Virus record (IMG/VR): IMGVR_UViG_3300031707_000001
Location: 124,001-188,000 of that record
DNA: 64,000 nt
Origin: a virus
Reading direction: 5' to 3' (one strand)
Shown in pieces: positions 1 through 64,000 of the stretch; position 1 is the stretch's first letter, and every line of letters begins with the position of its first letter. The notes under the pieces are model-generated. The model did no database searches. It saw only the letters and a program-made list of their open reading frames with translations, and was not told where the DNA came from. The translations under genes and the position numbers were made by a program.

Positions 1-1124
1 TTACGGCCGACTTCAGTAAGAATGCCAATCGCAAGGCGTATATCAATGTCGAGGACGATGGCAGTATTATCATGCGGGATGCTTGGGGCTCTGAGATCAT
101 CATGGGCTATGGTGGTATTACCATCAACTGTGCCGGCAACATTATGATTCGAAGTGGACAGAGTACGGTAGTATTGGCCGGAAAAGACTTCATTGGCAAA
201 GCTAAGAATTGCATGGACCTGTCAGCGACAGACAAGGATGTACGTATCAAGGCCGAGAACAATATGCAGATTCATGGCAAGGGTGTATTGGTGGAAAGTA
301 CAGCTACGGTTGAATCTGCAGCAGCTGACAACCCTACTGGAGTTATTTTGAAGGCCAAAGATTCTCGTATCCTGGCAATCGGTAAGAAGGTGCATCTTGC
401 CGGTAAGGAATCTGTGCTTGTTGACGGGAAAGACGATCAAGGCAAGATGCAAGGTAATATGTATGTGGCAGTGAAAGAATTCAATGTCATAGCTACAGAG
501 ATGGCAAACGTTATAGCGGGCAAGGAAGCCGGGTTGCTTATGACGCCTCGTTCTGCCGCTCTCGCTGGCGGAGATGCTTCCCTTGTTGGTGGTGCCAACG
601 TTGCCGTATTGCATGGTGCAAAGGCGTGGGTTCCTTTGTACGAAGCAGATATGACTAGTAATTTCTATGCGATCTTAGCACAATATTTCGTCACCATATA
701 CAACATCTATATCACAGGAAACGGCTGGCTTGATCCGTTCAATCCTAGTAACCGGTACAACGTGGAGTTTTTGTTCCGTTCATCTTCAGAATATGGTACA
801 TTACAAGCAATGACGTTGGAAGGCGCCAGTGAGTTTCATGTCTATCAGGCTACGTGGACTTGCTTGGCTAACCAACACCAATCGATGCTTTCAGGTGTTA
901 CGGTTGTACCATGGAAAGAAAATAGTGTGAACGATACATATCCGTGGCCGGGTGCGGATATCTATGACAGAGAATCAGGATATGTAAAAGTCGATCCTGA
1001 ATCCAATAAGTCAAATATCGAGGATTTTCAAAACGAAATAGCAAAAATACGGAAGGAGGTTGTCAATCAGGTTGACAATCTCAAAGCAGTAGGATTCGAC
1101 GAATACGAAGTCGCACAAACATAA
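1..1124 (+). CDS. Spike/VgrG-like beta-solenoid tail protein, 5' truncated
   Basis: The reading frame is open from the left edge (first full codon at base 3), so the start lies outside the window; the ATG at 72 is internal. The visible N-terminal part (to about base 600) is a run of short alternating hydrophobic/polar repeats such as GSEIIMGYGG, GNIMIRSGQ and ENNMQIHGKG. This pattern is typical of the beta-helical needle of gp5/VgrG-like spike proteins, which form the membrane-piercing tip under the baseplate. The last 150 residues are different, aromatic-rich, and end in a charged helical tail. It stops 10 bases before the tail chaperone gene, whose SD (aaggag) overlaps its stop. The spike assignment is an inference from the repeat style and the tail-gene neighbours. 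Another baseplate solenoid protein is possible. Confidence 0.6.
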   Translation, partial: TADFSKNANRKAYINVEDDGSIIMRDAWGSEIIMGYGGITINCAGNIMIRSGQSTVVLAGKDFIGKAKNCMDLSATDKDVRIKAENNMQIHGKGVLVESTATVESAAADNPTGVILKAKDSRILAIGKKVHLAGKESVLVDGKDDQGKMQGNMYVAVKEFNVIATEMANVIAGKEAGLLMTPRSAALAGGDASLVGGANVAVLHGAKAWVPLYEADMTSNFYAILAQYFVTIYNIYITGNGWLDPFNPSNRYNVEFLFRSSSEYGTLQAMTLEGASEFHVYQATWTCLANQHQSMLSGVTVVPWKENSVNDTYPWPGADIYDRESGYVKVDPESNKSNIEDFQNEIAKIRKEVVNQVDNLKAVGFDEYEVAQT

Positions 1125-1134
1125 GGAGCAGGTC

Positions 1135-1842
1135 ATGGACCTAAAAGAAAAACTAGCAGAAAGACTGGCACAAGGTGGAGCAATTGGTTCAGCAGACGTG
1201 GCTGAATTTTCCACCCCTGCCAAAGATAAAAAAGAGGTTAGTGGTGATGTTAAAACGCCTCTAACCGAGAATGCCAAAAAGGATCCTATCCTGAAAGCAT
1301 CAAATGATGGCGGAGTTGCCAGGGCGTTGGCGGATGAAGTTTCAACGTCTGCAATTTCCGAACCTGTGGTAATTTCGGACAAGGATAGAGAGGCGTTCTT
1401 GGATGCCTTGGTATCAGGCGCCCGGTTCGAATTGCCTTTCGAACTATTCAGAGGAAAAATCAAAGGACGTTTTCGTTCCCGTACTCAAGCTGAGACAGGG
1501 GCCGTTATATCCTATGTCAGCTATGAATGTAGGAAAGAAAAGGTCATCACAGGTATTGAATATTCCAATCGCCTGCGTAATATGCTGCTAGCAACACAGG
1601 TGAAGGAACTCAATGGTTTGGCATTTCTACCATTGAAGGATCCGCTCTTACGCACTATGGATGGCGAAAAGGCTATTGAACCTGGGTGGTTGGATCAGGT
1701 AACATATTGGGAAAAGCAGGGTGATGGTTTGGTCAACGCAATTTACAAGGAATTGCAAATATTTGAGCGGAAGTATTGGACAATGGTCGACAACGCCGGA
1801 GATCAAAATTTCTGGAATCCCGCAGGATCTACCTCCAAGTAG
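1135..1842 (+). CDS. Tail assembly chaperone, short (G-type) product
   Basis: 235 residues, with SD aaggag 7 bases upstream of the ATG. The N-terminal 80 residues are low-complexity and charged. The conserved-looking core is FELPFELFRGKIKGRFRSRT, followed by a helical C-terminal part. The function is assigned mainly from context. The gene lies directly upstream of a long tape-measure-like gene, and near its 3' end it has a canonical -1 slippery heptamer and stem-loop that join it to the overlapping next frame. This is the G/GT arrangement of lambda-like and T4-unrelated tails. Known G proteins coat the tape measure during tail assembly in the cytoplasm. I did not recognise the sequence family itself. 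Confidence 0.68.
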   Translation: MDLKEKLAERLAQGGAIGSADVAEFSTPAKDKKEVSGDVKTPLTENAKKDPILKASNDGGVARALADEVSTSAISEPVVISDKDREAFLDALVSGARFELPFELFRGKIKGRFRSRTQAETGAVISYVSYECRKEKVITGIEYSNRLRNMLLATQVKELNGLAFLPLKDPLLRTMDGEKAIEPGWLDQVTYWEKQGDGLVNAIYKELQIFERKYWTMVDNAGDQNFWNPAGSTSK

Positions 1843-1857
1843 CGACTCTCCTGCGGG
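1806..1857 (+). promoter_or_regulatory. Programmed -1 ribosomal frameshift signal
   Basis: The zero-frame codons caa-aat-ttc contain the heptamer A AAT TTC (1806-1812), a perfect X XXY YYZ slippery site. Six bases later a perfect 9-bp stem begins: CCCGCAGGA (1819-1827) pairs with TCCTGCGGG (1849-1857) around a 21-base loop that holds the zero-frame stop (1840-1842). The -1 frame is open from here to 2180. Slippery site, spacer, stem and open -1 frame agree with known tail-chaperone frameshift signals. A pseudoknot using the large loop is possible but was not established. Confidence 0.85.
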
Positions 1858-2180
1858 CAAGCCATGCTCCATTACAATTTGAGCATAGACACTCAGCATT
1901 GAGTATGCAGCTGAGAATGGACGTACACGAGTCGGTACTGTACCAGGAAGCCGGGCTAAGTTACATGATAGCCCTGGCGGCCTTGCATGCTCATGAAGAT
2001 TCGAATTTTGCAAAGGCCGGGGCGTTAGTGAATAAGATGTATTTCGATGCTATGGGTGCCATCCCATACATGACGGAAGGCCGTTCCGGAGACGAGATGG
2101 CAAACGAAGAACGTAATAAGGCTATCGAACGGTTCGAAGAGTATCGGAAGGCTACGATAAAAGAAGGACCAAGAAGGTAA
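1812..2180 (+). CDS. C-terminal (T-type) extension of the tail chaperone, made by -1 frameshift
   Basis: This segment is expected to be translated as a fusion to the 1135 gene. 226 codons are read from 1135 through base 1812, then base 1812 is reread and 122 more residues follow, giving about 348 residues. The segment is helical and charged (YMIALAALHAHEDSNFAKAG, then an ERNKAIERFEEYRK helix). An in-frame ATG exists at 1776, but it has no good SD and would begin inside the upstream gene with poor sequence, so independent initiation is less likely. By analogy with lambda gpGT, the T part would link the chaperone to the tail tube protein. The tape-measure gene starts 7 bases after the stop. Confidence 0.7.
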   Translation: MESRRIYLQVATLLRASHAPLQFEHRHSALSMQLRMDVHESVLYQEAGLSYMIALAALHAHEDSNFAKAGALVNKMYFDAMGAIPYMTEGRSGDEMANEERNKAIERFEEYRKATIKEGPRR

Positions 2181-2186
2181 CAGAAC

Positions 2187-5100
2187 ATGGCCTATGTACC
2201 CACAGATTTGTTGCAACGGATGCAAGGTGGTTCTACGACGCCCAGCTATGACCCAATAACCGGGCAACCTACGTATGCTCAACCGCAAGCGCCGGGGCTT
2301 CCGTTTATCTATGGGCAAGCACAGATGCCCGGCCCGCCCAATACGGGAAATCAATATGCCAACTTGGCTCTTGGCGTATTAGCACCAATTGCAGCCCAGA
2401 TGATGGGTATGCAGAATCCGCAATTTCAACCACAGGCTGGTCCAGGCGTAACACCTTCCATGGCCTATTACATGAGGGATGTGCAAGCACCCATCTTCCA
2501 GGCGGCACAGCAGCAATATCTGTGGCAATGGGGTGGTATGATGGGCGGTGCTGTTGGAGCCATGACTGGCAATGCACAAATACAGCAGAACATGATCAAT
2601 GCCGGTCAAAGCGATATTGGGCGTATGATAACACAGATGGTCATGAGTACACCCATAGCACAGAATATCATGGGTGGCGATCCCATGCGCATGCAGGAAT
2701 CCATTTTTGCTGCTCGTGGTTCCTTTGCTGGTAACCAGTTGGTAGATCCCAGGAACCTTTCAGCACAAGTGGGTATGGCCCGCCAGACCAACGACTTCAT
2801 AATGAATCTCACCGGCGCCATGTATGGACGTCCTGATGGCGGTATGGGAATCACACCTAACTTCTCTTTTACCAGAGGGTTCGGTGCCCAGGATATCGGT
2901 ACGCTGGCGCAACAGATGGCGATCCGTGGCACGCCAGGGTTTGTTGGTTTGACCGAAACTGCGGGAATGGACCCAGGACAGGCCAGGGCTGTGGAAGGTG
3001 TACGGTCGACAGGTCGGGTGCAGCAATTAGGACAGATGCTAGGAACAGTATCGGCGCTCAGCGAATTGATGGGTGGCGGTACTATGAACGAACTTATTAC
3101 TACATTGGATAGGTTGACAAATATGCGTTGGCCTACACTCAATGCTGCCAGATTGGAGCAGACATTTCGCCAGATGTCTGCGACGGCACAGGTGATCGGC
3201 GTAAGCGGACCAACAATGATGGCAACGGCGGAGAACTTCCAGCAGGGTATGAACATGGCGGCGGGCATTGGGCCGGCACAAGCGGCGCTGGGCGTTACGG
3301 CCGGTGGATATGCAGATTTGCCTGTTGCAGGGTACCTGACCAATCTGACTCTTGGTGGAGCAAAGGCCCGGGGTGTTCAAGGTGATCCTGTAGCCGTGGC
3401 CCGTATGGCTGCGCAACAGACGGCTTTGATGAACATTGGTTTCAACGCCCCATTTGGACGAGATGCCAGATTGATGGGATGGTTGGCAGAAACCGGGCAG
3501 ATCGATGTAGGCACGTTCAATAACTTTGTACAGTCAACGAATCCAGAACAAGCCCAAGCTTTTGCAAACCAGGCTTTCACCAGTGCGTTTGGGACCAATG
3601 GGCCTGCTCGGGCCCGACGCATGATGTTGGATCCAGCCATGGCGTCCGTGGTTACACAAGGTACACAATACTTTGCTGGGCCGGTAACCGAAGGCATTGT
3701 CAATTTTCAGAATGTGGAGTTTGCCGAGCGTGCGCACCGTGGATTGATGCAGACTGAAGCTGGATTTGCCAGACGGTTGGCTACTGAAGCTGGAAGACTA
3801 CCTGGCCTACCTGTACCGTTGGCAGCGCATGCACGTATGCAGGGAACGCTTGATTACTTGACTGCCGTAGCCCGGGAGCCCGGTTTGGCAGCTGATGTTC
3901 GACAAATATTCGATCAGGCAACAGGTGAAGGATTGCAGCCACAGCAGGCAATGGCAAGGGTTCAGCAGTTCATGACAGCTAATCCGGCTTTTGAACCCCA
4001 TCGAATGGCTATCCGGCAAGCCCAACAGGAATCATTGATGGGTGAAGAGACAAACCGTATTGCCTTCTTAAGTCCTGAGTTGCAGGAAGATGCTATTACA
4101 AGAGCACAACGTCGGGTGTGGCGTACGGATCCATCTTTACGTCCACTCATTGGCGAAATTGATGGAATGTTTGCTCGGGCCAATCAGATGGAGAGAACAG
4201 GCGATCAGACCGGTGCAAGTAAACTTCGTGAAGATGCACGGCAAAAACAGATACACGAACTTGAAGGTCATATTCCTCCTCATTTGAAAGATGCAGGCGA
4301 GCATGTACGAGCATTCAAGTCAAAGCAACTTATGGATATTCGTGCTCGGTCGGGTGCCGCCAGACTAGCCGGCGAGGCCATTGATGCGGGTAGAAAAGTA
4401 GGTGCAGACATCGGTACGGTCGTTGATGAGCAAGCTGCTATTATGCGAATGTTCGAAGCCGTAAGAGGTGGACAAGATTATACGCCGATTCTGATGCAAT
4501 TGCATGCCACGACAGATCCAGCAGAGTGGAGAGCAGGCGGACGCATGGGCAATATTGCGCTGGCGCTTAGAGAGGGTACAACGTCCACTAAGTTCCTCGA
4601 ACAAGAGGCCGGCCAACGAGCAGTTTTGGGCGCTTTGCGTTTGCAATATGGAAGCACAGAGGCCGCACAAGGCGGGTTTGCTGGTACAGGTCAGGCAGTT
4701 TCAGATCGCATATTAGGCGCCATCGTTACTCGATCGGTGGCAGGTACTGCCCAGGAGTTGGCTCAAAGTAAGAAACTTTCTGATTTGAGACAGTCTGGTG
4801 CCTATAGAACATTTCAACAGAGAGTTACGGAAGGACTTACAGGTGAAATATCTCCAGCAGACGTTTTTGGATTGGAAGGCTTAAATGAACAACGCAAACT
4901 GTCTGCCCGTGATGAACGTTTGCAACAGGCTTTGGAAGACGTAGGTGTAGGAAGCACAGGTGCGGCATTTTTATTGGATGCCAAATTGTCATCGAAACAA
5001 AAAGAATCACTGGGAATAAAGAGCAAAGAAGATCTGATGATGGCAGCAGGAAGTAACGCCGAAGCTATCAAAAAATGGGATGTAAAGGCACGGCGAGCAC

Positions 5101-5258
5101 TCGGTGAAGCAGCGTTGCAGGTTTCAGAAAAAGAGTCTAAAGAACGAGGCGAAGGCGACGGTAAAGATCTTGGTCGAGTCAGATTGACTGGCGAACTGGT
5201 TTTGAAGCAGAACGGTGTAACGATTGGAACGGTCCAACGTATGCATAGCAAATCATAG
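2187..5258 (+). CDS. Probable tail tape measure protein
   Basis: 1023 residues, the longest gene of this tail block and immediately downstream of the frameshifted chaperone pair, which is the classic tape-measure position. The first 150 residues are rich in Pro, Gln, Gly and Met. The middle is Ala/Gly/Met/Gln-rich with many short helices (for example GGAVGAMTGNAQ), and the last 350 residues are charged and probably coiled-coil. No transmembrane block or peptidase motif was seen. Tape measures set tail length and are ejected with the DNA. With the usual 1.5 angstrom per residue rule, this length would correspond to a tail of roughly 150 nm. The assignment rests on position, length and composition, because tape measures diverge strongly in sequence. 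Confidence 0.68.
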   Translation: MAYVPTDLLQRMQGGSTTPSYDPITGQPTYAQPQAPGLPFIYGQAQMPGPPNTGNQYANLALGVLAPIAAQMMGMQNPQFQPQAGPGVTPSMAYYMRDVQAPIFQAAQQQYLWQWGGMMGGAVGAMTGNAQIQQNMINAGQSDIGRMITQMVMSTPIAQNIMGGDPMRMQESIFAARGSFAGNQLVDPRNLSAQVGMARQTNDFIMNLTGAMYGRPDGGMGITPNFSFTRGFGAQDIGTLAQQMAIRGTPGFVGLTETAGMDPGQARAVEGVRSTGRVQQLGQMLGTVSALSELMGGGTMNELITTLDRLTNMRWPTLNAARLEQTFRQMSATAQVIGVSGPTMMATAENFQQGMNMAAGIGPAQAALGVTAGGYADLPVAGYLTNLTLGGAKARGVQGDPVAVARMAAQQTALMNIGFNAPFGRDARLMGWLAETGQIDVGTFNNFVQSTNPEQAQAFANQAFTSAFGTNGPARARRMMLDPAMASVVTQGTQYFAGPVTEGIVNFQNVEFAERAHRGLMQTEAGFARRLATEAGRLPGLPVPLAAHARMQGTLDYLTAVAREPGLAADVRQIFDQATGEGLQPQQAMARVQQFMTANPAFEPHRMAIRQAQQESLMGEETNRIAFLSPELQEDAITRAQRRVWRTDPSLRPLIGEIDGMFARANQMERTGDQTGASKLREDARQKQIHELEGHIPPHLKDAGEHVRAFKSKQLMDIRARSGAARLAGEAIDAGRKVGADIGTVVDEQAAIMRMFEAVRGGQDYTPILMQLHATTDPAEWRAGGRMGNIALALREGTTSTKFLEQEAGQRAVLGALRLQYGSTEAAQGGFAGTGQAVSDRILGAIVTRSVAGTAQELAQSKKLSDLRQSGAYRTFQQRVTEGLTGEISPADVFGLEGLNEQRKLSARDERLQQALEDVGVGSTGAAFLLDAKLSSKQKESLGIKSKEDLMMAAGSNAEAIKKWDVKARRALGEAALQVSEKESKERGEGDGKDLGRVRLTGELVLKQNGVTIGTVQRMHSKS

Positions 5259-5268
5259 GAACTATACC

Positions 5269-5784
5269 ATGTACGTATTTGGATACGATAACCGCATGGC
5301 CGGAACATTTACAGCTGTGGATTTGAACACTGAAAAGGGACACGGTGCGTTTTTGGAATTGGTCCAGGGTGCAAATCTTCCACAGGGTTTTTTGGATTCG
5401 ATGATTGTAACCGGGATAAGCTTTTCCGAAAGAGAAAAGTTTCATATTGTAGATTGCTTTAACGACGTTGCTCATACATATGCTTTTGGTCACGATCCTA
5501 CATCAAGTATGGTTTCGATCAGCTATGTCGGATTTTTGGTTTCACCGTGCACAAAAGGAGCAGGAGGAGAAGCAACATTTGATTCGTTAACTCGCATGTT
5601 AGAGGCATACTCATCCAACCGAATATCTAAAAATCCTGTGGCATTGAATGTGCATCTTGGAGCTACGTTGCTGAAGGGATTCCTCATTTCAATTCAATCC
5701 GGGACATCTAGTGTGGACTACAACCTTCAAAACTATTCCATGGAACTGCTTGCCGTGGATGTGATCGAGCCTAACTATGGTTAA
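5269..5784 (+). CDS. Tail/baseplate protein of unknown role
   Basis: 171 residues starting MYVFGYDNRMAG. I chose the ATG at 5269, with a purine-rich SD (aggaac) upstream. An in-frame upstream start at 5224 would overlap the tape measure gene and lacks an SD. The protein looks beta-rich and soluble, with motifs such as GASFxxSLTRMLEAY-like helices in the middle and a C-terminal LLAVDVIEPNYG. Its stop overlaps the next start (5777-5784). It sits between the tape measure and the later baseplate genes, so a hub, tail-tip or tail-completion role is likely. No family was recognised. Confidence 0.5.
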   Translation: MYVFGYDNRMAGTFTAVDLNTEKGHGAFLELVQGANLPQGFLDSMIVTGISFSEREKFHIVDCFNDVAHTYAFGHDPTSSMVSISYVGFLVSPCTKGAGGEATFDSLTRMLEAYSSNRISKNPVALNVHLGATLLKGFLISIQSGTSSVDYNLQNYSMELLAVDVIEPNYG

Positions 5785-6583
5785 CCAAACACGTACAATT
5801 CTGCTTAATCGGCCGTCGCCATACTTCGATGGAGTTGTGGGTTCCGAATACATTTCGCCGGAGTTTTCGCCGGCCATCCTGGATACGGAAATGACCCGCA
5901 TTCATGATCTATTATTTCCTCAAGGCATCGATAAGTTCACGGAAAACTACATCGTGGCTTTGTTGCTGCATATTTTGCATACACCTGAATTGTTGTCTTA
6001 CACCCTTTATCCGGACGATCGAATTACTTATGACTTATCCCAGGACGCCACGGGACACATCACTAATGCTCCTGTCGTTATGACCTCGATTTTAGTCGGA
6101 TCCAATGTGGTGCCATCCTATAAATTGAATGCGGACAACTATCCACAGAATCTGATTTACGCCGGCGAACATACCTGGGTTTGTACGAAGACCGGAGCAA
6201 CTCAGTTAAGGATCGTGCATAACGAAATGACAGAAACGGTAAACATTGCAGCAGGAACTCGTAGTGAGTTGATCGAACTCCTTCCCGGATATCTCTATGC
6301 CTATTTTGATATGCCTTCACAGCAACTAACAGGTACAGTCCAGGTAACCTATACTACCAAAGTGGCGCCACCGTATAACATTGCTGCCAAGTTTGATGAA
6401 CTATTACAGTTAGTGCATCAGGAGGGTATGCTGGCTGACTTGTTTGCACCGGCGCCGGGATATTCTGTACAGCTTCAGAATTTGAGGGATGCATTGAACA
6501 ATAGCCCAGAGATTACACTTCGTTTTGGATCGTTGGTGTTGGCATTCGTATATCATTGTGCTTTGTTATCCAAGGTAACTTGA
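5777..6583 (+). CDS. Virion structural protein, probably baseplate
   Basis: 268 residues, overlapping the previous gene by 8 bases and separated from the next by a single base, so they are translated together. The N-terminal 70 residues are helical (MTRIHDLLFPQGIDKF), the middle is beta-rich with aromatic residues, and the C-terminus is again helical (AAKFDELLQLVHQEGMLADLF). There is no signal peptide, membrane segment or enzyme motif. Context between tape measure and baseplate wedge genes suggests a structural role. The family was not recognised. Confidence 0.5.
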   Translation: MVNQTRTILLNRPSPYFDGVVGSEYISPEFSPAILDTEMTRIHDLLFPQGIDKFTENYIVALLLHILHTPELLSYTLYPDDRITYDLSQDATGHITNAPVVMTSILVGSNVVPSYKLNADNYPQNLIYAGEHTWVCTKTGATQLRIVHNEMTETVNIAAGTRSELIELLPGYLYAYFDMPSQQLTGTVQVTYTTKVAPPYNIAAKFDELLQLVHQEGMLADLFAPAPGYSVQLQNLRDALNNSPEITLRFGSLVLAFVYHCALLSKVT

Positions 6584-6584
6584 C

Positions 6585-8222
6585 ATGGCTGATAAGATTC
6601 CCAATATTGAAAACGTATACACCTTCAAGAATGTAAAGTTTACCACTACTGAAACGGAAGGTGGAAATTCGAAAGACTGGTGTGTCTCTTACATAGAAAT
6701 TGTTTTGGTCGAAAACGGAATACCTAAGATTGAACTACACGTTGATCCTATGCATAAGCCAGACGATAGTACTGGTGCATCTAGCATTGAAGGGCTGAAA
6801 ACGTTTGCTGCTTGGAATCTGGAAGTCCAAAGACTTGCATCAATAAAAGCAAATGCTTTACTGGAGTTTGAAGTATGGCGAGGGGATAAGAAAGATCAAT
6901 CCTTTGCTATTGAAGATTGGATAGTTACTGAAGGTGGATTACTAACGGGCCACGGTAATTTTGAACTGGTCATAGTGATCCAACATCCTTTGGTATTGGC
7001 GAATTTCTTTAGTACAAGCATCAGTAATCTCGCTGTGCCGGAAACGCCTATGACAGATGCTATCTTAACTACAGATATGGTGGAAGCTATTGCCAGTACT
7101 TTGGAACTTTATGCAATATCTACATTCAATACTGTATCTACTGAACCGCCGTGTGCCAACATTGTCGCACAAGAGCCTGAAGTAGATATTGCCGCCCAAT
7201 TTGCGTCTGAAATGTCTGAATTGACAAGTACCATACGTACCGAACTGAAATGGAATGGTGGATTCTACGATCTACCCGGCGGAACAACATATGCGTTTTG
7301 GCCAGTATGCAACGGAGAATTGACATCATCAGTGGAGTATATGGGAATTTCACTTGCCCACTATTTTTGGGGTTTGCGAGACACAAACGTGTGGGATATT
7401 ATTGCACAGCAAATAGTTGGGCACTGGTGTGTTAGTATTCTTCCTACATATTGGAAAGCGTTAACGTTGACTCCGACTACACCGTGGGCAAAACCTTCGA
7501 TCGTAATCGATGATACCAATATTTCAGAATCTCAATTTCCGGGCTACGAACGCAATATCATTGCTGGTGTGGTCCTATACATGCAAGGACCTAATTCAGG
7601 TGTGGGTTATACTGATTGGTTAGGCGGCGAAGCTGATGAAGAACAAATGACTGATGGTGTTGTTTATCGTCTGCCAAACAATGCCATAGGGGCGATTGAG
7701 GACCACAATGTTCCCGGTTGGTTAAGCAGTGTAATGATGGCCGCAGCTTCGGCGTCAGGTGAATACGGTGCAAGTAACCAGGCAAGCAGCAATATGGTGA
7801 CACCGAGCAATACACCACAAGGGAATGCCCCAGACGCTACAACCGGAAATCTGTATTTACAGAGCGCCGAAGAGTTTCGATGCGCCCTTTATCACTGTGC
7901 ACATCAGATATTTCTGACACAGTTCAAAAGCGGTACGCAGGCCAATGTCAGTATGCGTTTGATGCTTTCCCAAAAAACTGCAGCAGATAACCACGACGAT
8001 GACATCATCCCGGGTAAAAGTTGTCGTATAACTTCGAAAGGTCAAGCTGTTTTGGACTTCTACATCACGATGGTTGTTCATCGTATTGACTTTGCTCACT
8101 CAGTAGCCGATACTACTTTGGCGGGTAAGTATGTGCGTCCTCCGAACGGATTTGAAAATTTGTTGGACACAACCTCTACGGTACCGAATCCAGCCTATGT
8201 TGAATTAGCAGGAGCAGGTTAA
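6585..8222 (+). CDS. Large tail/baseplate structural protein, family unknown
   Basis: 545 residues with no signal peptide or catalytic motif. The first 130 residues are beta-rich, including an early FKNVKFTTTETEGG segment. A stretch from about residue 320 to 400 carries Gly/Ser/Asn-rich loops. The gene is coupled to its neighbours: it starts 1 base after the preceding stop, and its TAA overlaps the ATG of the sigma factor gene by one base. Size and position fit a hub or tail-tip component of a contractile tail (for example a gp27-like ring protein), but I could not identify diagnostic residues. Confidence 0.5.
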   Translation: MADKIPNIENVYTFKNVKFTTTETEGGNSKDWCVSYIEIVLVENGIPKIELHVDPMHKPDDSTGASSIEGLKTFAAWNLEVQRLASIKANALLEFEVWRGDKKDQSFAIEDWIVTEGGLLTGHGNFELVIVIQHPLVLANFFSTSISNLAVPETPMTDAILTTDMVEAIASTLELYAISTFNTVSTEPPCANIVAQEPEVDIAAQFASEMSELTSTIRTELKWNGGFYDLPGGTTYAFWPVCNGELTSSVEYMGISLAHYFWGLRDTNVWDIIAQQIVGHWCVSILPTYWKALTLTPTTPWAKPSIVIDDTNISESQFPGYERNIIAGVVLYMQGPNSGVGYTDWLGGEADEEQMTDGVVYRLPNNAIGAIEDHNVPGWLSSVMMAAASASGEYGASNQASSNMVTPSNTPQGNAPDATTGNLYLQSAEEFRCALYHCAHQIFLTQFKSGTQANVSMRLMLSQKTAADNHDDDIIPGKSCRITSKGQAVLDFYITMVVHRIDFAHSVADTTLAGKYVRPPNGFENLLDTTSTVPNPAYVELAGAG

Positions 8223-8920
8223 TGACTATCCCTGAATATGATGTATGGAAAAAGGAACCTTCGCCGGAGAATATGGCCAAGGTGGTAACAGCGTTGGATC
8301 CTACAATCAACGCCGAGATCCAGCGGTATAACGGGCCGAAGCCCTTGCTGCGAAGCAAAGCCAAGCTGCTGGCGGTGAATGCTGTGCGAACGTATGATCC
8401 CAATAGGGGAGCCCATATTCGATCCTGGCTTGTGACGCAGCTTCAGCCACTAAGCCGGTATGGACAGCAACTGCGTCCTGTGCATGCTTCGGAGATGGCT
8501 ATACGCCAGGCGGCAGAACTGAACCGCCTTGAAAAGGAGTACGGGGATAAGCACGGCCGGAATCCCACCTTACCGGAATTGGCAGACGAGGTTGGGATAC
8601 CTGTGGCTCGCATCAATAAGATTCGTAAGCAGGTAAAACCTTCAATATCCGAATCTGCTTTCATGGAGGCAGATGACGACGAGGGGAAATCCATGCCCGG
8701 AACGCAAGCTCCAGATGTGCTAGGCATGGCTGAGGAAATAGTGTATGATTCTTTGAGTCCACGGGATCGGATGATTCACGATCTCAAAGTGGGGCGCCAC
8801 GGTAAGCCTGTATTGCCCAATCAGGAAATAGCCAAACGGCTGGGCGTAACGCCGGCGCTGATCAGTCAGCGTAGTCAGCAGATTGCCATGCAGATACAGG
8901 ATATAGCTTCGAAGAGGTAA
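8222..8920 (+). CDS. Phage-encoded sigma-70-family RNA polymerase sigma factor
   Basis: 232 residues. The N-terminal half has a region 2-like block (LLRSKAKLLAVNAVRTYDP, then RGAHIRSWLVTQLQPLSRY). Next comes a region 3-like helix-turn-helix segment (HGRNPTLPELADEVGIPVARI). The C-terminal part is a region 4-like segment (LSPRDRMIH, then NQEIAKRLGVTPALISQRSQ) with a recognisable DNA-binding helix-turn-helix. Family knowledge: phage sigma factors such as T4 gp55 redirect host RNA polymerase to late promoters. The gene is embedded in the tail operon and overlaps its upstream neighbour by one base, so it may be made with late proteins or packaged. It lacks a region 1.1, as alternative sigmas usually do. 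Promoter specificity cannot be read from the sequence. Confidence 0.82.
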   Translation: MTIPEYDVWKKEPSPENMAKVVTALDPTINAEIQRYNGPKPLLRSKAKLLAVNAVRTYDPNRGAHIRSWLVTQLQPLSRYGQQLRPVHASEMAIRQAAELNRLEKEYGDKHGRNPTLPELADEVGIPVARINKIRKQVKPSISESAFMEADDDEGKSMPGTQAPDVLGMAEEIVYDSLSPRDRMIHDLKVGRHGKPVLPNQEIAKRLGVTPALISQRSQQIAMQIQDIASKR

Positions 8921-8921
8921 T

Positions 8922-9353
8922 ATGTTTTCGGATGCCATCAAATATTTTGATAAGTATCGCCAGGACCGGGGCGAAGCTTTGAACAACCAAAAGCGTATGC
9001 GCTGGTCTACCAGCGATGTAAAAGATCTGAAGTCCTTGCAAGAGACATTTTCGTCGACCAAGGAGAATGCGGATTGGCAAAGCAGCTACGATAAGCTAAA
9101 GACGGCACAGAAAACCAAAAAAGCTGTACCGCAAGAAACGATTTCCAAGCGACAAGCACAGCAAATGAAGATCAGCTTTCTGGCGGGTTGTCGCCGGGAT
9201 TTGAGAATTCTATTCATTTCCGGAACGAATGCTATGAGGACGCCGTTGGATTGGGACCGTTATGAATTCATGAAAGTAGAATTCCATCGGCAGAAGTTGG
9301 CATTGTTGGAACAGGCAATCCACGAACGTGAAGGCAAGCCGAGCGGAGGATAA
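8922..9353 (+). CDS. Hypothetical basic helical protein
   Basis: 143 residues, starting one base after the sigma factor stop. The sequence is rich in Lys, Gln and Arg and predicted helical (KTAQKTKKAVPQETISKRQA), with a Trp-rich RWSTSDVKDL segment near the N-terminus. There is no cysteine cluster, signal peptide or membrane segment. Close coupling to the sigma factor suggests either a tail assembly helper or a partner of the sigma factor. No family was recognised. Confidence 0.45.
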   Translation: MFSDAIKYFDKYRQDRGEALNNQKRMRWSTSDVKDLKSLQETFSSTKENADWQSSYDKLKTAQKTKKAVPQETISKRQAQQMKISFLAGCRRDLRILFISGTNAMRTPLDWDRYEFMKVEFHRQKLALLEQAIHEREGKPSGG

Positions 9354-9355
9354 GT

Positions 9356-9856
9356 ATGCCCACATTCATGCCTTACACGGATGATTATACGAATAGACAG
9401 GTAGACATAGAGTTGCTGCAGTCTATTTCTCAACCTGTAGATTTGAAGCAGGTGTCGATTAGCTCAGTCACTTTGTCACCCAAGGCTGTTACTGGCATTC
9501 AGAAACTAGTTCAACGTTATGCATCTGCGTTGTTGGCATATCTAGGATCAGTACATTTTGCGCAGGATTATGGTACCAACTTGATATCAACTGTACTGGC
9601 AGGTGGAGTACAGAACATTGCTCAGCTTCAGGCTGCCTTTGCCAGTGCAAACAGTTTGGCTATAGGTTCGTTACGAGCAGACGATCGTAAGACAGTAATA
9701 TTCGGGGCGCTTCCAGACGACGAAAATATAGCCTCTGCTCAGTTGCTGGACCAACAGATCGTTTATGAGACAGCAACGGTCAACCTGAAAGTATTGATAA
9801 CAACGCTGGCTGGTGATAGCGTTACATTCGTTGTTCCAGCAACAACTTCGAGGTAA
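9356..9856 (+). CDS. Possible gp25-like baseplate wedge protein
   Basis: 166 residues, two bases after the preceding stop and four before the baseplate J-like gene. The central part (SPKAVTGIQKLVQRYASALL, then HFAQDYGTNL) resembles the helical core of small wedge proteins. The C-terminus is beta-rich (TVNLKVLITTLAGDSVTFVV). In many contractile tails a gp25/W-like protein is encoded just before the J-like wedge protein, which is the case here. Assignment is by order and size; I did not see the EPR motif typical of gp25, so it stays tentative. Confidence 0.45.
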   Translation: MPTFMPYTDDYTNRQVDIELLQSISQPVDLKQVSISSVTLSPKAVTGIQKLVQRYASALLAYLGSVHFAQDYGTNLISTVLAGGVQNIAQLQAAFASANSLAIGSLRADDRKTVIFGALPDDENIASAQLLDQQIVYETATVNLKVLITTLAGDSVTFVVPATTSR

Positions 9857-9860
9857 AATT

Positions 9861-11474
9861 ATGCCAACATTGAACGACGTAACCCAAGCTCAATTTGATG
9901 CGGCTGAGGCGGTAGTGATTTCCTTGGTTCGAGCAGCATATCCTTCGTTGGATTTGCGCCGTGGAACAGTTCTTCGGGACATGCTGATTCGGCCGAATGC
10001 TGCTATCTATGCCAACAACGCAGATATGCTGGCAGAACTACAGACTCGTATGTCACTGGTGAACCTGGCTGCCAGTCCAACACCTGTTCCGGCAGAATGG
10101 GCAAACGCTATTCTGGCCAATTTCGGTGTTACACTGAATGCAGGTACCGCAGCTACCGGACTTGCCAAAGTTGTTGTAAACGGAGCCCGGACCTACAATC
10201 TTTCCATAGGGTTCCAGTTGACAACATTGAGTGGTTTGCTTTATGCAACTACGCAGAACTACACCGTTAAAGTTGAGGCTGATACGTCTACTGGGGAGAT
10301 AGAACTGGTCCCAGTAGGTGATGGCAACTACTATTTTATTCTTCCTGTGACAGCCATAGCCACTGGGTCCCAATACGTTATTACGCAAGGTACAGCGTTG
10401 GATGACGTGACAACACTTTACAGCTTTGTTGCAGCAGAAGCCTATATAGATTTCAGTGGCGGAACATCAGCCGAAACCTTGGATGAAGCCCTAGTGCGTC
10501 TACCGGCAGCGGTTTCCTATAGGGCTTTGGAATCCAGAACCTCGATTTATACAAAACTGCATAACGCATTTCCGGTAATTCAGGCTTTGGGAATCCAAGG
10601 ATACGGCGATCCGGCACAATTACGAGACAAACACAATCCTATGGGGTTTGCTGTGGGTAGTCGGGTAGACATCTATGCTCGTACGTTTACGATGCCGGCG
10701 ACTGTGGTACTGACAAAGACAGCCACGCAAATCGGAGCCAACACGTTCCAGTTTACGATTGGGCGCACAGAGGCTCCTGGCTACTACATAATCAAATCGA
10801 TCACCGAGACGGATTCGTCGGTTAGTCCTGGAAGTTCAGCAGTACCGATAGGTTCGTATACTTTTACTGAAGTACGGGAAGCAGACGGATTGCAGAATAC
10901 TTTCCATGATATTGATCCAGCCAATGGTATGATCGAGACAGCTTACTCCATCTACCAGAAATCGACCGTGATCGTTACAGGTGTACCTGTTGTTGCAACC
11001 ACGCACAGTTTCAAGGTTACGGTTTATGTGGCGCCATCCTTGACAGAAGTGCAGAACTATGTGGACAATGCAGATATCCGAAATCTGGAAGGCGATTATG
11101 TTATGCGTTGTCCGTTGATGTGTTTGGTAGAATTGACAGCGCCCGTGCACTACAAGGCCAAGACGCCTATTGATGTAGAAAAGATGCGTACAGATGTGTA
11201 TAATTACATCAACGCACGCAATTTCGTGGGTCGTTTGACACGTTCCGAACTGGCTTCGATCTTAAGGGACGATGGGGCGGCCTGGGTCGACCTCGCACCA
11301 AACGGTATGATACTAAATGGTACAATAAGGGATGCCGCCGGCGCCATTCTGCATTTGACCGGCGATGCTTTGGATATCGAAACCGTTTATGATCCTCAAA
11401 AACTGGTGACGGCGGATACGGTGGTCTTTGCCACCGAACTATCCAACATAAACATCGTGGCCATACCCGAATGA
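9861..11474 (+). CDS. Baseplate J-like (gp6-type) wedge protein
   Basis: 537 residues. I chose the ATG at 9861 (MPTLNDVTQAQFDAAE), with SD aggt upstream just after the previous stop; an in-frame start at 9813 lies inside the upstream gene. The N-terminal helical region (LDLRRGTVLRDMLIRPNAAI) is the type seen at the start of J-like proteins. It is followed by FSGGTSAETLDEALVRLPAA and SYRALESRTSIYTKLHN, which match the GG.DAET.E..R.R and S...T...Y.. pattern of the family. The C-terminal domain contains VYNYINARNFVGRLTRSEL, typical of the J-like tail. The family forms the wedge ring of the contractile baseplate. The stop overlaps the next start by 4 bases. Confidence 0.75.
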   Translation: MPTLNDVTQAQFDAAEAVVISLVRAAYPSLDLRRGTVLRDMLIRPNAAIYANNADMLAELQTRMSLVNLAASPTPVPAEWANAILANFGVTLNAGTAATGLAKVVVNGARTYNLSIGFQLTTLSGLLYATTQNYTVKVEADTSTGEIELVPVGDGNYYFILPVTAIATGSQYVITQGTALDDVTTLYSFVAAEAYIDFSGGTSAETLDEALVRLPAAVSYRALESRTSIYTKLHNAFPVIQALGIQGYGDPAQLRDKHNPMGFAVGSRVDIYARTFTMPATVVLTKTATQIGANTFQFTIGRTEAPGYYIIKSITETDSSVSPGSSAVPIGSYTFTEVREADGLQNTFHDIDPANGMIETAYSIYQKSTVIVTGVPVVATTHSFKVTVYVAPSLTEVQNYVDNADIRNLEGDYVMRCPLMCLVELTAPVHYKAKTPIDVEKMRTDVYNYINARNFVGRLTRSELASILRDDGAAWVDLAPNGMILNGTIRDAAGAILHLTGDALDIETVYDPQKLVTADTVVFATELSNINIVAIPE

Positions 11475-13093
11475 AAACACTTGCTATACCGATTGAGAAC
11501 TTCGTAAAGAACGGCAATACCCTTGTCGACTGGATGGGTACTTTCTGGACTCGAATCTACGAAAATTCCGACCTGGTCAAGAATGTACAGCAAGGGGGAG
11601 GATTGCTGCTTGCCCAACTTTACCTGGACTTCATGGAAAGTGTGTCGCTCATAAACCGAAACGAAGTTCCTGCATTTCATCGGGAACGTTGGATGCCTCT
11701 GGTCATACGCCTGTCTCAAGCCGGGACTGGAAAGGCTACGTTGATAAAAGCAGGTATGGTTCCAACGCCAGTGATTGGACCTCAGACAGGTTCGGAATTT
11801 GTGCCCGGAGAAGTCTTCAAGGTGGGTGGAAATGCCGAATATGCCGCTGCAATAAGTTATCCACTAAGCGTTGATATTGAAGATGTCATAACGTGCATTT
11901 CGGATAACATTCTATCACCAAAGGTGGTGCTTGTTCGTGACCAGGATTTCATTGTAGAAGAGAACACAATCGTATTCTTGAAACAGAACGATCCGTTCAA
12001 GATGAGTGCTTTTCCGCAGCGTGACCTGAATAATGACAAAGAGATACTCCTGTGGGCCTGTGATACGCTCGTGGATAAGGAATACGTTTACAAGTACTTA
12101 AGCTATGTATTGGGGATCGAGGCAACTTCAACGGAGTACTTCCAAAAGATGGTAAATGCGCTGTGGAATGCCTATAACTATGGCACTCCGATAGGCGTGT
12201 TCAAGAGCGCCGTGGGAGCCATTTTGGGTGAGCCTACGATAATACATGCAACTGAAACGGTACAGGCCATCATTGCCGGCAACGCCTATACCCAGGTGAT
12301 TACGGATAAGGAAGTTTACAACGTGTCGAAAGCGTCGACACTCAGGGACGTATGTGTCGTTGGTGGAATCTTGCAGATGGGTGAATTTCTAACCGAAACC
12401 GTGCGCTTGTATGAAACCCTGGATCCGATGAAACTGATGGCCGTAAGCGAATTCGGAAACAGGTTCCGGAACGATGTTCGTAGTTTGTTTTTTGAAAAGG
12501 CGTTGCTTCGAAGTCCGTTGCATTTTGGCGTGGGCGCCAGCTATGATGAGTCAGATATCGTAGTAGCCGGATTGGATAGCCAAGGCAACCCACGGATGAA
12601 GTTTACGGTTTATGGAAATCCTGATGACATCTCGTTGTTTTGGCAGGACTTCTGGCAATATCTGGAAGACCACAATATTACAAGTGAGACTTGTTTTCAG
12701 GCATATCTTGATGATATAGTATTGCCTGTTGACGGTACTGTTGTCGGGCATGTTCCTCCGCTGGAATACTTTCTTCGATACTTCATGCGGGCTAATGCCA
12801 TGGTCCTTGTGGTAGAAAGGAACAAGCTGGCAACTCCACCAGAAGGTATTGATCCGGTTGGACGTTTGCAGTTGTTGCGTCCTGTGCTTCCAGCCCATAT
12901 CATGTTGATTACGGTAGAGCATCAGTATCCCGAAGCACAGGAATATGATTTGGATGATTTAGGCAGTAATCTTGAACAAATGCAGGCATTGACGGTAACA
13001 AGTTCAGCGGTGCCAGGTGGTCCGTCTACGGCAACGTTGACATATAAGGATCGTCCTCCGGTAATACGGTGGATCGCACAATGTGGGAGTTAA
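11471..13093 (+). CDS. Baseplate wedge/tail protein downstream of J-like gene
   Basis: 540 residues, ATGA-coupled to the J-like gene. No enzyme motif or signal peptide. The N-terminal part (NTLVDWMGTFWTRIYENSDL) is helical and Trp-rich. The middle contains an AFPQRDLNNDKEILLWACDT segment and a long helix (EYFQKMVNALWNAYNYGTP). The C-terminal 250 residues are mixed alpha/beta. Its place after the J-like gene matches the tail protein I or gp7 position in contractile systems. The sequence family was not recognised, so the role is inferred from gene order. Confidence 0.52.
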   Translation: MKTLAIPIENFVKNGNTLVDWMGTFWTRIYENSDLVKNVQQGGGLLLAQLYLDFMESVSLINRNEVPAFHRERWMPLVIRLSQAGTGKATLIKAGMVPTPVIGPQTGSEFVPGEVFKVGGNAEYAAAISYPLSVDIEDVITCISDNILSPKVVLVRDQDFIVEENTIVFLKQNDPFKMSAFPQRDLNNDKEILLWACDTLVDKEYVYKYLSYVLGIEATSTEYFQKMVNALWNAYNYGTPIGVFKSAVGAILGEPTIIHATETVQAIIAGNAYTQVITDKEVYNVSKASTLRDVCVVGGILQMGEFLTETVRLYETLDPMKLMAVSEFGNRFRNDVRSLFFEKALLRSPLHFGVGASYDESDIVVAGLDSQGNPRMKFTVYGNPDDISLFWQDFWQYLEDHNITSETCFQAYLDDIVLPVDGTVVGHVPPLEYFLRYFMRANAMVLVVERNKLATPPEGIDPVGRLQLLRPVLPAHIMLITVEHQYPEAQEYDLDDLGSNLEQMQALTVTSSAVPGGPSTATLTYKDRPPVIRWIAQCGS

Positions 13094-13095
13094 CC

Positions 13096-13710
13096 ATGCG
13101 AATGAACAGTAATATGCAAAATTGGGCTAGGGGTCAGGTTCGTGGATATTTCTTCAACCCTAAGACCCTCGAACAGTGGGGCCACTTCCACATTAAGAAT
13201 GTAATCACCTACCGTGCTGCGGACATTATGGCACGCTTGCTTGGTGGAGACTCCAGCTACGTTCCGGGCTACATGGGTTTTGTCTATGGGGCATCAGCAA
13301 CTCCAGGTGCTGCGTTGATTGAACCGCCAACAGACCGGGAACAGACATGGGATAATTTGGCCGTTGAATTGGGCGATCCGGGAGTAACCGGAAATGTATT
13401 GATTACGCCTTTGACTGCGGGGCCAAGCTATGTTGTGGATGGCGATGCAAACAAATACAATGGCAACTCTGTTAACCTAGTAGCGCATACGGGCTCCCGG
13501 TTGGAATATGGTTTTCCTACCAGTTCACCGTATGCCGGCGTGTTGGCTGATGGGAATTACTTTTATCACGCCATGCTAATCACTCGTCTGGTTTCTGGAT
13601 CCACAATTACCTATTTACCTTTTGCCAGAGTTACATTGAAAGGTAGCAGTTATCCACAAAAGTCGGTCGGAAGTGAATTGGCGTTGTTTTGGAACGTTTC
13701 GTTTTTCTAA
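13096..13710 (+). CDS. Virion structural protein, hypothetical
   Basis: 204 residues from the ATG at 13096 (MRMNSNMQNWARGQVRGYFF). The ATG at 13105 is an alternative; the longer in-frame start at 13069 lies inside the upstream gene. A motif near the N-terminus (GHFHIKNVITYRAADIMARL, then GFVYG) suggests a beta-sandwich with a leading helix. There is no membrane segment. It lies between the wedge-type gene and a homing endonuclease, and may be the last wedge or a fibre connector. No family was recognised. Confidence 0.5.
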   Translation: MRMNSNMQNWARGQVRGYFFNPKTLEQWGHFHIKNVITYRAADIMARLLGGDSSYVPGYMGFVYGASATPGAALIEPPTDREQTWDNLAVELGDPGVTGNVLITPLTAGPSYVVDGDANKYNGNSVNLVAHTGSRLEYGFPTSSPYAGVLADGNYFYHAMLITRLVSGSTITYLPFARVTLKGSSYPQKSVGSELALFWNVSFF

Positions 13711-13717
13711 TAATCAC

Positions 13718-14353
13718 ATGAACGTTATCTATTCTATAAGTAATTGTGTTGATGGGCAGACCTATATAGGCCAGTCATGCATAGGTTACAAAGAGCGTTG
13801 GAAGCGTCACCGTTTGCTGTTGAATGCTAATGCACACTTTAATACGCATTTGCAACGTGCATGGAATAAGTATGGAGCAGACAACTTTGAATTTAAGGTG
13901 TTATCACAGAATATTCCTGAATCATGGTTAGATCTTTCAGAGAGAGGTTGGATATTATTTCATAGACATACTTCTGGATGTTATAACCTTACTTCTGGCG
14001 GTAATACCCGAAAGCATTTTGCAGAAGAAACCAAATACAAAATTAGTGTTGCTACGCAGGGTCGGATACCTTGGAATCAGGGTAAACATACGTGCACTGA
14101 AGCACAAAGACAGATGTTGCGAGAACAGATGCTTGGCAATACACATGCTTGTGGTACAATACATTCAGCAGAGTTTTGTCGTCAAGTTAGTTTGCGTAGT
14201 TTGGGTAACAAGTTCTGGGCAGAACGTATCGGATATATGCATTCACCAGCGACCAAACAAAAAATGCAGTTAGCACACATTGGTTGCTGTCATTCAGAAG
14301 AGACCAAACAAAAACTCCGGGACGCTGCAAAACGTCGCTGGGCGAAGGAGTAG
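13718..14353 (+). CDS. GIY-YIG homing endonuclease (free-standing)
   Basis: 211 residues from the ATG at 13718. The N-terminus has the GIY-YIG core: VIYSI at residues 3-7 (the GIY strand, with Gly replaced by Val), YIGQS at about 15-19, then KERWKRH with the catalytic-type Arg, and a later Glu in DLSERGWILFH. The C-terminal half holds NUMOD3-like DNA-binding repeats, including SEETKQKLRDAAKRRW. This is the Seg-type layout of phage homing endonucleases, which cut alleles lacking the gene and copy themselves in. It lies between two virion genes with only a few bases on each side. The base composition is more AT-rich than its neighbours. It is probably an invader rather than part of virion assembly. 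Confidence 0.85.
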   Translation: MNVIYSISNCVDGQTYIGQSCIGYKERWKRHRLLLNANAHFNTHLQRAWNKYGADNFEFKVLSQNIPESWLDLSERGWILFHRHTSGCYNLTSGGNTRKHFAEETKYKISVATQGRIPWNQGKHTCTEAQRQMLREQMLGNTHACGTIHSAEFCRQVSLRSLGNKFWAERIGYMHSPATKQKMQLAHIGCCHSEETKQKLRDAAKRRWAKE

Positions 14354-14358
14354 ATAAA

Positions 14359-17352
14359 ATGAGTCTTTGGGTTGCCGTACATGGCTTGGTTAATAACACG
14401 GATAAGTTGGATGCTGAAACTCTCAATCGGCCCATCTTCGAACTGACGGAACGCACGAACTATCTCTATAATAATCTGCAGTCGTTGATGGCAGCGGGTA
14501 TTTTTGAATCAGTTCGGCTCCCCGATGCTTCCCTGATTACTGTAGGAGCCGCTGCACCGGCCGTAGGAGATTTTGTCTACCTGCATCCCGTGGAAGGGAA
14601 GTATGCCAAAGCACAGGCAGACGTTGATGTTGATACTTTGCTGGCTACTGACTCTTCACTGGCCGTTGGACTGCTGATCTACAAAAATGGCAGCACAGGC
14701 ACAATCGTGCTATATGGAAAAGCTGAACTAACCGGACAGAACTACAGTACGATGTTGGAGTCTGGAGAATCATTCCGCAACGGTCCGTACTTTCTGTCGG
14801 CGTTGACAGCCGGCAAAATGACAGCGGCACCATCTGGCCCTTCGATCTACCTGGGCTATTTCATGCAAGATCCTTTGAACCCGGGCTATGGTGGATATGC
14901 ACTCCTAAGCCCACAATACAAGGATGTAGACGAAGCCCACGTACATCGATCTTATCCATTGTTTGCGCAGCCTGCGGGTACCCAATTTGTATCAGGTCCG
15001 ACACCGACTGATACGCATGCCGTTCTTGGTTTTGAACCCGTTATGCCGGCAGCAGGTGGGGACCATCTTTCTCGCACAGTCATAGCTGGTACCTGGGCGG
15101 GTTTGGAAGATGTTGACTATACGATCTGGTTGTCGGCTTCTTCGGATCCCAACGAGGTATTGGGTGCAACGACCAAACCAACTGATTTCAGCGATGCTTA
15201 CCTGCATTGGTCTTCCAGCGATATCCTGGAAGGCAAAGGCGCCGTGCGTGTATGGTCATATGATACTGTGTATGCATTCGGTACAAAAGGAGCAACCATA
15301 GCTCTACAGAATCCAGATACTACGAGTTGGAATACTCCATATACGTCCGCATCGGACGATGAAGATAAGCGTACATGGATTGTCAATGTGCCAAGTCAAA
15401 CGGCAGGGTGGCTTGCCCGTTATTCTCGATTGTACTTTGACGATCACCCAGCAGTAGACAATAAGTTTTCTTTCATCCTTCAGGGTGGGCCTGCCGACAA
15501 CGGTGACAGCAGGGAATGGGACCAGGTTACAGTAAAGGCCGGAGAACTGCATCGGATTGTATATACTACCAATCCTTCAGCAGCGCAAACGGTGACCATA
15601 GGTACAACGGTATTTGAGTTCAATACGGTACTGACAGTCGGAACCGTTCTTGTTGGTATTGGTACAGATGCCGATGAGTCGTTCCAGAATCTGTTGAATG
15701 CGATCATCAATGCAGGTTTGACGGGTATTGATGCAGCATTGAACATAGACGATGGACATCTCATGGTTTGTACGCCAACTACGACAACCGTATCCACGAC
15801 AGTAACAGGTGCATCAGCTAGTACAGTCTTTACTCCTGGTACTGGTAACCTGGCGTCAGGAACGGCAGCATTCTTGGTATATGATCAATATCACAAGGCA
15901 TTGGTGGCCACAACATCCTATTGGGGTGCTGCAATATACTGGACACCCAAAGCACTCAAGAACAACCTTAGCATTATTCCAATTCCGTACGATAGCGATG
16001 GTGCCGCCGCAACGGCAGATACCGTTGCTGTAGGCGATTACTGGGATGCGGAATATTCAGACGAGGCGCCTGGAGCGTATTTTGTATACTCTATGGGTAT
16101 GCATTCCAGCTTGAATGTATACTACCCACCGCTTCCGATAAGTGCTGCAGGTTTGATTCTGAACGGAGTGGAAATGGATTCCATGGACCAGTTCCCTCTC
16201 GATCCTACATATCGGACTGGTCGCAGCAGCATTTACTGGTATCCAGATTTGTTGGGTTCGGTGCCTTGGCCGAGAGATTGGGTTGATGTCAATAATCCAG
16301 GATCGTTGGCATATCAACAGCATTTGCTGTTCCGTTTCGTCACCATGTCAACCGGAGAAACCGGTTTGGTTACATCATGCCAGCCGGCACCAAATTCACC
16401 GATCAAGATTCTGCGTTGCGGAACAAACGAACCAGCAACATCGGGCGATCTTGCTTTCGATTTGAATCTGGAAATGTCCGAATCGAATGAGAACCTGGCA
16501 GGCTATCAGGTATTCAAACGGGCAACGGGTTCGAAGTTGCGTAAGGGGCCGGTGGTCGAAAAGGTTACATCCCGGGATGGGACGGTTGTAATCAGCTCCA
16601 GCAGCGGGGCGCCATCTGGTCAGGGCATAGTGGATCTAAGCGTAGGCTCCTTCCGCTACGAAGGCGACTTCGAAGAAGTGGCATTGCAGAATGCCAAACA
16701 GGAACTGATTGGCATGTTCCCGTATATTCGGCTGTTAGCTTCAACCAGCATACCATCCGGATTCGTGGCCAAGTTCCGTGTGCCACACACAGCGGGAGAC
16801 GCTACATACAAGGTCATTGTGTACATGACAGTATTTGGGGAAACGAGCATCCCGTATGTTGGTGGAGGATCCAAGCAATATGCAGGCGTTGACTTCTCAT
16901 ACTCTATATTGCCGGATTACACCCCATCCACACCACCAGGCGATCCGACCAATTATCCAGCTTGGAACTCGTTGGATCAAAACCTATCTGTTACCGATCG
17001 GTTAGGAATCATGGCTACAGGTACTCCAATCCATGCGGATATCCCGATCGGTAAATTTGACATCACAGGCGCTACTCCAACCTATACGGCCTATGATCCT
17101 ATGCTGATCCACAATAATCCGGCAGAACTGCCGGCTACCGATGAAGATCGTAAGATTGCCCAGGTATTGGGCAATCCGTTCCCGACAGCAGGAGACCTGG
17201 TATACTGGGATGTTGGCGCCTGGGGCGATCCAGACGTCCGGCCGGGCAGTCTGGTGGCTATCCGTATCCAGCGGTCAAATGCTGTGGCTACGCCGGCGTA
17301 CACTGGTACTTTGGGATTCATAAGTATTCGGTGGCGTCTGGTAGCAGTATAG
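14359..17352 (+). CDS. Large tail fibre or baseplate-associated protein
   Basis: 997 residues from the ATG at 14359 (MSLWVAVHGLVNNTDKLDAE). An in-frame start at 14284 would lie inside the endonuclease gene. The N-terminal 60 residues are a helical attachment-like segment (LNRPIFELTERTNYLYNNLQ). The rest is beta-rich with many Gly, Ser, Thr and Asn residues, in several domains (including a Thr-rich TTTVSTTVTGASAST stretch near residue 480). There is no signal peptide. Family knowledge: proteins of this size and composition after the wedge genes are often baseplate-bound fibres. The enzymatic domain, if any, was not recognised. SD is weak; the 3' neighbour has a good SD (aggagg). Confidence 0.55.
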   Translation: MSLWVAVHGLVNNTDKLDAETLNRPIFELTERTNYLYNNLQSLMAAGIFESVRLPDASLITVGAAAPAVGDFVYLHPVEGKYAKAQADVDVDTLLATDSSLAVGLLIYKNGSTGTIVLYGKAELTGQNYSTMLESGESFRNGPYFLSALTAGKMTAAPSGPSIYLGYFMQDPLNPGYGGYALLSPQYKDVDEAHVHRSYPLFAQPAGTQFVSGPTPTDTHAVLGFEPVMPAAGGDHLSRTVIAGTWAGLEDVDYTIWLSASSDPNEVLGATTKPTDFSDAYLHWSSSDILEGKGAVRVWSYDTVYAFGTKGATIALQNPDTTSWNTPYTSASDDEDKRTWIVNVPSQTAGWLARYSRLYFDDHPAVDNKFSFILQGGPADNGDSREWDQVTVKAGELHRIVYTTNPSAAQTVTIGTTVFEFNTVLTVGTVLVGIGTDADESFQNLLNAIINAGLTGIDAALNIDDGHLMVCTPTTTTVSTTVTGASASTVFTPGTGNLASGTAAFLVYDQYHKALVATTSYWGAAIYWTPKALKNNLSIIPIPYDSDGAAATADTVAVGDYWDAEYSDEAPGAYFVYSMGMHSSLNVYYPPLPISAAGLILNGVEMDSMDQFPLDPTYRTGRSSIYWYPDLLGSVPWPRDWVDVNNPGSLAYQQHLLFRFVTMSTGETGLVTSCQPAPNSPIKILRCGTNEPATSGDLAFDLNLEMSESNENLAGYQVFKRATGSKLRKGPVVEKVTSRDGTVVISSSSGAPSGQGIVDLSVGSFRYEGDFEEVALQNAKQELIGMFPYIRLLASTSIPSGFVAKFRVPHTAGDATYKVIVYMTVFGETSIPYVGGGSKQYAGVDFSYSILPDYTPSTPPGDPTNYPAWNSLDQNLSVTDRLGIMATGTPIHADIPIGKFDITGATPTYTAYDPMLIHNNPAELPATDEDRKIAQVLGNPFPTAGDLVYWDVGAWGDPDVRPGSLVAIRIQRSNAVATPAYTGTLGFISIRWRLVAV

Positions 17353-17361
17353 GAGGTTCAT

Positions 17362-17958
17362 ATGCGAGCGATTAGCTTACCCGCTTCATATGGTGTGAAC
17401 TATACCCTTGGTGATATTGGTTTTCAATTCGTAGACAATAGCTTTCTATCGGAAGGTATTGTGTTTTTTACTGGATGGGAAGCCATGTCAGATATCAAAG
17501 TATCACACTCATTCGTGATAACCGGACAAAACGAATGCATCGAATCGTTGAGTAATGGTGTGGATCAATCCACACTAGCGGAACGATTTGCCAGTTCGCA
17601 TACCCACGTAACTATTCGCCGTCCTGTAGATCTTACATTGCAGAGGGGTATGGATATTGTGAAGCGGGCGACATCGCTTTTGGGCACACCATATGATTTT
17701 CGATTGCTTGCTGGCATGATAGCAGCTAACAGTCGCCTGGTGAGATGGTTGCCAACAGTAATTTACATGGCCTATCGCCGCAAGGTTTGTTGGTACGCCC
17801 ATACTGAAGGTCAGTTGATCTGCGATGGCTTGTGTGTGAAGGCTTTGAACGCAGTACCCGAATATGCAGCAGCGTTGCCAGAAGAGTATTATGTTTATGA
17901 TCCGCAGATGCTTTTCGAGGACACAGTTGTATTCAAACCGTGGAAGAAGACTTTATGA
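17362..17958 (+). CDS. Permuted papain-fold (NlpC/P60, YiiX-like) hydrolase
   Basis: 198 residues, SD aggagg 5 bases before the ATG. The order of motifs suits the permuted NlpC/P60 type. A His-containing strand (IKVSHSFVITGQNECIESLS) comes first, then a helix with VKRATSLLGTPYDF, and the candidate nucleophile Cys lies late, in LICDGLCVKAL (about residue 154). Family knowledge: such enzymes cleave peptide bonds in peptidoglycan or amide bonds of lipids. In the tail block it might open the cell wall during entry or act as a virion-associated lysin. There is no signal peptide. A dead fold is possible, since I could not verify the third catalytic residue. The stop overlaps the next ATG. Confidence 0.55.
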   Translation: MRAISLPASYGVNYTLGDIGFQFVDNSFLSEGIVFFTGWEAMSDIKVSHSFVITGQNECIESLSNGVDQSTLAERFASSHTHVTIRRPVDLTLQRGMDIVKRATSLLGTPYDFRLLAGMIAANSRLVRWLPTVIYMAYRRKVCWYAHTEGQLICDGLCVKALNAVPEYAAALPEEYYVYDPQMLFEDTVVFKPWKKTL

Positions 17959-18866
17959 GCAACATCAATGCTGAATGGCTCAACGAAAATTCTCTGCGCA
18001 ACTACCCATTTCGGGAAGATGCCCGGCTGATGCCGGTCGACGGTAGCGGCACAGTAATCTCGGACATTCGTATTCCCAACTATCTGGTTGTGGATTTCGT
18101 AATGACGATGCCCAGCGACCTGCCACAACATGTCTACCTGTCTCAACTTTCCAAGGTGGGTAAGCTTTTGACATTTGTCATCGTCGATGGTCTCGGCACG
18201 GTTATTACTACGCTGGCAGTTACCTATCCAACACCTGGCGCAAACCAGGAATATGACTTGGTTGGAAGTTTTGATTACAGCGATGCACGAGGAAAAATTG
18301 TACTGGGCGATCTTTCCCGTATTGACGAGGACCTTCCTGAAGGAATCTACACGTTTCAATTGACCGATGCTGAGTTCGAATTTACCACAGTTCGGCCGGC
18401 CGTTCGTGGCGTTCGCACACTGCAATTGGACAATAATGGTACGCTATCAGGATACATTACTGGACACGTCAAGTTGCTGGCTGGCGACAATGTACGGCTG
18501 ACGTACTTGCCAGCCTACAATGCCATTCGGATCGATGCAATCAGTAGCGGTGGCTTGAACGAGGAGTGCGATTGTGCCACAGTAATCGGGCGGCGAAACA
18601 TTGTGCGTACAATCAACGGTATCGCTTTGGAAGACTTAACAATTACGGGTGATGGGCAATGCGTTACCGTGGAGACGGCAGATAACAAAGTGGTTATCAG
18701 CGATGTTTGCTCCACACCTTGCTGCGGATGTCCGGAGTTGGAATTTCTGACGCAACAGCTCAAGATACTGGATGCCACGTTGTCCAATTTACAGAGCTAT
18801 GCCAATCAGCTCAACAATCAAATCACGACGTTCGTGAGTACGTTCGTCCTTACAATAGGCGCATAA
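17955..18866 (+). CDS. YPF-motif tail protein, paralogue 1 of 5
   Basis: 303 residues, ATGA-coupled to the hydrolase gene. The N-terminal motif WLNENSLRNYPFRED (residues 7-21) is shared, with substitutions, by the next four long genes. After a beta-rich body comes RTINGIALEDLTITGDGQCV, a second element shared with paralogues 3 and 5. Then a Cys-rich CCGCPE segment and a helical, coiled-coil-like C-terminus (LSNLQSYANQLNNQITTFVS). No membrane or signal sequence. The five paralogues probably decorate the tail or form fibres. The helical tail could support oligomerisation. No known family was identified with certainty. Confidence 0.55.
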   Translation: MSNINAEWLNENSLRNYPFREDARLMPVDGSGTVISDIRIPNYLVVDFVMTMPSDLPQHVYLSQLSKVGKLLTFVIVDGLGTVITTLAVTYPTPGANQEYDLVGSFDYSDARGKIVLGDLSRIDEDLPEGIYTFQLTDAEFEFTTVRPAVRGVRTLQLDNNGTLSGYITGHVKLLAGDNVRLTYLPAYNAIRIDAISSGGLNEECDCATVIGRRNIVRTINGIALEDLTITGDGQCVTVETADNKVVISDVCSTPCCGCPELEFLTQQLKILDATLSNLQSYANQLNNQITTFVSTFVLTIGA

Positions 18867-18883
18867 CATTTTACGGATAAATA

Positions 18884-18912
18884 TTGACATAAAGCGTTTT
18901 ATGTAATAGACT
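18884..18912 (+). promoter_or_regulatory. Sigma-70-like promoter with operator-like palindrome
   Basis: TTGACA (18884-18889), a 17-base spacer and TAGACT (18907-18912, four matches to TATAAT). The spacer contains CATAAA-gcgt-TTTATG, a 6-bp inverted repeat that could be an operator. It would give the TnpB unit its own transcription inside the tail operon. The 46-residue ORF begins 1 base after the -10, so either transcription starts elsewhere or the second ATG (18919) is used. Confidence 0.5.
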
Positions 18913-19053
18913 ATGCTTATGAAGATAATAAATAAGGCCGCCCAAGCACTTGGTAGACTGGGAAAAGGTAGACCTAAAACGCTTTCAAAAGCAGAACGGA
19001 AACGCCGCTCTGATTGGATGATACATCTTAATGGAATTAGAAAATTACAATGA
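18913..19053 (+). CDS. Small basic protein upstream of tnpB
   Basis: 46 residues from the ATG at 18913, or 44 from the ATG at 18919. The sequence is basic and helical: GRLGKGRPKTLSKAERKRRS, then DWMIHLNGIRKLQ. The KGRPK core resembles an AT-hook, and the whole may bind DNA or RNA. The stop overlaps the tnpB ATG (ATGA), which implies coupled translation. No database family can be claimed from the sequence alone; it may be an accessory or repressor of the TnpB unit. Confidence 0.5.
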   Translation: MLMKIINKAAQALGRLGKGRPKTLSKAERKRRSDWMIHLNGIRKLQ

Positions 19054-20102
19054 TCGTCCGAACACTAAAACTTCGTTTGACAAAAGTGCAAGAAACCATA
19101 CTCAATCAGTGGCTTTGGCATCTTACTGGAGTCTGGAATTGGGCCATTAAGAAGATTGAACACGATGCACACGATAAGATTTATCATTTCAAATTTAACT
19201 TTATTAACCTTGTAGCTAATCATAGTAAATGTATGGGAGTTCCCTCGCACGTTATGCAAGGCATTCTTAGCCAAGCATATTTATCGTGGCAACGTTGTTT
19301 CAAGAAATTGGGCGGAAAACCACACCTTAAAGGACAACGCAATAAGCTTAACTCCATCCCGTTTCCGGATCCAATCAAATTTCCCAAAGATGGCAAAATC
19401 GGTATTCTGGGAATCGGAAAGGTCAGATTTTACAAACAGGATCTTCCTGATGCTAAAATCAAATGTGGGCGTATTGTTCACAGAGCGTCAGGTTGGTACC
19501 TTTGTTTATGGTTTGATTGTGACCACAAGTTTTTTGTAAAGCAAACAGATAAAGCTGTTGGTATCGATCCTGGCTTCAAAACTTTGCTAACGCTTTCCGA
19601 TGGCGTTAAAATTGAGAACCCGAGAGAACTTCATAGGGGTTCTGAACGTTTAGCACAAGCGCAACGAGGCAAACGTAAGCATCTTTCGGCTCGTTTGCAG
19701 GAACGTCAAGCCAATCGTCGGAGAGACCGAAACCACAAGATTTCCAGAAAGCTTGTTGAGAATTACAAGACTATATGCTATTCTGATGACAGTTTCAAAG
19801 GGATGGTAAAGCGTTTTGGAAAAAGCGTTAGCGAGGCAGGACTATCACAATTGGTACAAATGCTTGCGTACAAGTGCCGTACAGGCAGTCGTGAGCTAGT
19901 GCCAGTTGAATCTTTCAATACCACCAAGACCTGCTCGGTTTGCGGAGCCCTAACCGGCCCCACAGGACTTAGCGGGCTTGCGGTAAGGCAATGGACGTGC
20001 TCCGCTTGTGGGGCGGATTTGGACCGGGACATTAATGCGGCCCAAAACGTTTTGTTTGCCGGGCTCGGAGCGAGCCACTTGACAGAAATCCCCGGAGGTT
20101 AA
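19050..20102 (+). CDS. tnpB: TnpB (IS200/IS605-type RNA-guided nuclease) with altered RuvC-II
   Basis: 350 residues. The N-terminal helical domain is followed by the RuvC-like core. RuvC-I is AVGIDPGFKTLL (D173). RuvC-II should have Glu in the pattern ..VVEDLN..KGM, but here the aligned segment is ICYSDDSFKGM, so Ser245 replaces Glu with Asp246/Asp247 beside it. A zinc ribbon uses CSVC (295-298) and CSAC (317-320), and RuvC-III is DLDRDINAA (D326). Family knowledge: TnpB cuts DNA with an omega RNA encoded at its 3' end and helps IS elements persist; some phage TnpB relatives are nuclease-dead repressors (TldR). Nearby Asp may substitute for the missing Glu, as in TnpB subgroups with rearranged catalytic sites, so activity is undecided. 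No TnpA is present. Confidence 0.9.
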   Translation: MIVRTLKLRLTKVQETILNQWLWHLTGVWNWAIKKIEHDAHDKIYHFKFNFINLVANHSKCMGVPSHVMQGILSQAYLSWQRCFKKLGGKPHLKGQRNKLNSIPFPDPIKFPKDGKIGILGIGKVRFYKQDLPDAKIKCGRIVHRASGWYLCLWFDCDHKFFVKQTDKAVGIDPGFKTLLTLSDGVKIENPRELHRGSERLAQAQRGKRKHLSARLQERQANRRRDRNHKISRKLVENYKTICYSDDSFKGMVKRFGKSVSEAGLSQLVQMLAYKCRTGSRELVPVESFNTTKTCSVCGALTGPTGLSGLAVRQWTCSACGADLDRDINAAQNVLFAGLGASHLTEIPGG

Positions 20103-20103
20103 T

Positions 20104-21552
20104 ATGGGGGGTGCTCAGTTTCTCACGTCTAATCTGCAGATAGCTTATCCTTTCCGGGAGAACGCTTCCGGATTGGCACGTACGGTTCCATCTACTCACG
20201 GCGGTGCCGCCTCTCTTCCGTTAGATTTCCTTGTCGATGCTTACTTCTCGATTCGAGCAGACGACAGCTTATTGTATCTAAAAGAAATAAGTGCACTTGG
20301 GGGTACACAATATTCACTTGTCTTTGCCAACGTAGGTGGTACTCTGCAAGCATCAGTAACGGTGGATGTGGCGGGTTGGTCGCCTTTGATATCCTACGAT
20401 AGGGTCTCTGTTGAAGACGTATCCCACGGAGTTTATGGCAAACTGGTAATCTACATACCCTCAGCATTGGCTTATCTGGCAGGAACTGTCGGTACAGACA
20501 GCTTCGGCAATGGGTTGCCATTGGAGAATTCTGTAGCGGTACCACGCAATGCTTGTGTAGATACTTTTGAGTTATATGATGTGCTTCCACCTGTGCCCGA
20601 TCCGGATACGCCTGGTCCCATCAACGGAAACGTACGATTGACCAGCGGATATAACGTTGTTACGGAACTTGAAGCTGTAGCAGCCCAGGATTTGACAAAC
20701 ATCAACCTTTCAGCATCGCCTAAAAACCAGGCTCCTTGCACGCACGAGGATTCAACATACGTCAAAGGACTTATGCAGTTGCTTCCGGACGAGAATGGTA
20801 ACATACAGATTACCAGCGGCGATGACGGTTGCTATTCGATCGTCTTTGTATCGGCTACGGTAATGCAGATCCAAGGCACATGTACAGCTTGTTGTACGTG
20901 CGATGACTATAAGAACGTTGCAACCGCTTTGGAGAATTTGCTGATTAGGGCCAAGGCGGCTTTGGATATCTTGGACGATGCACACCACAACCCATTCCAC
21001 GGATATTCGTACGGAGTCGAGTATTTCAACAGCGTGGTGGCGCCGGAACGCATAGTGCCCAAGTTGTTGGCAACTGGGCACGCAGGAGCGGCTTGGTCCC
21101 AGGATCCTACTCTCCGAAGTGGTTCGTTGCAGTTGGCCACAATAACGCTTATTGTTCGACACAACTGGCGCTACAAGTATATGTTGATTACAAACTATAC
21201 GTTTGCTACGTCTGGCATGTCTGAAGTAGTTTCCTTGCGGGAATGGAGCACAACAAAGAATGGAACCGACAAGGTGATCTATAGGGGACCATTGACAAAC
21301 CTGGTTGGATTCAATTACTCTGGTGTGTTTCCGGTACCTCCGCCTTATCCATGGAATGCACTGCAGCAGTTGGGCCGGGGAGAGGAAATCCAGCATCATC
21401 TGTTGATCGAAGTTCCGTACTATGATGCTTCACCTATTACCTGGCATGTTCAGATTTCAGCAACCGCACAAGGCTTCAATGCCGTCGATGGTGGCGGTGC
21501 TCCTATCATTCTTGAATCTATGCCGTTGACGCAAAGCATGTTATTCACATGA
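20104..21552 (+). CDS. YPF-motif tail protein, paralogue 2 of 5 (long form)
   Basis: 482 residues with SD ggaggt just before the ATG. The N-terminal motif is FLTSNLQIAYPFRENAS, matching the family pattern, and the sequence LPVDFLVDAY-like LPLDFLVDAYFSI follows, as in paralogue 4. A shared element LPDENGNIQITSGDDG lies near residue 230. It is followed by a Cys-rich CTACCTCDDYKN segment and a helix. The C-terminal 200 residues form a large beta-rich domain absent from the shorter paralogues, a possible receptor-binding or fibre head. The start overlaps the end of the TnpB insertion. No enzymatic motif was seen. Confidence 0.52.
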   Translation: MGGAQFLTSNLQIAYPFRENASGLARTVPSTHGGAASLPLDFLVDAYFSIRADDSLLYLKEISALGGTQYSLVFANVGGTLQASVTVDVAGWSPLISYDRVSVEDVSHGVYGKLVIYIPSALAYLAGTVGTDSFGNGLPLENSVAVPRNACVDTFELYDVLPPVPDPDTPGPINGNVRLTSGYNVVTELEAVAAQDLTNINLSASPKNQAPCTHEDSTYVKGLMQLLPDENGNIQITSGDDGCYSIVFVSATVMQIQGTCTACCTCDDYKNVATALENLLIRAKAALDILDDAHHNPFHGYSYGVEYFNSVVAPERIVPKLLATGHAGAAWSQDPTLRSGSLQLATITLIVRHNWRYKYMLITNYTFATSGMSEVVSLREWSTTKNGTDKVIYRGPLTNLVGFNYSGVFPVPPPYPWNALQQLGRGEEIQHHLLIEVPYYDASPITWHVQISATAQGFNAVDGGGAPIILESMPLTQSMLFT

Positions 21553-22250
21553 GAGATGTATCCTACATACAGTGGTGCAACGAGAACGCTGGTCGGGCTT
21601 ATCCGTTAGCAGAAACGGCTTCTCGAAAGGACAATGATGGAAACGTCATGCCTGACAACATTCTTCTGGACATGTGTTTGTTGGTGCCACCTATCCATGC
21701 CGATTGCTTTGTCAGTTCGATGCGTGTGACAGACAACATCATTTCCTTTGGTATCAGTTCGTCTACCAGCGGGTTGTTTGTGTTTACAGCTGCCTGGGCC
21801 AATATACAGTCAGGCGATTTTTCTGAATGGCTGTCTTATCCGTTGTCGCCGGTAATCGAAGACATCAGCGGATGGGTTGTACTGAATCGGAAAGAACCCG
21901 GCATGACAGGATACTGGAGGTTTTCGTCTAGCATACAGAGCGGTATTGAGACCCGGGCACTTAGGATCGTGGATAGTTTGCCCATTCGTAGTATCATTCG
22001 GAAGGATATGAATCCCTTGTTCTACATGGGTGGGGTAGTCAAGTTGCAGAGCGGCTCAGGAGTACAGATTGTCCGGGACGACGTCAACCCACAAAAGATA
22101 CTTGTGAAATTGACTCCGGACGCTAAAACGGCCATGCTTAGCCCATGCAATAAGCCGGCCGACGCAAAAATTTGTGGCGTGCCACCATTGCGGTCAATCA
22201 ATGGCGTTTGTCCTGATGAAAACGGCAAGATCACCATAAGGTTTGAATAA
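21549..22250 (+). CDS. YPF-motif tail protein, paralogue 3 of 5 (short form)
   Basis: 233 residues, overlapping the previous gene by 4 bases (ATGA). The N-terminal motif is WCNENAGRAYPLAETAS (Phe replaced by Leu). The body is beta-rich. The last 20 residues are SINGVCPDENGKITIRF, matching the INGxxxxD element of paralogues 1 and 5, after which the protein ends. It therefore looks like the common core without a C-terminal extension. The next gene starts at its stop codon. Confidence 0.52.
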   Translation: MRDVSYIQWCNENAGRAYPLAETASRKDNDGNVMPDNILLDMCLLVPPIHADCFVSSMRVTDNIISFGISSSTSGLFVFTAAWANIQSGDFSEWLSYPLSPVIEDISGWVVLNRKEPGMTGYWRFSSSIQSGIETRALRIVDSLPIRSIIRKDMNPLFYMGGVVKLQSGSGVQIVRDDVNPQKILVKLTPDAKTAMLSPCNKPADAKICGVPPLRSINGVCPDENGKITIRFE

Positions 22251-23377
22251 TGCAACCCATACTATTAGGCGAATATAGAAATCAGAACAGCCGGCGAAAC
22301 TATCCGTTCCGGGATGGTGCTTCGTTGACGGATCAGACTGGTGTAGTGTTGCCAACTGATTTCTTGATTGATGCCTACATCTTTCCCATTGTCCTTCGGG
22401 AATCTGACACCGATCTTCGGGTAACCCAACCTATTGGCGACAGCATTTTTATATCCAAGATCGATCTCACTGAAAGAAAGATCTACATCAACAGCGTGTT
22501 AAGTGGCGTGGTATACGGCATTGCCGAATTCGAAGAGGGCGTGTATACAGCCTACGTCTATGAAGAGCCCAACTACCATCGGCAGATCGGCGTATTGGTA
22601 TTTGGAGACGGCTTGACTGCCGTTCTTCACGGAGCACCTGTACGCACCTTTGTGCCGTGGGCAACATCGTTTACTCCTTCAACCTTTACTATTCTGGACC
22701 AGGTTGGTGTACGAGGCTTTCTACTGGAAGATGGGTCGCTGATAACCGGTGACGTGATCATCGAAGGCCAAGATGGCATTGAGATAACCAGTTACATTAG
22801 TGGTGGCAGTAATACGTTGAAGTTTGAAGTAACAGGGCAGGCACCAGCCAAAGAAGCATGTGCTCCAAGTCAATGTCCGTTTATCAAGGAAATCTGCTTC
22901 GAACGGGCGGACGATAGTGAATTCATGATTGCTCAGCAGAGTACCAATACGGTCAATCTCAATGCGTTTGGGTTTACGTTGGACGATATCTGTGCTGCAC
23001 AGAAGGCACAGGTATTGCCCGATGAAGATGGCAATCTGCCGGCAGCGCCCAAAGCTGGGGATGATCCTTGTGGTACGATACCTACGCCGCCGGTACCGCC
23101 TACGCCTGTTGTGACGGCGCCGATTTGTTTCACCTTGGAGGGTTTGGGTGGAAACATCTTCATCATGACACCGTCAGCCCCTGGCGCTCGTAATCCGGTG
23201 GGCGTGAAGGAAGTAGATCAAAGTGGAAGTCAGTCGCTGGTACGTATCATTCAGGACAAGCCAATAGCTGGGTACCAGGAAATTACTGAACTGACCAATC
23301 AGGTAGCTACACCGCCTTATCTGGCGGGTGGGCTTGTTGTCTATTTCAAGGGCCTCAGAACCCAGAAGAGGAATTAA
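22250..23377 (+). CDS. YPF-motif tail protein, paralogue 4 of 5
   Basis: 375 residues, ATG sharing one base with the previous stop. The motif is YRNQNSRRNYPFRDGAS, and LPTDFLIDAYIF follows as in paralogue 2. Near residue 180 a Gly-rich element (GQDGIEITSYISGGSNTLKF) resembles the ligand-facing repeats of phage fibres. A Pro-rich linker (PTPPVPPTPVV, about residues 285-296) joins a C-terminal beta-rich domain. Cysteines are present in CAPSQCPFIKEICF. The linker suggests a two-domain protein with an exposed tip. Function is inferred from the family context. Confidence 0.52.
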   Translation: MQPILLGEYRNQNSRRNYPFRDGASLTDQTGVVLPTDFLIDAYIFPIVLRESDTDLRVTQPIGDSIFISKIDLTERKIYINSVLSGVVYGIAEFEEGVYTAYVYEEPNYHRQIGVLVFGDGLTAVLHGAPVRTFVPWATSFTPSTFTILDQVGVRGFLLEDGSLITGDVIIEGQDGIEITSYISGGSNTLKFEVTGQAPAKEACAPSQCPFIKEICFERADDSEFMIAQQSTNTVNLNAFGFTLDDICAAQKAQVLPDEDGNLPAAPKAGDDPCGTIPTPPVPPTPVVTAPICFTLEGLGGNIFIMTPSAPGARNPVGVKEVDQSGSQSLVRIIQDKPIAGYQEITELTNQVATPPYLAGGLVVYFKGLRTQKRN

Positions 23378-23378
23378 C

Positions 23379-24155
23379 ATGCCACGTCAAGTTGAATGGT
23401 TGAATGCAAATGCCTACCGACGTTATCCGTTCGTCGAAGATCAGCAACTGGTATCTGGAAGCTTGACCATGGACGATTCCGTGATCCTGGACTTCAGTGG
23501 TGTCAGTTATCTTCAAGATCCTCGCCCAGTGGCCCTGCAGAGCGTTATGATTATACCAGGTACTCCCAAACAGGGCGTCTTCACTTTCATGTATGTAGGT
23601 GGTCCCGCCGTGTACAATCCATTCAGTTTTATTGTACCGGAGAATGCGGCTGTGCCTTACCAGGCTGTCTTGCACACCGTTGAGGCACATTATTTGGTTT
23701 GTGTTTTTGGGGAGGGACTACAGTCTTTTCTTCAGAATGCTCCAGGAACGTACGTATTTGCCGGACTCCCACAGATCGAGCCGGCGTTGGTTTCCTTTCA
23801 ACCTAATCACCGGGTAACGAATATAGTAGGAACCGGAGCGGGAAGTATAGACCTCGGTAACGGCATGATCCTTCTTGAAGAAGGACATAACTGTCAGATA
23901 GACCTCAACTGGTATTTGAATGCCATTAGTATTTCAGCTATACGTGGAGCTGGCGCAGGGATTGATTGCGCTCCAGTTACAACTGGTGTATTATTGTGCG
24001 AGGATGTTCTCTTGCGCATTAACGGAATGCACGGGAACGATCAAGGGGATTTTATCTTAGGCGGGGGCCCTGGTGTGGAAGTAATTGGCGTGCCAGACGA
24101 GCATAAGGTCATCATTAGGGCCAAGACGTTTGACGAACGCCAGTGTGGAGATTAG
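23379..24155 (+). CDS. YPF-motif tail protein, paralogue 5 of 5
   Basis: 258 residues from the ATG at 23379; the in-frame start at 23328 lies inside the previous gene. SD gaggaa is 5 bases upstream. The motif is WLNANAYRRYPFVEDQQ. The shared element near the C-terminus is RINGMHGNDQGDFILGGGPG, followed by VEVIGVPDEHKVIIRA. It lacks the Cys-rich coiled-coil tail of paralogue 1. Together with the preceding genes it forms a five-gene tandem family that probably arose by duplication. Confidence 0.52.
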   Translation: MPRQVEWLNANAYRRYPFVEDQQLVSGSLTMDDSVILDFSGVSYLQDPRPVALQSVMIIPGTPKQGVFTFMYVGGPAVYNPFSFIVPENAAVPYQAVLHTVEAHYLVCVFGEGLQSFLQNAPGTYVFAGLPQIEPALVSFQPNHRVTNIVGTGAGSIDLGNGMILLEEGHNCQIDLNWYLNAISISAIRGAGAGIDCAPVTTGVLLCEDVLLRINGMHGNDQGDFILGGGPGVEVIGVPDEHKVIIRAKTFDERQCGD

Positions 24156-24156
24156 C

Positions 24157-25302
24157 ATGCGTTCAGCCTTTCATTTCAGCAGCGAATGTACAGTTATGGC
24201 AGTAAGCGTGGATATCTATAACTTCACGCCCAGCGGACTGCCTTTCTGTAGCATTCCCCCGTTTACAACACCCACAATGATTCCACGGGAACCACAGATC
24301 ATACTGCCACCCGTTGTTCCTCCCGATTTGTGTCACTGTATTACGTTTCTTTCGGCCGATACTACCATTCGTGTTGGAGGAGACATATCAACGCCTGCCT
24401 TCAATGTAGACATTCGTCGGTGTACTGAAGACTGCTGCAATCAGCAATTCAGCGTGCGTGGGACTTTGGATATTCCTTGTATGCCATTCAACGTGCAGTT
24501 GGACAAGACAATCCACGTAGGCAGTATGCCTGCTGTAAATTTTACTGGGGGTATGGTTGCCGGAACAGCTGGCGAATGCAGACTTAGCTTGAACCTAGAC
24601 ATTCAGATTCCCGGTGTAACCCCTGTCAATCTAGAAATGACGATTGGTGAGGTAATTATTAGTGTGGGTACTATTCCTTCGTTGGGGTTGGATTTTACCC
24701 AGCCGGCGCCCAACGTATGGGAGTTAGATGCTCATATTCGGTTTCCGTTAGGAGGGTCGACGCCACCCATACCTGTTTCCATTTGCAACTTGTTCACGGC
24801 AACAGCTATGGTAAGCGTACACGGATCAGGAATTTTCCAGGCCGATTTGTACTTCGGAGCATCGTGTACTTTGTACGGATCGTTCTATGTAAGCTTTCCA
24901 CATTTTAGCGGTGGCAGTGGAAATTTCAGTTGTGGTTTGTTGGAGGCTGGTTATGACATAGCCATTTATCCTACTGCTGGTCGATGCCTGATCCAACATA
25001 CAATCCCAGATTGGCAAACGCATGCTCGTACCTACAATGCAATAAACAATTTGACGGGTGGCGATGGGGGGACACTTTTTGGTATCTGGAGAGAGTTACA
25101 CTTTGTGCAGGATACGCCGTTTCGTGGACATTACACTATAGATATATCAACCTATGGAACGCATAAGTGGGGCGATGAATATGGCTTTGGCAATATTTTT
25201 GTGCTTCCGAGAGGTGGATTGCCTCGACAAGTTCTTCAAAGAGTGAATAACTTTTGGGAAGGTGATCATTTTACCTGGGATTGGGTGCGTGTCCACGATT
25301 AG
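24157..25302 (+). CDS. Cys-rich virion-type protein
   Basis: 381 residues starting MRSAFHFSSECTVMAVSVDI, one base after the previous stop. The body is beta-rich with repeated Pro and Cys positions (CHCITFL, RRCTEDCCNQQF, SSSC-like AASCTLYGSF). There is no classical signal peptide, so the cysteines are not explained by secretion. A C-terminal domain contains GDGGTLFGIWRELHFVQDT. It continues the gene series of YPF proteins but lacks their N-terminal motif, so it is a different component of the same structure. Its family is unknown. Confidence 0.45.
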   Translation: MRSAFHFSSECTVMAVSVDIYNFTPSGLPFCSIPPFTTPTMIPREPQIILPPVVPPDLCHCITFLSADTTIRVGGDISTPAFNVDIRRCTEDCCNQQFSVRGTLDIPCMPFNVQLDKTIHVGSMPAVNFTGGMVAGTAGECRLSLNLDIQIPGVTPVNLEMTIGEVIISVGTIPSLGLDFTQPAPNVWELDAHIRFPLGGSTPPIPVSICNLFTATAMVSVHGSGIFQADLYFGASCTLYGSFYVSFPHFSGGSGNFSCGLLEAGYDIAIYPTAGRCLIQHTIPDWQTHARTYNAINNLTGGDGGTLFGIWRELHFVQDTPFRGHYTIDISTYGTHKWGDEYGFGNIFVLPRGGLPRQVLQRVNNFWEGDHFTWDWVRVHD

Positions 25303-25316
25303 CATGGAGACCAATT

Positions 25317-26417
25317 ATGCCTGCTCCTCTTAATCCTTTTACCCCGATAACGGACGGAACAGATTTGCAAGACAAAAAGATAATCAATGAGATTATCCTT
25401 GCTTTGTATGAACGTCGTAAAGCCTATGACGAGTATCCGCCTCCTCCAGCTCCAGACTCTATTCCGTCCGGTTATAAATCGGCAGCGTACTATCGTGAGG
25501 CCGGGGATTCGCTTCAATCTCAAGGCCTGTGGTGGGAGTTACAAGTTTATCTGTCTGGGCGTATTGGATATTTCATCGACGATCTCCAACCTATAGCACC
25601 AGGAAATACAAGTTTCAAGTATCTGGATTTCAAAACTTTATGTGATCCTTCTCACGCTAATATATGCGATCCTGCCAATCCCACAACACGTTATGGTTTC
25701 AGGAGAGTTCCTTATGGAAACGCTTGGCCTACCGATTGGACCGATTATGGTGATGCACAATATAAGTATTGGAGCGAACCCCCGGGTACGGGAGGCAATG
25801 TTCAAACTGACGACATACTCGGTCCTTGGTTGTTTGTTGATCTTCAAAGGGCATTAAGCGCAATGAAGTGGACAGCATTTGCCGGTGATTGGAATAGCAA
25901 TGAACCTCTTAGCTGGTGGATACAAACATCAGCATCGAGTTCTCCGATTTGTTCTACTGCACTCACAAATCACGATAATTCTTGGTCTGATCCATCATCT
26001 AAGGATATTCCGGGTTATCATTATGAGGTAGTAGCAAAAGGAACTAAGGTTAGTGGATCATATGCGTTTTATTCAGTACGCTACGCTTTTGGTCGCCCCT
26101 GGCTATACCAACCTCCAACTTTTCGTAAAAGTGCATACAGTTTGTATGTGATTCCTGAACCTGTTCAATTCTTTGATACTTTCAAAGATATAGATAGTTG
26201 GACTCCGCCACTTGTTCAGGGACAAATATACAAACTTGAAGACAACCCTGTGGTGTCTGATGCTGCACCCAGAAACAGCCCAAATACTTTTGGAAATTAC
26301 AACGGCGCACCGGTAGAAGCTGCTGGGCTGGGTTGTAGTCCGGATGTTTTAGGTCAATATAGTGTAGCATTCAGCGATACGTATTGGATTTTGAAATGGG
26401 AATTTGCTAATGCATAA
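25317..26417 (+). CDS. Hypothetical protein at end of tail block
   Basis: 366 residues from the ATG at 25317 (MPAPLNPFTPITDGTDLQDK). An in-frame start at 25281 lies inside the upstream gene. The N-terminal 70 residues are helical and Pro-rich (YDEYPPPPAPDSIPSGYKS), followed by a Trp/Tyr-rich region (WTDYGDAQYKYWSEPPGTGG). No catalytic motif, signal peptide or membrane segment. The codon use is more AT-rich than in the YPF genes, suggesting a different origin. It may be a fibre tip or accessory virion protein. Confidence 0.45.
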   Translation: MPAPLNPFTPITDGTDLQDKKIINEIILALYERRKAYDEYPPPPAPDSIPSGYKSAAYYREAGDSLQSQGLWWELQVYLSGRIGYFIDDLQPIAPGNTSFKYLDFKTLCDPSHANICDPANPTTRYGFRRVPYGNAWPTDWTDYGDAQYKYWSEPPGTGGNVQTDDILGPWLFVDLQRALSAMKWTAFAGDWNSNEPLSWWIQTSASSSPICSTALTNHDNSWSDPSSKDIPGYHYEVVAKGTKVSGSYAFYSVRYAFGRPWLYQPPTFRKSAYSLYVIPEPVQFFDTFKDIDSWTPPLVQGQIYKLEDNPVVSDAAPRNSPNTFGNYNGAPVEAAGLGCSPDVLGQYSVAFSDTYWILKWEFANA

Positions 26418-26429
26418 AGGAGAAATAAA

Positions 26430-26831
26430 ATGTCAGTAAGCATCACAGTAAAGTATTATCGAAGCGAGCCAACACCGTTGCTTCAAAGTTACGACCTCAA
26501 AGCCGTAGTTGAAGCAGCAACAGATATGCCCAAGGAAATCTTCGTCTTCCAGCGGGGCGTGGCACCGGCAACCCCTGACGGTGTACAGCCGCCGGGCGAT
26601 CGTTTTGTCTGCATCGCTGACCCGGTGGACCTGGAAGAGTTTCCTCCGAATGCTCCGGCGCTTGATGTGGAGATGCCGTACTACCGCCTCAAGGAAGTCA
26701 CGGTGCGCTTTCGCAGCCTCACGGAATTGGAGTACACTCGGGAGCTCATGGACGAGGATATTCGCCGCCTGGTGAATGCACTGAAAGCGACAGAGACACT
26801 GCCCGTGACGGAAGAAATCGTGTATGACTAG
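26430..26831 (+). CDS. Small conserved-looking hypothetical protein
   Basis: 133 residues with a strong SD (aaaggag) 8 bases upstream. It starts MSVSITVKYYRSEPTPLLQS and is mixed alpha/beta, with a Pro-rich loop (PDGVQPPGDRF) and a helical C-terminus (LMDEDIRRLVNALKATETLP). It overlaps the next gene by 8 bases. Base composition is GC-richer than both neighbours. No family was recognised; a virion or chaperone role would fit the position. Confidence 0.45.
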   Translation: MSVSITVKYYRSEPTPLLQSYDLKAVVEAATDMPKEIFVFQRGVAPATPDGVQPPGDRFVCIADPVDLEEFPPNAPALDVEMPYYRLKEVTVRFRSLTELEYTRELMDEDIRRLVNALKATETLPVTEEIVYD

Positions 26832-27132
26832 ACCTGTTATTCTTTCAGAAACGATGGTGCTGAAGGCATTGGCTGATCCAAAGTTTATAGCCCAAGCACC
26901 AGAATTTTCGGGTCTCCAGAGCAGGGCTAAAAGCCTGCCGCCCAAGCCATCAGGCTGTAGGCACTGTTACCAGGTTCGAGCTGTTACATCTTTACTGCGG
27001 GACTTCATCTATATGGCTATGGCGCTATCAGAGGAACCACGAGCACGAATGAAGAAGTACTTTGGGATCGAAGCCCTTATGTTAAATACGCACAATCCGA
27101 AAACCAATCAAGTCGAGGTAAAGATCATATGA
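26824..27132 (+). CDS. Small hypothetical protein with CxxC pair
   Basis: 102 residues, overlapping both neighbours. The middle contains GCRHCYQVRAVTSLLRDFIY, with one CxxC pair that could contribute to metal binding. It is otherwise helical and basic. The ATGA overlap with the methyltransferase gene (27129) suggests they are translated together. No family was recognised. Confidence 0.42.
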   Translation: MTRPVILSETMVLKALADPKFIAQAPEFSGLQSRAKSLPPKPSGCRHCYQVRAVTSLLRDFIYMAMALSEEPRARMKKYFGIEALMLNTHNPKTNQVEVKII

Positions 27133-27764
27133 CACCCGAAATAAGTGCGAAGACTATAGTCGAAAATGCTGTGGCCGGCTGGCAACTTCCGTCAGGACTT
27201 ATATACGGAAGAGGTTTTGCAGATTGGAAGCCGGGCGCTTTACAACATAGCATTGAACTCATTTCTTTCGTGGAAGATCTTGTGGGTATGCAACAACATG
27301 GGATTGCATTGGAGATTGGCTTGGACAAAGGTGGTACTCACCTTGTGTGGAAACACCTCTATGCCAAAGTCATTTCCATAGACATCAATCTTAGCAATTC
27401 TGTAATGTTTGCATCGGGCCTTGTGCATAAACCTGAAGCAAGCAAGATCATTGTATCAAACTCACAACTTCCTTTGACGACTATACTTGTTGCTCAGGAG
27501 TTGAAAGGTGCGTTGGTGGATATGTTATTCATCGACGGGGACTACAACTACAATGCCGTTGAATCCGACTATCTCAACTACGAACCTTACGTGCGATCTG
27601 GAGGTATAGTTGCTTTCCACAATACAATTGGGCAGCAAGGTGTTAAGCAGTTTGTTCAAGAGTTGACGGCGGGCACGCATCCTGTAATCAAGCGTAAGTT
27701 TGCGTTTAAGGCATTTGTAGGCCCAGACAGACCACAAGGTATTGCCTATTATGTCAAGTCCTAG
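27129..27764 (+). CDS. Class I SAM-dependent methyltransferase
   Basis: 211 residues. The glycine-rich SAM loop is ALEIGLDKGGTHLVW, followed by the acidic strand end VISIDIN (D ribose-binding position). The later motif MLFIDGDYNYNAV, then GGIVAFHN, matches the CmcI/methyltransferase-24-like group. Family knowledge: these transfer methyl groups to sugars, antibiotics or small molecules rather than DNA bases; the DPPY or PC motifs of DNA methyltransferases are absent. With two glycosyltransferases 2.5-4 kb downstream, a role in glycan modification of virion or host surface is possible. Confidence 0.68.
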   Translation: MTPEISAKTIVENAVAGWQLPSGLIYGRGFADWKPGALQHSIELISFVEDLVGMQQHGIALEIGLDKGGTHLVWKHLYAKVISIDINLSNSVMFASGLVHKPEASKIIVSNSQLPLTTILVAQELKGALVDMLFIDGDYNYNAVESDYLNYEPYVRSGGIVAFHNTIGQQGVKQFVQELTAGTHPVIKRKFAFKAFVGPDRPQGIAYYVKS

Positions 27765-27788
27765 TATAAAAAATATTTTCGAAATATG

Positions 27789-27817
27789 TTGACACTGGGA
27801 TTCAGTCATGATACATT
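27789..27817 (+). promoter_or_regulatory. Sigma-70-like promoter
   Basis: TTGACA (27789-27794), a 17-base spacer and TACATT (27812-27817). The -35 is perfect and the -10 matches at four of six positions. It lies 25 bases after the methyltransferase stop, in a non-coding region. Predicted start is about 27824, just upstream of a hairpin-rich stretch that ends in a terminator. Confidence 0.65.
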
Positions 27818-27823
27818 TGTCTC

Positions 27824-27941
27824 AGAATGAAGGTAGTAGAAGGTAACCTACGACTTTTCTACACCAGCCTTTGCCCGAGGCTTGATTGTCCTTCCTTCAC
27901 CGTGGGGGTCCAGTCTAACGATTGGGCCCCCACTCCTTTTG
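27824..27941 (+). ncRNA. Candidate small RNA or attenuator leader
   Basis: About 118 bases lie between a good promoter and a strong terminator-like hairpin, with no convincing ORF. Three hairpins are visible: gtagaagg pairing with cttttctac-type bases near 27836-27862, AGCCT/AGGCT at about 27866-27882, and the terminator stem. It is not a tRNA (no T-loop or acceptor stem). It lies upstream of the secreted protein at 28013, so it may be either a free small RNA or a leader that controls that gene by attenuation. Confidence 0.4.
27902..27941 (+). terminator. Intrinsic terminator-like hairpin
   Basis: GTGGGGGTCCA (27902-27912) pairs over 11 bp (one G-T) with TGGGCCCCCAC (27923-27933) around a 10-base loop, followed by a short T-rich tail (tccttttgg). 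The weak T tract makes partial read-through into the next gene plausible. Confidence 0.6.
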
Positions 27942-28012
27942 GCTTAATATCTCTCGTATTCCAGCTATAACTATTGAAGCAGAAAGTAGCCATTAACCAA
28001 AAGGAGGTTCAA

Positions 28013-28687
28013 ATGAGAACCCTAATTATACTGGCAGTGTTGATGTTCTCGAATGTTGTGTTTGCCCAAACCAAAGCGCATAAGCCTATGCCCAATAGGA
28101 ACGTGCCAACAGCACCGGCGGTAGCTGATCCGCCTATTGCTGTAACAACACAAACGCAGTCGCCCGAGCCGGACGCACTGGTCGAGTTGCGACAACAGCA
28201 TCAAAAGAAAATTGACGCTGTTGTTCGTCCACTGGCACAAAAATACGTGAAGGATCTTCAAAGCCTTCAAGAGACGTTTACCAAAGCCAACATGTTGCAG
28301 GAAGCGCTGGCTGTTCAGGCGGAGGTCAAATCGGCGCAAGATGAGCTTAACGTCGATAAACCTGTATTGGGTAGCATAGGCAAACATACGCTGAAAGTTC
28401 GGTTGACCGTCGACGGTACGGACAAGTTGATCCTGTCCAGATCCAGTCTGACGTATCAACATTTTGAATCCGCACCCGCCACAGGTGCTACGGTAAACGG
28501 GAAAGCATGGAGTCTGTCTAGCGCCTATGACATTAGACCAAACATCCCCAGTACGAGAAGTATGACGGCGAAGAAGATTGCCGGGCGAGGCAGAGTAAAC
28601 ATTGTCGAAACCAAAGATGGCGTCGTTGCCACGATTGAAGATCCAATACCCTATACCGATGTTTACGAAGTTGAGTTTACCTGGTAA
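28013..28687 (+). CDS. Secreted coiled-coil protein (periplasmic)
   Basis: 224 residues from the ATG at 28013, with SD aaggagg 5 bases upstream. An in-frame upstream start at 27974 lacks an SD and would mask the signal peptide. The N-terminus is a Sec signal peptide, MRTLIILAVLMFSNVVFAQ, with a clear AxA-type cleavage site. A Pro-rich linker follows, then a coiled coil with KYVKDLQSLQETFTKANMLQ and EALAVQAEVKSA (residues 65-120). This pattern is common in periplasmic proteins of Verrucomicrobiota and Planctomycetota. The C-terminal half is a small beta-rich domain. It has its own promoter and terminator, so it is an independent transcription unit. Exported phage proteins often alter the host envelope or block superinfection. 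Confidence 0.62.
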   Translation: MRTLIILAVLMFSNVVFAQTKAHKPMPNRNVPTAPAVADPPIAVTTQTQSPEPDALVELRQQHQKKIDAVVRPLAQKYVKDLQSLQETFTKANMLQEALAVQAEVKSAQDELNVDKPVLGSIGKHTLKVRLTVDGTDKLILSRSSLTYQHFESAPATGATVNGKAWSLSSAYDIRPNIPSTRSMTAKKIAGRGRVNIVETKDGVVATIEDPIPYTDVYEVEFTW

Positions 28688-28712
28688 TTACTGATAAGTT
28701 CGTGTCCTTGGG

Positions 28713-28739
28713 AAAAGAAGGCCACAGGGCCTTCTTTTT
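28713..28739 (+). terminator. Intrinsic terminator
   Basis: AAAAGAAGGCC (28713-28723), tetraloop acag, and GGCCTTCTTTT (28728-28738) form a perfect 11-bp stem ending in a T run. It lies 26 bases after the stop of the secreted protein gene and ends that transcript. Confidence 0.88.
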
Positions 28740-28794
28740 AACTATTGCATCCAACACATTGTTCTGTTACATTGATGGCAACCATGGAGTAGCT

Positions 28795-29262
28795 ATGTAC
28801 TATATCAAGCCGCAGCCTATGGGCGTGACGCCACCGGTAGCTGAGGACGGCATTCCGCTTTGGAAGGCTGTTAGCGGCGATAAACTTGTGCTTCGAAGTC
28901 CTATTACGCTTTTGAACGGGACCCCCGTCAATCCTGGCAATTCCGTTCTGACGTTCGTTCTAACAGAAAATAGATTCGATCAGTTGGCTCTTTGGACGGG
29001 CGTTTGGCGTGACGGGATTGCAGAAGTGGATCCTGTCAATCATCCTGGCCTCGTTGAAGTTAGCATACCTCAGGACTTGGCCAACCGTCTGCGCCGGGGC
29101 ATATACAACTTTTCTTTGACTGTAACCGGACGCTTGGGACAAGATCCGGCCGTGACGCTGAAAGGCTCTTTGTTGATGGAGTACGAACCTTCGTCACCTG
29201 AGCACAACATACCCTACAAACACCAGGAATCGGATCACTACAACTATGAAGATTACCCCTAA
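28795..29262 (+). CDS. Virion-type beta-sandwich protein
   Basis: 155 residues from the ATG at 28795, SD ggag 6 bases upstream. An upstream in-frame start at 28702 lies within the terminator and is discounted. The N-terminal part (KLVLRSPITLLNGTPVNPGN) and RRGIYNFSLTVTGRL suggest an Ig-like or upper-baseplate-like beta sandwich as found in phage baseplate or capsid decoration proteins. The C-terminal tail is His/Tyr-rich (NIPYKHQESDHYNYEDYP). It overlaps the next gene by 17 bases. Function is not established. Confidence 0.45.
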   Translation: MYYIKPQPMGVTPPVAEDGIPLWKAVSGDKLVLRSPITLLNGTPVNPGNSVLTFVLTENRFDQLALWTGVWRDGIAEVDPVNHPGLVEVSIPQDLANRLRRGIYNFSLTVTGRLGQDPAVTLKGSLLMEYEPSSPEHNIPYKHQESDHYNYEDYP

Positions 29263-29695
29263 CGAATTGTACGGTCTGGCCAGTTTGATTAAGGTAGCTC
29301 AAGAGAAACCTCCTGAGAAAAAGCGTAAGGAGCCCGAATATTCGGCGGCTTATCCTTCATATAGCAAATCGTTGGTAAGTCAGTTGCATGAAAACCCCAC
29401 GGGTGCGGGACTTCGGCGGGGACTTACGGCAGGTACACTTGGTGCAATCCTAGGGGCGTTGGCGACTCGTATCGCAACAGATCGTCCCGAGTTGATAGCT
29501 GCAGGGGGTTTGGGTGGCGGGCTGTTAGGGGCCATTCCCGGATATCAATCTGGCAAGCAAGAAGCACAAAGCGAGAACTCTCGTCGTTTATTTCTACGTC
29601 GGCTTGGTATTTCCCGACCCGGGGAATTGGAAGCTTTGATCCGCAAGTATCCTGAAGCGGAAAAAATGGTTCTTCAGGAAGGAGCAAACATCTAA
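29246..29695 (+). CDS. Glycine-zipper membrane protein 1
   Basis: 149 residues. After a basic N-terminal part there is a Gly/Ala-rich hydrophobic stretch (GTLGAILGALATRIA, then AAGGLGGGLLGAIPGYQSGK) at residues 65-110, a glycine-zipper pattern typical of membrane-inserting or pore-forming segments. The C-terminus is helical and charged. The stop and next ATG overlap (taATG). Such proteins in large phages are often internal virion proteins ejected with DNA, or channels; which applies here is unknown. Confidence 0.5.
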   Translation: MKITPNELYGLASLIKVAQEKPPEKKRKEPEYSAAYPSYSKSLVSQLHENPTGAGLRRGLTAGTLGAILGALATRIATDRPELIAAGGLGGGLLGAIPGYQSGKQEAQSENSRRLFLRRLGISRPGELEALIRKYPEAEKMVLQEGANI

Positions 29696-30315
29696 TGCCT
29701 ATGGATCCAGCTACAATTGGTAAGGTGTTGAAAGTACTTGGTGGTGCGACTGCCGGTGGCGCCCTTGGCTATTACGCCAACCCTGAGTTGTTTGGCTATC
29801 AGGAGGTACCGGCAGCTCGTCGTACATCCATGACGCTTAATGCTGTTTTGGGTGGTTTACTTGCAGGTATGGGCAAGGGTGGCATAAAGTCAGTATGGAA
29901 GGGCCCTGTAGGGGAGACTTCAGGCAAATCCCTATCCAGACATCTGGCTATGCTAACAGCCCCAGCAATGGGCGAAACAATTCCGATCGTACAGGCCGGG
30001 TTACATCAGCAACGGGAAGCTGCTCGGGACGTGGGCAGCGCAGCCAGGGAACTAGCACAGTCGCAGGAGCAGTACAGTATACCTGGAGGCCTCAAACAGT
30101 TGCTTACCAGCAACGTTGGACGTGGAGCGGGTATGGGAGCTGCAGGGGCGGGATTGGCTGCCATTCTTACAGGACTTAAGCGTCGGCAGACAGAAGGAGA
30201 ACTGGAAGAAAGGACGCCTCGTGGACACATGGTAGGGAAGGATTTCCTAAAGTATTTGATACCTGCCGTTCTAGCCGGTGGCATTGCTGGCTCGTTCGTG
30301 CCAAAACAACAATGA
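29695..30315 (+). CDS. Glycine-zipper membrane protein 2
   Basis: 206 residues. Three Gly/Ala-rich hydrophobic segments are visible: LKVLGGATAGGALGYYANPE at residues 13-32, LNAVLGGLLAGMGKGG in the middle, and GAGMGAAGAGLAAILTGLKR near residue 145, with PAVLAGGIAGSFVP at the C-terminus. It is similar in style to the preceding protein and coupled to it. A charged helix (REAARDVGSAARELAQSQEQ) sits between the segments. Likely membrane-active or virion-internal. Confidence 0.5.
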   Translation: MPMDPATIGKVLKVLGGATAGGALGYYANPELFGYQEVPAARRTSMTLNAVLGGLLAGMGKGGIKSVWKGPVGETSGKSLSRHLAMLTAPAMGETIPIVQAGLHQQREAARDVGSAARELAQSQEQYSIPGGLKQLLTSNVGRGAGMGAAGAGLAAILTGLKRRQTEGELEERTPRGHMVGKDFLKYLIPAVLAGGIAGSFVPKQQ

Positions 30316-30345
30316 AATACGAACAACATAACGAAAGACGAATAT

Positions 30346-31230
30346 ATGAGAACGATGGCCGCAGGTCCGTTCGTCGGTGAATTCGGCTACGAACTTTTCG
30401 ACTGGCAAGGTTATCTTCGTACACTTGCTTCAACATTTGATCGTGTAATCATATCCACTCGCCCTGGCCACGAAGCACTTTACACTGATTTCTGTCAGGA
30501 ATTTCGGCCTTACTTTTCGCCTACACCAGCTTGTGTAGGTCGAAAGAACTTCATAACATCTCTTCCTGAAATTGTGTCCAAAGATGTATTCGCTGACATG
30601 AAGGATCCTAGGATTATTAAACTTCCTGGTGGTCAGCAATTCAGAGACACAGCGCCCAAATACATCAGGTATGGTGTTGCTTCGCCAGAGCTGAAGTATG
30701 ACGTAGTGTTACATGCACGATCTCTTAAGATTGTACCCAAAACTAAACTGGGTCTTTCGGCTACCATGAGAGCGCTTAAGGAAGCTAGAAACTGGTTACC
30801 GGAATATTGGGTTGAGTTGGTTGGTTTGTTACCTGGATTTCGCATTTGTTCCATTGGTGCCATAGATGGTGCACTACATGTTCCCGGTACAGAAAATCTA
30901 TTGGGAAAGCCTTTACGTGAACTAGTAAACGTATTGGCGAGCAGTACGGTAACTGTAGGCCCGTCGAGCGGCGCCATGCATCTGGCAACGTTGTGTGGTT
31001 GTCCACAGGTAGTATGGTTTGACCAGGATGCAGCAGCAGGTCCTGCTAATCTAAACGCTCGGTACACCCACGATTGGAATCCTTTTGGGGCCTACGTAGA
31101 GCTTATTTCTGATTCCTGGAAACCTACACCGGTTCGTGTAGCAGATGCCATCAAACGTACTTTTGAACTTCTTTCCAAGTCTCCGGAACGTAGAGCTTCC
31201 ACACCCGTTCCCGTTGGTGTTCCCGCCTAA
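30346..31230 (+). CDS. GT-B glycosyltransferase, heptosyltransferase-like (GT9)
   Basis: 294 residues. The N-terminal Rossmann half starts AAGPFVGEFGYELFDWQGYL. The C-terminal half has VGPSSGAMHLATLCGCPQVV, the nucleotide-sugar-binding loop of the GT9/heptosyltransferase type (consensus GxDSGPxHLA..xG.P...). Family knowledge: these enzymes transfer heptose or related sugars to lipopolysaccharide core. In a phage it could modify host surface glycan to exclude rivals, or glycosylate virion proteins. Its 3' end overlaps the convergent glycosyltransferase by 80 bases. The SD is weak (aaag). Confidence 0.68.
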   Translation: MRTMAAGPFVGEFGYELFDWQGYLRTLASTFDRVIISTRPGHEALYTDFCQEFRPYFSPTPACVGRKNFITSLPEIVSKDVFADMKDPRIIKLPGGQQFRDTAPKYIRYGVASPELKYDVVLHARSLKIVPKTKLGLSATMRALKEARNWLPEYWVELVGLLPGFRICSIGAIDGALHVPGTENLLGKPLRELVNVLASSTVTVGPSSGAMHLATLCGCPQVVWFDQDAAAGPANLNARYTHDWNPFGAYVELISDSWKPTPVRVADAIKRTFELLSKSPERRASTPVPVGVPA

Positions 31231-31915
31231 AAGCTACAAGTTTTTCGTCTGCATTTCGTTTCAAGGCGCAGACGTCGTGTGTAGCTGGATTTTCTTCCAA
31301 CCAGCCTTTTTGATGTGCCAGTACAATTGCTGGAATCCTGCTTTGCTGCATGATCCAGCCTACTTGGTCATCAATCTTGCCTGGAAGAAGTTGATGCCAT
31401 TTGATTCGCAATAAGTCGGTGTGGTAACCCATTGTGCCCGTACCCAAATGATGCACGATAACATCTTTCGATACATCGCCTGCCATATGAACTAAGAGGT
31501 ACGTTGAGGGTTGCATGCCATCTTGGGGTTCAGCATAGAACAGGCCATGAAAAGCAACTACAGCCTGACGTTTGTACTTTTCGATTCCTTGGATCGTGGT
31601 CCAAACGTAATTTGGAGGATATACAATATCATCGTCAGCAGTAATGAAATATCCGCATGTTCGGGCGGCGTAGTAAAACTTTCCTCGTGGACCCGTTTCT
31701 CTTGGCTGTCGAATGACATTGACTTTTGGATCGTCGAAAATTTTATTGTAGTAGCCTATTGGATATCCGTTGAGGCAGACATCAAAGTGATCGCATTGTG
31801 GGAGCAATGCTTCTATGGTACATTCCATTCCAATCTCTCGTTCGGGAATGGTAGCCATGGATACGGTTATCTGTTCGTTGTCATTCAGCGGACTTACCGA
31901 CGGGAATTCGTTCAT
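31151..31915 (-). CDS. GT-A family 2-type glycosyltransferase
   Basis: 254 residues on the minus strand. The N-terminus is VSMATIPEREIGMECTIEAL, the start of a Rossmann-like nucleotide-binding half. The TADDDIVYPPNYV motif supplies the DxD metal site around residue 95. GKIDDQVGWIMQ is a plausible acceptor-side Asp pair. Sugar specificity cannot be read. It begins 1 base after the primase-like gene's stop (taatATG), so they form one operon. Its 3' end overlaps the opposite-strand GT9-like gene. Together the two enzymes may build a short glycan. Confidence 0.65.
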   Translation of the reverse strand: MNEFPSVSPLNDNEQITVSMATIPEREIGMECTIEALLPQCDHFDVCLNGYPIGYYNKIFDDPKVNVIRQPRETGPRGKFYYAARTCGYFITADDDIVYPPNYVWTTIQGIEKYKRQAVVAFHGLFYAEPQDGMQPSTYLLVHMAGDVSKDVIVHHLGTGTMGYHTDLLRIKWHQLLPGKIDDQVGWIMQQSRIPAIVLAHQKGWLEENPATHDVCALKRNADEKLVAFRREHQRERVWKLYVPETWKEVQKYV

Positions 31916-31916
31916 A

Positions 31917-34742
31917 TTATGCTCCTGCGATCATTCGTGGTAGCTGTACTACGTTGCTATTCGTTACCATACGTAAAACAATAGGCTCACCAATAATGTA
32001 TTTGTTCCAAATCATTCTGTCAAGAATCCAATACCGGTTGCGGTCGATGTCGAAGTCTTTGGCGGGGTGAATATGGTTGTAGCGTTCAAAATCTACACTA
32101 AGACTAGGCGGATTGAATACATTGCTATGTCGTCCCCACACATTTACAATATTGACTACACGGTGATCTATACAAACACAATCTTGCATCACGAAGATAG
32201 TAGGCAGATTGTCCTGGAGTTCTTTTTGGGTTGGAAATCCTTGGACGACACGAATAGGGCTCTTGTTCTCTGAAATTACTTCACCTAAGGCTTGCATGAA
32301 CATGTAGATGCAACTGATGCCATTGGCGGTGTAATAGTGCTTGATTACGTTTTCCATTTTCGTGTTGATGGGAACCCCAAGCGTACGGCACATGAGATGG
32401 TAAGCAGCCACGGCCGGAATTTCGGTATTGCGAAAGTCAGAGCGTTCTTCCACCGTCAATGTTTGGCTGGTTAATTCAAGCAGGATGCCAGGCAAGCTGG
32501 CTTGAAGTTGCATAATGTCTTCTGGTGCCAACGTATAGGTCTGTTGGGCCGTATAATCCGGGGTATCGATAAAGCTGATGCGGCTGTCACCCGTCAAAGC
32601 GATTGCAACTTCACTGTCAACAACTGATATGAGATTGACATCCAGTTCACCCAAAAGCTGCTTAATGCGATTGCAGGAAATATTGGGAAGTATCTGTATG
32701 CATGGCAGTGCGCCCAACTGCGATAGCTTCGCCAGATATTGTGTTACCTTTACGCTGGGCATGCGGGATACCTCATCGATATCGGCAAAGAGTTGATTCA
32801 GTTGTAGGTAAATAGGTGTCCAGATACCGGGGGTGGGTTCAACAAACAGCAAATGCTGTGGCACAGGCATTACCTTGTTTTCGTGACGGATTAGAGCGGC
32901 GATCAGATTATGTACGATGTGGCAAAAAGCGAATAAAAATCCGGCGATGTAAGGGTTTGTTTCGGCAACTTCCAGAAGTCTGCGCATGCTTGTGGACGAA
33001 TCGATAACAGCTGCTTCGTACCGCAATCCGTTGTAAAGCCGTAGAATGTCACGATCCAGTGTGAATACCTGATGTTGAGGCTCGACAAGTTTTCGGGCTG
33101 TATCAAGCACGAAATTTGGAAAATGTATCAGGGAGGAATTCACGCCAAGCGTTACGATTTCGTGGCGTACGTTTTTCCCTTCTGCCAATTTTGCCAGGAT
33201 ATCGGGCCAGGCAAATCCTTTTATTTCATAGAATGCAGGGTAGATCGATAGGCCTTGCCCAATAAAGACGCTACGGACGGCCTGCCGAAGATGGGCGGCC
33301 GATGTGAAAGCGTTCGAATGTAGGACTGCCGTAATAGCTGGGCCATCGCTGTCTGCACGTAATTTACAGACATATTTGATATCTTCACTTCGAGTCAATA
33401 TGCATTCTTCGACGGTGATGGCCACGTTGCTTAGTCGACGTTCTTCATTGTCAAATCCTAATGCCAAAAGTCCTGTGGTCGTCTGACGCAGTTCCCTGCC
33501 ATTAGCCAAACGTATTACGCTTTGTGGAAGCTGTCCGATTGTTTCGAGCAACGTAATCAATTCTGGAGGCACGACCATCGTGGCTGCCTTTTCGAGAAGC
33601 TCCGTACGTTGTTCCTTGGTTACGTTGTTGCTTTCAAAAGCTTTATAGATGACTTCGACATCTTTGTCTTCGATCAACTTGGCGAGCTTGTGTATGATCC
33701 ACGTATTCAAGGCTTCAGCAACGTGGTTGGGCTTAAGTGTTGGCGCTTCCAACGTATGGAGCGGAATGCTTTCCATCGGCCGGCCTTCAGGACCAACAAA
33801 GATAGGTACCTTCTTGTCCGGATGACCTTCAACAACTTCCGGGGCTGAAAATAGATGAAGGGCAAAAGCAAGGCTGAACTTGTATTCCTTGCTCGGCAAA
33901 ACTATGAGCCGTTCGATGTTGCGAAACCGGTGGGGTAACGGTAGGCCAGCCAAGCCAACCAGCGGCGGAGGTCGGGTTGAATATTCAGACCACCGCCGGT
34001 ACAAGTTGCAACAGACCATTTCGCTGGTAGCAGCAAAAAGGTCCTTGGTCGTATCCGAAACGTTGTTTTCCATGAACAGACCGATGTCCTTACGAACGAT
34101 CGGTATGGTTTGACTTGGAAGTGAATCTTCATCAAAATTCTGTACCCGAACATGCGTTACTTGTCCGTTGTACGTGTAGGGGTAAAGCGCACAGTGGGCT
34201 TTGCTGTGAGGTTTGAGTCCACGCAAGACTGGGGGTAAATCGTCTGGAATGAGCAATCCCAGCGTCTTGGGTACGTCATTCAGCGTCTGGCTGCCATATT
34301 GCAGGGCGCCGTGGGCAGCCATTTTATTGCGGAGCTTGGTGCCCTTAAGTGACTTTCTGATAGCGTTTTGTGTCTGAAGAAGGTAGTTGGAAATAGCCAA
34401 CTGGTTGGATTTGGAGTTGCGATACTCGTCTAACTGGCTGCCTGTAAAGTCTTCTTCAAGTATCGAAGCAAGTTCTTGTCCGGGAAGAAATAATCCAAAA
34501 GCTTCGTCCAACGAGATTTTTCGGACCTGCGCCAGCAGCATTACGGCATCCCCACTGAAATTGCAGTGGCTCTCGTTGCAGGTGAAACGCCAGGCGCCAT
34601 GGTCCGGATCACAAGCATCCCGGGCGATTCGAAGTGTATTTCCTAGGCCCGAATGGAGGGGGCAGGGCTGCAACGCTTCGGGTGTCGGATTCGTTATTGT
34701 GCAGCCAAGCTTCGTAAGAAATTCTATCCAGCGAATCTGCAT
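31917..34742 (-). CDS. DNA primase-like protein with CHC2-type zinc finger
   Basis: 941 residues on the minus strand. The N-terminus has CPLH (residues 27-30) and CNESHC (about 55-60), followed by GDAVMLLAQ, a CHC2-like zinc-binding pattern of DnaG-type primases. A mid-protein block has the feel of a toprim region but I could not fix its acidic residues. Near residue 630 a degenerate P-loop-like PTPGIWTPIYLQL appears where helicase-type primases have GxxGxGK[ST]. This suggests a divergent primase/helicase with a lost or altered ATPase. It would prime lagging-strand synthesis in phage replication. An HNH gene overlaps its start codon by 19 bases. The family assignment beyond the zinc finger is tentative. 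Confidence 0.55.
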   Translation of the reverse strand: MQIRWIEFLTKLGCTITNPTPEALQPCPLHSGLGNTLRIARDACDPDHGAWRFTCNESHCNFSGDAVMLLAQVRKISLDEAFGLFLPGQELASILEEDFTGSQLDEYRNSKSNQLAISNYLLQTQNAIRKSLKGTKLRNKMAAHGALQYGSQTLNDVPKTLGLLIPDDLPPVLRGLKPHSKAHCALYPYTYNGQVTHVRVQNFDEDSLPSQTIPIVRKDIGLFMENNVSDTTKDLFAATSEMVCCNLYRRWSEYSTRPPPLVGLAGLPLPHRFRNIERLIVLPSKEYKFSLAFALHLFSAPEVVEGHPDKKVPIFVGPEGRPMESIPLHTLEAPTLKPNHVAEALNTWIIHKLAKLIEDKDVEVIYKAFESNNVTKEQRTELLEKAATMVVPPELITLLETIGQLPQSVIRLANGRELRQTTTGLLALGFDNEERRLSNVAITVEECILTRSEDIKYVCKLRADSDGPAITAVLHSNAFTSAAHLRQAVRSVFIGQGLSIYPAFYEIKGFAWPDILAKLAEGKNVRHEIVTLGVNSSLIHFPNFVLDTARKLVEPQHQVFTLDRDILRLYNGLRYEAAVIDSSTSMRRLLEVAETNPYIAGFLFAFCHIVHNLIAALIRHENKVMPVPQHLLFVEPTPGIWTPIYLQLNQLFADIDEVSRMPSVKVTQYLAKLSQLGALPCIQILPNISCNRIKQLLGELDVNLISVVDSEVAIALTGDSRISFIDTPDYTAQQTYTLAPEDIMQLQASLPGILLELTSQTLTVEERSDFRNTEIPAVAAYHLMCRTLGVPINTKMENVIKHYYTANGISCIYMFMQALGEVISENKSPIRVVQGFPTQKELQDNLPTIFVMQDCVCIDHRVVNIVNVWGRHSNVFNPPSLSVDFERYNHIHPAKDFDIDRNRYWILDRMIWNKYIIGEPIVLRMVTNSNVVQLPRMIAGA

Positions 34743-35302
34743 AACGTATTCCAGCGTTTTAGATAATCAATTGCTCGTTCTAAATACTTCGTGTTGTCGT
34801 GGAAGCTGCCCAGGCCTTTATTACAAGCACTACATAATATACCTCGAACTTGGTTGGTGTTGTGGTCGTGGTCCGTACTTTTATCTCGATCGTTTATAAA
34901 AACTTGTTGGCATATAGCACAAACACCATCCTGTTCAGAAATAAGTTTATTGCGCTCATCTAAGGTTATACCATAGTGTTTTTGAAAATACCAGTTTCTT
35001 CGTTGTTGGGTAGTACGTATTGTCCAATCATGATGCCACTTCCTTGCATATTCAAGATGATTTTGTCGCCAAAGTGTGGCCTTAACGCTTTGGTTTTTTC
35101 TATGACATTTTGGGCAACGGTACTGCGTTTTTCCGGTTTTGGTAAACGGTTTGTGGCAGTCTATACAAGTTGGAATTTTTTGCGTTCTAATTTTGTTACA
35201 AAGTTCAATACATTCAGAACAACGTTTCTGATAACGTATTCTGAAAAATTTCGTATGACAAAGTGTGCAGGTTGAAGTTTTAGGCATATGCTTCTTTTTC
35301 AT
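34724..35302 (-). CDS. Endonuclease VII-type HNH nuclease
   Basis: 192 residues on the minus strand. The C-terminal half carries the recombination endonuclease VII signature: CAICQQ, then STDHDHNTNQVRGILCSACN, with KGLGSFHDN and LERAIDYL. The first half has three more CxxC pairs (CTLCHTKFF, CIDCHKPF, CPKCHRKN), an extended zinc-ribbon array. Family knowledge: T4 gp49 resolves branched DNA, but many relatives are homing endonucleases. The AT-rich composition and the overlap with the primase-like gene's start suggest a homing invader that kept the reading order. Confidence 0.82.
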   Translation of the reverse strand: MKKKHMPKTSTCTLCHTKFFRIRYQKRCSECIELCNKIRTQKIPTCIDCHKPFTKTGKTQYRCPKCHRKNQSVKATLWRQNHLEYARKWHHDWTIRTTQQRRNWYFQKHYGITLDERNKLISEQDGVCAICQQVFINDRDKSTDHDHNTNQVRGILCSACNKGLGSFHDNTKYLERAIDYLKRWNTLCRFAG

Positions 35303-35306
35303 TGTT

Positions 35307-35444
35307 CTACTTGCCCTTGTTTCGTACTCTAGGCTTATTCCAATATGGACTTTTGCAGCGTGGACACCAACGTGGTATTTGTACCGTTCGTGGTAACCAC
35401 TGATGCTGACAACGATTGCATTGGACGCTTGATACTGTTATCAT
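35307..35444 (-). CDS. Small zinc-ribbon protein (45 residues)
   Basis: Minus-strand ORF of 45 residues starting MITVSSVQCNRCQHQWLPR, with a second pair in RWCPRCKSPYWNKPRVRN. The paired CxxC motifs, the QHQW and the SPYWNKPR tail match the widespread small zinc-ribbon proteins found in phages and prokaryotic operons, often next to nucleases. It ends 4 bases upstream of the HNH start. A promoter lies immediately upstream, so the ATG coincides with the predicted transcript start and translation could be leaderless. The reading frame is short, but the motif spacing makes it a real gene. Confidence 0.68.
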   Translation of the reverse strand: MITVSSVQCNRCQHQWLPRTVQIPRWCPRCKSPYWNKPRVRNKGK

Positions 35445-35450
35445 GTCTAA

Positions 35451-35480
35451 ATATTACTATGATCGTATGTTCTCTGTCAA
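35451..35480 (-). promoter_or_regulatory. Sigma-70-like promoter for minus-strand operon
   Basis: On the minus strand TTGACA (35480-35475), an 18-base spacer and TAATAT (35456-35451). The -10 matches at five of six positions in a sense close to TATAAT. Predicted start falls at about 35444, the first base of the zinc-ribbon gene, giving no room for an SD. It would drive zinc ribbon, HNH, primase-like and glycosyltransferase genes. Confidence 0.55.
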
Positions 35481-35559
35481 TTACTTTTCTAACATTTGCA
35501 ACTAGACAGTATAAAGTAAGCGTGATAAGCTATTGACGAACTTAAAAAAGGAGTTGCGT

Positions 35560-36657
35560 ATGGACTTGCTACACGATCTGAGTGGACGACGTTGGCTGGA
35601 ACTTGCTGATCGGCATGAAGCTATCATACCTGCGTATGTGATGACTTCGGAAATGCCAAGCAAAGAAGCTGCAGCAGAATTGGAAGATGCGTTGTTTGCG
35701 GATCCTGCTCGCAGACTCTTTCCTGTTGATACACCAGCGGCGACCTGGTTATCTGCAGCCTACTTCTTGAAAAATGCAGCAACACTTCCTTACAAGAAAG
35801 ACGAAAAGGCTTTCGTCTTGGCTCGCATCGAAAAGGCGGCCGAAATCCATGGGGTCAGGGGTGATACAGAAAAGATTGCCGCAGCCATTCAAGCAGAGGA
35901 TGGTACGGAAAAGCAAGCCGAAGATAACGATGAGAATTACGGCTGGGTCATGGTAAGCGAAGCCACGGGACAGGTACTTGCACGCAAGTATCCCATGTTC
36001 GACGATCGTGGCGTCAAAATGGCTAGCTCGTACTTCGACGAAAACCGCAGTCATTATCCGATGGCCATACGCCGGACGATCGCCCGCAACATTATGAAGC
36101 GGGCAGAAGTCCACGGCGTTGGCATCGATGAACTACATCCTTCGGTGTTGCGTGAGGCCGGCTATGGAATTCCTCGCAAGGACGTATTGATGGAGGAAAT
36201 CCTGGAACGAGCCTACCTGACCAAGGACGCTGAATGTGCTGTTCTACTGGCCAACATCAACGAGATGATTGCTGCTCTGCCGGAAGAAGACATAGCACAG
36301 AGCCTGGACAAGATTGCTGAAGTCATTGAGGCTTACGACAGGACGTCGGATCTTACTCGTTACTACGGCACGAAGATCCTGATGCCTGCCGACTTCCTGT
36401 TCGACGTCAATATGAAGACGGCGGAGGAACTTGTGGCCGATGCGGTTGAGTTGGACCGTCATGTGTTCAGCCTGACCAAGTTGGCGGAATTACCGGCGCA
36501 GATGTACCAGGAAATTCTTGGCGAAGAGTTTGCTAAGGCAATCGTCAAGTCCGGTACGACGCAGGTCGACAAGGAAAAGCTTGCCGATAATCTGTACTCG
36601 TTACCCAAGCCGGATAAAGTTGCCCTCGAAGAGCATCTCGCCGAAATCTTCGGTTAA
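35560..36657 (+). CDS. Hypothetical phage protein, helical and acidic
   Basis: 365 residues from the ATG at 35560, with a good SD (aaaggag) 5-8 bases upstream; a longer in-frame start at 35533 has none. The first 100 residues (AAAELEDALFADPARRLFPV, WLSAAYFLKN) and a region with MASSYFDENRSHYPMAIRRT, then RNIMKRAEVHGV, are well-ordered helices. The C-terminus is acidic. No enzyme motif, signal peptide or membrane segment. The composition suggests a cytoplasmic or head-assembly protein, but I could not place it in a family. Confidence 0.5.
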   Translation: MDLLHDLSGRRWLELADRHEAIIPAYVMTSEMPSKEAAAELEDALFADPARRLFPVDTPAATWLSAAYFLKNAATLPYKKDEKAFVLARIEKAAEIHGVRGDTEKIAAAIQAEDGTEKQAEDNDENYGWVMVSEATGQVLARKYPMFDDRGVKMASSYFDENRSHYPMAIRRTIARNIMKRAEVHGVGIDELHPSVLREAGYGIPRKDVLMEEILERAYLTKDAECAVLLANINEMIAALPEEDIAQSLDKIAEVIEAYDRTSDLTRYYGTKILMPADFLFDVNMKTAEELVADAVELDRHVFSLTKLAELPAQMYQEILGEEFAKAIVKSGTTQVDKEKLADNLYSLPKPDKVALEEHLAEIFG

Positions 36658-36684
36658 CAACCGTCGATCAAACAGGAGGTGCTC

Positions 36685-37350
36685 ATGATGGGGGAACTCC
36701 AGGCTAAGCAATCTGCTCTCCAGACGCCTGAGACCCTGGCCACCGTGGTCCATGCCATTGTGCGAAAGCAATATGGCGAGGACGCATATGGTTGGGATCC
36801 AACGACGGTCTTTCTGGAATTGCAAGCAGACTTCCATGCCGACGTCGATACAACAGTCTTGGACCGCTGGTCAGCCATTTCGGTTATCATGACCAGTGAT
36901 GCTTTCTTCAAACGGTTGGATGCCTTCATGGGCATTTGCAATACGCTATCGTCTGGAGAACCGTTTTTCCAAGTATTCGACCCGGTAACGACGGAAGAGG
37001 TAGCTTGGGCTGTTGCTGAGGTTTCCTTGAATAGGGAACTTCTGCCGTTCAGTTATCCCATTCGGAAGTACATGAGGATGATGCTGGAGCAAGACGGTTA
37101 TGATCCAATGAACTATCCTGATCTCTTTCAGGAAATCATGGGGAAGAACCCCCGTGCCGAGGAAATCCGGAAGATCATTGGTCCGAGTACAAATCCGAAC
37201 CAAGGAAACATCGACGGTTATATTGACGAGCAACTGAAGGATATGGTATACCAGCTCAACAAGATTCCTGATTTGAAGGATTTGGATGACATCATCCTAC
37301 AACGTTCAATGGACGAATTTGTTGGAACAGTGGTAAAGAAAGTCGTGTAA
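36685..37350 (+). CDS. Hypothetical helical protein
   Basis: 221 residues. The SD ggaggt (36675-36680) lies 4 bases before the ATG at 36685 and 7 before the ATG at 36688; either may be used. The protein is helical, with LDRWSAISVIMTSDAFFKRL and NPRAEEIRKIIGPSTNPNQG. The C-terminal part is acidic (LKDLDDIILQRSMDEF). Paired with the preceding gene in operon; probably a partner of it. No family was recognised. Confidence 0.48.
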   Translation: MMGELQAKQSALQTPETLATVVHAIVRKQYGEDAYGWDPTTVFLELQADFHADVDTTVLDRWSAISVIMTSDAFFKRLDAFMGICNTLSSGEPFFQVFDPVTTEEVAWAVAEVSLNRELLPFSYPIRKYMRMMLEQDGYDPMNYPDLFQEIMGKNPRAEEIRKIIGPSTNPNQGNIDGYIDEQLKDMVYQLNKIPDLKDLDDIILQRSMDEFVGTVVKKVV

Positions 37351-37354
37351 TATC

Positions 37355-38173
37355 ATGGCAGAGTACGCTCCAGTAACACTCGGGGTGCAAAAGCAGGGAC
37401 CAAACGTCGCTCTGATCAAACAAGGTCAACCGAACCTGTGCAGGCAACCTGAGACGCCTTCGTGTTTACCTGTGGCCGTTACTGGAGCCACTCTGTCCAA
37501 TGCAGCAAAGAAGTATTGTTACAAATGCAGACAAGATGTTTCAATAACCTGTTTTCGTAAAAATCGGGCTAAGAAAGACGGATTAAGTGATGAGTGTAAT
37601 TCGTGTCATGCCAAATATCAAAGGTACCGATGGTGGCATCAAACGATTACAGAACAAATGCGTACTAAGCATTATGCTAGAAACAAGCGTTATAGTAAGA
37701 CAGAAAAAGGAAAACTGAGTCATAGAAGAAGCTATATTAAATGGGCGCATAGTGCGAAAGGTTTGCTTTCTATTCGGCGTAGTATCAAAAAATACAATAG
37801 TTCACCAACAGGACGTTTGCGTTGCAGTTTGACACAGCACTTGTATCGAGCATTAAAACAAAATAAAGCAGGGCGTGCTTGGGAACAATTGGTGGGATAC
37901 AATGTGCATCAGTTAAAGGCGCATTTAGAATCTCAATTTGAGCCTGGTATGACTTGGGAAAATTATGGCCGAAATGGTTGGAATATAGACCACATTGTTC
38001 CAATCGTTGAGTTTAGTAAATATGCATTTGATTCCTCAGCAATCCAAACGTGTTTTGCACTTTCCAATCTTATGCCTCGTTGGGAGACTACCAAGATTGC
38101 ACAGACGTATGGAAGCGCACAAATTGGAAATTTCAATAAAGGGTCCAAAATACTCCAAGGTATGACAATATGA
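37355..38173 (+). CDS. HNH homing endonuclease with foreign N-terminal segment
   Basis: 272 residues. The first 50 residues (MAEYAPVTLGVQKQGPNV onward) are GC-richer than the rest and lack nuclease motifs. From residue 50 the sequence becomes AT-rich and carries a zinc ribbon CYKCRQDVS plus CNSCHAKYQ, then long basic helices. The C-terminal HNH reads WNIDHIVPIVEF, then ALSNLMPRWETTK, with conserved Asp-His and Asn. The C-terminus overlaps the DNA ligase start. The layout suggests insertion of a homing gene in or near the ligase start. The N-terminal EYAP and the ligase N-terminus EYAP look alike, so the segment may be a duplicated or displaced 5' end of the ligase gene. Confidence 0.68.
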   Translation: MAEYAPVTLGVQKQGPNVALIKQGQPNLCRQPETPSCLPVAVTGATLSNAAKKYCYKCRQDVSITCFRKNRAKKDGLSDECNSCHAKYQRYRWWHQTITEQMRTKHYARNKRYSKTEKGKLSHRRSYIKWAHSAKGLLSIRRSIKKYNSSPTGRLRCSLTQHLYRALKQNKAGRAWEQLVGYNVHQLKAHLESQFEPGMTWENYGRNGWNIDHIVPIVEFSKYAFDSSAIQTCFALSNLMPRWETTKIAQTYGSAQIGNFNKGSKILQGMTI

Positions 38174-39924
38174 AAGAATATGCACCAGGAATTGTTAACA
38201 AGGAAAATTATGGGGATCCAACCCGAAGTCTTGAAGCCGGGCAGTTGGCCGATTATGTCCTTCAACACCATACCACACACCGACATCCTAATACGCCTCA
38301 TTTGGATTTACGCATAGGCACACCAGCGACGGGTATGCATTCGTGGGCAATTCCTAAGGCTAAACTTCCAACAGCCGACGAGAAAAATTTAGCTATACAA
38401 ACGCAAATCCATTCCCCCGGATACAATACATTTCAGGGAAGCATTCGTAGTGGCTACGGCGAAGGTTTTGTTCGAAGACAGGATTTAGGAAAAGCACTTT
38501 TAACGAAAGTAACCCCCAACAGCGTATCGTTCACCATTTCTCATACCAAAGTTCCGGTGCGATACTCTTTGATTAGAATGGGAACTCGGGACGGAAGAAA
38601 CGGAAGAGATTGGTTGCTTGTTCACAAAGCTATTCCAAAAACCGTTGAAGGCGTTGGAGACAAGCCCAAGTACAAACTTATTGAGGCGGTCGATTTAGAT
38701 GATGCGCTTGAGCAGGCAACTGAAGTACAGGAAAAAATAGATGGTGCTGGAGGGGTCTACGAAATTGGATCTAAAGGTGAAACCGAAGCCTATAGTGTTA
38801 ATCCCCGGAAAACGGGTGAGCCAATTGTTCATACTGAGCGTACGGGATTGACTGGCGTAAAATCTCCTGAGGCTTTGTCAGGTACGACTCTTAGAGGTGA
38901 AATCTATGCCACGGATCCAAAAGGAAAGGCTATTCCTTTTCAAGAGTTGAGCGGGATTTTGAACTCAACGATCGCTAAAGCAGTAGAAACACGCCGAGTC
39001 AAAAAGCTGAAGATGCAACACGCTATATTCGATATTATTAAACACAAAGGTAAGGACGTATCCCAATTGCCTTTTGAAGAACGTAAGTCCCTTTTGAAGG
39101 AAGTAGTACCGCAGTTACCGTCCGAACACTTTCATTCCCCGCTATCGGCCACGGAAGAAGAGGATAAGACCCGGATGTTGGAAGACATTCGTACCGGAAA
39201 AAATCCCCGAACTTCTGAAGGTATTATCATGCACCTTCCCGGTAATAAGGTGTGGAAGTACAAGTTTCGTCCCGAATCCCGGGGATACGTTACGGGTGTC
39301 TTTCCGGGCAAAGCCGGCCGTACGGGATTGCCTGGCGGCGTAACATTCTCGGAGACCCCAGGCGGTGAAGAACTAGGACACCTTGGCTCAGGTTTCACGG
39401 TAGATGAACTCAAAGATATTGCCAAGAACCTGGAAGCCTACAAGACCAAACCAATGCGAATCACGCACATGGGCAAGTTCCCAGCCGGTACGCTACGAGC
39501 GCCCGTGTTCAGCGGATGGGAGACCGATGTAAAGGAAAGTACTGATATGCGCATGAAGATTTCTCCTTTGGTACGTGCTTTTGTCAAACAGGCTTTGACG
39601 GCCACTACAAGCGGACAGACGGCCGATGCTACAACAGCACCGCAGGCTGGTTATGCCATGAAGCCTTACGGCGATCAAGGCTACGATGCTTCGTTAACGC
39701 CTCAACGGGATCTTGCCCGTACAGGCTCTCCTGGAGCGCAGATACAACCCGGTCCCGAGATCCAACCGTTCTACAATCCGGCAGCAAGACCCGGTGTACC
39801 TGCAGGCGTGGTAGCACGACCTGGGACGGGTACATTGACAGCCAGTGAATCCGGACAAGCCGGGCAGGTCAAGAAATTCCTGACACCAAAAGGTGGTCCA
39901 ATCGCTACAGCAACAGGAACCTAA
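38170..39924 (+). CDS. LigD-like phosphoesterase fused to ATP-dependent DNA ligase
   Basis: 584 residues. Residues 25-170 resemble the 3'-phosphoesterase domain of bacterial LigD: YVLQHHTTHRHP, PHLDLRIG and HSWAIPKAKLP, then RDWLLVHK. The ligase domain follows: motif I EKIDGAG with the nucleotidyl Lys at K189, motif III LRGEIYA (E244), motif IV SEGIIMH (E350), and motif V WKYKF (K363, K365). The last 110 residues are Pro/Gly/Thr-rich, an unusual low-complexity tail. No LigD polymerase domain is present. Family knowledge: LigD repairs double-strand breaks with Ku; no Ku gene is in this window. It may process 3' ends in phage DNA joining. It overlaps the preceding HNH gene by 4 bases and touches the DUF192 gene. 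Confidence 0.75.
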   Translation: MKEYAPGIVNKENYGDPTRSLEAGQLADYVLQHHTTHRHPNTPHLDLRIGTPATGMHSWAIPKAKLPTADEKNLAIQTQIHSPGYNTFQGSIRSGYGEGFVRRQDLGKALLTKVTPNSVSFTISHTKVPVRYSLIRMGTRDGRNGRDWLLVHKAIPKTVEGVGDKPKYKLIEAVDLDDALEQATEVQEKIDGAGGVYEIGSKGETEAYSVNPRKTGEPIVHTERTGLTGVKSPEALSGTTLRGEIYATDPKGKAIPFQELSGILNSTIAKAVETRRVKKLKMQHAIFDIIKHKGKDVSQLPFEERKSLLKEVVPQLPSEHFHSPLSATEEEDKTRMLEDIRTGKNPRTSEGIIMHLPGNKVWKYKFRPESRGYVTGVFPGKAGRTGLPGGVTFSETPGGEELGHLGSGFTVDELKDIAKNLEAYKTKPMRITHMGKFPAGTLRAPVFSGWETDVKESTDMRMKISPLVRAFVKQALTATTSGQTADATTAPQAGYAMKPYGDQGYDASLTPQRDLARTGSPGAQIQPGPEIQPFYNPAARPGVPAGVVARPGTGTLTASESGQAGQVKKFLTPKGGPIATATGT

Positions 39925-40319
39925 TGGACGAAGTTACATTACATTTTGTGGATAAGGCGGGCAATGTCAAAGCCGAAGTAGCTGCCGAGATTGCAGAAAC
40001 ACCAGCCGATCGGCGTATGGGGCTTTCCAAGCGAGCATTTCTTCCATCCGGTAGAGGCATGTTTTTTGACAAGGCTGGAGCCTTTTGGATGAAGGATGTC
40101 AACTTTCCATTGGACATCGTTTTCTTGGATAAGCAGGGAACCGTACTTGAGAAACAGCATATGCCACAGGTCGAAGAGCCTACAGCATTGAAGCCACTTT
40201 ATGTGTCTTCGTCCAAGGAAGCTGCACATGCTTTGGAACTGCCGGCTGGCTGGTTTGATCGTCAAGGTTTGGCTGTAGGAATGAAACTTAGGCCAGTAGA
40301 GAGCAGACTGGACAGATGA
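39924..40319 (+). CDS. DUF192-family protein
   Basis: 131 residues, sharing one base with the ligase stop. The family pattern is clear: VAAEIAETPADRRMGLSKRA, then GRGMFFDKAGAFWMKDVNFP with LDIVFLDKQGTVLE, and AHALELPAGWFDRQGLAVGM at the end. Such proteins are usually exported or membrane-attached in bacteria, but this copy has no signal peptide. Its function is unknown in the family. It lies just upstream of the secreted island. Assignment to the family is good; role is not. Confidence 0.72.
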   Translation: MDEVTLHFVDKAGNVKAEVAAEIAETPADRRMGLSKRAFLPSGRGMFFDKAGAFWMKDVNFPLDIVFLDKQGTVLEKQHMPQVEEPTALKPLYVSSSKEAAHALELPAGWFDRQGLAVGMKLRPVESRLDR

Positions 40320-40327
40320 TAGAAGCT

Positions 40328-40357
40328 TTGATACTATGGGTTGAAATTGAGTACATT
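40328..40357 (+). promoter_or_regulatory. Promoter at head of secreted-protein island
   Basis: TTGATA (40328-40333), an 18-base spacer and TACATT (40352-40357). The same TACATT -10 follows TTGACA at 27789, before the other secreted protein gene. The predicted start (about 40364) leaves a 12-16 base leader with SD aaggag. Confidence 0.5.
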
Positions 40358-40376
40358 TTGATCAAGGAGAAAACAC

Positions 40377-40766
40377 ATGAATTGGAAGAATGGATTGACC
40401 TCGATAGTCGTTATGTTGGTGGCGTTTTCGATTACAGCATTTGCTCAAACTCCCAGCGGAAACCGGGTGAATAACAGCGAAACGATTTTGATGACCAACA
40501 ATACGGTGAGGATCACGTTGGCCCAGACAACACAACCGGTAAGTCCTGCCCAGGTTGAACTGACGTTCAAGGCTCCGGTAACTGCTACCTTCACCTTCAA
40601 CTATGAGCGTGGGGCTTACACCAATATGGTGATCAACAGGACCCTTACAAACCTGGTAACGTATATTTGGAACTGCCCTCGGGATTTGAAGCTGGTGGGA
40701 AACGATACACTGGTATTCACCAAGTCTGTCAGTGATCGGGCTCAGTTAACGATCAATTGGAAGTAA
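40377..40766 (+). CDS. Small secreted protein
   Basis: 129 residues. The N-terminus has a Lys, a hydrophobic core of about 16 residues and the cleavage-like AFA|Q site, a Sec signal peptide. The mature part is beta-rich (VELTFKAPVTATFTFNYERG) and has no cysteine besides one in WNCPRDLK. SD aaggag 7 bases upstream. It is first in the secreted island and follows its promoter. A small periplasmic or surface protein with no recognised family. Confidence 0.62.
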   Translation: MNWKNGLTSIVVMLVAFSITAFAQTPSGNRVNNSETILMTNNTVRITLAQTTQPVSPAQVELTFKAPVTATFTFNYERGAYTNMVINRTLTNLVTYIWNCPRDLKLVGNDTLVFTKSVSDRAQLTINWK

Positions 40767-40779
40767 GGAGACAGTATTC

Positions 40780-43068
40780 ATGAAGAAACTGATTCATGTG
40801 TTTTTCGGTTTGTTGTTGGCGGTACTGCCTCTTGCAGCCCAAGAGATTGATAACGGAGCGCCGGTATACGTCGTTGAGATTATCAATGGCGTTCCGTATT
40901 TATCTGGCGCCGGCGGAGGTGGAGGCACCCCGGTCGATCTTACACCATATCTAAAGAAAGACGGTACAATCGCTTATACGGCCGATCAGAACGGCGGCGG
41001 ATTTGGAATTACCAATCTTGGGGCATTGATACCGTTTGGAAGCAATACTGTAAACTTGGGATCGCTGCTACATCCATGGGGAAGCATATATGCAAGCGGG
41101 CATACCATCTATTTGGACGGCATTCCAATGCTTTCGGTATCGAACAGTCAATTAGTTGTAGCATATCCAGTAGCCTCCAGCAATGGAACAACCTACACGA
41201 CAACAGTTGATCTTAGTGGTTTGTCCAATCAAGTTGCAGCCATAGAGGCTCGTACTAACGCCTGGAATACTGGATCCGCTGAAGGCAACTATGCTTCGAA
41301 CTGGATCGGTACGTATGGACCAGTTTTGGCCAGCACAAGTTATGTTGATAATGCTGTGTCCGGATATGCGCCCACCTCATCGATCAATGGAGTCTCTGGG
41401 CGTGTTTCTGCAATCGAAAGCAAAACCAATGACTGGAATACAGCTTATGGTTGGGGCAACCATGCTGTTGCAGGATACGCCGGTACAGGATCTGTGAACG
41501 CCGTTTCGGCGAGAGTTGGTACGATTGAAAGCAAAACCAATGACTGGAATGCTGTCTATTCCTGGATGCAGTCCAATTCTAATGGTTTGAGTTTTGTATT
41601 TTCTCAAACCAACTCGTGGACAGTAGGCGCCTCAGCGGGTAACTATGCATCCAATTGGATCGCAGTCTGGAGTCCAACTCTTGCCAGTACAAACTTTGTT
41701 ACTGATCTTTTGACTGGCTATGCTTCGACCTCAACGGTAAATGCGGTTTCTAGTAGGGTCGGAACCATCGAGGGACAAACTAACGCTTGGAATACAGCTA
41801 CAGCTTATGTAGCAGCAAAGTCGAATAACTGGGATACGGCGTATAACCATCTTTCAACCTTGTTTGCTGGATCGGGTACTACTGGCAATGTAACAAGTGC
41901 CACTGCCAATACCAACCAATACCTTCGTGGCGACGGTACCTGGCAGACTGTTGCAGCCTCAGGGGCTGGCGATGTTTTCAAGGGTAGTAACAATACCTAC
42001 TCTGCCGGAACAACTCAGTCCATGCCATATGCGATTATCAATAACGGATTGGAAGTGTATGGGAACACAATTCATACAAATTGTGGAGTTAGTTTGGGCT
42101 CTACAGATACAACCAAGGCCAAATTTTATGTCAATGGCGAGAGCGGAGCATATACAAACAAGCCTCTTGTCTGGTTCAATAGGAGTGCAGCGGCTACAGG
42201 CCCTATCTTGCAGTGGGGAACCAATGGTGTCCTTCTTGGGAGTATTGATGTGAATGGAAGCGTCTCTGTTCCATCAATAGGTATCTCAAACAATCTTACA
42301 CTCGGTGGGGTTACAGTGAGTTCCTTCTCGACGAACACTCCGATCTTTGCGGATGGCTCCCAGCCATTCAACGCCACTATGAATGCTGGAACTTTCGGAG
42401 TAACGAATCTTGGCACATTGCTTCCATTTGGCAGTAATACCTGTGATCTTGGAAGTGCCGCTCTTCCGTGGAGAAATGCGTATTACGTTTCGCATACGAT
42501 CTATATGGGCGGGTGGCCTATTTCTGTTGACGATGGCACCGGAAAACTCCTTGTACCGGGAGTTCAGTATTCTGCTCCACAATACACTATAAAGTCTGTG
42601 GCCGCTTCTGATATGATGCTTCGTGGTGCCGCTACTGATCCTGCATGGGATGGGCTCAAGGTTCGTATGACCTTCTCTGGGACGAATCTGAACGGGGTGA
42701 GTTTCATTTGCGATCTTCCGCAGTACAGTCCCGAAACCGATATAGTTCCGTTGATCTTGTGGGAAGGAAATGATGTGAATGTTTCCAATGTAATCTGGCA
42801 GATGGATTACATCTGGCGCAATATAGGTGATATTTCTACCTATGGAGATTGGACTACGCTTGCTGTGACTAATGTCAATCCTGCTTTGAAATGGCAATCT
42901 AAGGTATCCCGTTTTCCGACGGTTTCGGGAGCAGGGAAGAATAAGAATTCTGTCATTCAAATCAGACTGCAACGCCGTGGTGACTTGGACGATAACAACG
43001 ATACTGCGAGTCTTCTTTTCTTCGGGCTTAGGTATGCAATCCAAGCCACAGGTGAGGATGCACAATAA
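40780..43068 (+). CDS. Exported tail-fibre-like repeat protein A
   Basis: 762 residues with a signal peptide (MKKLIHVFFGLLLAVLPLA, cleavage near AAQ). The mature part is built from modules of phage fibres: an LGSLLHPWGSIYASG-type element (again as LGSAALPWRNAYYVS near residue 560), GNYASNWIGTYGP repeats, and WNTAYGWGNHAVAGYA. Two perfect 24-base repeats (starting 41416 and 41527) mark a duplicated 37-codon unit. The C-terminal domain (LKWQSKVSRFPTVSGA, then IQIRLQRRGDLDDN) resembles a fibre tip. Fibres are normally assembled in the cytoplasm, so the signal peptide is unusual. It may be a surface-displayed adhesin that uses virion modules. The stop overlaps the next start. Confidence 0.66.
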   Translation: MKKLIHVFFGLLLAVLPLAAQEIDNGAPVYVVEIINGVPYLSGAGGGGGTPVDLTPYLKKDGTIAYTADQNGGGFGITNLGALIPFGSNTVNLGSLLHPWGSIYASGHTIYLDGIPMLSVSNSQLVVAYPVASSNGTTYTTTVDLSGLSNQVAAIEARTNAWNTGSAEGNYASNWIGTYGPVLASTSYVDNAVSGYAPTSSINGVSGRVSAIESKTNDWNTAYGWGNHAVAGYAGTGSVNAVSARVGTIESKTNDWNAVYSWMQSNSNGLSFVFSQTNSWTVGASAGNYASNWIAVWSPTLASTNFVTDLLTGYASTSTVNAVSSRVGTIEGQTNAWNTATAYVAAKSNNWDTAYNHLSTLFAGSGTTGNVTSATANTNQYLRGDGTWQTVAASGAGDVFKGSNNTYSAGTTQSMPYAIINNGLEVYGNTIHTNCGVSLGSTDTTKAKFYVNGESGAYTNKPLVWFNRSAAATGPILQWGTNGVLLGSIDVNGSVSVPSIGISNNLTLGGVTVSSFSTNTPIFADGSQPFNATMNAGTFGVTNLGTLLPFGSNTCDLGSAALPWRNAYYVSHTIYMGGWPISVDDGTGKLLVPGVQYSAPQYTIKSVAASDMMLRGAATDPAWDGLKVRMTFSGTNLNGVSFICDLPQYSPETDIVPLILWEGNDVNVSNVIWQMDYIWRNIGDISTYGDWTTLAVTNVNPALKWQSKVSRFPTVSGAGKNKNSVIQIRLQRRGDLDDNNDTASLLFFGLRYAIQATGEDAQ

Positions 43069-46000
43069 TGAGATTTCTAACTTCTGTTGTGATGCTCCTT
43101 GGGCTATCCCTGTGTGCGTCAGCGGTTGATTACACATGGGACGGTGGCAATACTGCTGGTTATCAGTGGACCGCTCCTACCAACTGGAATCTGGACGCTG
43201 GTGCTCCCACTACTACGGCAGACAGGGCAATTTTTAACACTACAGGAACCACTAAGAATCCTACCGTTGATGTAAATATTGCTTTGGATGAATTTGTAGT
43301 TGGTGGAACTACGGGTTGGACGTGGTATCGGATAGGTGATATTACAAGTTTGGATATGCTTACCTACGGAAGCAGTGGAAGTTCCACAATGAATCCCGCT
43401 ATCACCGGGAAACGTCTTCTTGTAACTAACGGTATTCTCACTTTGAATGCTTCCAACAACTTTTCTGATACCGTTACGTTTCTGGCTGGTTCTGTTGTAT
43501 TAGGTACATCAGGTCAGATTGGAACAAATACTCCAATTCATATGGACGGATTTAGTGTATTGACGCTGAATTCTAGTAATAACTGGTATTCTTCTCAAAC
43601 TACTACAGTAGATTCTGTCATTGGCGGAACGGGCACGATAGAGTTGAAGTATAATGGAGCACCCATTCCTGTCTCAACAAATTCGTCTGGTGTTGTATCT
43701 GTTAATCAGGTCTCGTATAGCTATCCTCTTGATCTTGCATCAATTGGTATGATGTATCTCGGTTCCACAAATTTAGGAACCAATACTGCAACCAGTCTTG
43801 GAGTGGGTTCCGATGGAAACTATAGGATAGGCGCAGGTGGTGGAACAATAGCATTTGATTCTGCGGGTAGTGATCTAGGCGTGTTTACAGGAGCATGTAA
43901 TCTTGTTGTTGGAAGAAACGGTGGTGGAGTTAAGTATACAGGAACAGCCGTGCTGTCCGATTCCAATACCTTCTCTGGAACGATAATTGTCAATCGGGGA
44001 AGCACTCTAACAGGGTTGGCAATGACCAACAATAGTGGAGGTAGTCCCTTTGGAGCCACTAATGGAGTAGTCACGCTCAATTCGGGGGTTCTTAAATTGT
44101 CTCGTGGGTCGGCTACTACTATCAGACAACCTGTTGTTAAAGGAGCCATGAATCTTACTGGAGGTTCTACTGTTTATCTGGATGGAAATCATGCCACGGC
44201 AAATGTTCAGATCACTTTCGATTCAATTACGAAAGACCCCATATATGATTCTGCTCTGACAATTCAATATGTCAGTGCTCTTGGAACAAAGGAGAGATTT
44301 TTTGTCAATACTGGGGATTCGTATATCACAAACGATGCTCAGGGCATGATAAACGCTATGTATGTTGGGCTACAGGGAACTACCCTTTATTATCCTCTTA
44401 CCAGAAGTGGAGCATCTTCTCCTTACGAACTATTGACAACAAACTATACTTATACGACAGGGGCCGCTAGTCCATTCTCTAATTCTATACCTACAAGTAT
44501 TGTTTTGGTGTCTAATGCTGGAGGTTATAGTCCAGAACTTATTTACGGCCAAACGATCACGAATTGGGCAACAGCTTTTGCTTGGAATGGTCATTGGAAC
44601 TCGTCTGCTGGTTCAACTATAGTAATTCAAAGTGGTTTATTGATATACGAATATTCAGGTGGTCCTAGCTTCCGGTCCAACTTGGATTTTTCACTTGCAT
44701 CTCAGGGTAGAATAGTTACGATGTCTGGTGGAACCCTTAATGCACTTGGGAATATTACTTCTCCATATCTTGTAAAATCAGGACCGGGAGGACTTAGTCT
44801 GGGTTCGGCAGCTCCGGGACATACGGGGATCAATGGAAAGCTATTAGTTTCTGAAGGTCTTGTGGAATTTGATCAGATTGGAGGAGCCGATTTCTTTTCA
44901 AACATACCTAATGCAACCAATCTAATTTTAACCGGCGGAAGTATAGCTTGTACTGCGGGAAGATGTAGTTTCCAAACAAACATTACTGTCATAATAGGTC
45001 CAACCGGAGGAACTATCACATCTGGTGACTATATGTCATTTTATGGAAAGGTTACTGGTCCCGGTTTGATGTGTTGGAATGGACTTGCCGGTAAAGAGTT
45101 AAGATTTAGGGGTGTGGGTAACGATTGGTCTGGTGGTTTGTATGCTAGTTTAGGGATTGTCACTGTTTATGATGGAAGTAGTTTAGGAAGTGGTCCTATA
45201 AGAATGGCTGCTGGAACTACACTTAATGTCAGAACCAATCTGGATATTTCTTCTCTTCGAGGCAGGGGTGCTGTAGTGATTGGAAATGATGTGGCTACTG
45301 GAACTAAATATCTGACCGTCGGAAGCGGAAACACGGACGATAACTTTCCGGGTGTCATAAGCGATCAAGCATCTACTAGAAATGGATCGTTGATTAAAAC
45401 GGGAACAGGGACTATGACATTATGGGGACCGAATACCTTTACTGGCGGAACAACAATCAATGGGGGAATTCTGGCTGTTACAGGATTCTCCTTGCATGAT
45501 ACGGGTACGGTAACTGTTGCTGGTGGAACTTTGAGTATGATTGATAGTGAGACTGTTGGGAATGTAACTTTGAATTCTGGTTCAATTACTGGAAATAGTA
45601 CATTAACTACTGGAAATTTATATCTCAATCAAGGGACAGTAGATTCTATTCTCTCTACCGCATCTAACTTCGTGAAGAACACTTCGGGAACTGTTACGCT
45701 GAACAAAGCGAATACATTTTCCGGGTCGGCAATCATCACAAACGGATTGTTGCTCGTCCAAGGAAGCATTGGTGCAGGCACAACACTTACAAACTATATG
45801 GGCACACTTGGCGGGACTGGGACTGTGTATCGTCATGTTGAAATGATGCCGGGAAGCTATCTTACACCCGGAGCTTCGATTGGAACGATTACTGTTAGCA
45901 ATTTGAACTTTGAAGTGGGCAGCACTGTGGACTTTGAATTGGCGACAACGAATGCAAGTGACTTTGTTCAAGTCAATGGATTGCTGGGGTTGGGTGGCAA

Positions 46001-46238
46001 TATTCGAGTTGTGCCGTCAACGGGATTCGGATATGGAGTATATCCGCTCTTTGGATATACAACGATCACAACGAATCAAGCACCGAGGATTATCACGCCT
46101 GCCGGGTATGCAGGAACTTTGAGCACTGACGATTCCGCCAAGAAGGTATATTTGACAATAGGTTCTGACGCTCTTCGACCTGTCAAGTCGGGAACGTCTT
46201 TACTTTTGAAATCGGGTAAGATATTGTTGAGTAAGTAG
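43068..46238 (+). CDS. Exported autotransporter-associated beta-strand repeat protein
   Basis: 1056 residues with a signal peptide (MRFLTSVVMLLGLSLCASA). The N-terminus YTWDGGNTAGYQWTAPTNW and a repeated pattern such as TGTMTLWGPNTFTGGTTING GILAVTG-type strands (near residue 790) match autotransporter-associated repeat proteins. A TPGASIGTITVSNLNFEVGS segment near the end is the common C-terminal form in PVC bacteria. No autotransporter barrel or PEP-CTERM was seen, so anchoring is unclear. The base and codon use (many aat, gga, tct) is more AT-rich than neighbours, a sign of transfer from the host or a related bacterium. It would form a long beta-solenoid on the cell surface. It overlaps the previous stop by one base. 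Confidence 0.72.
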   Translation: MRFLTSVVMLLGLSLCASAVDYTWDGGNTAGYQWTAPTNWNLDAGAPTTTADRAIFNTTGTTKNPTVDVNIALDEFVVGGTTGWTWYRIGDITSLDMLTYGSSGSSTMNPAITGKRLLVTNGILTLNASNNFSDTVTFLAGSVVLGTSGQIGTNTPIHMDGFSVLTLNSSNNWYSSQTTTVDSVIGGTGTIELKYNGAPIPVSTNSSGVVSVNQVSYSYPLDLASIGMMYLGSTNLGTNTATSLGVGSDGNYRIGAGGGTIAFDSAGSDLGVFTGACNLVVGRNGGGVKYTGTAVLSDSNTFSGTIIVNRGSTLTGLAMTNNSGGSPFGATNGVVTLNSGVLKLSRGSATTIRQPVVKGAMNLTGGSTVYLDGNHATANVQITFDSITKDPIYDSALTIQYVSALGTKERFFVNTGDSYITNDAQGMINAMYVGLQGTTLYYPLTRSGASSPYELLTTNYTYTTGAASPFSNSIPTSIVLVSNAGGYSPELIYGQTITNWATAFAWNGHWNSSAGSTIVIQSGLLIYEYSGGPSFRSNLDFSLASQGRIVTMSGGTLNALGNITSPYLVKSGPGGLSLGSAAPGHTGINGKLLVSEGLVEFDQIGGADFFSNIPNATNLILTGGSIACTAGRCSFQTNITVIIGPTGGTITSGDYMSFYGKVTGPGLMCWNGLAGKELRFRGVGNDWSGGLYASLGIVTVYDGSSLGSGPIRMAAGTTLNVRTNLDISSLRGRGAVVIGNDVATGTKYLTVGSGNTDDNFPGVISDQASTRNGSLIKTGTGTMTLWGPNTFTGGTTINGGILAVTGFSLHDTGTVTVAGGTLSMIDSETVGNVTLNSGSITGNSTLTTGNLYLNQGTVDSILSTASNFVKNTSGTVTLNKANTFSGSAIITNGLLLVQGSIGAGTTLTNYMGTLGGTGTVYRHVEMMPGSYLTPGASIGTITVSNLNFEVGSTVDFELATTNASDFVQVNGLLGLGGNIRVVPSTGFGYGVYPLFGYTTITTNQAPRIITPAGYAGTLSTDDSAKKVYLTIGSDALRPVKSGTSLLLKSGKILLSK

Positions 46239-46253
46239 TGAAAGGATAAAGCA

Positions 46254-46412
46254 ATGAGAATTCTGTCTGTTCTGCTCGTAATTGTAATGGGTGCCTTTCT
46301 GATGGGTTGTGCTGGAACTAAATCGGCCGATAGTAAAGCGGGCCCGAAGAGTCCGGCAAAGATGATGGTAAAAGATACACGTCCTCGTCCGCTTCCGGCC
46401 GGCATAAAGTAA
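46254..46412 (+). CDS. Small lipoprotein
   Basis: 52 residues (MRILSVLLVIVMGAFLMGCA then basic, Pro-rich). The LMGC lipobox marks a diacylated N-terminal Cys after signal peptidase II. The mature peptide is about 33 residues with KSPAKMMVKDTRPRPLPAG. SD aaagga upstream. A short lipoprotein between two surface-protein genes could be a lysis-type or exclusion lipoprotein, or an anchor for the neighbouring proteins. No family was recognised. Confidence 0.62.
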   Translation: MRILSVLLVIVMGAFLMGCAGTKSADSKAGPKSPAKMMVKDTRPRPLPAGIK

Positions 46413-46430
46413 CATCGAATGGGGGTTCTT

Positions 46431-47726
46431 ATGTGGAAATGGTTGCAGAATCTTATTGATCAGATTTCCAAATGGATCAAGCCGAAGCCCACACCAACAC
46501 CTCCGGCGCCAGACAACCCTTCGCAACTCAGAGGTTACGGTATGGTTTGTCATTGGATGACGCTACCTGATTTTATAGCCTTCGCAAAGGCCATAAAGGA
46601 TAGTGGTTGCAACTGTACCTCCATAGAACTGTTCGGCAGGGAAGAGGATAGTTGGATCAACCGCCAGGACTTCTTGAAACAGCAACTGTCTAATCTCCTT
46701 ACTGCGTGTCGAGCCAACGGCATAACGCTATTCGTCAATATGGTAAACTGGGGTAGTGGTAGTTTGACAAGCCAACCTGATACGTGGTTTCAAGGATGGT
46801 TGGATTTCATCAAGCAATTGGGGCCCGACAAATTGATTGTCCAGGCTGCCGCAGAGTGGCATGATGGCAAGGCTGCTGCGTGGTGTCAAATGGCTGAGTC
46901 GACCTTGTCCGGCTTTAAGCTGTCCTGGAATCAAGGATCCAGGCCTTCTACAGCTTCTGCCAAGTACGCTTACATCGACTATCATTCAGCTTCCATAGGT
47001 GATTACGGAGTGTCGAATAAACGCATAATCTGCAACACCGATAGTGGAATACTTACCGAGATGGAGAATGGTGGCATAATGGGGCAGACGTTTATACCTG
47101 AGAAAGTCACACAATTTGCGACTGGCGCTCTGGCCCAGGGCAAGTCTGTCAACTTGTACGGGTACAATCATAAGAGCCTTGATGTCGAAGCAGTAAAGAC
47201 TTTGGGAAAAGTTGGAAATCCTAATCCAACGCCAACTCCGACCCCGAGTCCGGACGGATTTGTCTTTGGACAGAATTGCATTTGGCTGGGAGACATACCT
47301 TGCTCTAAAGACGCACAAGTAGCGCCCAATGCGAAGATACTAACTGCAAATGCTTCAAATACGAGCTATGTCAATCTTACATACGCTTCCGAGGCTAGTC
47401 AGCAGTGGTGGAAGCCTTACGACCAGTTTTGCTACGGACCACACGGGGCTCAATACAAAGCAGCCGACGGTAATTGGTACGCCGGTCGTGCTGATTGGTT
47501 TCCTATACAGTTGAGAAACAAGATTGAGATAGGGAACTATTGGAAGAGTGATACGCCATTTAAGGATCATCCCCCTGTAGTCGGCAATCCTTTCTACTTC
47601 TTTGTGTATTCGTCCGACGGGAAAAATCGATCTACAGCCATACAAGTTGTATGGAAACTGGGATTCTTCCGCTCCATATGGCGGAGATTGAAGACAACGA
47701 ATAAGAAGATGCGAGGTATTAAATGA
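46431..47726 (+). CDS. TIM-barrel glycoside-hydrolase-like protein
   Basis: 431 residues from the ATG at 46431, with gggggt upstream; the ATG at 46419 is an alternative. After a Trp-rich helix and a Pro linker (KPKPTPTPPAPD), the barrel shows MTLPDFIAFAKAIKDSGCN, then LFVNMVNWGSGS and LIVQAAAEWHDGKA, whose Glu may be catalytic, then YAYIDYHSA. A Thr/Pro linker (PTPTPTPSPDG) leads to a C-terminal domain of 140 residues rich in Trp and Tyr. There is no signal peptide although the neighbours have one. It may degrade a glycan at the host surface or act within the lysis system. Family number cannot be given. Confidence 0.52.
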   Translation: MWKWLQNLIDQISKWIKPKPTPTPPAPDNPSQLRGYGMVCHWMTLPDFIAFAKAIKDSGCNCTSIELFGREEDSWINRQDFLKQQLSNLLTACRANGITLFVNMVNWGSGSLTSQPDTWFQGWLDFIKQLGPDKLIVQAAAEWHDGKAAAWCQMAESTLSGFKLSWNQGSRPSTASAKYAYIDYHSASIGDYGVSNKRIICNTDSGILTEMENGGIMGQTFIPEKVTQFATGALAQGKSVNLYGYNHKSLDVEAVKTLGKVGNPNPTPTPTPSPDGFVFGQNCIWLGDIPCSKDAQVAPNAKILTANASNTSYVNLTYASEASQQWWKPYDQFCYGPHGAQYKAADGNWYAGRADWFPIQLRNKIEIGNYWKSDTPFKDHPPVVGNPFYFFVYSSDGKNRSTAIQVVWKLGFFRSIWRRLKTTNKKMRGIK

Positions 47727-50700
47727 CTTGGAAAAGGCTTATCGGATTTTTGGCAGGTGTAGCGGTTGCTTCTGTGGCTTTTGCCCAGAGTCAAAATAAC
47801 GTGTTGTCACAACTGGGCGTAAAAGGCGTTACCGATCAGATCTATGGTACGAATCCAGCGCTCTATGCCGGCTATTTGGTTAAGACTGGAACGAACGGGC
47901 TATTCAGTACATCGATGATGTCTACGGATATTGTGCCACGGCGTTGGTTTGAGACAGTTTTTCTGGATAGCGTAAATGGGTTGAATGCAACCAATTCCGG
48001 AACTGCGACCTGTCCGTACAAGACCTTCGCCTACGCCGCTGCTCGAACGACAAACGATACCGCTTTCGTATTCGCTCCCGGGACTTATGCGGGGGATACG
48101 ATTACGAACTCGCATGTACACCACGTAGCGTTGATCGGCTTGGATCCTACCAATACAACCATGACTGGTATATTGAACTTCAACGCCAATCTTATGGCCG
48201 GTACCCAGGACATTTCGGTGGATCTGTATGGTATCAACGTTGATACTGTGCGTCAGTATCAATATGGGTTGTTCAATGTTGGTCTCTACAATAGAGCAAA
48301 GGTAACAAGTCAGATTACAAGACTTTCTACCAATCTCAATAGCTCGTTGACACTTTTCATGGATCCTTCAACTTATTTGGCATCACCGATCACTACGAGC
48401 AACGCAACGATAGTTATCAAGGCTTATGTGCCACAAGGAACAGCCGCAGGACAATTGACGTGTTGGGACGGCGCTAATTGGGCAATCGTAGCTGCTGGCA
48501 CAACGAATCAAGTCCTCTATGGGGGTACTGTTCCGTTTTGGGGAAGTGCGTCGATCGTATACACGAATACAGCTATACCTGGAGACTTTACGCCTGCTAT
48601 CAGCAATAGATATAGCATAGGTTCTCAAACTATGCCCTGGAGCAACGGTTGGTTTGCTACAGGTTTGTATGTGGGCGGGTCGAACGTGTTGAACAGCATT
48701 TACGTGGGTAATTACGCATCCAACTGGATTTCGGTATATGGGTCTGCTCTTGCTTCTACGAATTATGTGAATGCGAGTATCTCCAACATAACGCTTGCTA
48801 CAGTTGTGGCCAACGGAAGCAATGCTTTTTCTTCCGTGGTGGTAGATGGAATACGAACTCCAGATGATGCGCCATATGTAGCTCTTGCTGTAGGCGTTAC
48901 CAATCGAACGCTTAATTATCAAGGAACAGAAGTTGTTAACTGGAGTTTAGGCGGCGTTAATAACGGTTGGCTAATGAAACGTCCTCTTCGTAGTGATTCC
49001 GACGGCGCCCCGAGTTTCGATCCAAACGAACGGGCTTTGATGGGGGCCTGGATCGCAAGTAACAATTTAACCGTGTGTGATTCACTATTTGTCAGCAACA
49101 ACATATCTGAGGCAGGCACTAACCTGGTATTGAAATATGCGTCTGTTCTTGAACCATTAGCCGTTGCAGCCAGTAACCACGCCTTTTATGCTTCTGAAGC
49201 CGGGCATTCCACAAATGCGGACAACGCAATGCAACTCAATTCTATCGGTGCGTCGGCATTTGCTCGGAGAGATACTACCAATACTTTCACTCAGCCACAG
49301 ACTATCAGCATTAATAGCGCTGCAACTATAGTATCAGACGCAACTAACTCCAACTCCAGCGGAGGAGCTTTATACCACATTGCCGGGGATACTGGAGAAT
49401 ATCTGCAACTCGGTGTATTTGGTTCGGCGTTTGCACTTCCAGGTGTTCGCCAACAGGGCTTTATCGGCTGTTCCACAAACATAATCATCGGGCTGGATAT
49501 GGATGTAGCATCTGGTGGAACGAGCGTATTTGATGTCTATACGGGAGGCTATCTTGCGGTTACTCCAACGCTTCGTGTTTCCGGAACCAACATCATGGAA
49601 AACGGGGTAGCATTGGGCAACAAATATGCGCCTAAAAATATAGAAACGTTGCAAACTGTGACAACGAGAGGGAACACTTCCGATCAGGATTTGGCTCTGA
49701 GTGGATCCAAAATTATCGTGGGTGGGTTGATAGGAGGTCCGGGAGGACAAACAACTTGGGGATTAGGTGCGTGGGGTGCAGATTTTGGAGTTCTAAATCC
49801 TTACGGAATTCAAAATCTTGATGCCAAAGCAACGTGGAATTTTGGATATTGCAACGGCTTTCCACCTAACATCTACGCCGCTCAAACTAACCAAGGTTAC
49901 GGATCGCTAAATCTAGGCTATATCAATTGTGCTGTATCTTCGGCTGCTCAGCTAATGACTGGTCGTGGTTCCTTGAACGTAGGTAACCTGGCCAACGGTG
50001 AATATCAAAATACAAGCGGCAACGGAGCGTTAAACGTCGGCGCCAACAACACGTTGACACACGACTATTCTGCTGTCTTCGGCAATGGCCAAGTCTCGTA
50101 TGAGACCAATTCAGTATCTGCTCGCAAGTATTACGAAGCTGGAGCCGCCCTGTCCAACAGGTATGCTGGAATTGCTATTGAAGGATGGACCAACAATTGG
50201 AATATAGGAGCAGCAGAAGGCAACTATGCTTCTAATTGGGTCTATACTTGGGGCCCTGCTTTGGCCACTACGAATTATGTGAATGCTAGTATCTCCAACG
50301 TGACTCTTGCTACAGTTGTGGCAGCGGGAAGTAATGCTTCTGCAGTAATCACCGCATATGGCGTGCGAAATGAAAATGAATCTCCTATGCTGGTCCCATC
50401 AGTTTGCGTAAGTAATCGGACGTTAAACGTTGGCGGTGTTCCATATCTAAAATGGGACAGTAGTTGGTTATACTTTCTCCAGCCCATACGAAGCAACGCA
50501 GATGGCGGAGAGAGCATGGAAGCTAACGATCGTGTCTTGTGGGGCAACTGGGTTGCAACAAACGATTTCGCAGTAGCCGGCACGATTACCGAGGGATCAC
50601 AAACACTGAGTCAGAAGTATGACTCCAAAATACGCCCAGTGGAAGTAAAGACTGACAACTACAACGTGCTTACGAATGATGTCGCAAAAACGTTTGTAAT

Positions 50701-50959
50701 GAATACGGCTTCAAAGACCAATTTCCTGCCATCAGTAGATGCTTCTAATGTGGGTATTTGGTATACCTTCGTGAAGCATAATACCGGCACGTTGACGATA
50801 AAGGCGGCAGGTATCACTCAGATAGCCGACAGCGGACAGGGTGATACGATTTATGATTCTCAGGCTGCCGAAGTCTATGCCACAGTAACGCTCCAACTTG
50901 TCACCAGCACGAACTGGGTAATAACAGGTGCCCACGGAACTTGGACAACCACGGACTAA
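47723..50959 (+). CDS. Exported tail-fibre-like repeat protein B
   Basis: 1078 residues, ATGA-coupled to the previous gene. A signal peptide (MTWKRLIGFLAGVAVASVAF, AFA|Q site) precedes a beta-helix-like domain (FLDSVNGLNATNSGTATCPY, then APGTYAGDTITNS, residues 75-140). Fibre modules follow: SQTMPWSNGWFATGLYVGG and GNYASNWISVYGSALASTNY, repeated as GNYASNWVYTWGPALATTNY. The two copies are about 115-140 residues apart in sequence-module terms and 1.5 kb apart in DNA. The C-terminal domain (TFVKHNTGTLTIKAAG) resembles fibre ends. It shares modules with protein A (40780), which points to a common fibre-derived origin. As with A, the signal peptide makes a virion role unexpected. Confidence 0.66.
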   Translation: MTWKRLIGFLAGVAVASVAFAQSQNNVLSQLGVKGVTDQIYGTNPALYAGYLVKTGTNGLFSTSMMSTDIVPRRWFETVFLDSVNGLNATNSGTATCPYKTFAYAAARTTNDTAFVFAPGTYAGDTITNSHVHHVALIGLDPTNTTMTGILNFNANLMAGTQDISVDLYGINVDTVRQYQYGLFNVGLYNRAKVTSQITRLSTNLNSSLTLFMDPSTYLASPITTSNATIVIKAYVPQGTAAGQLTCWDGANWAIVAAGTTNQVLYGGTVPFWGSASIVYTNTAIPGDFTPAISNRYSIGSQTMPWSNGWFATGLYVGGSNVLNSIYVGNYASNWISVYGSALASTNYVNASISNITLATVVANGSNAFSSVVVDGIRTPDDAPYVALAVGVTNRTLNYQGTEVVNWSLGGVNNGWLMKRPLRSDSDGAPSFDPNERALMGAWIASNNLTVCDSLFVSNNISEAGTNLVLKYASVLEPLAVAASNHAFYASEAGHSTNADNAMQLNSIGASAFARRDTTNTFTQPQTISINSAATIVSDATNSNSSGGALYHIAGDTGEYLQLGVFGSAFALPGVRQQGFIGCSTNIIIGLDMDVASGGTSVFDVYTGGYLAVTPTLRVSGTNIMENGVALGNKYAPKNIETLQTVTTRGNTSDQDLALSGSKIIVGGLIGGPGGQTTWGLGAWGADFGVLNPYGIQNLDAKATWNFGYCNGFPPNIYAAQTNQGYGSLNLGYINCAVSSAAQLMTGRGSLNVGNLANGEYQNTSGNGALNVGANNTLTHDYSAVFGNGQVSYETNSVSARKYYEAGAALSNRYAGIAIEGWTNNWNIGAAEGNYASNWVYTWGPALATTNYVNASISNVTLATVVAAGSNASAVITAYGVRNENESPMLVPSVCVSNRTLNVGGVPYLKWDSSWLYFLQPIRSNADGGESMEANDRVLWGNWVATNDFAVAGTITEGSQTLSQKYDSKIRPVEVKTDNYNVLTNDVAKTFVMNTASKTNFLPSVDASNVGIWYTFVKHNTGTLTIKAAGITQIADSGQGDTIYDSQAAEVYATVTLQLVTSTNWVITGAHGTWTTTD
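48701..49140 (+). repeat. Fibre module repeat, copy 1 (in protein B)
   Basis: A module of about 145 codons: YVGNYASNWISVYGSA, STNYVNASISNITLATVVAN, later NRTLNYQGTEVVNW and LRSDSDGAPSFDPNERALMG. Copy 2 lies at 50211-50628. The first 80 bases of the shared segment are highly alike between copies, and related GNYASNW units occur in protein A. Confidence 0.7.
50211..50628 (+). repeat. Fibre module repeat, copy 2 (in protein B)
   Basis: Second copy: AEGNYASNWVYTWGPA, TTNYVNASISNVTLATVVAA, later NRTLNVGGVPYLKW and IRSNADGGESMEANDRVLWG. It has the same order as copy 1 (48701-49140) with changed loops, as expected of an old intragenic duplication. Confidence 0.7.
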
Positions 50960-50969
50960 GGAGACTACG

Positions 50970-51860
50970 ATGCCAGACGTATCAGTAAACAGATTTGGAG
51001 CGGCAAAGGGACTCATAATGTCGGACGTTACACAGACCAATGTTAACTTGAGTTCTTTGTTAAGCTGGATTTCTCAGAACAATAATATAGACCTAAGAGA
51101 TTTCAAAGCAGCTACTAATGTAGTTTTAGGGACTTTGCCAAATAAAATACGTGGTATAGATATAAGTGGTCTACCTTCTTTGACTAGCTTATCTATAACT
51201 TCTTCGGATTCTAATTCCCGACCTTACCTTCGGATAAGAGATTGCATTTCGTTATCTTCTTTTGGTAGTGGTAGTGCAGGATATTTTCGTAGCGTGGATG
51301 CTAGTGGTTGTACATCACTTACCACTCTAACGGCAGTTATTAAATGGCAGGCGGGCGATCCTTATCCTATAGCATTTGCTGGATGTAATGCTCTTACTAA
51401 TTTGGACTTTTATGGTGGAGTAGGGGCTTCTGATTTTGGAGCAATTACTATGGACTTCAGTGCTCTTCCTGCTTTGAGATATATTAACTCAAGAACTGCT
51501 ACTGGCCTTGTGGGGTTTATTGCGCCACCTTGTTCTTCCAATGCGTACTTCAGTTTTTACAACTGCACAAGTTTACTTACTGCTGATCTTTCTTTGGCTA
51601 CAGATTTGACCAATGTAAGTTTTCAACAGTGTTCTGCGTTGACTACTATAACAATTTCTCCGAGCATTACAGCAATTACTTTGGATGCTGCGTTGTGTTA
51701 TCTTTCTGAAGCCTGTGTGAATGACCTTGTAGCCAAGGGTGTAGCCTCTGGATTGAGTAGTCAAACTTTGCATATAGGGGGAGGAAATAACCACGCACTA
51801 ACTGGTCAGGGTATTACGGATAAGGCTACTTTGCAGGGAAGAGGTTGGACAGTTAATTGA
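50970..51860 (+). CDS. Leucine-rich-repeat (BspA-like) protein
   Basis: 296 residues from the ATG at 50970, SD aaggag 6 bases upstream. Irregular leucine-rich repeats are visible: LPSLTSLSI, CISLSSFGS, CTSLTTLTA, CNALTNLDF, CTSLLTADL and CSALTTITI. The C-terminus LSEACVNDLVAKGVASGLSS and LHIGGGNNHALTGQG matches the tail of phage and bacterial BspA-type proteins. There is no signal peptide. Codon use is AT-rich compared with the fibre genes. BspA-like repeats bind surface proteins or glycans; as the protein lies in the surface-protein island, adhesion is plausible. Confidence 0.65.
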   Translation: MPDVSVNRFGAAKGLIMSDVTQTNVNLSSLLSWISQNNNIDLRDFKAATNVVLGTLPNKIRGIDISGLPSLTSLSITSSDSNSRPYLRIRDCISLSSFGSGSAGYFRSVDASGCTSLTTLTAVIKWQAGDPYPIAFAGCNALTNLDFYGGVGASDFGAITMDFSALPALRYINSRTATGLVGFIAPPCSSNAYFSFYNCTSLLTADLSLATDLTNVSFQQCSALTTITISPSITAITLDAALCYLSEACVNDLVAKGVASGLSSQTLHIGGGNNHALTGQGITDKATLQGRGWTVN

Positions 51861-51878
51861 CAAGTTAAAGGAAAACGA

Positions 51879-52265
51879 ATGAAAACAAAAATTCTAGTGT
51901 GGGCGTTAATGGCGTGTTTGGCTACTCCGGCAATTGCGTATGATTGGTTGACAACTATGCAGGCACCGGTGGAGAATCGGCTTCTATCTATTGGTATATG
52001 CTCGTACAGCGAAAGTGCGCATCCTTTAGCTGCAGCCGCTTATTTCAACTTTTGTCCTCTTACTTTCTTCGATGATCATCTTCGTATTGGTGTTGGTATG
52101 CTTGGTGGCTACGATGATGGGGACGTGCTGTTCAAACTTCATACTTCCGTGAGTACTAGGATCTTTGATTCATTGGAGGTCGGTGTGTGGTATGCACCGT
52201 TTTGGGGCTTGTCCCGGTATGAAGATCCATACGGCGTAATGGTTGGATACGTATTCAAACTCTAG
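51879..52265 (+). CDS. Small exported, membrane- or outer-membrane-type protein
   Basis: 128 residues with a signal peptide (MKTKILVWALMACLATPAIA, cleavage near AIA|Y). The mature part has alternating aromatic strands (HLRIGVGMLGGYDDG, VLFKLHTSVSTRIFDSLEVG, VWYAPFWGLSRYEDPYGVMV) and ends GYVFKL, with a terminal aromatic strand like small beta-barrel outer-membrane proteins. SD aaagga upstream. Barrel count is too low for a complete porin, so it may assemble from several copies or be a lipid-associated surface protein. Confidence 0.58.
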   Translation: MKTKILVWALMACLATPAIAYDWLTTMQAPVENRLLSIGICSYSESAHPLAAAAYFNFCPLTFFDDHLRIGVGMLGGYDDGDVLFKLHTSVSTRIFDSLEVGVWYAPFWGLSRYEDPYGVMVGYVFKL

Positions 52266-52273
52266 GAGACGCT

Positions 52274-53092
52274 ATGAACTATAGACTTGGTTGGATACGA
52301 GACTTTGCAGACATCAGAGATTTTCACGTTAAACACGAAGAGGTGCTGCCGTACAAGTTGGAAGAAGCACCGTTAGAGCCTGAATGTAAAATTGCAATCC
52401 TGCCGCCCATAAAGAACCAGGACCAACTCGGCAGTTGTACGGCGAACGCCGGCACCTACATGTACGAGACGTTTGCTTTGCAACTCCAAGGCGCCGGTAC
52501 CGTTCCGGCTTTGAGTAGGTTGTTCCTGTACAAAGCTACTCGGAGATTGGAGGGGTCGAAAGGAGACACAGGTGCTCAACTTCGAGATACAATGAAGTCG
52601 TTGGTACTATTTGGACTTCCTCCTGAGTCATATTGGCCGTACGACATCTCGAAGTTTGACAACGATCCTACTGCCTTTGAGTACAGTATGGCTCAAAACT
52701 ACCAGGCTCAGACTTACTACCGGTTGGATCCACAGGGCAAAGATGCAGAAAGCGTTATTGCTTCGATCAAGTTGAACTTAGCTGCTAATCGAGCCTGTAT
52801 ATTCGGCTTTACGGTCTATCACAACTGCATGAATAACGGTAACGGAAACGTAAGGCTGCCCGGGCTCTTTGACTTCGTAGATGGCGGCCATGCCATATGT
52901 GCCGTAGGATATGACGATACTCGGGTTATCGAGGGATCTACAGGGGCCTTCATATTTGCCAATTCCTGGGGTACCGTCTGGGGAGATGCAGGTTTCGGTT
53001 ATCTGCCCTACGATTACGTGCGAAAAGGCTTGGCCACCGACTGGTGGACCATGATGAATGGGGAATGGGTCAATTTGGACGTTTTCAAGTAA
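52274..53092 (+). CDS. Papain-family (C1) cysteine peptidase
   Basis: 272 residues, SD aggag 6 bases upstream. The catalytic set is intact: Q49 (oxyanion hole) and C55 in NQDQLGSCTANAG, H206 in DGGHAICAVGYDD, and N230 in FANSWGTVWGDAG. No signal or pro-peptide is seen; the N-terminus starts MNYRLGWIRDFADIRDFHVK. Family knowledge: C1 peptidases cut proteins, in bacteria often in surface or host-protein processing. It closes the secreted-protein island, where it might process exported proteins or a host target, or serve as a virion protease. The 3' end is followed by a terminator-like hairpin. Confidence 0.82.
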   Translation: MNYRLGWIRDFADIRDFHVKHEEVLPYKLEEAPLEPECKIAILPPIKNQDQLGSCTANAGTYMYETFALQLQGAGTVPALSRLFLYKATRRLEGSKGDTGAQLRDTMKSLVLFGLPPESYWPYDISKFDNDPTAFEYSMAQNYQAQTYYRLDPQGKDAESVIASIKLNLAANRACIFGFTVYHNCMNNGNGNVRLPGLFDFVDGGHAICAVGYDDTRVIEGSTGAFIFANSWGTVWGDAGFGYLPYDYVRKGLATDWWTMMNGEWVNLDVFK

Positions 53093-53393
53093 CAGACCTA
53101 CATAGCCTAATTACCTGTTTCTAGGGCTTAGGAGCCCTTATAGGGGCTTTATTTCCATAGGTGGTGGTAAGATGCCTACCCCTAAATCTGGGGCTAAAAC
53201 CGGTTATAATTAGGTGTAGAAGAACTAGCATTTGCCATATATGGGTCGTTAGCAGAATACGTGCTAATGCATAGGTACGAAAACACTCTGCGGCAGCCAA
53301 CGTTGGAGTGACAAGTACCAAGGTCTTCAGCCACTGGCTGGTGGAGCTGAATACCCGTTTCGACGCTTACCCGGCGTATAATCTCCTATCCTC
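53093..53393. other. Intergenic region between convergent genes, hairpin-rich
   Basis: About 300 bases with no convincing gene. It holds a terminator-like hairpin (53133-53148), a CCCC/GGGG stem at about 53180-53194, TTAGCA/TGCTAA (53249-53267), and a hairpin around 53327-53350. No tRNA or known RNA family was recognised. It separates the + strand island from the - strand terminase gene, so it may hold terminators for both or an unassigned RNA. Confidence 0.5.
53133..53154 (+). terminator. Possible intrinsic terminator
   Basis: AGCCC (53133-53137) pairs with GGGCT (53144-53148) around ttatag, followed by ttatttcc. Alternative pairings with a preceding GGGCT (53124) exist. The stem is short, so this is tentative. 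Confidence 0.45.
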
Positions 53394-55142
53394 CTAGAGT
53401 TTGATGGAGGCAAGAATATCCCGAGGATCAATGTGGTCTATAGTTGGCGCCTCGCCCGACAGCGCTCTTTCTTTACCCAAGGCGTGGGCCGGTATGACAT
53501 CTACCATTTCGCTATTCATCAGCTTCATGGCTACCATAGAGGCAAAGCATAGTGCGTGGGCAAAGTCGTCTGGCCGGTTGGGGTTACGCATAAAATGCCG
53601 GTAGTCCATACCACCAGATTCTACGGCTTCTTCGTAGGGACTCAGCAGATCGGCGGTGTAGATATCGAACTCTTCTTTAGGTGGGAACTTCACCCGACCG
53701 TACCTGATAGCTAAAAAAAGAAGTTCCAGGGCTGTTGTTTTGTCCACTGTCCAACGAGTATGTCCCAACGTAGGGTTGTATGCCAGAAGGTGGTTCTGCC
53801 GGGTGTACATGATCTGGACAACAGGTAATCCAAAGCGTTGTTCCAGCATGACGTTCTGGGTAAACCCCACACCATAGTCTGCTGCCAAAATGCGGCAGTG
53901 ATAGAAGTGATGTGCCTGGGCGACTTCGCTTAGAACGGTATCGGGGTCAAAGCCCACGAACCGGCGGGCCCAGAGGACATCCAGATTTCCGTCTGCTCGT
54001 ACGCCAATGATCGTATGAACGGTAAATGAGTCTTGTTCGGCAACACCCCAGTCTATACCACCCACAGTGAAAATGTACTCATGCATCCGCTTCTGTAATT
54101 CCTTGATGCTGGGAAGCGTGCTGTTTCGATCGATATCCTCTTGGGTGATAATGCGTGCGCCCAAGGAGCAGGAGATCCCCAGGATTTCCTGCATAACGAT
54201 CGGAAGTGGAAGACGCAGTACTTTTCTAGTCAATGTTGACCACTTGTATGGATCCTCCACAATGGCCGGCACGACTATTTGGGGAATGTGAAATCCTCGA
54301 AACAAGTGATGACGATCCGGATGGGCAGCCACAAATTGTCCGTCCCTAACATTTAACAGTTTACCACATTTGATGCAGTGAACACCGTCACCTTGAATCA
54401 TGTTGAGAACTTTGCCTTCAGTGTTTGGGATATTCCAGAAATTACATGCTGGACACTTCATGACCCACTCACACATGGATGATTCTTCCCACAAGGATTC
54501 GATGGTGTTATCGGTTGTCTTGGCGGTCCCTGTGAATCGACGAACTCCCCAACTGGATGCTGTCAACGATTCCGAGATAATCGGAATGTTGTCAACCAAC
54601 TGGTCCTGGATTTCATCAAAATCGATTCTATCTGCATAGATACCACGAGCTCGATCGCTTGAGGTTTTGGCATATGTAAGTTGTATGCCTGAACCGTTAG
54701 CGAAGCCGTGATTGTGGACGCTCTTGACGATCTTTGAGTCCGAAAGGACGTTTTCCAGTGATTGCCTTTGAAGCCAGTTTGCCATATGACAAGAAGCAAT
54801 GGCTTCGTTCAGATACTGCGTGGAATAACGCTGTGTCTGGGCTTGCAGTGGCGCCACATACAACAGTTGCATATGGGGCACCATAATGAGATCCGCTATC
54901 TCGGAACGAGAAAGGTTCATTGTCTTACCGATTTGCCGCCCACACATGAAAATAGTGTCCGGCACGTATTCGGGACTATACATTTCTCGAAATTGAGGCC
55001 AGCGGTCTAAACTATATGGTTGCCCACGCACTCGAAACAACAGTGGTAACAGGTCGGCCCGGTGTATGGTGGATTCCACCGTACATTCGGGATTCTGTAA
55101 TACCTTTTCGAGGGAATCTAAATTAAGCGTGGGGTTATCCAT
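53394..55142 (-). CDS. terL: Terminase large subunit
   Basis: 582 residues from the minus-strand ATG at 55142. A longer in-frame TTG start at 55169 has no SD. ATPase: Walker A FMCGRQIGKT (about residues 66-74), Walker B ADRIDFDEIQ, and a coupling segment SWGVRRFTGTAKTTDNT. A zinc ribbon-like CPACNFW plus CIKCGKLL lies in the middle. Nuclease (RNase H-like) Asp residues are in GGIDWGVAEQD, ILAADYGVGF and RPDDFAHAL. Family knowledge: this motor packages DNA into the prohead and cuts it. It is separate from the tail genes and on the opposite strand, and no small subunit was seen beside it. Confidence 0.9.
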   Translation of the reverse strand: MDNPTLNLDSLEKVLQNPECTVESTIHRADLLPLLFRVRGQPYSLDRWPQFREMYSPEYVPDTIFMCGRQIGKTMNLSRSEIADLIMVPHMQLLYVAPLQAQTQRYSTQYLNEAIASCHMANWLQRQSLENVLSDSKIVKSVHNHGFANGSGIQLTYAKTSSDRARGIYADRIDFDEIQDQLVDNIPIISESLTASSWGVRRFTGTAKTTDNTIESLWEESSMCEWVMKCPACNFWNIPNTEGKVLNMIQGDGVHCIKCGKLLNVRDGQFVAAHPDRHHLFRGFHIPQIVVPAIVEDPYKWSTLTRKVLRLPLPIVMQEILGISCSLGARIITQEDIDRNSTLPSIKELQKRMHEYIFTVGGIDWGVAEQDSFTVHTIIGVRADGNLDVLWARRFVGFDPDTVLSEVAQAHHFYHCRILAADYGVGFTQNVMLEQRFGLPVVQIMYTRQNHLLAYNPTLGHTRWTVDKTTALELLFLAIRYGRVKFPPKEEFDIYTADLLSPYEEAVESGGMDYRHFMRNPNRPDDFAHALCFASMVAMKLMNSEMVDVIPAHALGKERALSGEAPTIDHIDPRDILASIKL

Positions 55143-55170
55143 GGAGACATTAATCCAGAACTGGACCAAT

Positions 55171-55199
55171 TTGCTTGCGGGTTCGGTTCGTTGTATAGT
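55171..55199 (+). promoter_or_regulatory. Sigma-70-like promoter
   Basis: TTGCTT (55171-55176), a 17-base spacer and TATAGT (55194-55199). It lies just upstream of the terminase start on the other strand and directs transcription into the 55.2-56.2 kb genes. The -35 is weak (four of six). Confidence 0.45.
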
Positions 55200-55257
55200 A
55201 TCATACTTTCAGACCTTGGAATCTGCTTTGCATATAGAGTATGCAAAAACAGGGCAG

Positions 55258-55488
55258 ATGTCAATAAGGTGTTACCAGGAGTATGAACTCAATGATAAGC
55301 AAGTCAGCGACACAATACCTGAGACTACGATATACCCGAGATTTTCTGCGGGTCCTTCCGGACCTTCCCGAGACAGCGATGCCTCGGTACCAGGAGTCAA
55401 TAAGTCTATCGCATCGCAGGGGACAAAAGCGGTTGAGCGTTTGGACGCAATACCGCAAACAACTATTGTGGACGCCATAGATGATTGA
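55258..55488 (+). CDS. Small hypothetical protein
   Basis: 76 residues from the ATG at 55258. The start is uncertain: an in-frame ATG at 55141 would overlap the terminase start codon and is upstream of the predicted promoter. The protein is acidic and Pro/Ser-rich (RFSAGPSGPSRDSDASVPG). A competing 65-residue frame (55283-55480) has a better SD but a shadow-like Arg-rich sequence. Its stop overlaps the next ATG. Function unknown. Confidence 0.35.
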   Translation: MSIRCYQEYELNDKQVSDTIPETTIYPRFSAGPSGPSRDSDASVPGVNKSIASQGTKAVERLDAIPQTTIVDAIDD

Positions 55489-55609
55489 GGTAACATTGGC
55501 CGGACTGGCCATCTACACCCTTTACAAGGTGCAGCTTCTGATGGCTAGGGTGGACCACGTCCTGCAGGAGGAGGCCAACAAAAACAATCCTCCTGAAACT
55601 AAACAATAA
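55481..55609 (+). CDS. Small single-pass membrane protein
   Basis: 42 residues. The N-terminus MIEVTLAGLAIYTLYKVQLL is one hydrophobic helix, followed by a charged, Pro-ended tail (ARVDHVLQEEANKNNPPETK). It overlaps the preceding gene by 8 bases. It is one of three consecutive small membrane proteins downstream of the terminase region, a pattern that can signal lysis genes (holin-type), though no peptidoglycan hydrolase is adjacent. Confidence 0.5.
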   Translation: MIEVTLAGLAIYTLYKVQLLMARVDHVLQEEANKNNPPETKQ

Positions 55610-55629
55610 GCAAACAATAAGGGGTACGT

Positions 55630-55824
55630 ATGCTTTTCGGATCAGTACTGGTGATCGGAGCATCGTTTTACTTCTTTCGTTTGATGAAGAACTATGAACG
55701 GCAATGGGAAGACTTGAAAAGGTCGACCGAGCAAAAGATTGCCGAGGCTGTGGAACTGGAGCAGAAGTGGGATGAAGAGAAAAGTCACACCGACGATCCG
55801 GAACCTACGCCAATAGAAGTCTAA
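55630..55824 (+). CDS. Small membrane-anchored coiled-coil protein
   Basis: 64 residues with SD aaggggt upstream. An N-terminal hydrophobic helix (MLFGSVLVIGASFYFFRL) precedes a charged helix (RQWEDLKRSTEQKIAEAVEL). The topology resembles small spanin-like or holin-accessory proteins. No lipobox or cysteine is present. The tail is acidic (EEKSHTDDPEPTPIEV). Function is not established. Confidence 0.5.
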   Translation: MLFGSVLVIGASFYFFRLMKNYERQWEDLKRSTEQKIAEAVELEQKWDEEKSHTDDPEPTPIEV

Positions 55825-55850
55825 CCATCATTCAATCGAAAGGGAAGACG

Positions 55851-56249
55851 ATGAGCAAAGGTGGATGGGCATTCTTAGGAGTCACTGCTCTCATGGCAGC
55901 CATGGACGGAGCGTTACTGGCAACACTTGCTGCGGCAGGTCTTGGCGTGGTGGCGTTTTCCATCTTGTGTCGCCAGGCCCACAAGCCGGGCGAGACATTG
56001 GCAAAGATTGAAGAACAGAAGATCCGTGATCGTGTCCTTGTTTGCAAGAACAAGGAAATGCGCAAACGTATGGACGAGGCAATCAAGCACGACTTGACTG
56101 ACTTGTCGAAAGCCCGGGAGCTTGACAAATACGGAGGACGTGAGGCCGCTAAATGGGCAGGAATAGGCATATTCGCCTGTCCTATCCTGGCAGTGGCATT
56201 GATCGCCCAACTTGTAATTGCCAAGCGTCGGGCAGAATTTGTGAAATAA
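55851..56249 (+). CDS. Polytopic small membrane protein
   Basis: 132 residues with SD aaaggga upstream. Two N-terminal hydrophobic segments (FLGVTALMAAMDGALLATLA, LGVVAFSILC) and one near the C-terminus (AGIGIFACPILAVALIAQLV) flank a charged central helix (KIEEQKIRDRVLVCKNKEMR). The layout fits a holin-type or membrane adaptor protein. A terminator hairpin follows its stop. Confidence 0.52.
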   Translation: MSKGGWAFLGVTALMAAMDGALLATLAAAGLGVVAFSILCRQAHKPGETLAKIEEQKIRDRVLVCKNKEMRKRMDEAIKHDLTDLSKARELDKYGGREAAKWAGIGIFACPILAVALIAQLVIAKRRAEFVK

Positions 56250-56255
56250 GTGGCA

Positions 56256-56296
56256 AGCCGCCTGTGGGGTTAATTCCCTGCAGGCGGCTACTTTTC
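56256..56296 (+). terminator. Intrinsic terminator
   Basis: AGCCGCCTG (56256-56264) pairs with CAGGCGGCT (56281-56289), with an inner GGGG/CCC stem, then acttttctg. It closes the small membrane-protein unit. Confidence 0.75.
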
Positions 56297-56350
56297 TGCT
56301 GGTAATTCGGTTCGCTCTTAGCTATCATAAACACAATCGAAAGGGATAAT

Positions 56351-57238
56351 ATGCCGAAAAGCGAAATCATAAACAAAGATCCATTCTGTGAAGTGCGCCT
56401 GGAGAATATCACCCACGGTGGGCACAAGACGGACAAATTCCTAATCGCCCTTCAACATCCTGAAGCTCCTGAGACGTTTCTGGAAATTCCGGGCGTTGGA
56501 ACCGTCCACAGCGCCGACTATACGCTTGTGACCAACAAACAAGTTCACGACATGGCCAGCCAGGTCATCGTTGATTCCCACATGACATTTGAACCCGTCC
56601 CAACCTGGGGTGAGGGACATTCCAAGAATCTTTATTGGAACGGTCGTCGTTTCAGCGAGAAGTGGTTCTGCAAGGATACGGCCGTTGCCGTGCCTGGCGG
56701 TTCGTCCATGATGCTGGGAATGGAAGTTACGAACAGTTACGACGGCAGCGCCAAAGTGGGCTTGGCCTTCTTTGCCATGCATGTTGCCTGTTCGAACCAA
56801 TTCTATAGCTGCAACATGATGGGTCAACCCTTCGAGTTTCCACACGTCAACCGTGGTGGTAAACTGGAAGAGGATATTGGTGATGCTATGCTGCAGATTC
56901 AGGAAAAAGCCAGTACCTTTGGCAAGATCGTTCCGAATATCAAGCGTATGCAGGAGACCCACGTTGCGTCGTTCAAAGGTTTCCTGAACTTGCGTAAAGA
57001 GCTTACGACTACGACTGGCGTAGAGATTCGGGACAAACAGTTGCTGGATGAATTGTCCGGAGAAGGCATTACCAGTGAATTGAAAATGCACGATGTACAT
57101 TACAAAGATCCTTCTAGTTATTGGGATATTGCCAACGCTTATACGGCGGTGACAACCCACTTGGTTTGTGGGCCAAGAGGTAGTGATCATTCACAGCGGG
57201 TGGTGGACTTCTTACTAAAGAGGGCCATTGCAGCGTAG
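56351..57238 (+). CDS. DUF932-family phage/plasmid-like protein
   Basis: 295 residues. The family pattern is visible: early VTNKQVHDMASQVIVDSHMT, then GMEVTNSYDGSAKVGLAFFA, followed by HVACSNQFYSCNM, and a C-terminal YWDIANAYTAVTTHL. DUF932 proteins are common in phages and plasmids, and their biochemical role is unknown. No signal peptide. It has terminators on both sides, making it a separate unit or the end of one. The SD (aaaggg) is 7 bases upstream of the ATG. Confidence 0.72.
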   Translation: MPKSEIINKDPFCEVRLENITHGGHKTDKFLIALQHPEAPETFLEIPGVGTVHSADYTLVTNKQVHDMASQVIVDSHMTFEPVPTWGEGHSKNLYWNGRRFSEKWFCKDTAVAVPGGSSMMLGMEVTNSYDGSAKVGLAFFAMHVACSNQFYSCNMMGQPFEFPHVNRGGKLEEDIGDAMLQIQEKASTFGKIVPNIKRMQETHVASFKGFLNLRKELTTTTGVEIRDKQLLDELSGEGITSELKMHDVHYKDPSSYWDIANAYTAVTTHLVCGPRGSDHSQRVVDFLLKRAIAA

Positions 57239-57247
57239 TTAAACGTC

Positions 57248-57280
57248 GGGAGTGGGGCTCATTGCCCCACTCCCTTTTAT
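57248..57280 (+). terminator. Intrinsic terminator
   Basis: A perfect 10-bp stem GGGAGTGGGG (57248-57257) with CCCCACTCCC (57265-57274), loop ctcattg, then TTTTAT. It lies 9 bases after the DUF932 stop and 9 before the next ATG. Confidence 0.9.
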
Positions 57281-57289
57281 GGAGGTCGC

Positions 57290-57730
57290 ATGCACGCAAT
57301 TTTACATCTTACAGTGTCTGATGATATAATCATCGACCCAGCTACTACCAAACAGCCAGCTGTTGTTCGTAAGGTCGATATAGTGGATAAGATGGAACTC
57401 AATATCGATGTTGTCTACGAGGAATTCAAACGAGCGTGGAGTAGTTCTGTGGCAGCTACACTCGGCTCATTGTTCGAACACGCTTTTGATAAATTCGAAA
57501 CAGCTGCCAAAACTGCTATAGCGATCGCTCAAGAAGAAAAGATGGCTGCTGCAGAAAAGGCGGCGGCTGAAGCCAAGGCAGATGCAGCCAAGAAATTGAC
57601 TGAAGGCGTGGCGCCTAAGGAAGAAGTGAAAGTGGCAACTGCAATTGAAGTTGCAACTTCTACGAAAAAGGAACCAACAGCAGTACAACCAACGCCTGCT
57701 GCACCGAAAACGCAATCGAAGGATAAGTAA
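57290..57730 (+). CDS. Hypothetical Ala/Lys-rich helical protein
   Basis: 146 residues, SD ggagg 5 bases upstream. The N-terminal 60 residues are mixed (VDIVDKMELNIDVVYEEFKR). From residue 70 an Ala/Lys/Glu-rich helix follows (EEKMAAAEKAAAEAKADAAK), then a low-complexity tail (TSTKKEPTAVQPTPAAPKTQ). No cysteine, membrane or signal sequence. It opens the operon that leads to RNase H and SbcCD, so a DNA-binding or scaffolding role is possible. No family was recognised. Confidence 0.45.
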   Translation: MHAILHLTVSDDIIIDPATTKQPAVVRKVDIVDKMELNIDVVYEEFKRAWSSSVAATLGSLFEHAFDKFETAAKTAIAIAQEEKMAAAEKAAAEAKADAAKKLTEGVAPKEEVKVATAIEVATSTKKEPTAVQPTPAAPKTQSKDK

Positions 57731-57733
57731 CAA

Positions 57734-58360
57734 ATGGCAGAGTCAGTTCAACGCAAGTGTCCCAAATGCGGGGAACTTCGGGATTTACATCTTTTCGAAT
57801 ACAACCCGAAAACCGGCCGCAGAAATTACTCGTGCGCCTTCTGCAAACAGCAGAAAGTCAATCTTCCGTGGGATTGGGCTTGTGCCCTCCGGAAGTCGAC
57901 TCGGATGCATGTTGGCAAAGCGCAAGGCAGGGAAGGCAAGTACTTCGATGCCCTGGACGAGGATATGATCCGGGCGTTGATGAGGGCACAGGGCAATAAG
58001 TGTGCATTGACTCAAGCTGTTTTGCAATTGCCTTCCTCTGACCAACTCAAAGTACTCTCCTCTGACAAGACAGGTAATAACGTCACGCTGACGGCGTGGA
58101 AAGCAACCTTACCGCCTCATCTACAGAAATTCGTGCCCGTTGTTGTTAGAGTAAGCACGGAAGGCTCCTGGATTCCTGGCAACGTTGTTATCATATGCGA
58201 TTATCTAAAGGAATTCTACGAGGCTGCCGGAAATATTGGTTTGCTTCAGGATTGCTGCAAATTGATCATGAGCAATACACCTATGTCAGTTCCTCAAAAG
58301 GTGTTTCTGGACAAGATACGTCAGGACATCCTTGAGGAGAATTTGAAAGCCAATTTATGA
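57734..58360 (+). CDS. Zinc-ribbon protein, possibly a degenerate HNH nuclease
   Basis: 208 residues starting three bases after the previous stop. A CPKCGELRDLHLFEYNPKTG and CAFCKQQKV pair forms an N-terminal zinc ribbon (residues 9-36). The middle MRAQGNKCALTQAVLQLP resembles the start of an HNH domain (QxGKCALTG), but the His and Asn of HNH are not present. The C-terminus is helical. It overlaps the RNase H start by 4 bases. Likely a nucleic-acid-binding protein; nuclease activity is doubtful. Confidence 0.45.
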   Translation: MAESVQRKCPKCGELRDLHLFEYNPKTGRRNYSCAFCKQQKVNLPWDWACALRKSTRMHVGKAQGREGKYFDALDEDMIRALMRAQGNKCALTQAVLQLPSSDQLKVLSSDKTGNNVTLTAWKATLPPHLQKFVPVVVRVSTEGSWIPGNVVIICDYLKEFYEAAGNIGLLQDCCKLIMSNTPMSVPQKVFLDKIRQDILEENLKANL

Positions 58361-58860
58361 ACCCCCATGCTTATCTGTTCGTCGACGGCTCGTCGTCACG
58401 GAAGGACGATGTCGGCGCCTGGGCAGCAATAGCTGCAACGGCTACACAACGTAAAGTACTTTATGGGCTTTCCTATCCGACAACTATTAGTCGTATGGAA
58501 CTCACACCAATCATTGAAGGGTTACGGTGGATGCGAAAGAACTGGTCCAGAGAGTCGCCAGGTTTTCGAGTTACCGTGACGTCGGATTCTGAATATACCG
58601 TAAAGACATTGTGCGGGCTATATCCCAGGCACAAGAACGAAGATCTTTGGCATGCTTACGATGAGATAGCCAAAGGTATGCAAATCAAGTTCATATGGCG
58701 GGAACGCAATAGTCTCGACTATATGGAATTCTGCGACGGCATCTGCAACTCGTTGCGGAGAACCGTTATTGACTCCCTTACGAAAGCGATAGGGGACGCC
58801 CGAAATTTAGAACAGCTGATACCAATTAGCACATTGCAAGAGGAGACAGAAAAAGTATGA
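58357..58860 (+). CDS. rnh: Ribonuclease H (type I)
   Basis: 167 residues. The catalytic acidic set is D10 (YLFVDGSS), E48 (SRMELTP), D77 (TVTSDSEYTV) and D127 (EFCDGICNSL). The order and spacing match RNase HI, which removes RNA primers from RNA-DNA hybrids. The position before SbcCD is a DNA metabolism operon. It overlaps both neighbours by 4 bases, so it is translated in a coupled way. The usual HxxGNE-type motif near the last Asp is replaced by RNSLDY, a divergent feature. Confidence 0.82.
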   Translation: MNPHAYLFVDGSSSRKDDVGAWAAIAATATQRKVLYGLSYPTTISRMELTPIIEGLRWMRKNWSRESPGFRVTVTSDSEYTVKTLCGLYPRHKNEDLWHAYDEIAKGMQIKFIWRERNSLDYMEFCDGICNSLRRTVIDSLTKAIGDARNLEQLIPISTLQEETEKV

Positions 58861-59603
58861 GTTTTCTTACACCGCTACGACACCGAGAACCGGCATATAC
58901 ATTGGAAGATCAAATAGCGAACTTTTGTTATGCACGTAAAGCCGACGGTTCGATAGCTAACTATGATGATAATCGAGCGTCTCGTACACGTACGGACTTT
59001 AGTCTTTATACTCGACAGTATATAGCAGGTCCAAGAAGTCCCGAAGTGTCATTCCATATAATTACTACCTTAGAGGGGCATGTTTATTGTATTGCCAATG
59101 GCACGCTGGATGTTGAGGTCAAACAAAAGCTGACACAGTATGATGTGACTAAGTGGTCGCTACTTCAAAATTTGAATTTGACACCAGACGATATTTGGAT
59201 ACCCGAGAACGAGTCGTTTATTGAGGATACATTAAGTGTCAATAAAATGTGGGGGTGGGGCAATTGGAATTCTACTTTAATCATACAAAATTGGGTTCCA
59301 GAAGACGGACGAGTCTATTCTGTGGTAATGGGTACTTGTGATCTCGTGTTACAGCATAGACTCAATCAGCAAGCAAATCGTCAAGTTGGTGATGAACTTA
59401 AAGGCAAGGTCATTTTGGATCTGCGTATCGGAACCAGAATCTATGGTGAGGATATTAGCAAGTCAGAAATATTATTACCTATACTATTGCAAAAAGCTAC
59501 TGACATAGGTGCAACAAAGACATTGTTGACAAAAGAGCAAAACGGAACGCCCAGAACACCGGAGCAAATTCAACACGATTTAGCAACCAAAGGTATTGTT
59601 TGA
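58857..59603 (+). CDS. Hypothetical protein between RNase H and SbcD
   Basis: 248 residues, ATGA-coupled to RNase H. N-terminal part (DQIANFCYARKADGSIANYD) is charged; the middle is Trp-rich (NKMWGWGNWNSTLII). Beta-rich, no enzyme motif seen. Codon use is more AT-rich than its neighbours, so it may be a later acquisition. Conserved order with nucleases suggests a DNA-processing partner. No family was recognised. Confidence 0.45.
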   Translation: MSFLTPLRHREPAYTLEDQIANFCYARKADGSIANYDDNRASRTRTDFSLYTRQYIAGPRSPEVSFHIITTLEGHVYCIANGTLDVEVKQKLTQYDVTKWSLLQNLNLTPDDIWIPENESFIEDTLSVNKMWGWGNWNSTLIIQNWVPEDGRVYSVVMGTCDLVLQHRLNQQANRQVGDELKGKVILDLRIGTRIYGEDISKSEILLPILLQKATDIGATKTLLTKEQNGTPRTPEQIQHDLATKGIV

Positions 59604-59606
59604 AAT

Positions 59607-60701
59607 ATGAAAATCGTACACACTGCGGATCATCACCTGGGCTATCGCCAGTATGGCTTTGCCCAGCGAGAAGAAGACTTCATGAAAGCCTTCCGCCACG
59701 TCATTGAGCGTGCCGTGGCGTTGAAAGCAAATATGATCATTATTGCTGGTGATCTCTTTGATATACCTAAGCCAGCCGCTTACGTGGTACAGGGCGTATG
59801 TGAAGCCATAGCTTATGCTAAGGCGGCCGGACTGTACATAGCTGGCATTGACGGCAATCACGACGTTACCAGCGGTAATTGGTTAAAGGTCTGTGGCATT
59901 AACGATCTTGAAACCAGTGAAAAAGAGCCCCGCAGCTATAGCTATATGGGTGTTACGATCGCAGCGCTGCCATATTTGCGTCCGACCGTATTCAAAGATC
60001 GTCTGAAGAAAATGGCGGATGCCGGTATTAAGGCCGAGGTCTTTGTCATGCATCAAGCCGTAGCCGAGATGGCTGATTTTGCCGCACAGGAGATTACGCT
60101 TATGGAGATTGCTCCGTGGTTGAATCAAATGGGCGTACGGTATGTAGCTATGGGTGACATCCACAACTACAAGGAAATGGAATTCGCCGGCATTCGCTTT
60201 GTCTATGCTGGATCCACTGAGGTATGTGCCATCGACGAACACAGGGACAAGAGTTTCTCGATCGTTGAATTTGGTGCACACAATGCAATGACGACGGCAA
60301 CAGAACCTATACCGATTCGCCCCGTTGTGGAACGCTACCTACAATCGGAAAAGGACCTGGACGAGTTGCTGGTGCAGCTTGCCGGCGATCCTTTGGCCAT
60401 TCTGTGGTACGAGCCGGAAAAGGCGGATCTTGCCAGACGGGCAGAAGCCCTGCTCCTCGACAAGAAGATCCTTCATCGGATTTGTCCCACGGCAGCAAAG
60501 AGCCTGGCTACGATTACAGCACAACTGAATCGTGAGCAGCTTGAACGAAAGGGCGCCCTCATACGATTGAAGGATGCTGTGAATGCATTCTTCGAAGACA
60601 ACAGTGAGCAACAAGAACTCATATACCAGTTATTGAATACTCCAGATGCAGTGGAAAATACAGTAAAAGCATATCTATCGTCCAAAGGGGTACTACCATG
60701 A
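59607..60701 (+). CDS. sbcD: SbcD/Mre11-type nuclease subunit (gp47-like)
   Basis: 364 residues. The phosphoesterase motifs are intact: HTADHHLG (D7, H9), IIIAGDLFD (D46 region), DGNHD, FVMHQAV and VAMGDIHNYKE. Family knowledge: with SbcC/Rad50 it processes DNA ends and hairpins, as T4 gp47/gp46 do in recombination-dependent replication. The start is 3 bases after the previous stop, and its stop overlaps the next ATG by 4 bases. The C-terminal 100 residues are helical, as expected for the Rad50-binding part. Confidence 0.92.
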   Translation: MKIVHTADHHLGYRQYGFAQREEDFMKAFRHVIERAVALKANMIIIAGDLFDIPKPAAYVVQGVCEAIAYAKAAGLYIAGIDGNHDVTSGNWLKVCGINDLETSEKEPRSYSYMGVTIAALPYLRPTVFKDRLKKMADAGIKAEVFVMHQAVAEMADFAAQEITLMEIAPWLNQMGVRYVAMGDIHNYKEMEFAGIRFVYAGSTEVCAIDEHRDKSFSIVEFGAHNAMTTATEPIPIRPVVERYLQSEKDLDELLVQLAGDPLAILWYEPEKADLARRAEALLLDKKILHRICPTAAKSLATITAQLNREQLERKGALIRLKDAVNAFFEDNSEQQELIYQLLNTPDAVENTVKAYLSSKGVLP

Positions 60702-60973
60702 ACACAGAAAGCCTAATTGCAATGGCAAAAGACTATGACGTCGACTATGATGCAGTGAGTGTAGCAGCAATTGCTACTGTACTGACACGACGTAGCGGTG
60801 AGAAAAAGGATCTGAGAACGCTATTTGACAACCTCCAGCGCATTCTGGACACAGATGAACTGGTCGATGTAGTCAAATGGGGTACATGGGTAAAACACGC
60901 AAACAAGGAGGATCTGCAAGGCAAGACAGCTCAAGAGCTAATGGCTTTGCAGAAAGAAACAGCCTATGCCTAA
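60698..60973 (+). CDS. Small hypothetical protein in SbcCD operon
   Basis: 91 residues, ATGA-coupled to sbcD. Helical and charged: LTRRSGEKKDLRTLFDNLQR, then LDTDELVDVVKWGTWVKHAN. It overlaps the following gene by 8 bases. Small genes between gp47- and gp46-type genes are also found in other phages, though I cannot equate this one with any of them. Confidence 0.45.
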   Translation: MNTESLIAMAKDYDVDYDAVSVAAIATVLTRRSGEKKDLRTLFDNLQRILDTDELVDVVKWGTWVKHANKEDLQGKTAQELMALQKETAYA

Positions 60974-61283
60974 AACATCCAAAACAAGCACAAGAAAGAC
61001 AGTCATTCTGGGAGGATACGGAGCGCAGGTACATGCCGAGCGAGATGCTCAGGAATTCATGCGCCCGGATGTCTTCCAGTACAAGACAGCCTTCTTTGCC
61101 AACCCTATCAACTTTGGCATTGAAGCCAAGGTGACCAAGGCGGAAGCAATCAAGGTAGATAAACCCGATAGTCCGCTCTATCCGTGGGGCGTCAAGATGA
61201 CAGTCAGTGCCAAAGGACCGAAAGCGGTGAACTGGATGACTGACTTCGAAAACCGCATTCGGATACATCGGGTCAACAGATGA
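60966..61283 (+). CDS. Small hypothetical protein in SbcCD operon
   Basis: 105 residues starting MPKTSKTSTRKTVILGGYGA. The N-terminal part is basic, followed by a mixed alpha/beta domain (FFANPINFGIEAKVTKAEAI) and a basic end (RIRIHRVNR) that could bind nucleic acid. It overlaps sbcC by 4 bases. No family was recognised. Confidence 0.45.
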   Translation: MPKTSKTSTRKTVILGGYGAQVHAERDAQEFMRPDVFQYKTAFFANPINFGIEAKVTKAEAIKVDKPDSPLYPWGVKMTVSAKGPKAVNWMTDFENRIRIHRVNR

Positions 61284-63478
61284 AGTTAAAGAAGTTAGTT
61301 CTTCACAACTATAAGCAGCATCCCCACCTGGAACAGGATTTCGTCGGGAACGTAATCGGTATTGTCGGCCGTAACGGTTCTGGTAAGTCCAACCTTCTGG
61401 GTGGGTTGCAGTTTGCTTTTGCCGGTGAACAGCCTGGTTTCAACAAGGTAGATCTTCTGAGTTGGGGTTCCACGGACGGATATGTCCAGGTCGATTTCGA
61501 CCACGCAGGGAAGCCCGGGCACATTGAGAGAAGCCTGACAGGAAGCTATGCGCTGTTCACATACGGCGACGAAACTTATCGGGGAATCAACAAAGTTGGG
61601 GAAGGCATCCAACTTCATCTTGGTCTGGACAAGGACCTGCTCAAGCAGGCTATCTTTGTTCGCCAGGCAGAAATTGATTCTATCCTCTTTGAGGATCCCC
61701 GGGAACGAGAGTTGGCATTCCAGAAGCTTTGTGGAATTGGCGATGCTGCTAAGATCCATAAGAAGCTGGGTGACGAACTTGTCAAGCTAAGCGTATTGCC
61801 GCCCAACTACGATGAGCAGATTGCTGAAGGGCAGAAGCGTTATAGTGAGATGGCTGATCGTTTACGGCAGCTCAAAGACACGGCAGACGCTGCTGCATCC
61901 CAACACGCCAAACTGCCCAAGTTGGCTTCACTGCAGGGTACGATCATGTCGTATGCCAGTATGCTAAATACCCTGGGGCAATACGTTAAGATCAGCAACG
62001 ACCTGGCACAAGTCAAGGTCCGGCTGGTGGAACTTGAAGACAAGCTGTTGATTACTCCAGATAATGGAACCGAGGATATTGGTAAGCTCGATCAACAGCT
62101 GGTCGAACTCGATAAGTCTATTCGTTTGGTAGAGGAGTATCAACGATGTCTCAAGAGCTTCGAGGATTCCGGTAATGCTATTGTAGCATTAGGGGATACC
62201 CCTAAGCCGCCGACGTTGCCGTTTACGGATGCACAGCTTGTTGAGCTAATGCAGAAGGCAGAAGCTTTCAATAAGGCATATGCCGACGCAGCGGCTAACG
62301 AACGTCTTTATGCCGATTTGGCTCGAACGCTAAAGGACAAGCCGCTTACGGAATGTCCAATCTGTGGTGGTCCCATCAAAGACTTACAGCGTATCCAACA
62401 GAAAATGCAAGAGTATCACGTGCAGACGATTAATATTTGTAGGGTCAACTATGCAGCACAGCATCACGAGGCAAAGACCAAGCAAGAGCAAGCCATTGCC
62501 GCCTACATGGAAGCAAGTACACGCTACAACGCAAAGTATGCTATGCTGCTGGCTCAGTTTGGTAAAGCTGAAACAGCTATGAAGTCGGCGCCAAAAGTCA
62601 ACCAAGCCTTGACAGAATTGACGGCTGCGGCGCAGCGTGCTCAGGAAAAACGTACACAGTTGACCAAGCTTCTACGGGAGATCAGTGCTCAGCAACAGGA
62701 ACGCAAAACCTGTGGACAACGTATTGAACAGTTGTCCAAGGAACTAAGTTGCCTGCATACTACAATCCTGGGTATGGAAGACGTGGCCAAACAGCTAACG
62801 TTGGGTGTAAATACTGTGCCCGGTTACATTCAACGATGTATGGCACAGTTGAATGAACAGATTACACAGATCCAGGCATTGGATCAGCAACTGGCGCAAC
62901 TCAACGGAATGATTCGAGAATTGGCTAACAGCCTTCAAATATTGGAAGATACGCTTAAAGCGTTGGATGACAAACGTGCTAAAGAGGGCCCGTTTAGGGC
63001 AACGCTCAAAGTGTTAACCGAGGTCCGTGACTGGTTTCACTACAACAACGGACCACATACGTTGGCTACAGCAGTATTGGCAGAAATGAACCAGGATGTG
63101 AATAGCTTCTTGGGACAGTTCTCCGCTCCGTTCTCTGTAATCCAGGGCTCGGAATCACTTGGATTCAAATGTATCTTCCACGATGGTCGAGCCGTACCTT
63201 CGGAACCACCGGATGCACACCACCTATCGGGAGGACAGAAGATCCAGTTGGCGATAGCATTTCGATTCGCCAGTTACTGTATGTTTGCAAGTAAACTGGG
63301 CCTCTTGAGTCTGGATGAACCTACCGTTTATCTCGACGACCAAAATGTAGGCGCCTTTTGTACGTTGCTTCAAAAGATAAAGGAAGTAGCACAAAAGATG
63401 GACCTGCAAGTTTTGATAGCCACGCATGAGCGGGCTGTTATGCCGTTTATTGATACAGTAATCAGCTTAGCTGATTGA
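61280..63478 (+). CDS. sbcC: SbcC/Rad50-type ATPase subunit (gp46-like)
   Basis: 732 residues. Walker A GIVGRNGSGKSNLL is at about residues 28-40. Long coiled coils flank a zinc hook CPICGG (C358, C361). The signature HLSGGQKIQLAIAFRFA (about 648) and Walker B LGLLSLDEPTVYLDD (about 678) complete the ATPase. The C-terminal ATHERAVMPF has the His switch. It pairs with SbcD to tether and process DNA ends. The two heads and coil lengths are typical of phage gp46, shorter than host SbcC. Confidence 0.93.
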   Translation: MKLKKLVLHNYKQHPHLEQDFVGNVIGIVGRNGSGKSNLLGGLQFAFAGEQPGFNKVDLLSWGSTDGYVQVDFDHAGKPGHIERSLTGSYALFTYGDETYRGINKVGEGIQLHLGLDKDLLKQAIFVRQAEIDSILFEDPRERELAFQKLCGIGDAAKIHKKLGDELVKLSVLPPNYDEQIAEGQKRYSEMADRLRQLKDTADAAASQHAKLPKLASLQGTIMSYASMLNTLGQYVKISNDLAQVKVRLVELEDKLLITPDNGTEDIGKLDQQLVELDKSIRLVEEYQRCLKSFEDSGNAIVALGDTPKPPTLPFTDAQLVELMQKAEAFNKAYADAAANERLYADLARTLKDKPLTECPICGGPIKDLQRIQQKMQEYHVQTINICRVNYAAQHHEAKTKQEQAIAAYMEASTRYNAKYAMLLAQFGKAETAMKSAPKVNQALTELTAAAQRAQEKRTQLTKLLREISAQQQERKTCGQRIEQLSKELSCLHTTILGMEDVAKQLTLGVNTVPGYIQRCMAQLNEQITQIQALDQQLAQLNGMIRELANSLQILEDTLKALDDKRAKEGPFRATLKVLTEVRDWFHYNNGPHTLATAVLAEMNQDVNSFLGQFSAPFSVIQGSESLGFKCIFHDGRAVPSEPPDAHHLSGGQKIQLAIAFRFASYCMFASKLGLLSLDEPTVYLDDQNVGAFCTLLQKIKEVAQKMDLQVLIATHERAVMPFIDTVISLAD

Positions 63479-63512
63479 ATACAGTGCACAGTGCAGCCTA
63501 AAGGGTAAGTAA

Positions 63513-64000
63513 ATGAGTGAAACAACAATAGATAAAGAATTAGCTCCAGCAATCCAACAGATGACTGCTTTGTACAAGCAGCTCATGGAAAAACTGGGAC
63601 AAGCAACGCCGGAACTGAAGGTCATAAGGGTTAAGGCTTCGGCCAAAACCAAAACGTCCAAACGTTGCATAGCACCTCAGTTGGTGCATGAGTTTGTCGA
63701 ATGGTTTATCAAAACACCAGAAGATCAACTCTATAATGTGAAACGGGGACAATGGGAATGCAAAGTGGGTGACTCTGTATCTAAGACAGCACATACGCTG
63801 GTCTTCCACAGTAGGATTACCAAAAACCGTGTAGATGCTGCAGACGTAATCTGCATCCGTCCTCCGGGCGTCAAGTTGGCTATTTTCAATGCCAGCCGAA
63901 TCGCCTACGGTACGTCATATGCCGCACAAAAGGAACCACAAGCCATTGCCGAACGCTGTGGGGCAGTTCCTATTCCGTTCCAGAACGTAGTAGCCAAGGA
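63513..64000 (+). CDS. Hypothetical protein, 3' truncated by window
   Basis: 162 codons are visible from the ATG at 63513 and the frame is open to the right edge. SD aaaggg is about 10 bases upstream. It begins MSETTIDKELAPAIQQMTAL with a helical, charged segment, then a Lys-rich stretch (KASAKTKTSKRCIAP) and a mixed domain containing FVEWFIKTPEDQLYNVKRGQ. It follows sbcC after a 34-base gap, so it is probably in the same DNA-processing operon. No family was recognised. Confidence 0.55.
   Translation, partial: MSETTIDKELAPAIQQMTALYKQLMEKLGQATPELKVIRVKASAKTKTSKRCIAPQLVHEFVEWFIKTPEDQLYNVKRGQWECKVGDSVSKTAHTLVFHSRITKNRVDAADVICIRPPGVKLAIFNASRIAYGTSYAAQKEPQAIAERCGAVPIPFQNVVAK

Follow-up and report, generated by a model that had tools for sequence, protein, structure and literature searches.

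The window analysed here, 64,000 nucleotides from the 210-kb genome of an uncultured phage, raises the question of why a phage would place export signals on proteins that resemble its tail fibres. On the accepted view, both the synthesis of tail fibres and their attachment to the tail take place in the cytoplasm. Our reading of the sequence is that the infected cell probably exports fibre-like proteins to its surface, either in place of incorporating them into particles or ahead of that step.

A cluster of predicted signal peptides beside the terminase gene

The genes of the block and the conserved markers on either side are as follows, in window coordinates.

39924-40319, + strand: DUF192 protein (PF02643, 6.5e-23) without signal peptide; upstream conserved marker of the locus
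40377-40766, + strand: predicted exported protein, 129 aa, no known family; type I signal peptide
40780-43068, + strand: predicted exported fibre-like protein, 762 aa; type I signal peptide, then WNTAYGWGNHA-type fibre repeats
43068-46238, + strand: predicted exported protein, 1056 aa, with PATR (autotransporter-associated beta-strand) repeats (PF12951, TIGR02601); signal peptide
46254-46412, + strand: lipoprotein, 52 aa; lipobox LMGC read by eye
46419-47726, + strand: TIM-barrel glycosidase-like protein (Foldseek); amphipathic helix at the N-terminus, no Sec signal
47723-50959, + strand: predicted exported fibre, 1078 aa; type I signal peptide, conserved N-terminal module, DUF1565/beta-helix, fibre repeats, tip-like C-terminus
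50928-51860, + strand: weak LRR (BspA-like) protein, LRR_5 below cut-off; no signal peptide
51879-52265, + strand: predicted exported protein, 128 aa, beta-strand-like pattern; signal peptide
52274-53092, + strand: papain-family (C1) cysteine peptidase (PF00112); no signal peptide
53394-55169, - strand: terminase large subunit, TerL (phrog_675, 4.1e-54), convergent; downstream conserved marker of the locus

The initial annotation had assigned a signal peptide or lipobox to six proteins of this block, and we recovered all six genes, each with an n/h/c-type signal. All start with ATG, in most cases preceded by an evident purine-rich ribosome-binding site, and every leader has a charged n-region, an h-region of 9 or more residues, and an AXA site or lipobox. 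Cleavage (marked by a slash) is predicted at SITAFA/QTP in 40377, LPLAA/QEI in 40780, CASA/VDY in 43068, SVAFA/QSQ in 47723 and TPAIA/YDW in 51879. The signal placed at 46254 is present as a lipobox (LMG/C), but its carrier is a separate 52-aa gene, distinct from the glycoside-hydrolase-like gene that follows. Signals were called with a rule-based heuristic scorer whose false-positive rate is about 1.1%, as judged on windows that are shuffled or internal; it labels 46254 type I, and the lipobox there is a reading by eye. No signal peptide was found in 46419, 50928 or 52274.

Across the whole genome, the scorer was positive for 13 of 239 or 15 of 274 genes, depending on the gene caller used. 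Within 40377-52265, 6 of about 10 genes bear a signal compared to the 15 of 274 genome-wide (hypergeometric, 1.7e-6), and a permutation of the maximum number in any 10 genes gave p = 0.0006; the clustering is not due to chance. The three large signal-bearing proteins of the block have the lowest charge among the 70 proteins compared, and of the window's six type I cleavage sites, four (28013, 40377, 40780 and 47723) expose Q. A scan of the block for promoters and terminators found sites no commoner than in shuffles.

That the leaders are an artefact, either hydrophobic N-termini or the product of wrong starts, is highly improbable. The calls do come from a heuristic scorer only, and the start of one relative's gene (L057) was initially misplaced by the gene caller, but the ATG starts, charged n-regions, h-regions and cleavage motifs are found in six out of six genes, the genes cluster, and the class of signal is conserved in orthologues whose leader sequences are unrelated. 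We regard predicted Sec export of the six signal-bearing proteins as well supported by the sequence.

Fibre modules and neighbouring proteins in the block

Tail-fibre modules had been noted in 40780 and 47723, and both were borne out, as WNTAYGWGNHA-type repeats in the former and a DUF1565/beta-helix, tailspike-like domain in the latter. The repeats of 40780 also occur in fibres of other phages, and this protein matches phrog_36222, a family of unknown function (1.3e-4). Among isolated phages, a search for relatives of the block fibres returned none, only low-complexity matches to tape-measure genes. In its repeats, beta-helix, YadA-head and PHROG tail-fibre domains this set resembles ordinary tail fibres and tailspikes; unlike those, it carries export signals. 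The expectation that fibres normally lack signal peptides held in both of our controls, with a signal in 1 of 21 fibre genes from unrelated phages and in 0 of 6 fibre-region proteins of the cultured relative Arash, where there was also no clustering. Phage DGR target proteins are likewise without signal peptides (PMC6199706).

The other signal-bearing proteins are less readily placed. The repeats of 43068 match TIGR02601 (3.7e-13) and PF12951 (3.8e-10); we rejected its assignment as a type V autotransporter since the passenger repeats are present but no C-terminal beta-barrel match was obtained in Pfam or NCBIfam. Neither 40377 nor 51879 yielded a family or relatives, and an IMG/VR pattern scan for relatives of 46419, 43068 and 51879 found none. 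The small lipoprotein at 46254 is possibly an exclusion or o-spanin-like lipoprotein, and 51879 may be a small outer-membrane protein.

One explanation of such genes is that surface-protein genes (PATR, LRR and others) were taken from the host and are merely carried, their likeness to fibres being a convergence of repeat proteins. The PATR repeats are a cellular family, and the lack of detected phage relatives for 40377, 43068 and 51879 would fit. We nevertheless consider this improbable, because relatives of 51-72% TerL identity have inherited the 47723 family at a single locus and it has signal-less phage orthologues, and because predicted exported proteins of the relatives match PHROG tail families. 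Separately, we attempted a host assignment through the TnpB-like gene at 19050-20102 and rejected it, as it has only 55% relatives, in unrelated MAGs.

The glycoside-hydrolase-like, BspA-like and papain-family assignments fared unequally. The papain-family peptidase 52274 is clear (PF00112, 2.1e-12; 3ois, 2.4e-31), with its catalytic C, H and N motifs intact. On the other hand, the glycosidase-like assignment of 46419 comes from a low-confidence model (pLDDT 43) that matches TIM-barrel glycosidases of GH29/GH5 (best Foldseek E 1.2e-6); our structure models were in general of low confidence and serve as weak support. This protein matched no sequence family; residues E70, E146 and E214 are conserved, and distant relatives are present among the fetched genomes (G005:16599-17630 and G006:154815-155651). 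The BspA-like call for 50928 is sub-threshold (LRR_5, E 6.6e-5, score 23.2 against a cut-off of 27.7), and the protein is 32% identical over 137 aa to an LRR lipoprotein of G004.

A glycosidase-like TIM barrel and a papain peptidase within the block, together with a CBM5/12 domain on a predicted exported protein of G008, could point to adhesins and enzymes that are freed around the cell or at lysis and serve spread, by degrading or cross-linking extracellular matrix or as soluble decoys, with no role on the infected cell. This seems rather unlikely to us, as the enzyme-like proteins themselves have no signals and the lipobox on the 47723 orthologue of L020 points to anchoring.

The predicted exported fibre and its locus in related phages

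DUF192 gene orthologues are found in G002, G004, G005, G006, G007, G008 and G009, and in relatives of 51-72% TerL identity the 47723 module lies between the DUF192 gene and the convergent TerL. Including forms with and without a signal, 47723 orthologues occur in 8 other records; within the family, six phages have the signal and three (L086, L087 and L088) do not. The leader is type I in the window, L045, L052 and L053, type I or II in L057, and a lipobox in L020, the closest relative, whose fibre is a predicted lipoprotein. While the leader varies, the mature N-terminal module GVT..GG..YA.YL...G.L..S.LP is kept across the orthologues, including the three signal-less ones. Since signal-less orthologues sit at the same locus (L087, L088), the module derives from, or is able to revert to, an ordinary cytoplasmic fibre.

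The occurrence of the conserved module in signal-less orthologues would fit a retained virion-attachment role, which counts against display on the envelope. In signal-bearing forms the module lies directly after the cleavage site, so that real receptor-binding fibres might cross the membrane by way of Sec, become folded trimers in the periplasm, and join particles at or after lysis via the module that signal peptidase exposes. A signal-less orthologue (G007:66795-68834) sits within the structural cluster, and the signal-bearing fibres are the genome's most variable adhesins, as is usual for receptor-binding proteins. However, a lipoprotein form such as that of L020 would keep the fibre on the membrane, the PATR, outer-membrane-protein-like and lipoprotein neighbours resemble envelope proteins, and the tail cluster has a variable signal-less protein of its own (25317-26417). 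We also know of no tailed phage that completes its tail outside the cytoplasm, and we judge export of the virion fibres to be unlikely.

The same gene block was also sought in other large phages, and an exported fibre-like set recurs within the same lineage. At the same locus, L045 has four signal-bearing genes in a row, one with a Gly_rich_2 domain. G008 has a run of 10 genes of which 8 bear a signal (0 of 5000 permutations), among them a 593-aa protein that matches PHROG tail/minor-tail families (4.8e-11) and has YadA_head repeats. A 1343-aa signal-bearing protein of G005 matches a PHROG tail-fibre family (4.5e-8), and a predicted exported protein of G006 has a PEP-CTERM-like end. Taken alone, several relatives gave a non-significant clustering statistic (p = 0.09 for L045 and 0.053 for L057). 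Gene content of the block turns over fast while the virion core is conserved; the signal-less tail proteins at 9861-17352 are found in nearly all relatives, indicating that there are other tail parts in the virion, of cytoplasmic origin.

A possible role on the envelope of the infected cell

The initial annotation had proposed that the phage rebuilds the surface of the infected cell. We give about even chances to a related reading, that tail-fibre adhesins have been repurposed for export and act on the infected cell's envelope, by receptor masking or superinfection exclusion. The signals, the fibre modules, their family-wide recurrence, the alternation of SPI and SPII leaders and the gene turnover are seen in the sequence; late expression, actual export, the final location, receptor binding and the benefit are inferred. 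The block would be a cassette of phage genes that changes fast and is probably late, with tail-fibre-type adhesins put behind Sec or lipoprotein signal peptides. Host Sec machinery would export them during infection to the periplasm, outer membrane or exterior, with some anchored as lipoproteins, as the fibre itself may be in L020. The exported adhesins would most likely share their surface targets with the virion fibres, masking receptors on the infected cell and on its debris, which would reduce superinfection and re-adsorption of progeny, while other exported proteins, the glycosidase and the peptidase would modify the envelope. Since most block proteins have no obvious outer-membrane anchor, surface display is not assured, and the sequence is compatible with surface display, periplasmic storage or joining virions after lysis.

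Exported phage surface proteins as such are already known. In T5, the gene for Llp, a lipoprotein of 61 residues that acts from the periplasmic side to jam FhuA, adjoins that for pb5, and T5 is also blocked by purified pb5 on its own (PMC9586334). Like Llp and the T1 Cor superinfection-exclusion lipoprotein, the proteins described here are phage-encoded, predicted to be exported, and located in a fibre or receptor-binding gene region, and they would block the phage's own receptor; the 52-aa lipoprotein in this region adds to the likeness. Unlike Llp, the exported set here includes fibre-type adhesins of 400-1400 aa. Lambda Lom, a signal-bearing outer-membrane protein, lies between spike and fibre genes (PMC12309495), and 51879 is similarly placed, but Lom is a beta-barrel whereas 51879 is very short and has no detectable homology. 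The fibres next to Lom are not described as signal-bearing, unlike those here. Together, T5 Llp/pb5 and lambda Lom provide precedent for the logic of this reading. Five proteins of unknown function in Porphyromonas gingivalis Nixviridae phages have Sec signals adapted to the host signal peptidase and were proposed to modify the outer membrane (PMC10367356). Our set resembles them in its Sec signals and exposed Q, and differs in having tail-fibre modules and a family-wide fibre locus.

No account of tail-fibre modules being exported emerged from our literature search. Where export signals are added to fibre modules time and again, as in this lineage, the phage would either shield the infected cell with its own adhesins or assemble part of the particle outside the cytoplasm. 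A bolder reading, in our view possible but doubtful, is that the virion's own receptor-binding fibres leave the cell by Sec and meet the particles outside the cytoplasm at lysis, or else that copies of the phage's fibres are displayed on the infected cell for receptor interference, in the manner of retroviral Env. If virion fibres were indeed Sec-exported, tailed-phage assembly in this lineage would have an extracytoplasmic step. For viral metagenomics, filters on the principle that a signal peptide means a host gene will misfile phage fibre genes.

Predicted export signals cluster in a block of fibre-like genes

The window spans bases 124001-188000 of an IMG/VR virus record of 210,732 bases, which has a direct terminal repeat of 127 bases, so the genome is probably complete. 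Based on its baseplate wedge protein (phrog_6) and TerL (phrog_675), the phage is contractile-tailed. Its TerL shares at most ~29% identity with cultured phages (Salmonella phage Arash), 72% with the uncultured relative L020, 69% with L045, 58-59% with L052 and L053, and 51-54% with L057, L021, L055, and L061. The block under study lies between an upstream DUF192 gene and, downstream, the convergent TerL gene (genes named by window start).

40377: signal-bearing gene
40780: signal-bearing; fibre repeats common to many phage fibres
43068: signal-bearing; PATR repeats, translocator barrel not found
46254-46412: predicted lipoprotein, 52 aa
46419: putative TIM-barrel glycosidase-like protein, assigned by fold
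47723: signal-bearing; conserved N-terminal module, then DUF1565/beta-helix domain
50928: putative LRR protein
51879: short predicted exported protein of no known family
52274: papain-family peptidase, intact

The six genes that the initial annotation described as signal-bearing all start with ATG, usually behind a ribosome-binding site, and each has a convincing predicted Sec or lipoprotein signal, while the N-termini of 46419, 50928, and 52274 were checked and lack one. Our rule-based scorer (false positives ~1.1% on shuffled or internal sequence) returned 13 of 239 or 15 of 274 genes genome-wide, depending on the gene caller, and these are significantly concentrated in the block (1.7e-6; permutation 0.0006). 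Among the 70 genome proteins of at least 250 aa, none is less charged than the trio 43068, 40780, and 47723, whose N/T/S/G content is 39-46%. Outside the block, a seventh signal-bearing protein (28013-28687, 224 aa, VVFA|QTK) had no relatives that we could find, and upstream of the block 27129-31230 encodes an O-methyltransferase-like protein (Methyltransf_24) and a weak GT9-like one, possibly also envelope-modifying.

The DUF1565 match of the 47723 family falls on the L020 orthologue (4.7e-5). A low-confidence model of 47723 resembles viral beta-helix fibres (best BFVD E 4.5e-4) and, in the PDB, phage tail fibres and tailspikes (probability 0.96-0.99 but E > 0.01). In unrelated large phages (L012, L015, L017-L019), a peptidase resembling 52274 lies directly 3' of a tail-fibre-like gene, and in relatives L047 and L048 one adjoins TerL; the L047 copy (8010-9833) has an intein-like insertion (sub-threshold Intein_splicing and LAGLIDADG_3 matches).

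The fibre locus is conserved while its contents and leaders change

The DUF192 and TerL borders also occur in L045, L052, L053, L057, and L061, and a 47723-family gene lies between them in L045, L052, L053, and L057, as in the window; in L020 this gene is beside TerL on a contig that stops short of DUF192. The window, L045, L052, and L053 have a type I leader on it, L020 has a lipobox, and the L057 leader reads as type I or II; orthologues in L087 and L088 (DUF192 locus) and L086 (structural cluster) lack a signal. Since signal-bearing phages do not form a single tight clade separate from every signal-less one in the TerL tree (where L057, now read as signal-bearing, was entered as signal-less), leaders appear to have been acquired or dropped on at least two occasions. 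Together, these findings suggest that a stable fibre is preceded by a mobile leader that has been put to use time and again.

Relatives retain the baseplate and tail genes (13102-13710 and 14359-17352 among them), which carry no signals, whereas most block genes (40377, 43068, 46254, 51879, and 52274) have a counterpart in none of eight compared relatives. Because the locus is conserved, its contents turn over fast, and its adhesins are predicted to be exported, this pattern suggests selection by host-surface variation. Region 17955-24155 holds a tandem array of four or five paralogues that have diverged and open with 'W..N...RSYPF/RNYPF', kept throughout the phage family; a TnpB/IS605-like transposase gene (19050-20102; closest matches 55%, in unrelated MAGs) is inserted in the tail cluster between the NENSLRNYPF-type genes. 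The adjacent 24157-25302 has few copies of a repeat, 'SLFVSLDIPCMPLSVRVS..VAL', present ~12 times, near-perfectly, in its L098/L099 homologue (G002:40304-42898). At 38170-40319, a LigD 3'-phosphoesterase and ATP-dependent ligase protein precedes DUF192; in L045, LigD_N-like and DUF192 parts are fused into a single 578-aa protein.

We give roughly even odds to the fibre-like proteins being exported to the envelope of the infected cell, where they would mask the receptor or bring about superinfection exclusion, since this fits an orthologue with a predicted lipid anchor, companion proteins of envelope type, and published precedents. Adsorption is blocked by small phage lipoproteins or by the receptor-binding protein alone once purified (PMC9586334); the tail genes of one phage enclose an outer-membrane protein gene (PMC12309495); and Porphyromonas phages encode Sec-exported proteins whose function is not known (PMC10367356). 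Our search of open PMC text found no prior description of exported tail-fibre modules. The N-terminal module conserved directly behind the cleavage site would suit virion fibres that join particles after lysis, the main rival, which we consider rather unlikely; secreted adhesins or enzymes acting on the matrix seem slightly less probable still.

Signal-bearing fibre-like genes recur in related phages

The initial annotation had proposed looking for the same gene block in other large phages, and sets of signal-bearing genes with fibre-like members recur in L045, G008, and G005. L045 has four signal-bearing genes in succession at the locus, encoding a 1373-aa fibre, a 513-aa Gly_rich_2 protein, and two others. 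The DUF192-linked fibre of G008 lacks a signal, and a separate island (29307-39195) has signals on eight of ten genes in a run (permutation 0/5000), including a 593-aa protein matching PHROG tail/minor-tail families and YadA_head. G005 encodes three further signal-bearing fibre-like proteins, one (1343 aa) with a PHROG tail-fibre match. Among the head genes of G004 lies one for a BspA-like LRR lipoprotein with a signal. As a control, fibre genes of unrelated phages sharing the 40780 repeat carried a signal in 1 of 21 cases (L029), two of the 21 lacking their N-terminus in the sequence. None of six proteins in the Arash fibre region had a signal, and positives in that phage did not cluster.

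Tandem signal-bearing paralogues of ~300 aa in L129 (G008:20001-40000; 9307-12818) have a common C-terminal 'DVFYG..DF...L...LG...YN.F...YN'. In L159 (G006:140001-160000), a minus-strand gene (16116-16757) encodes a signal-bearing protein with a PEP-CTERM-like end (IPEP, hydrophobic stretch, RRRRK) that scores 19.1 bits with PF07589, slightly below the cut-off; on a protein of phage origin, such an end may be a sorting signal for the host's exosortase.
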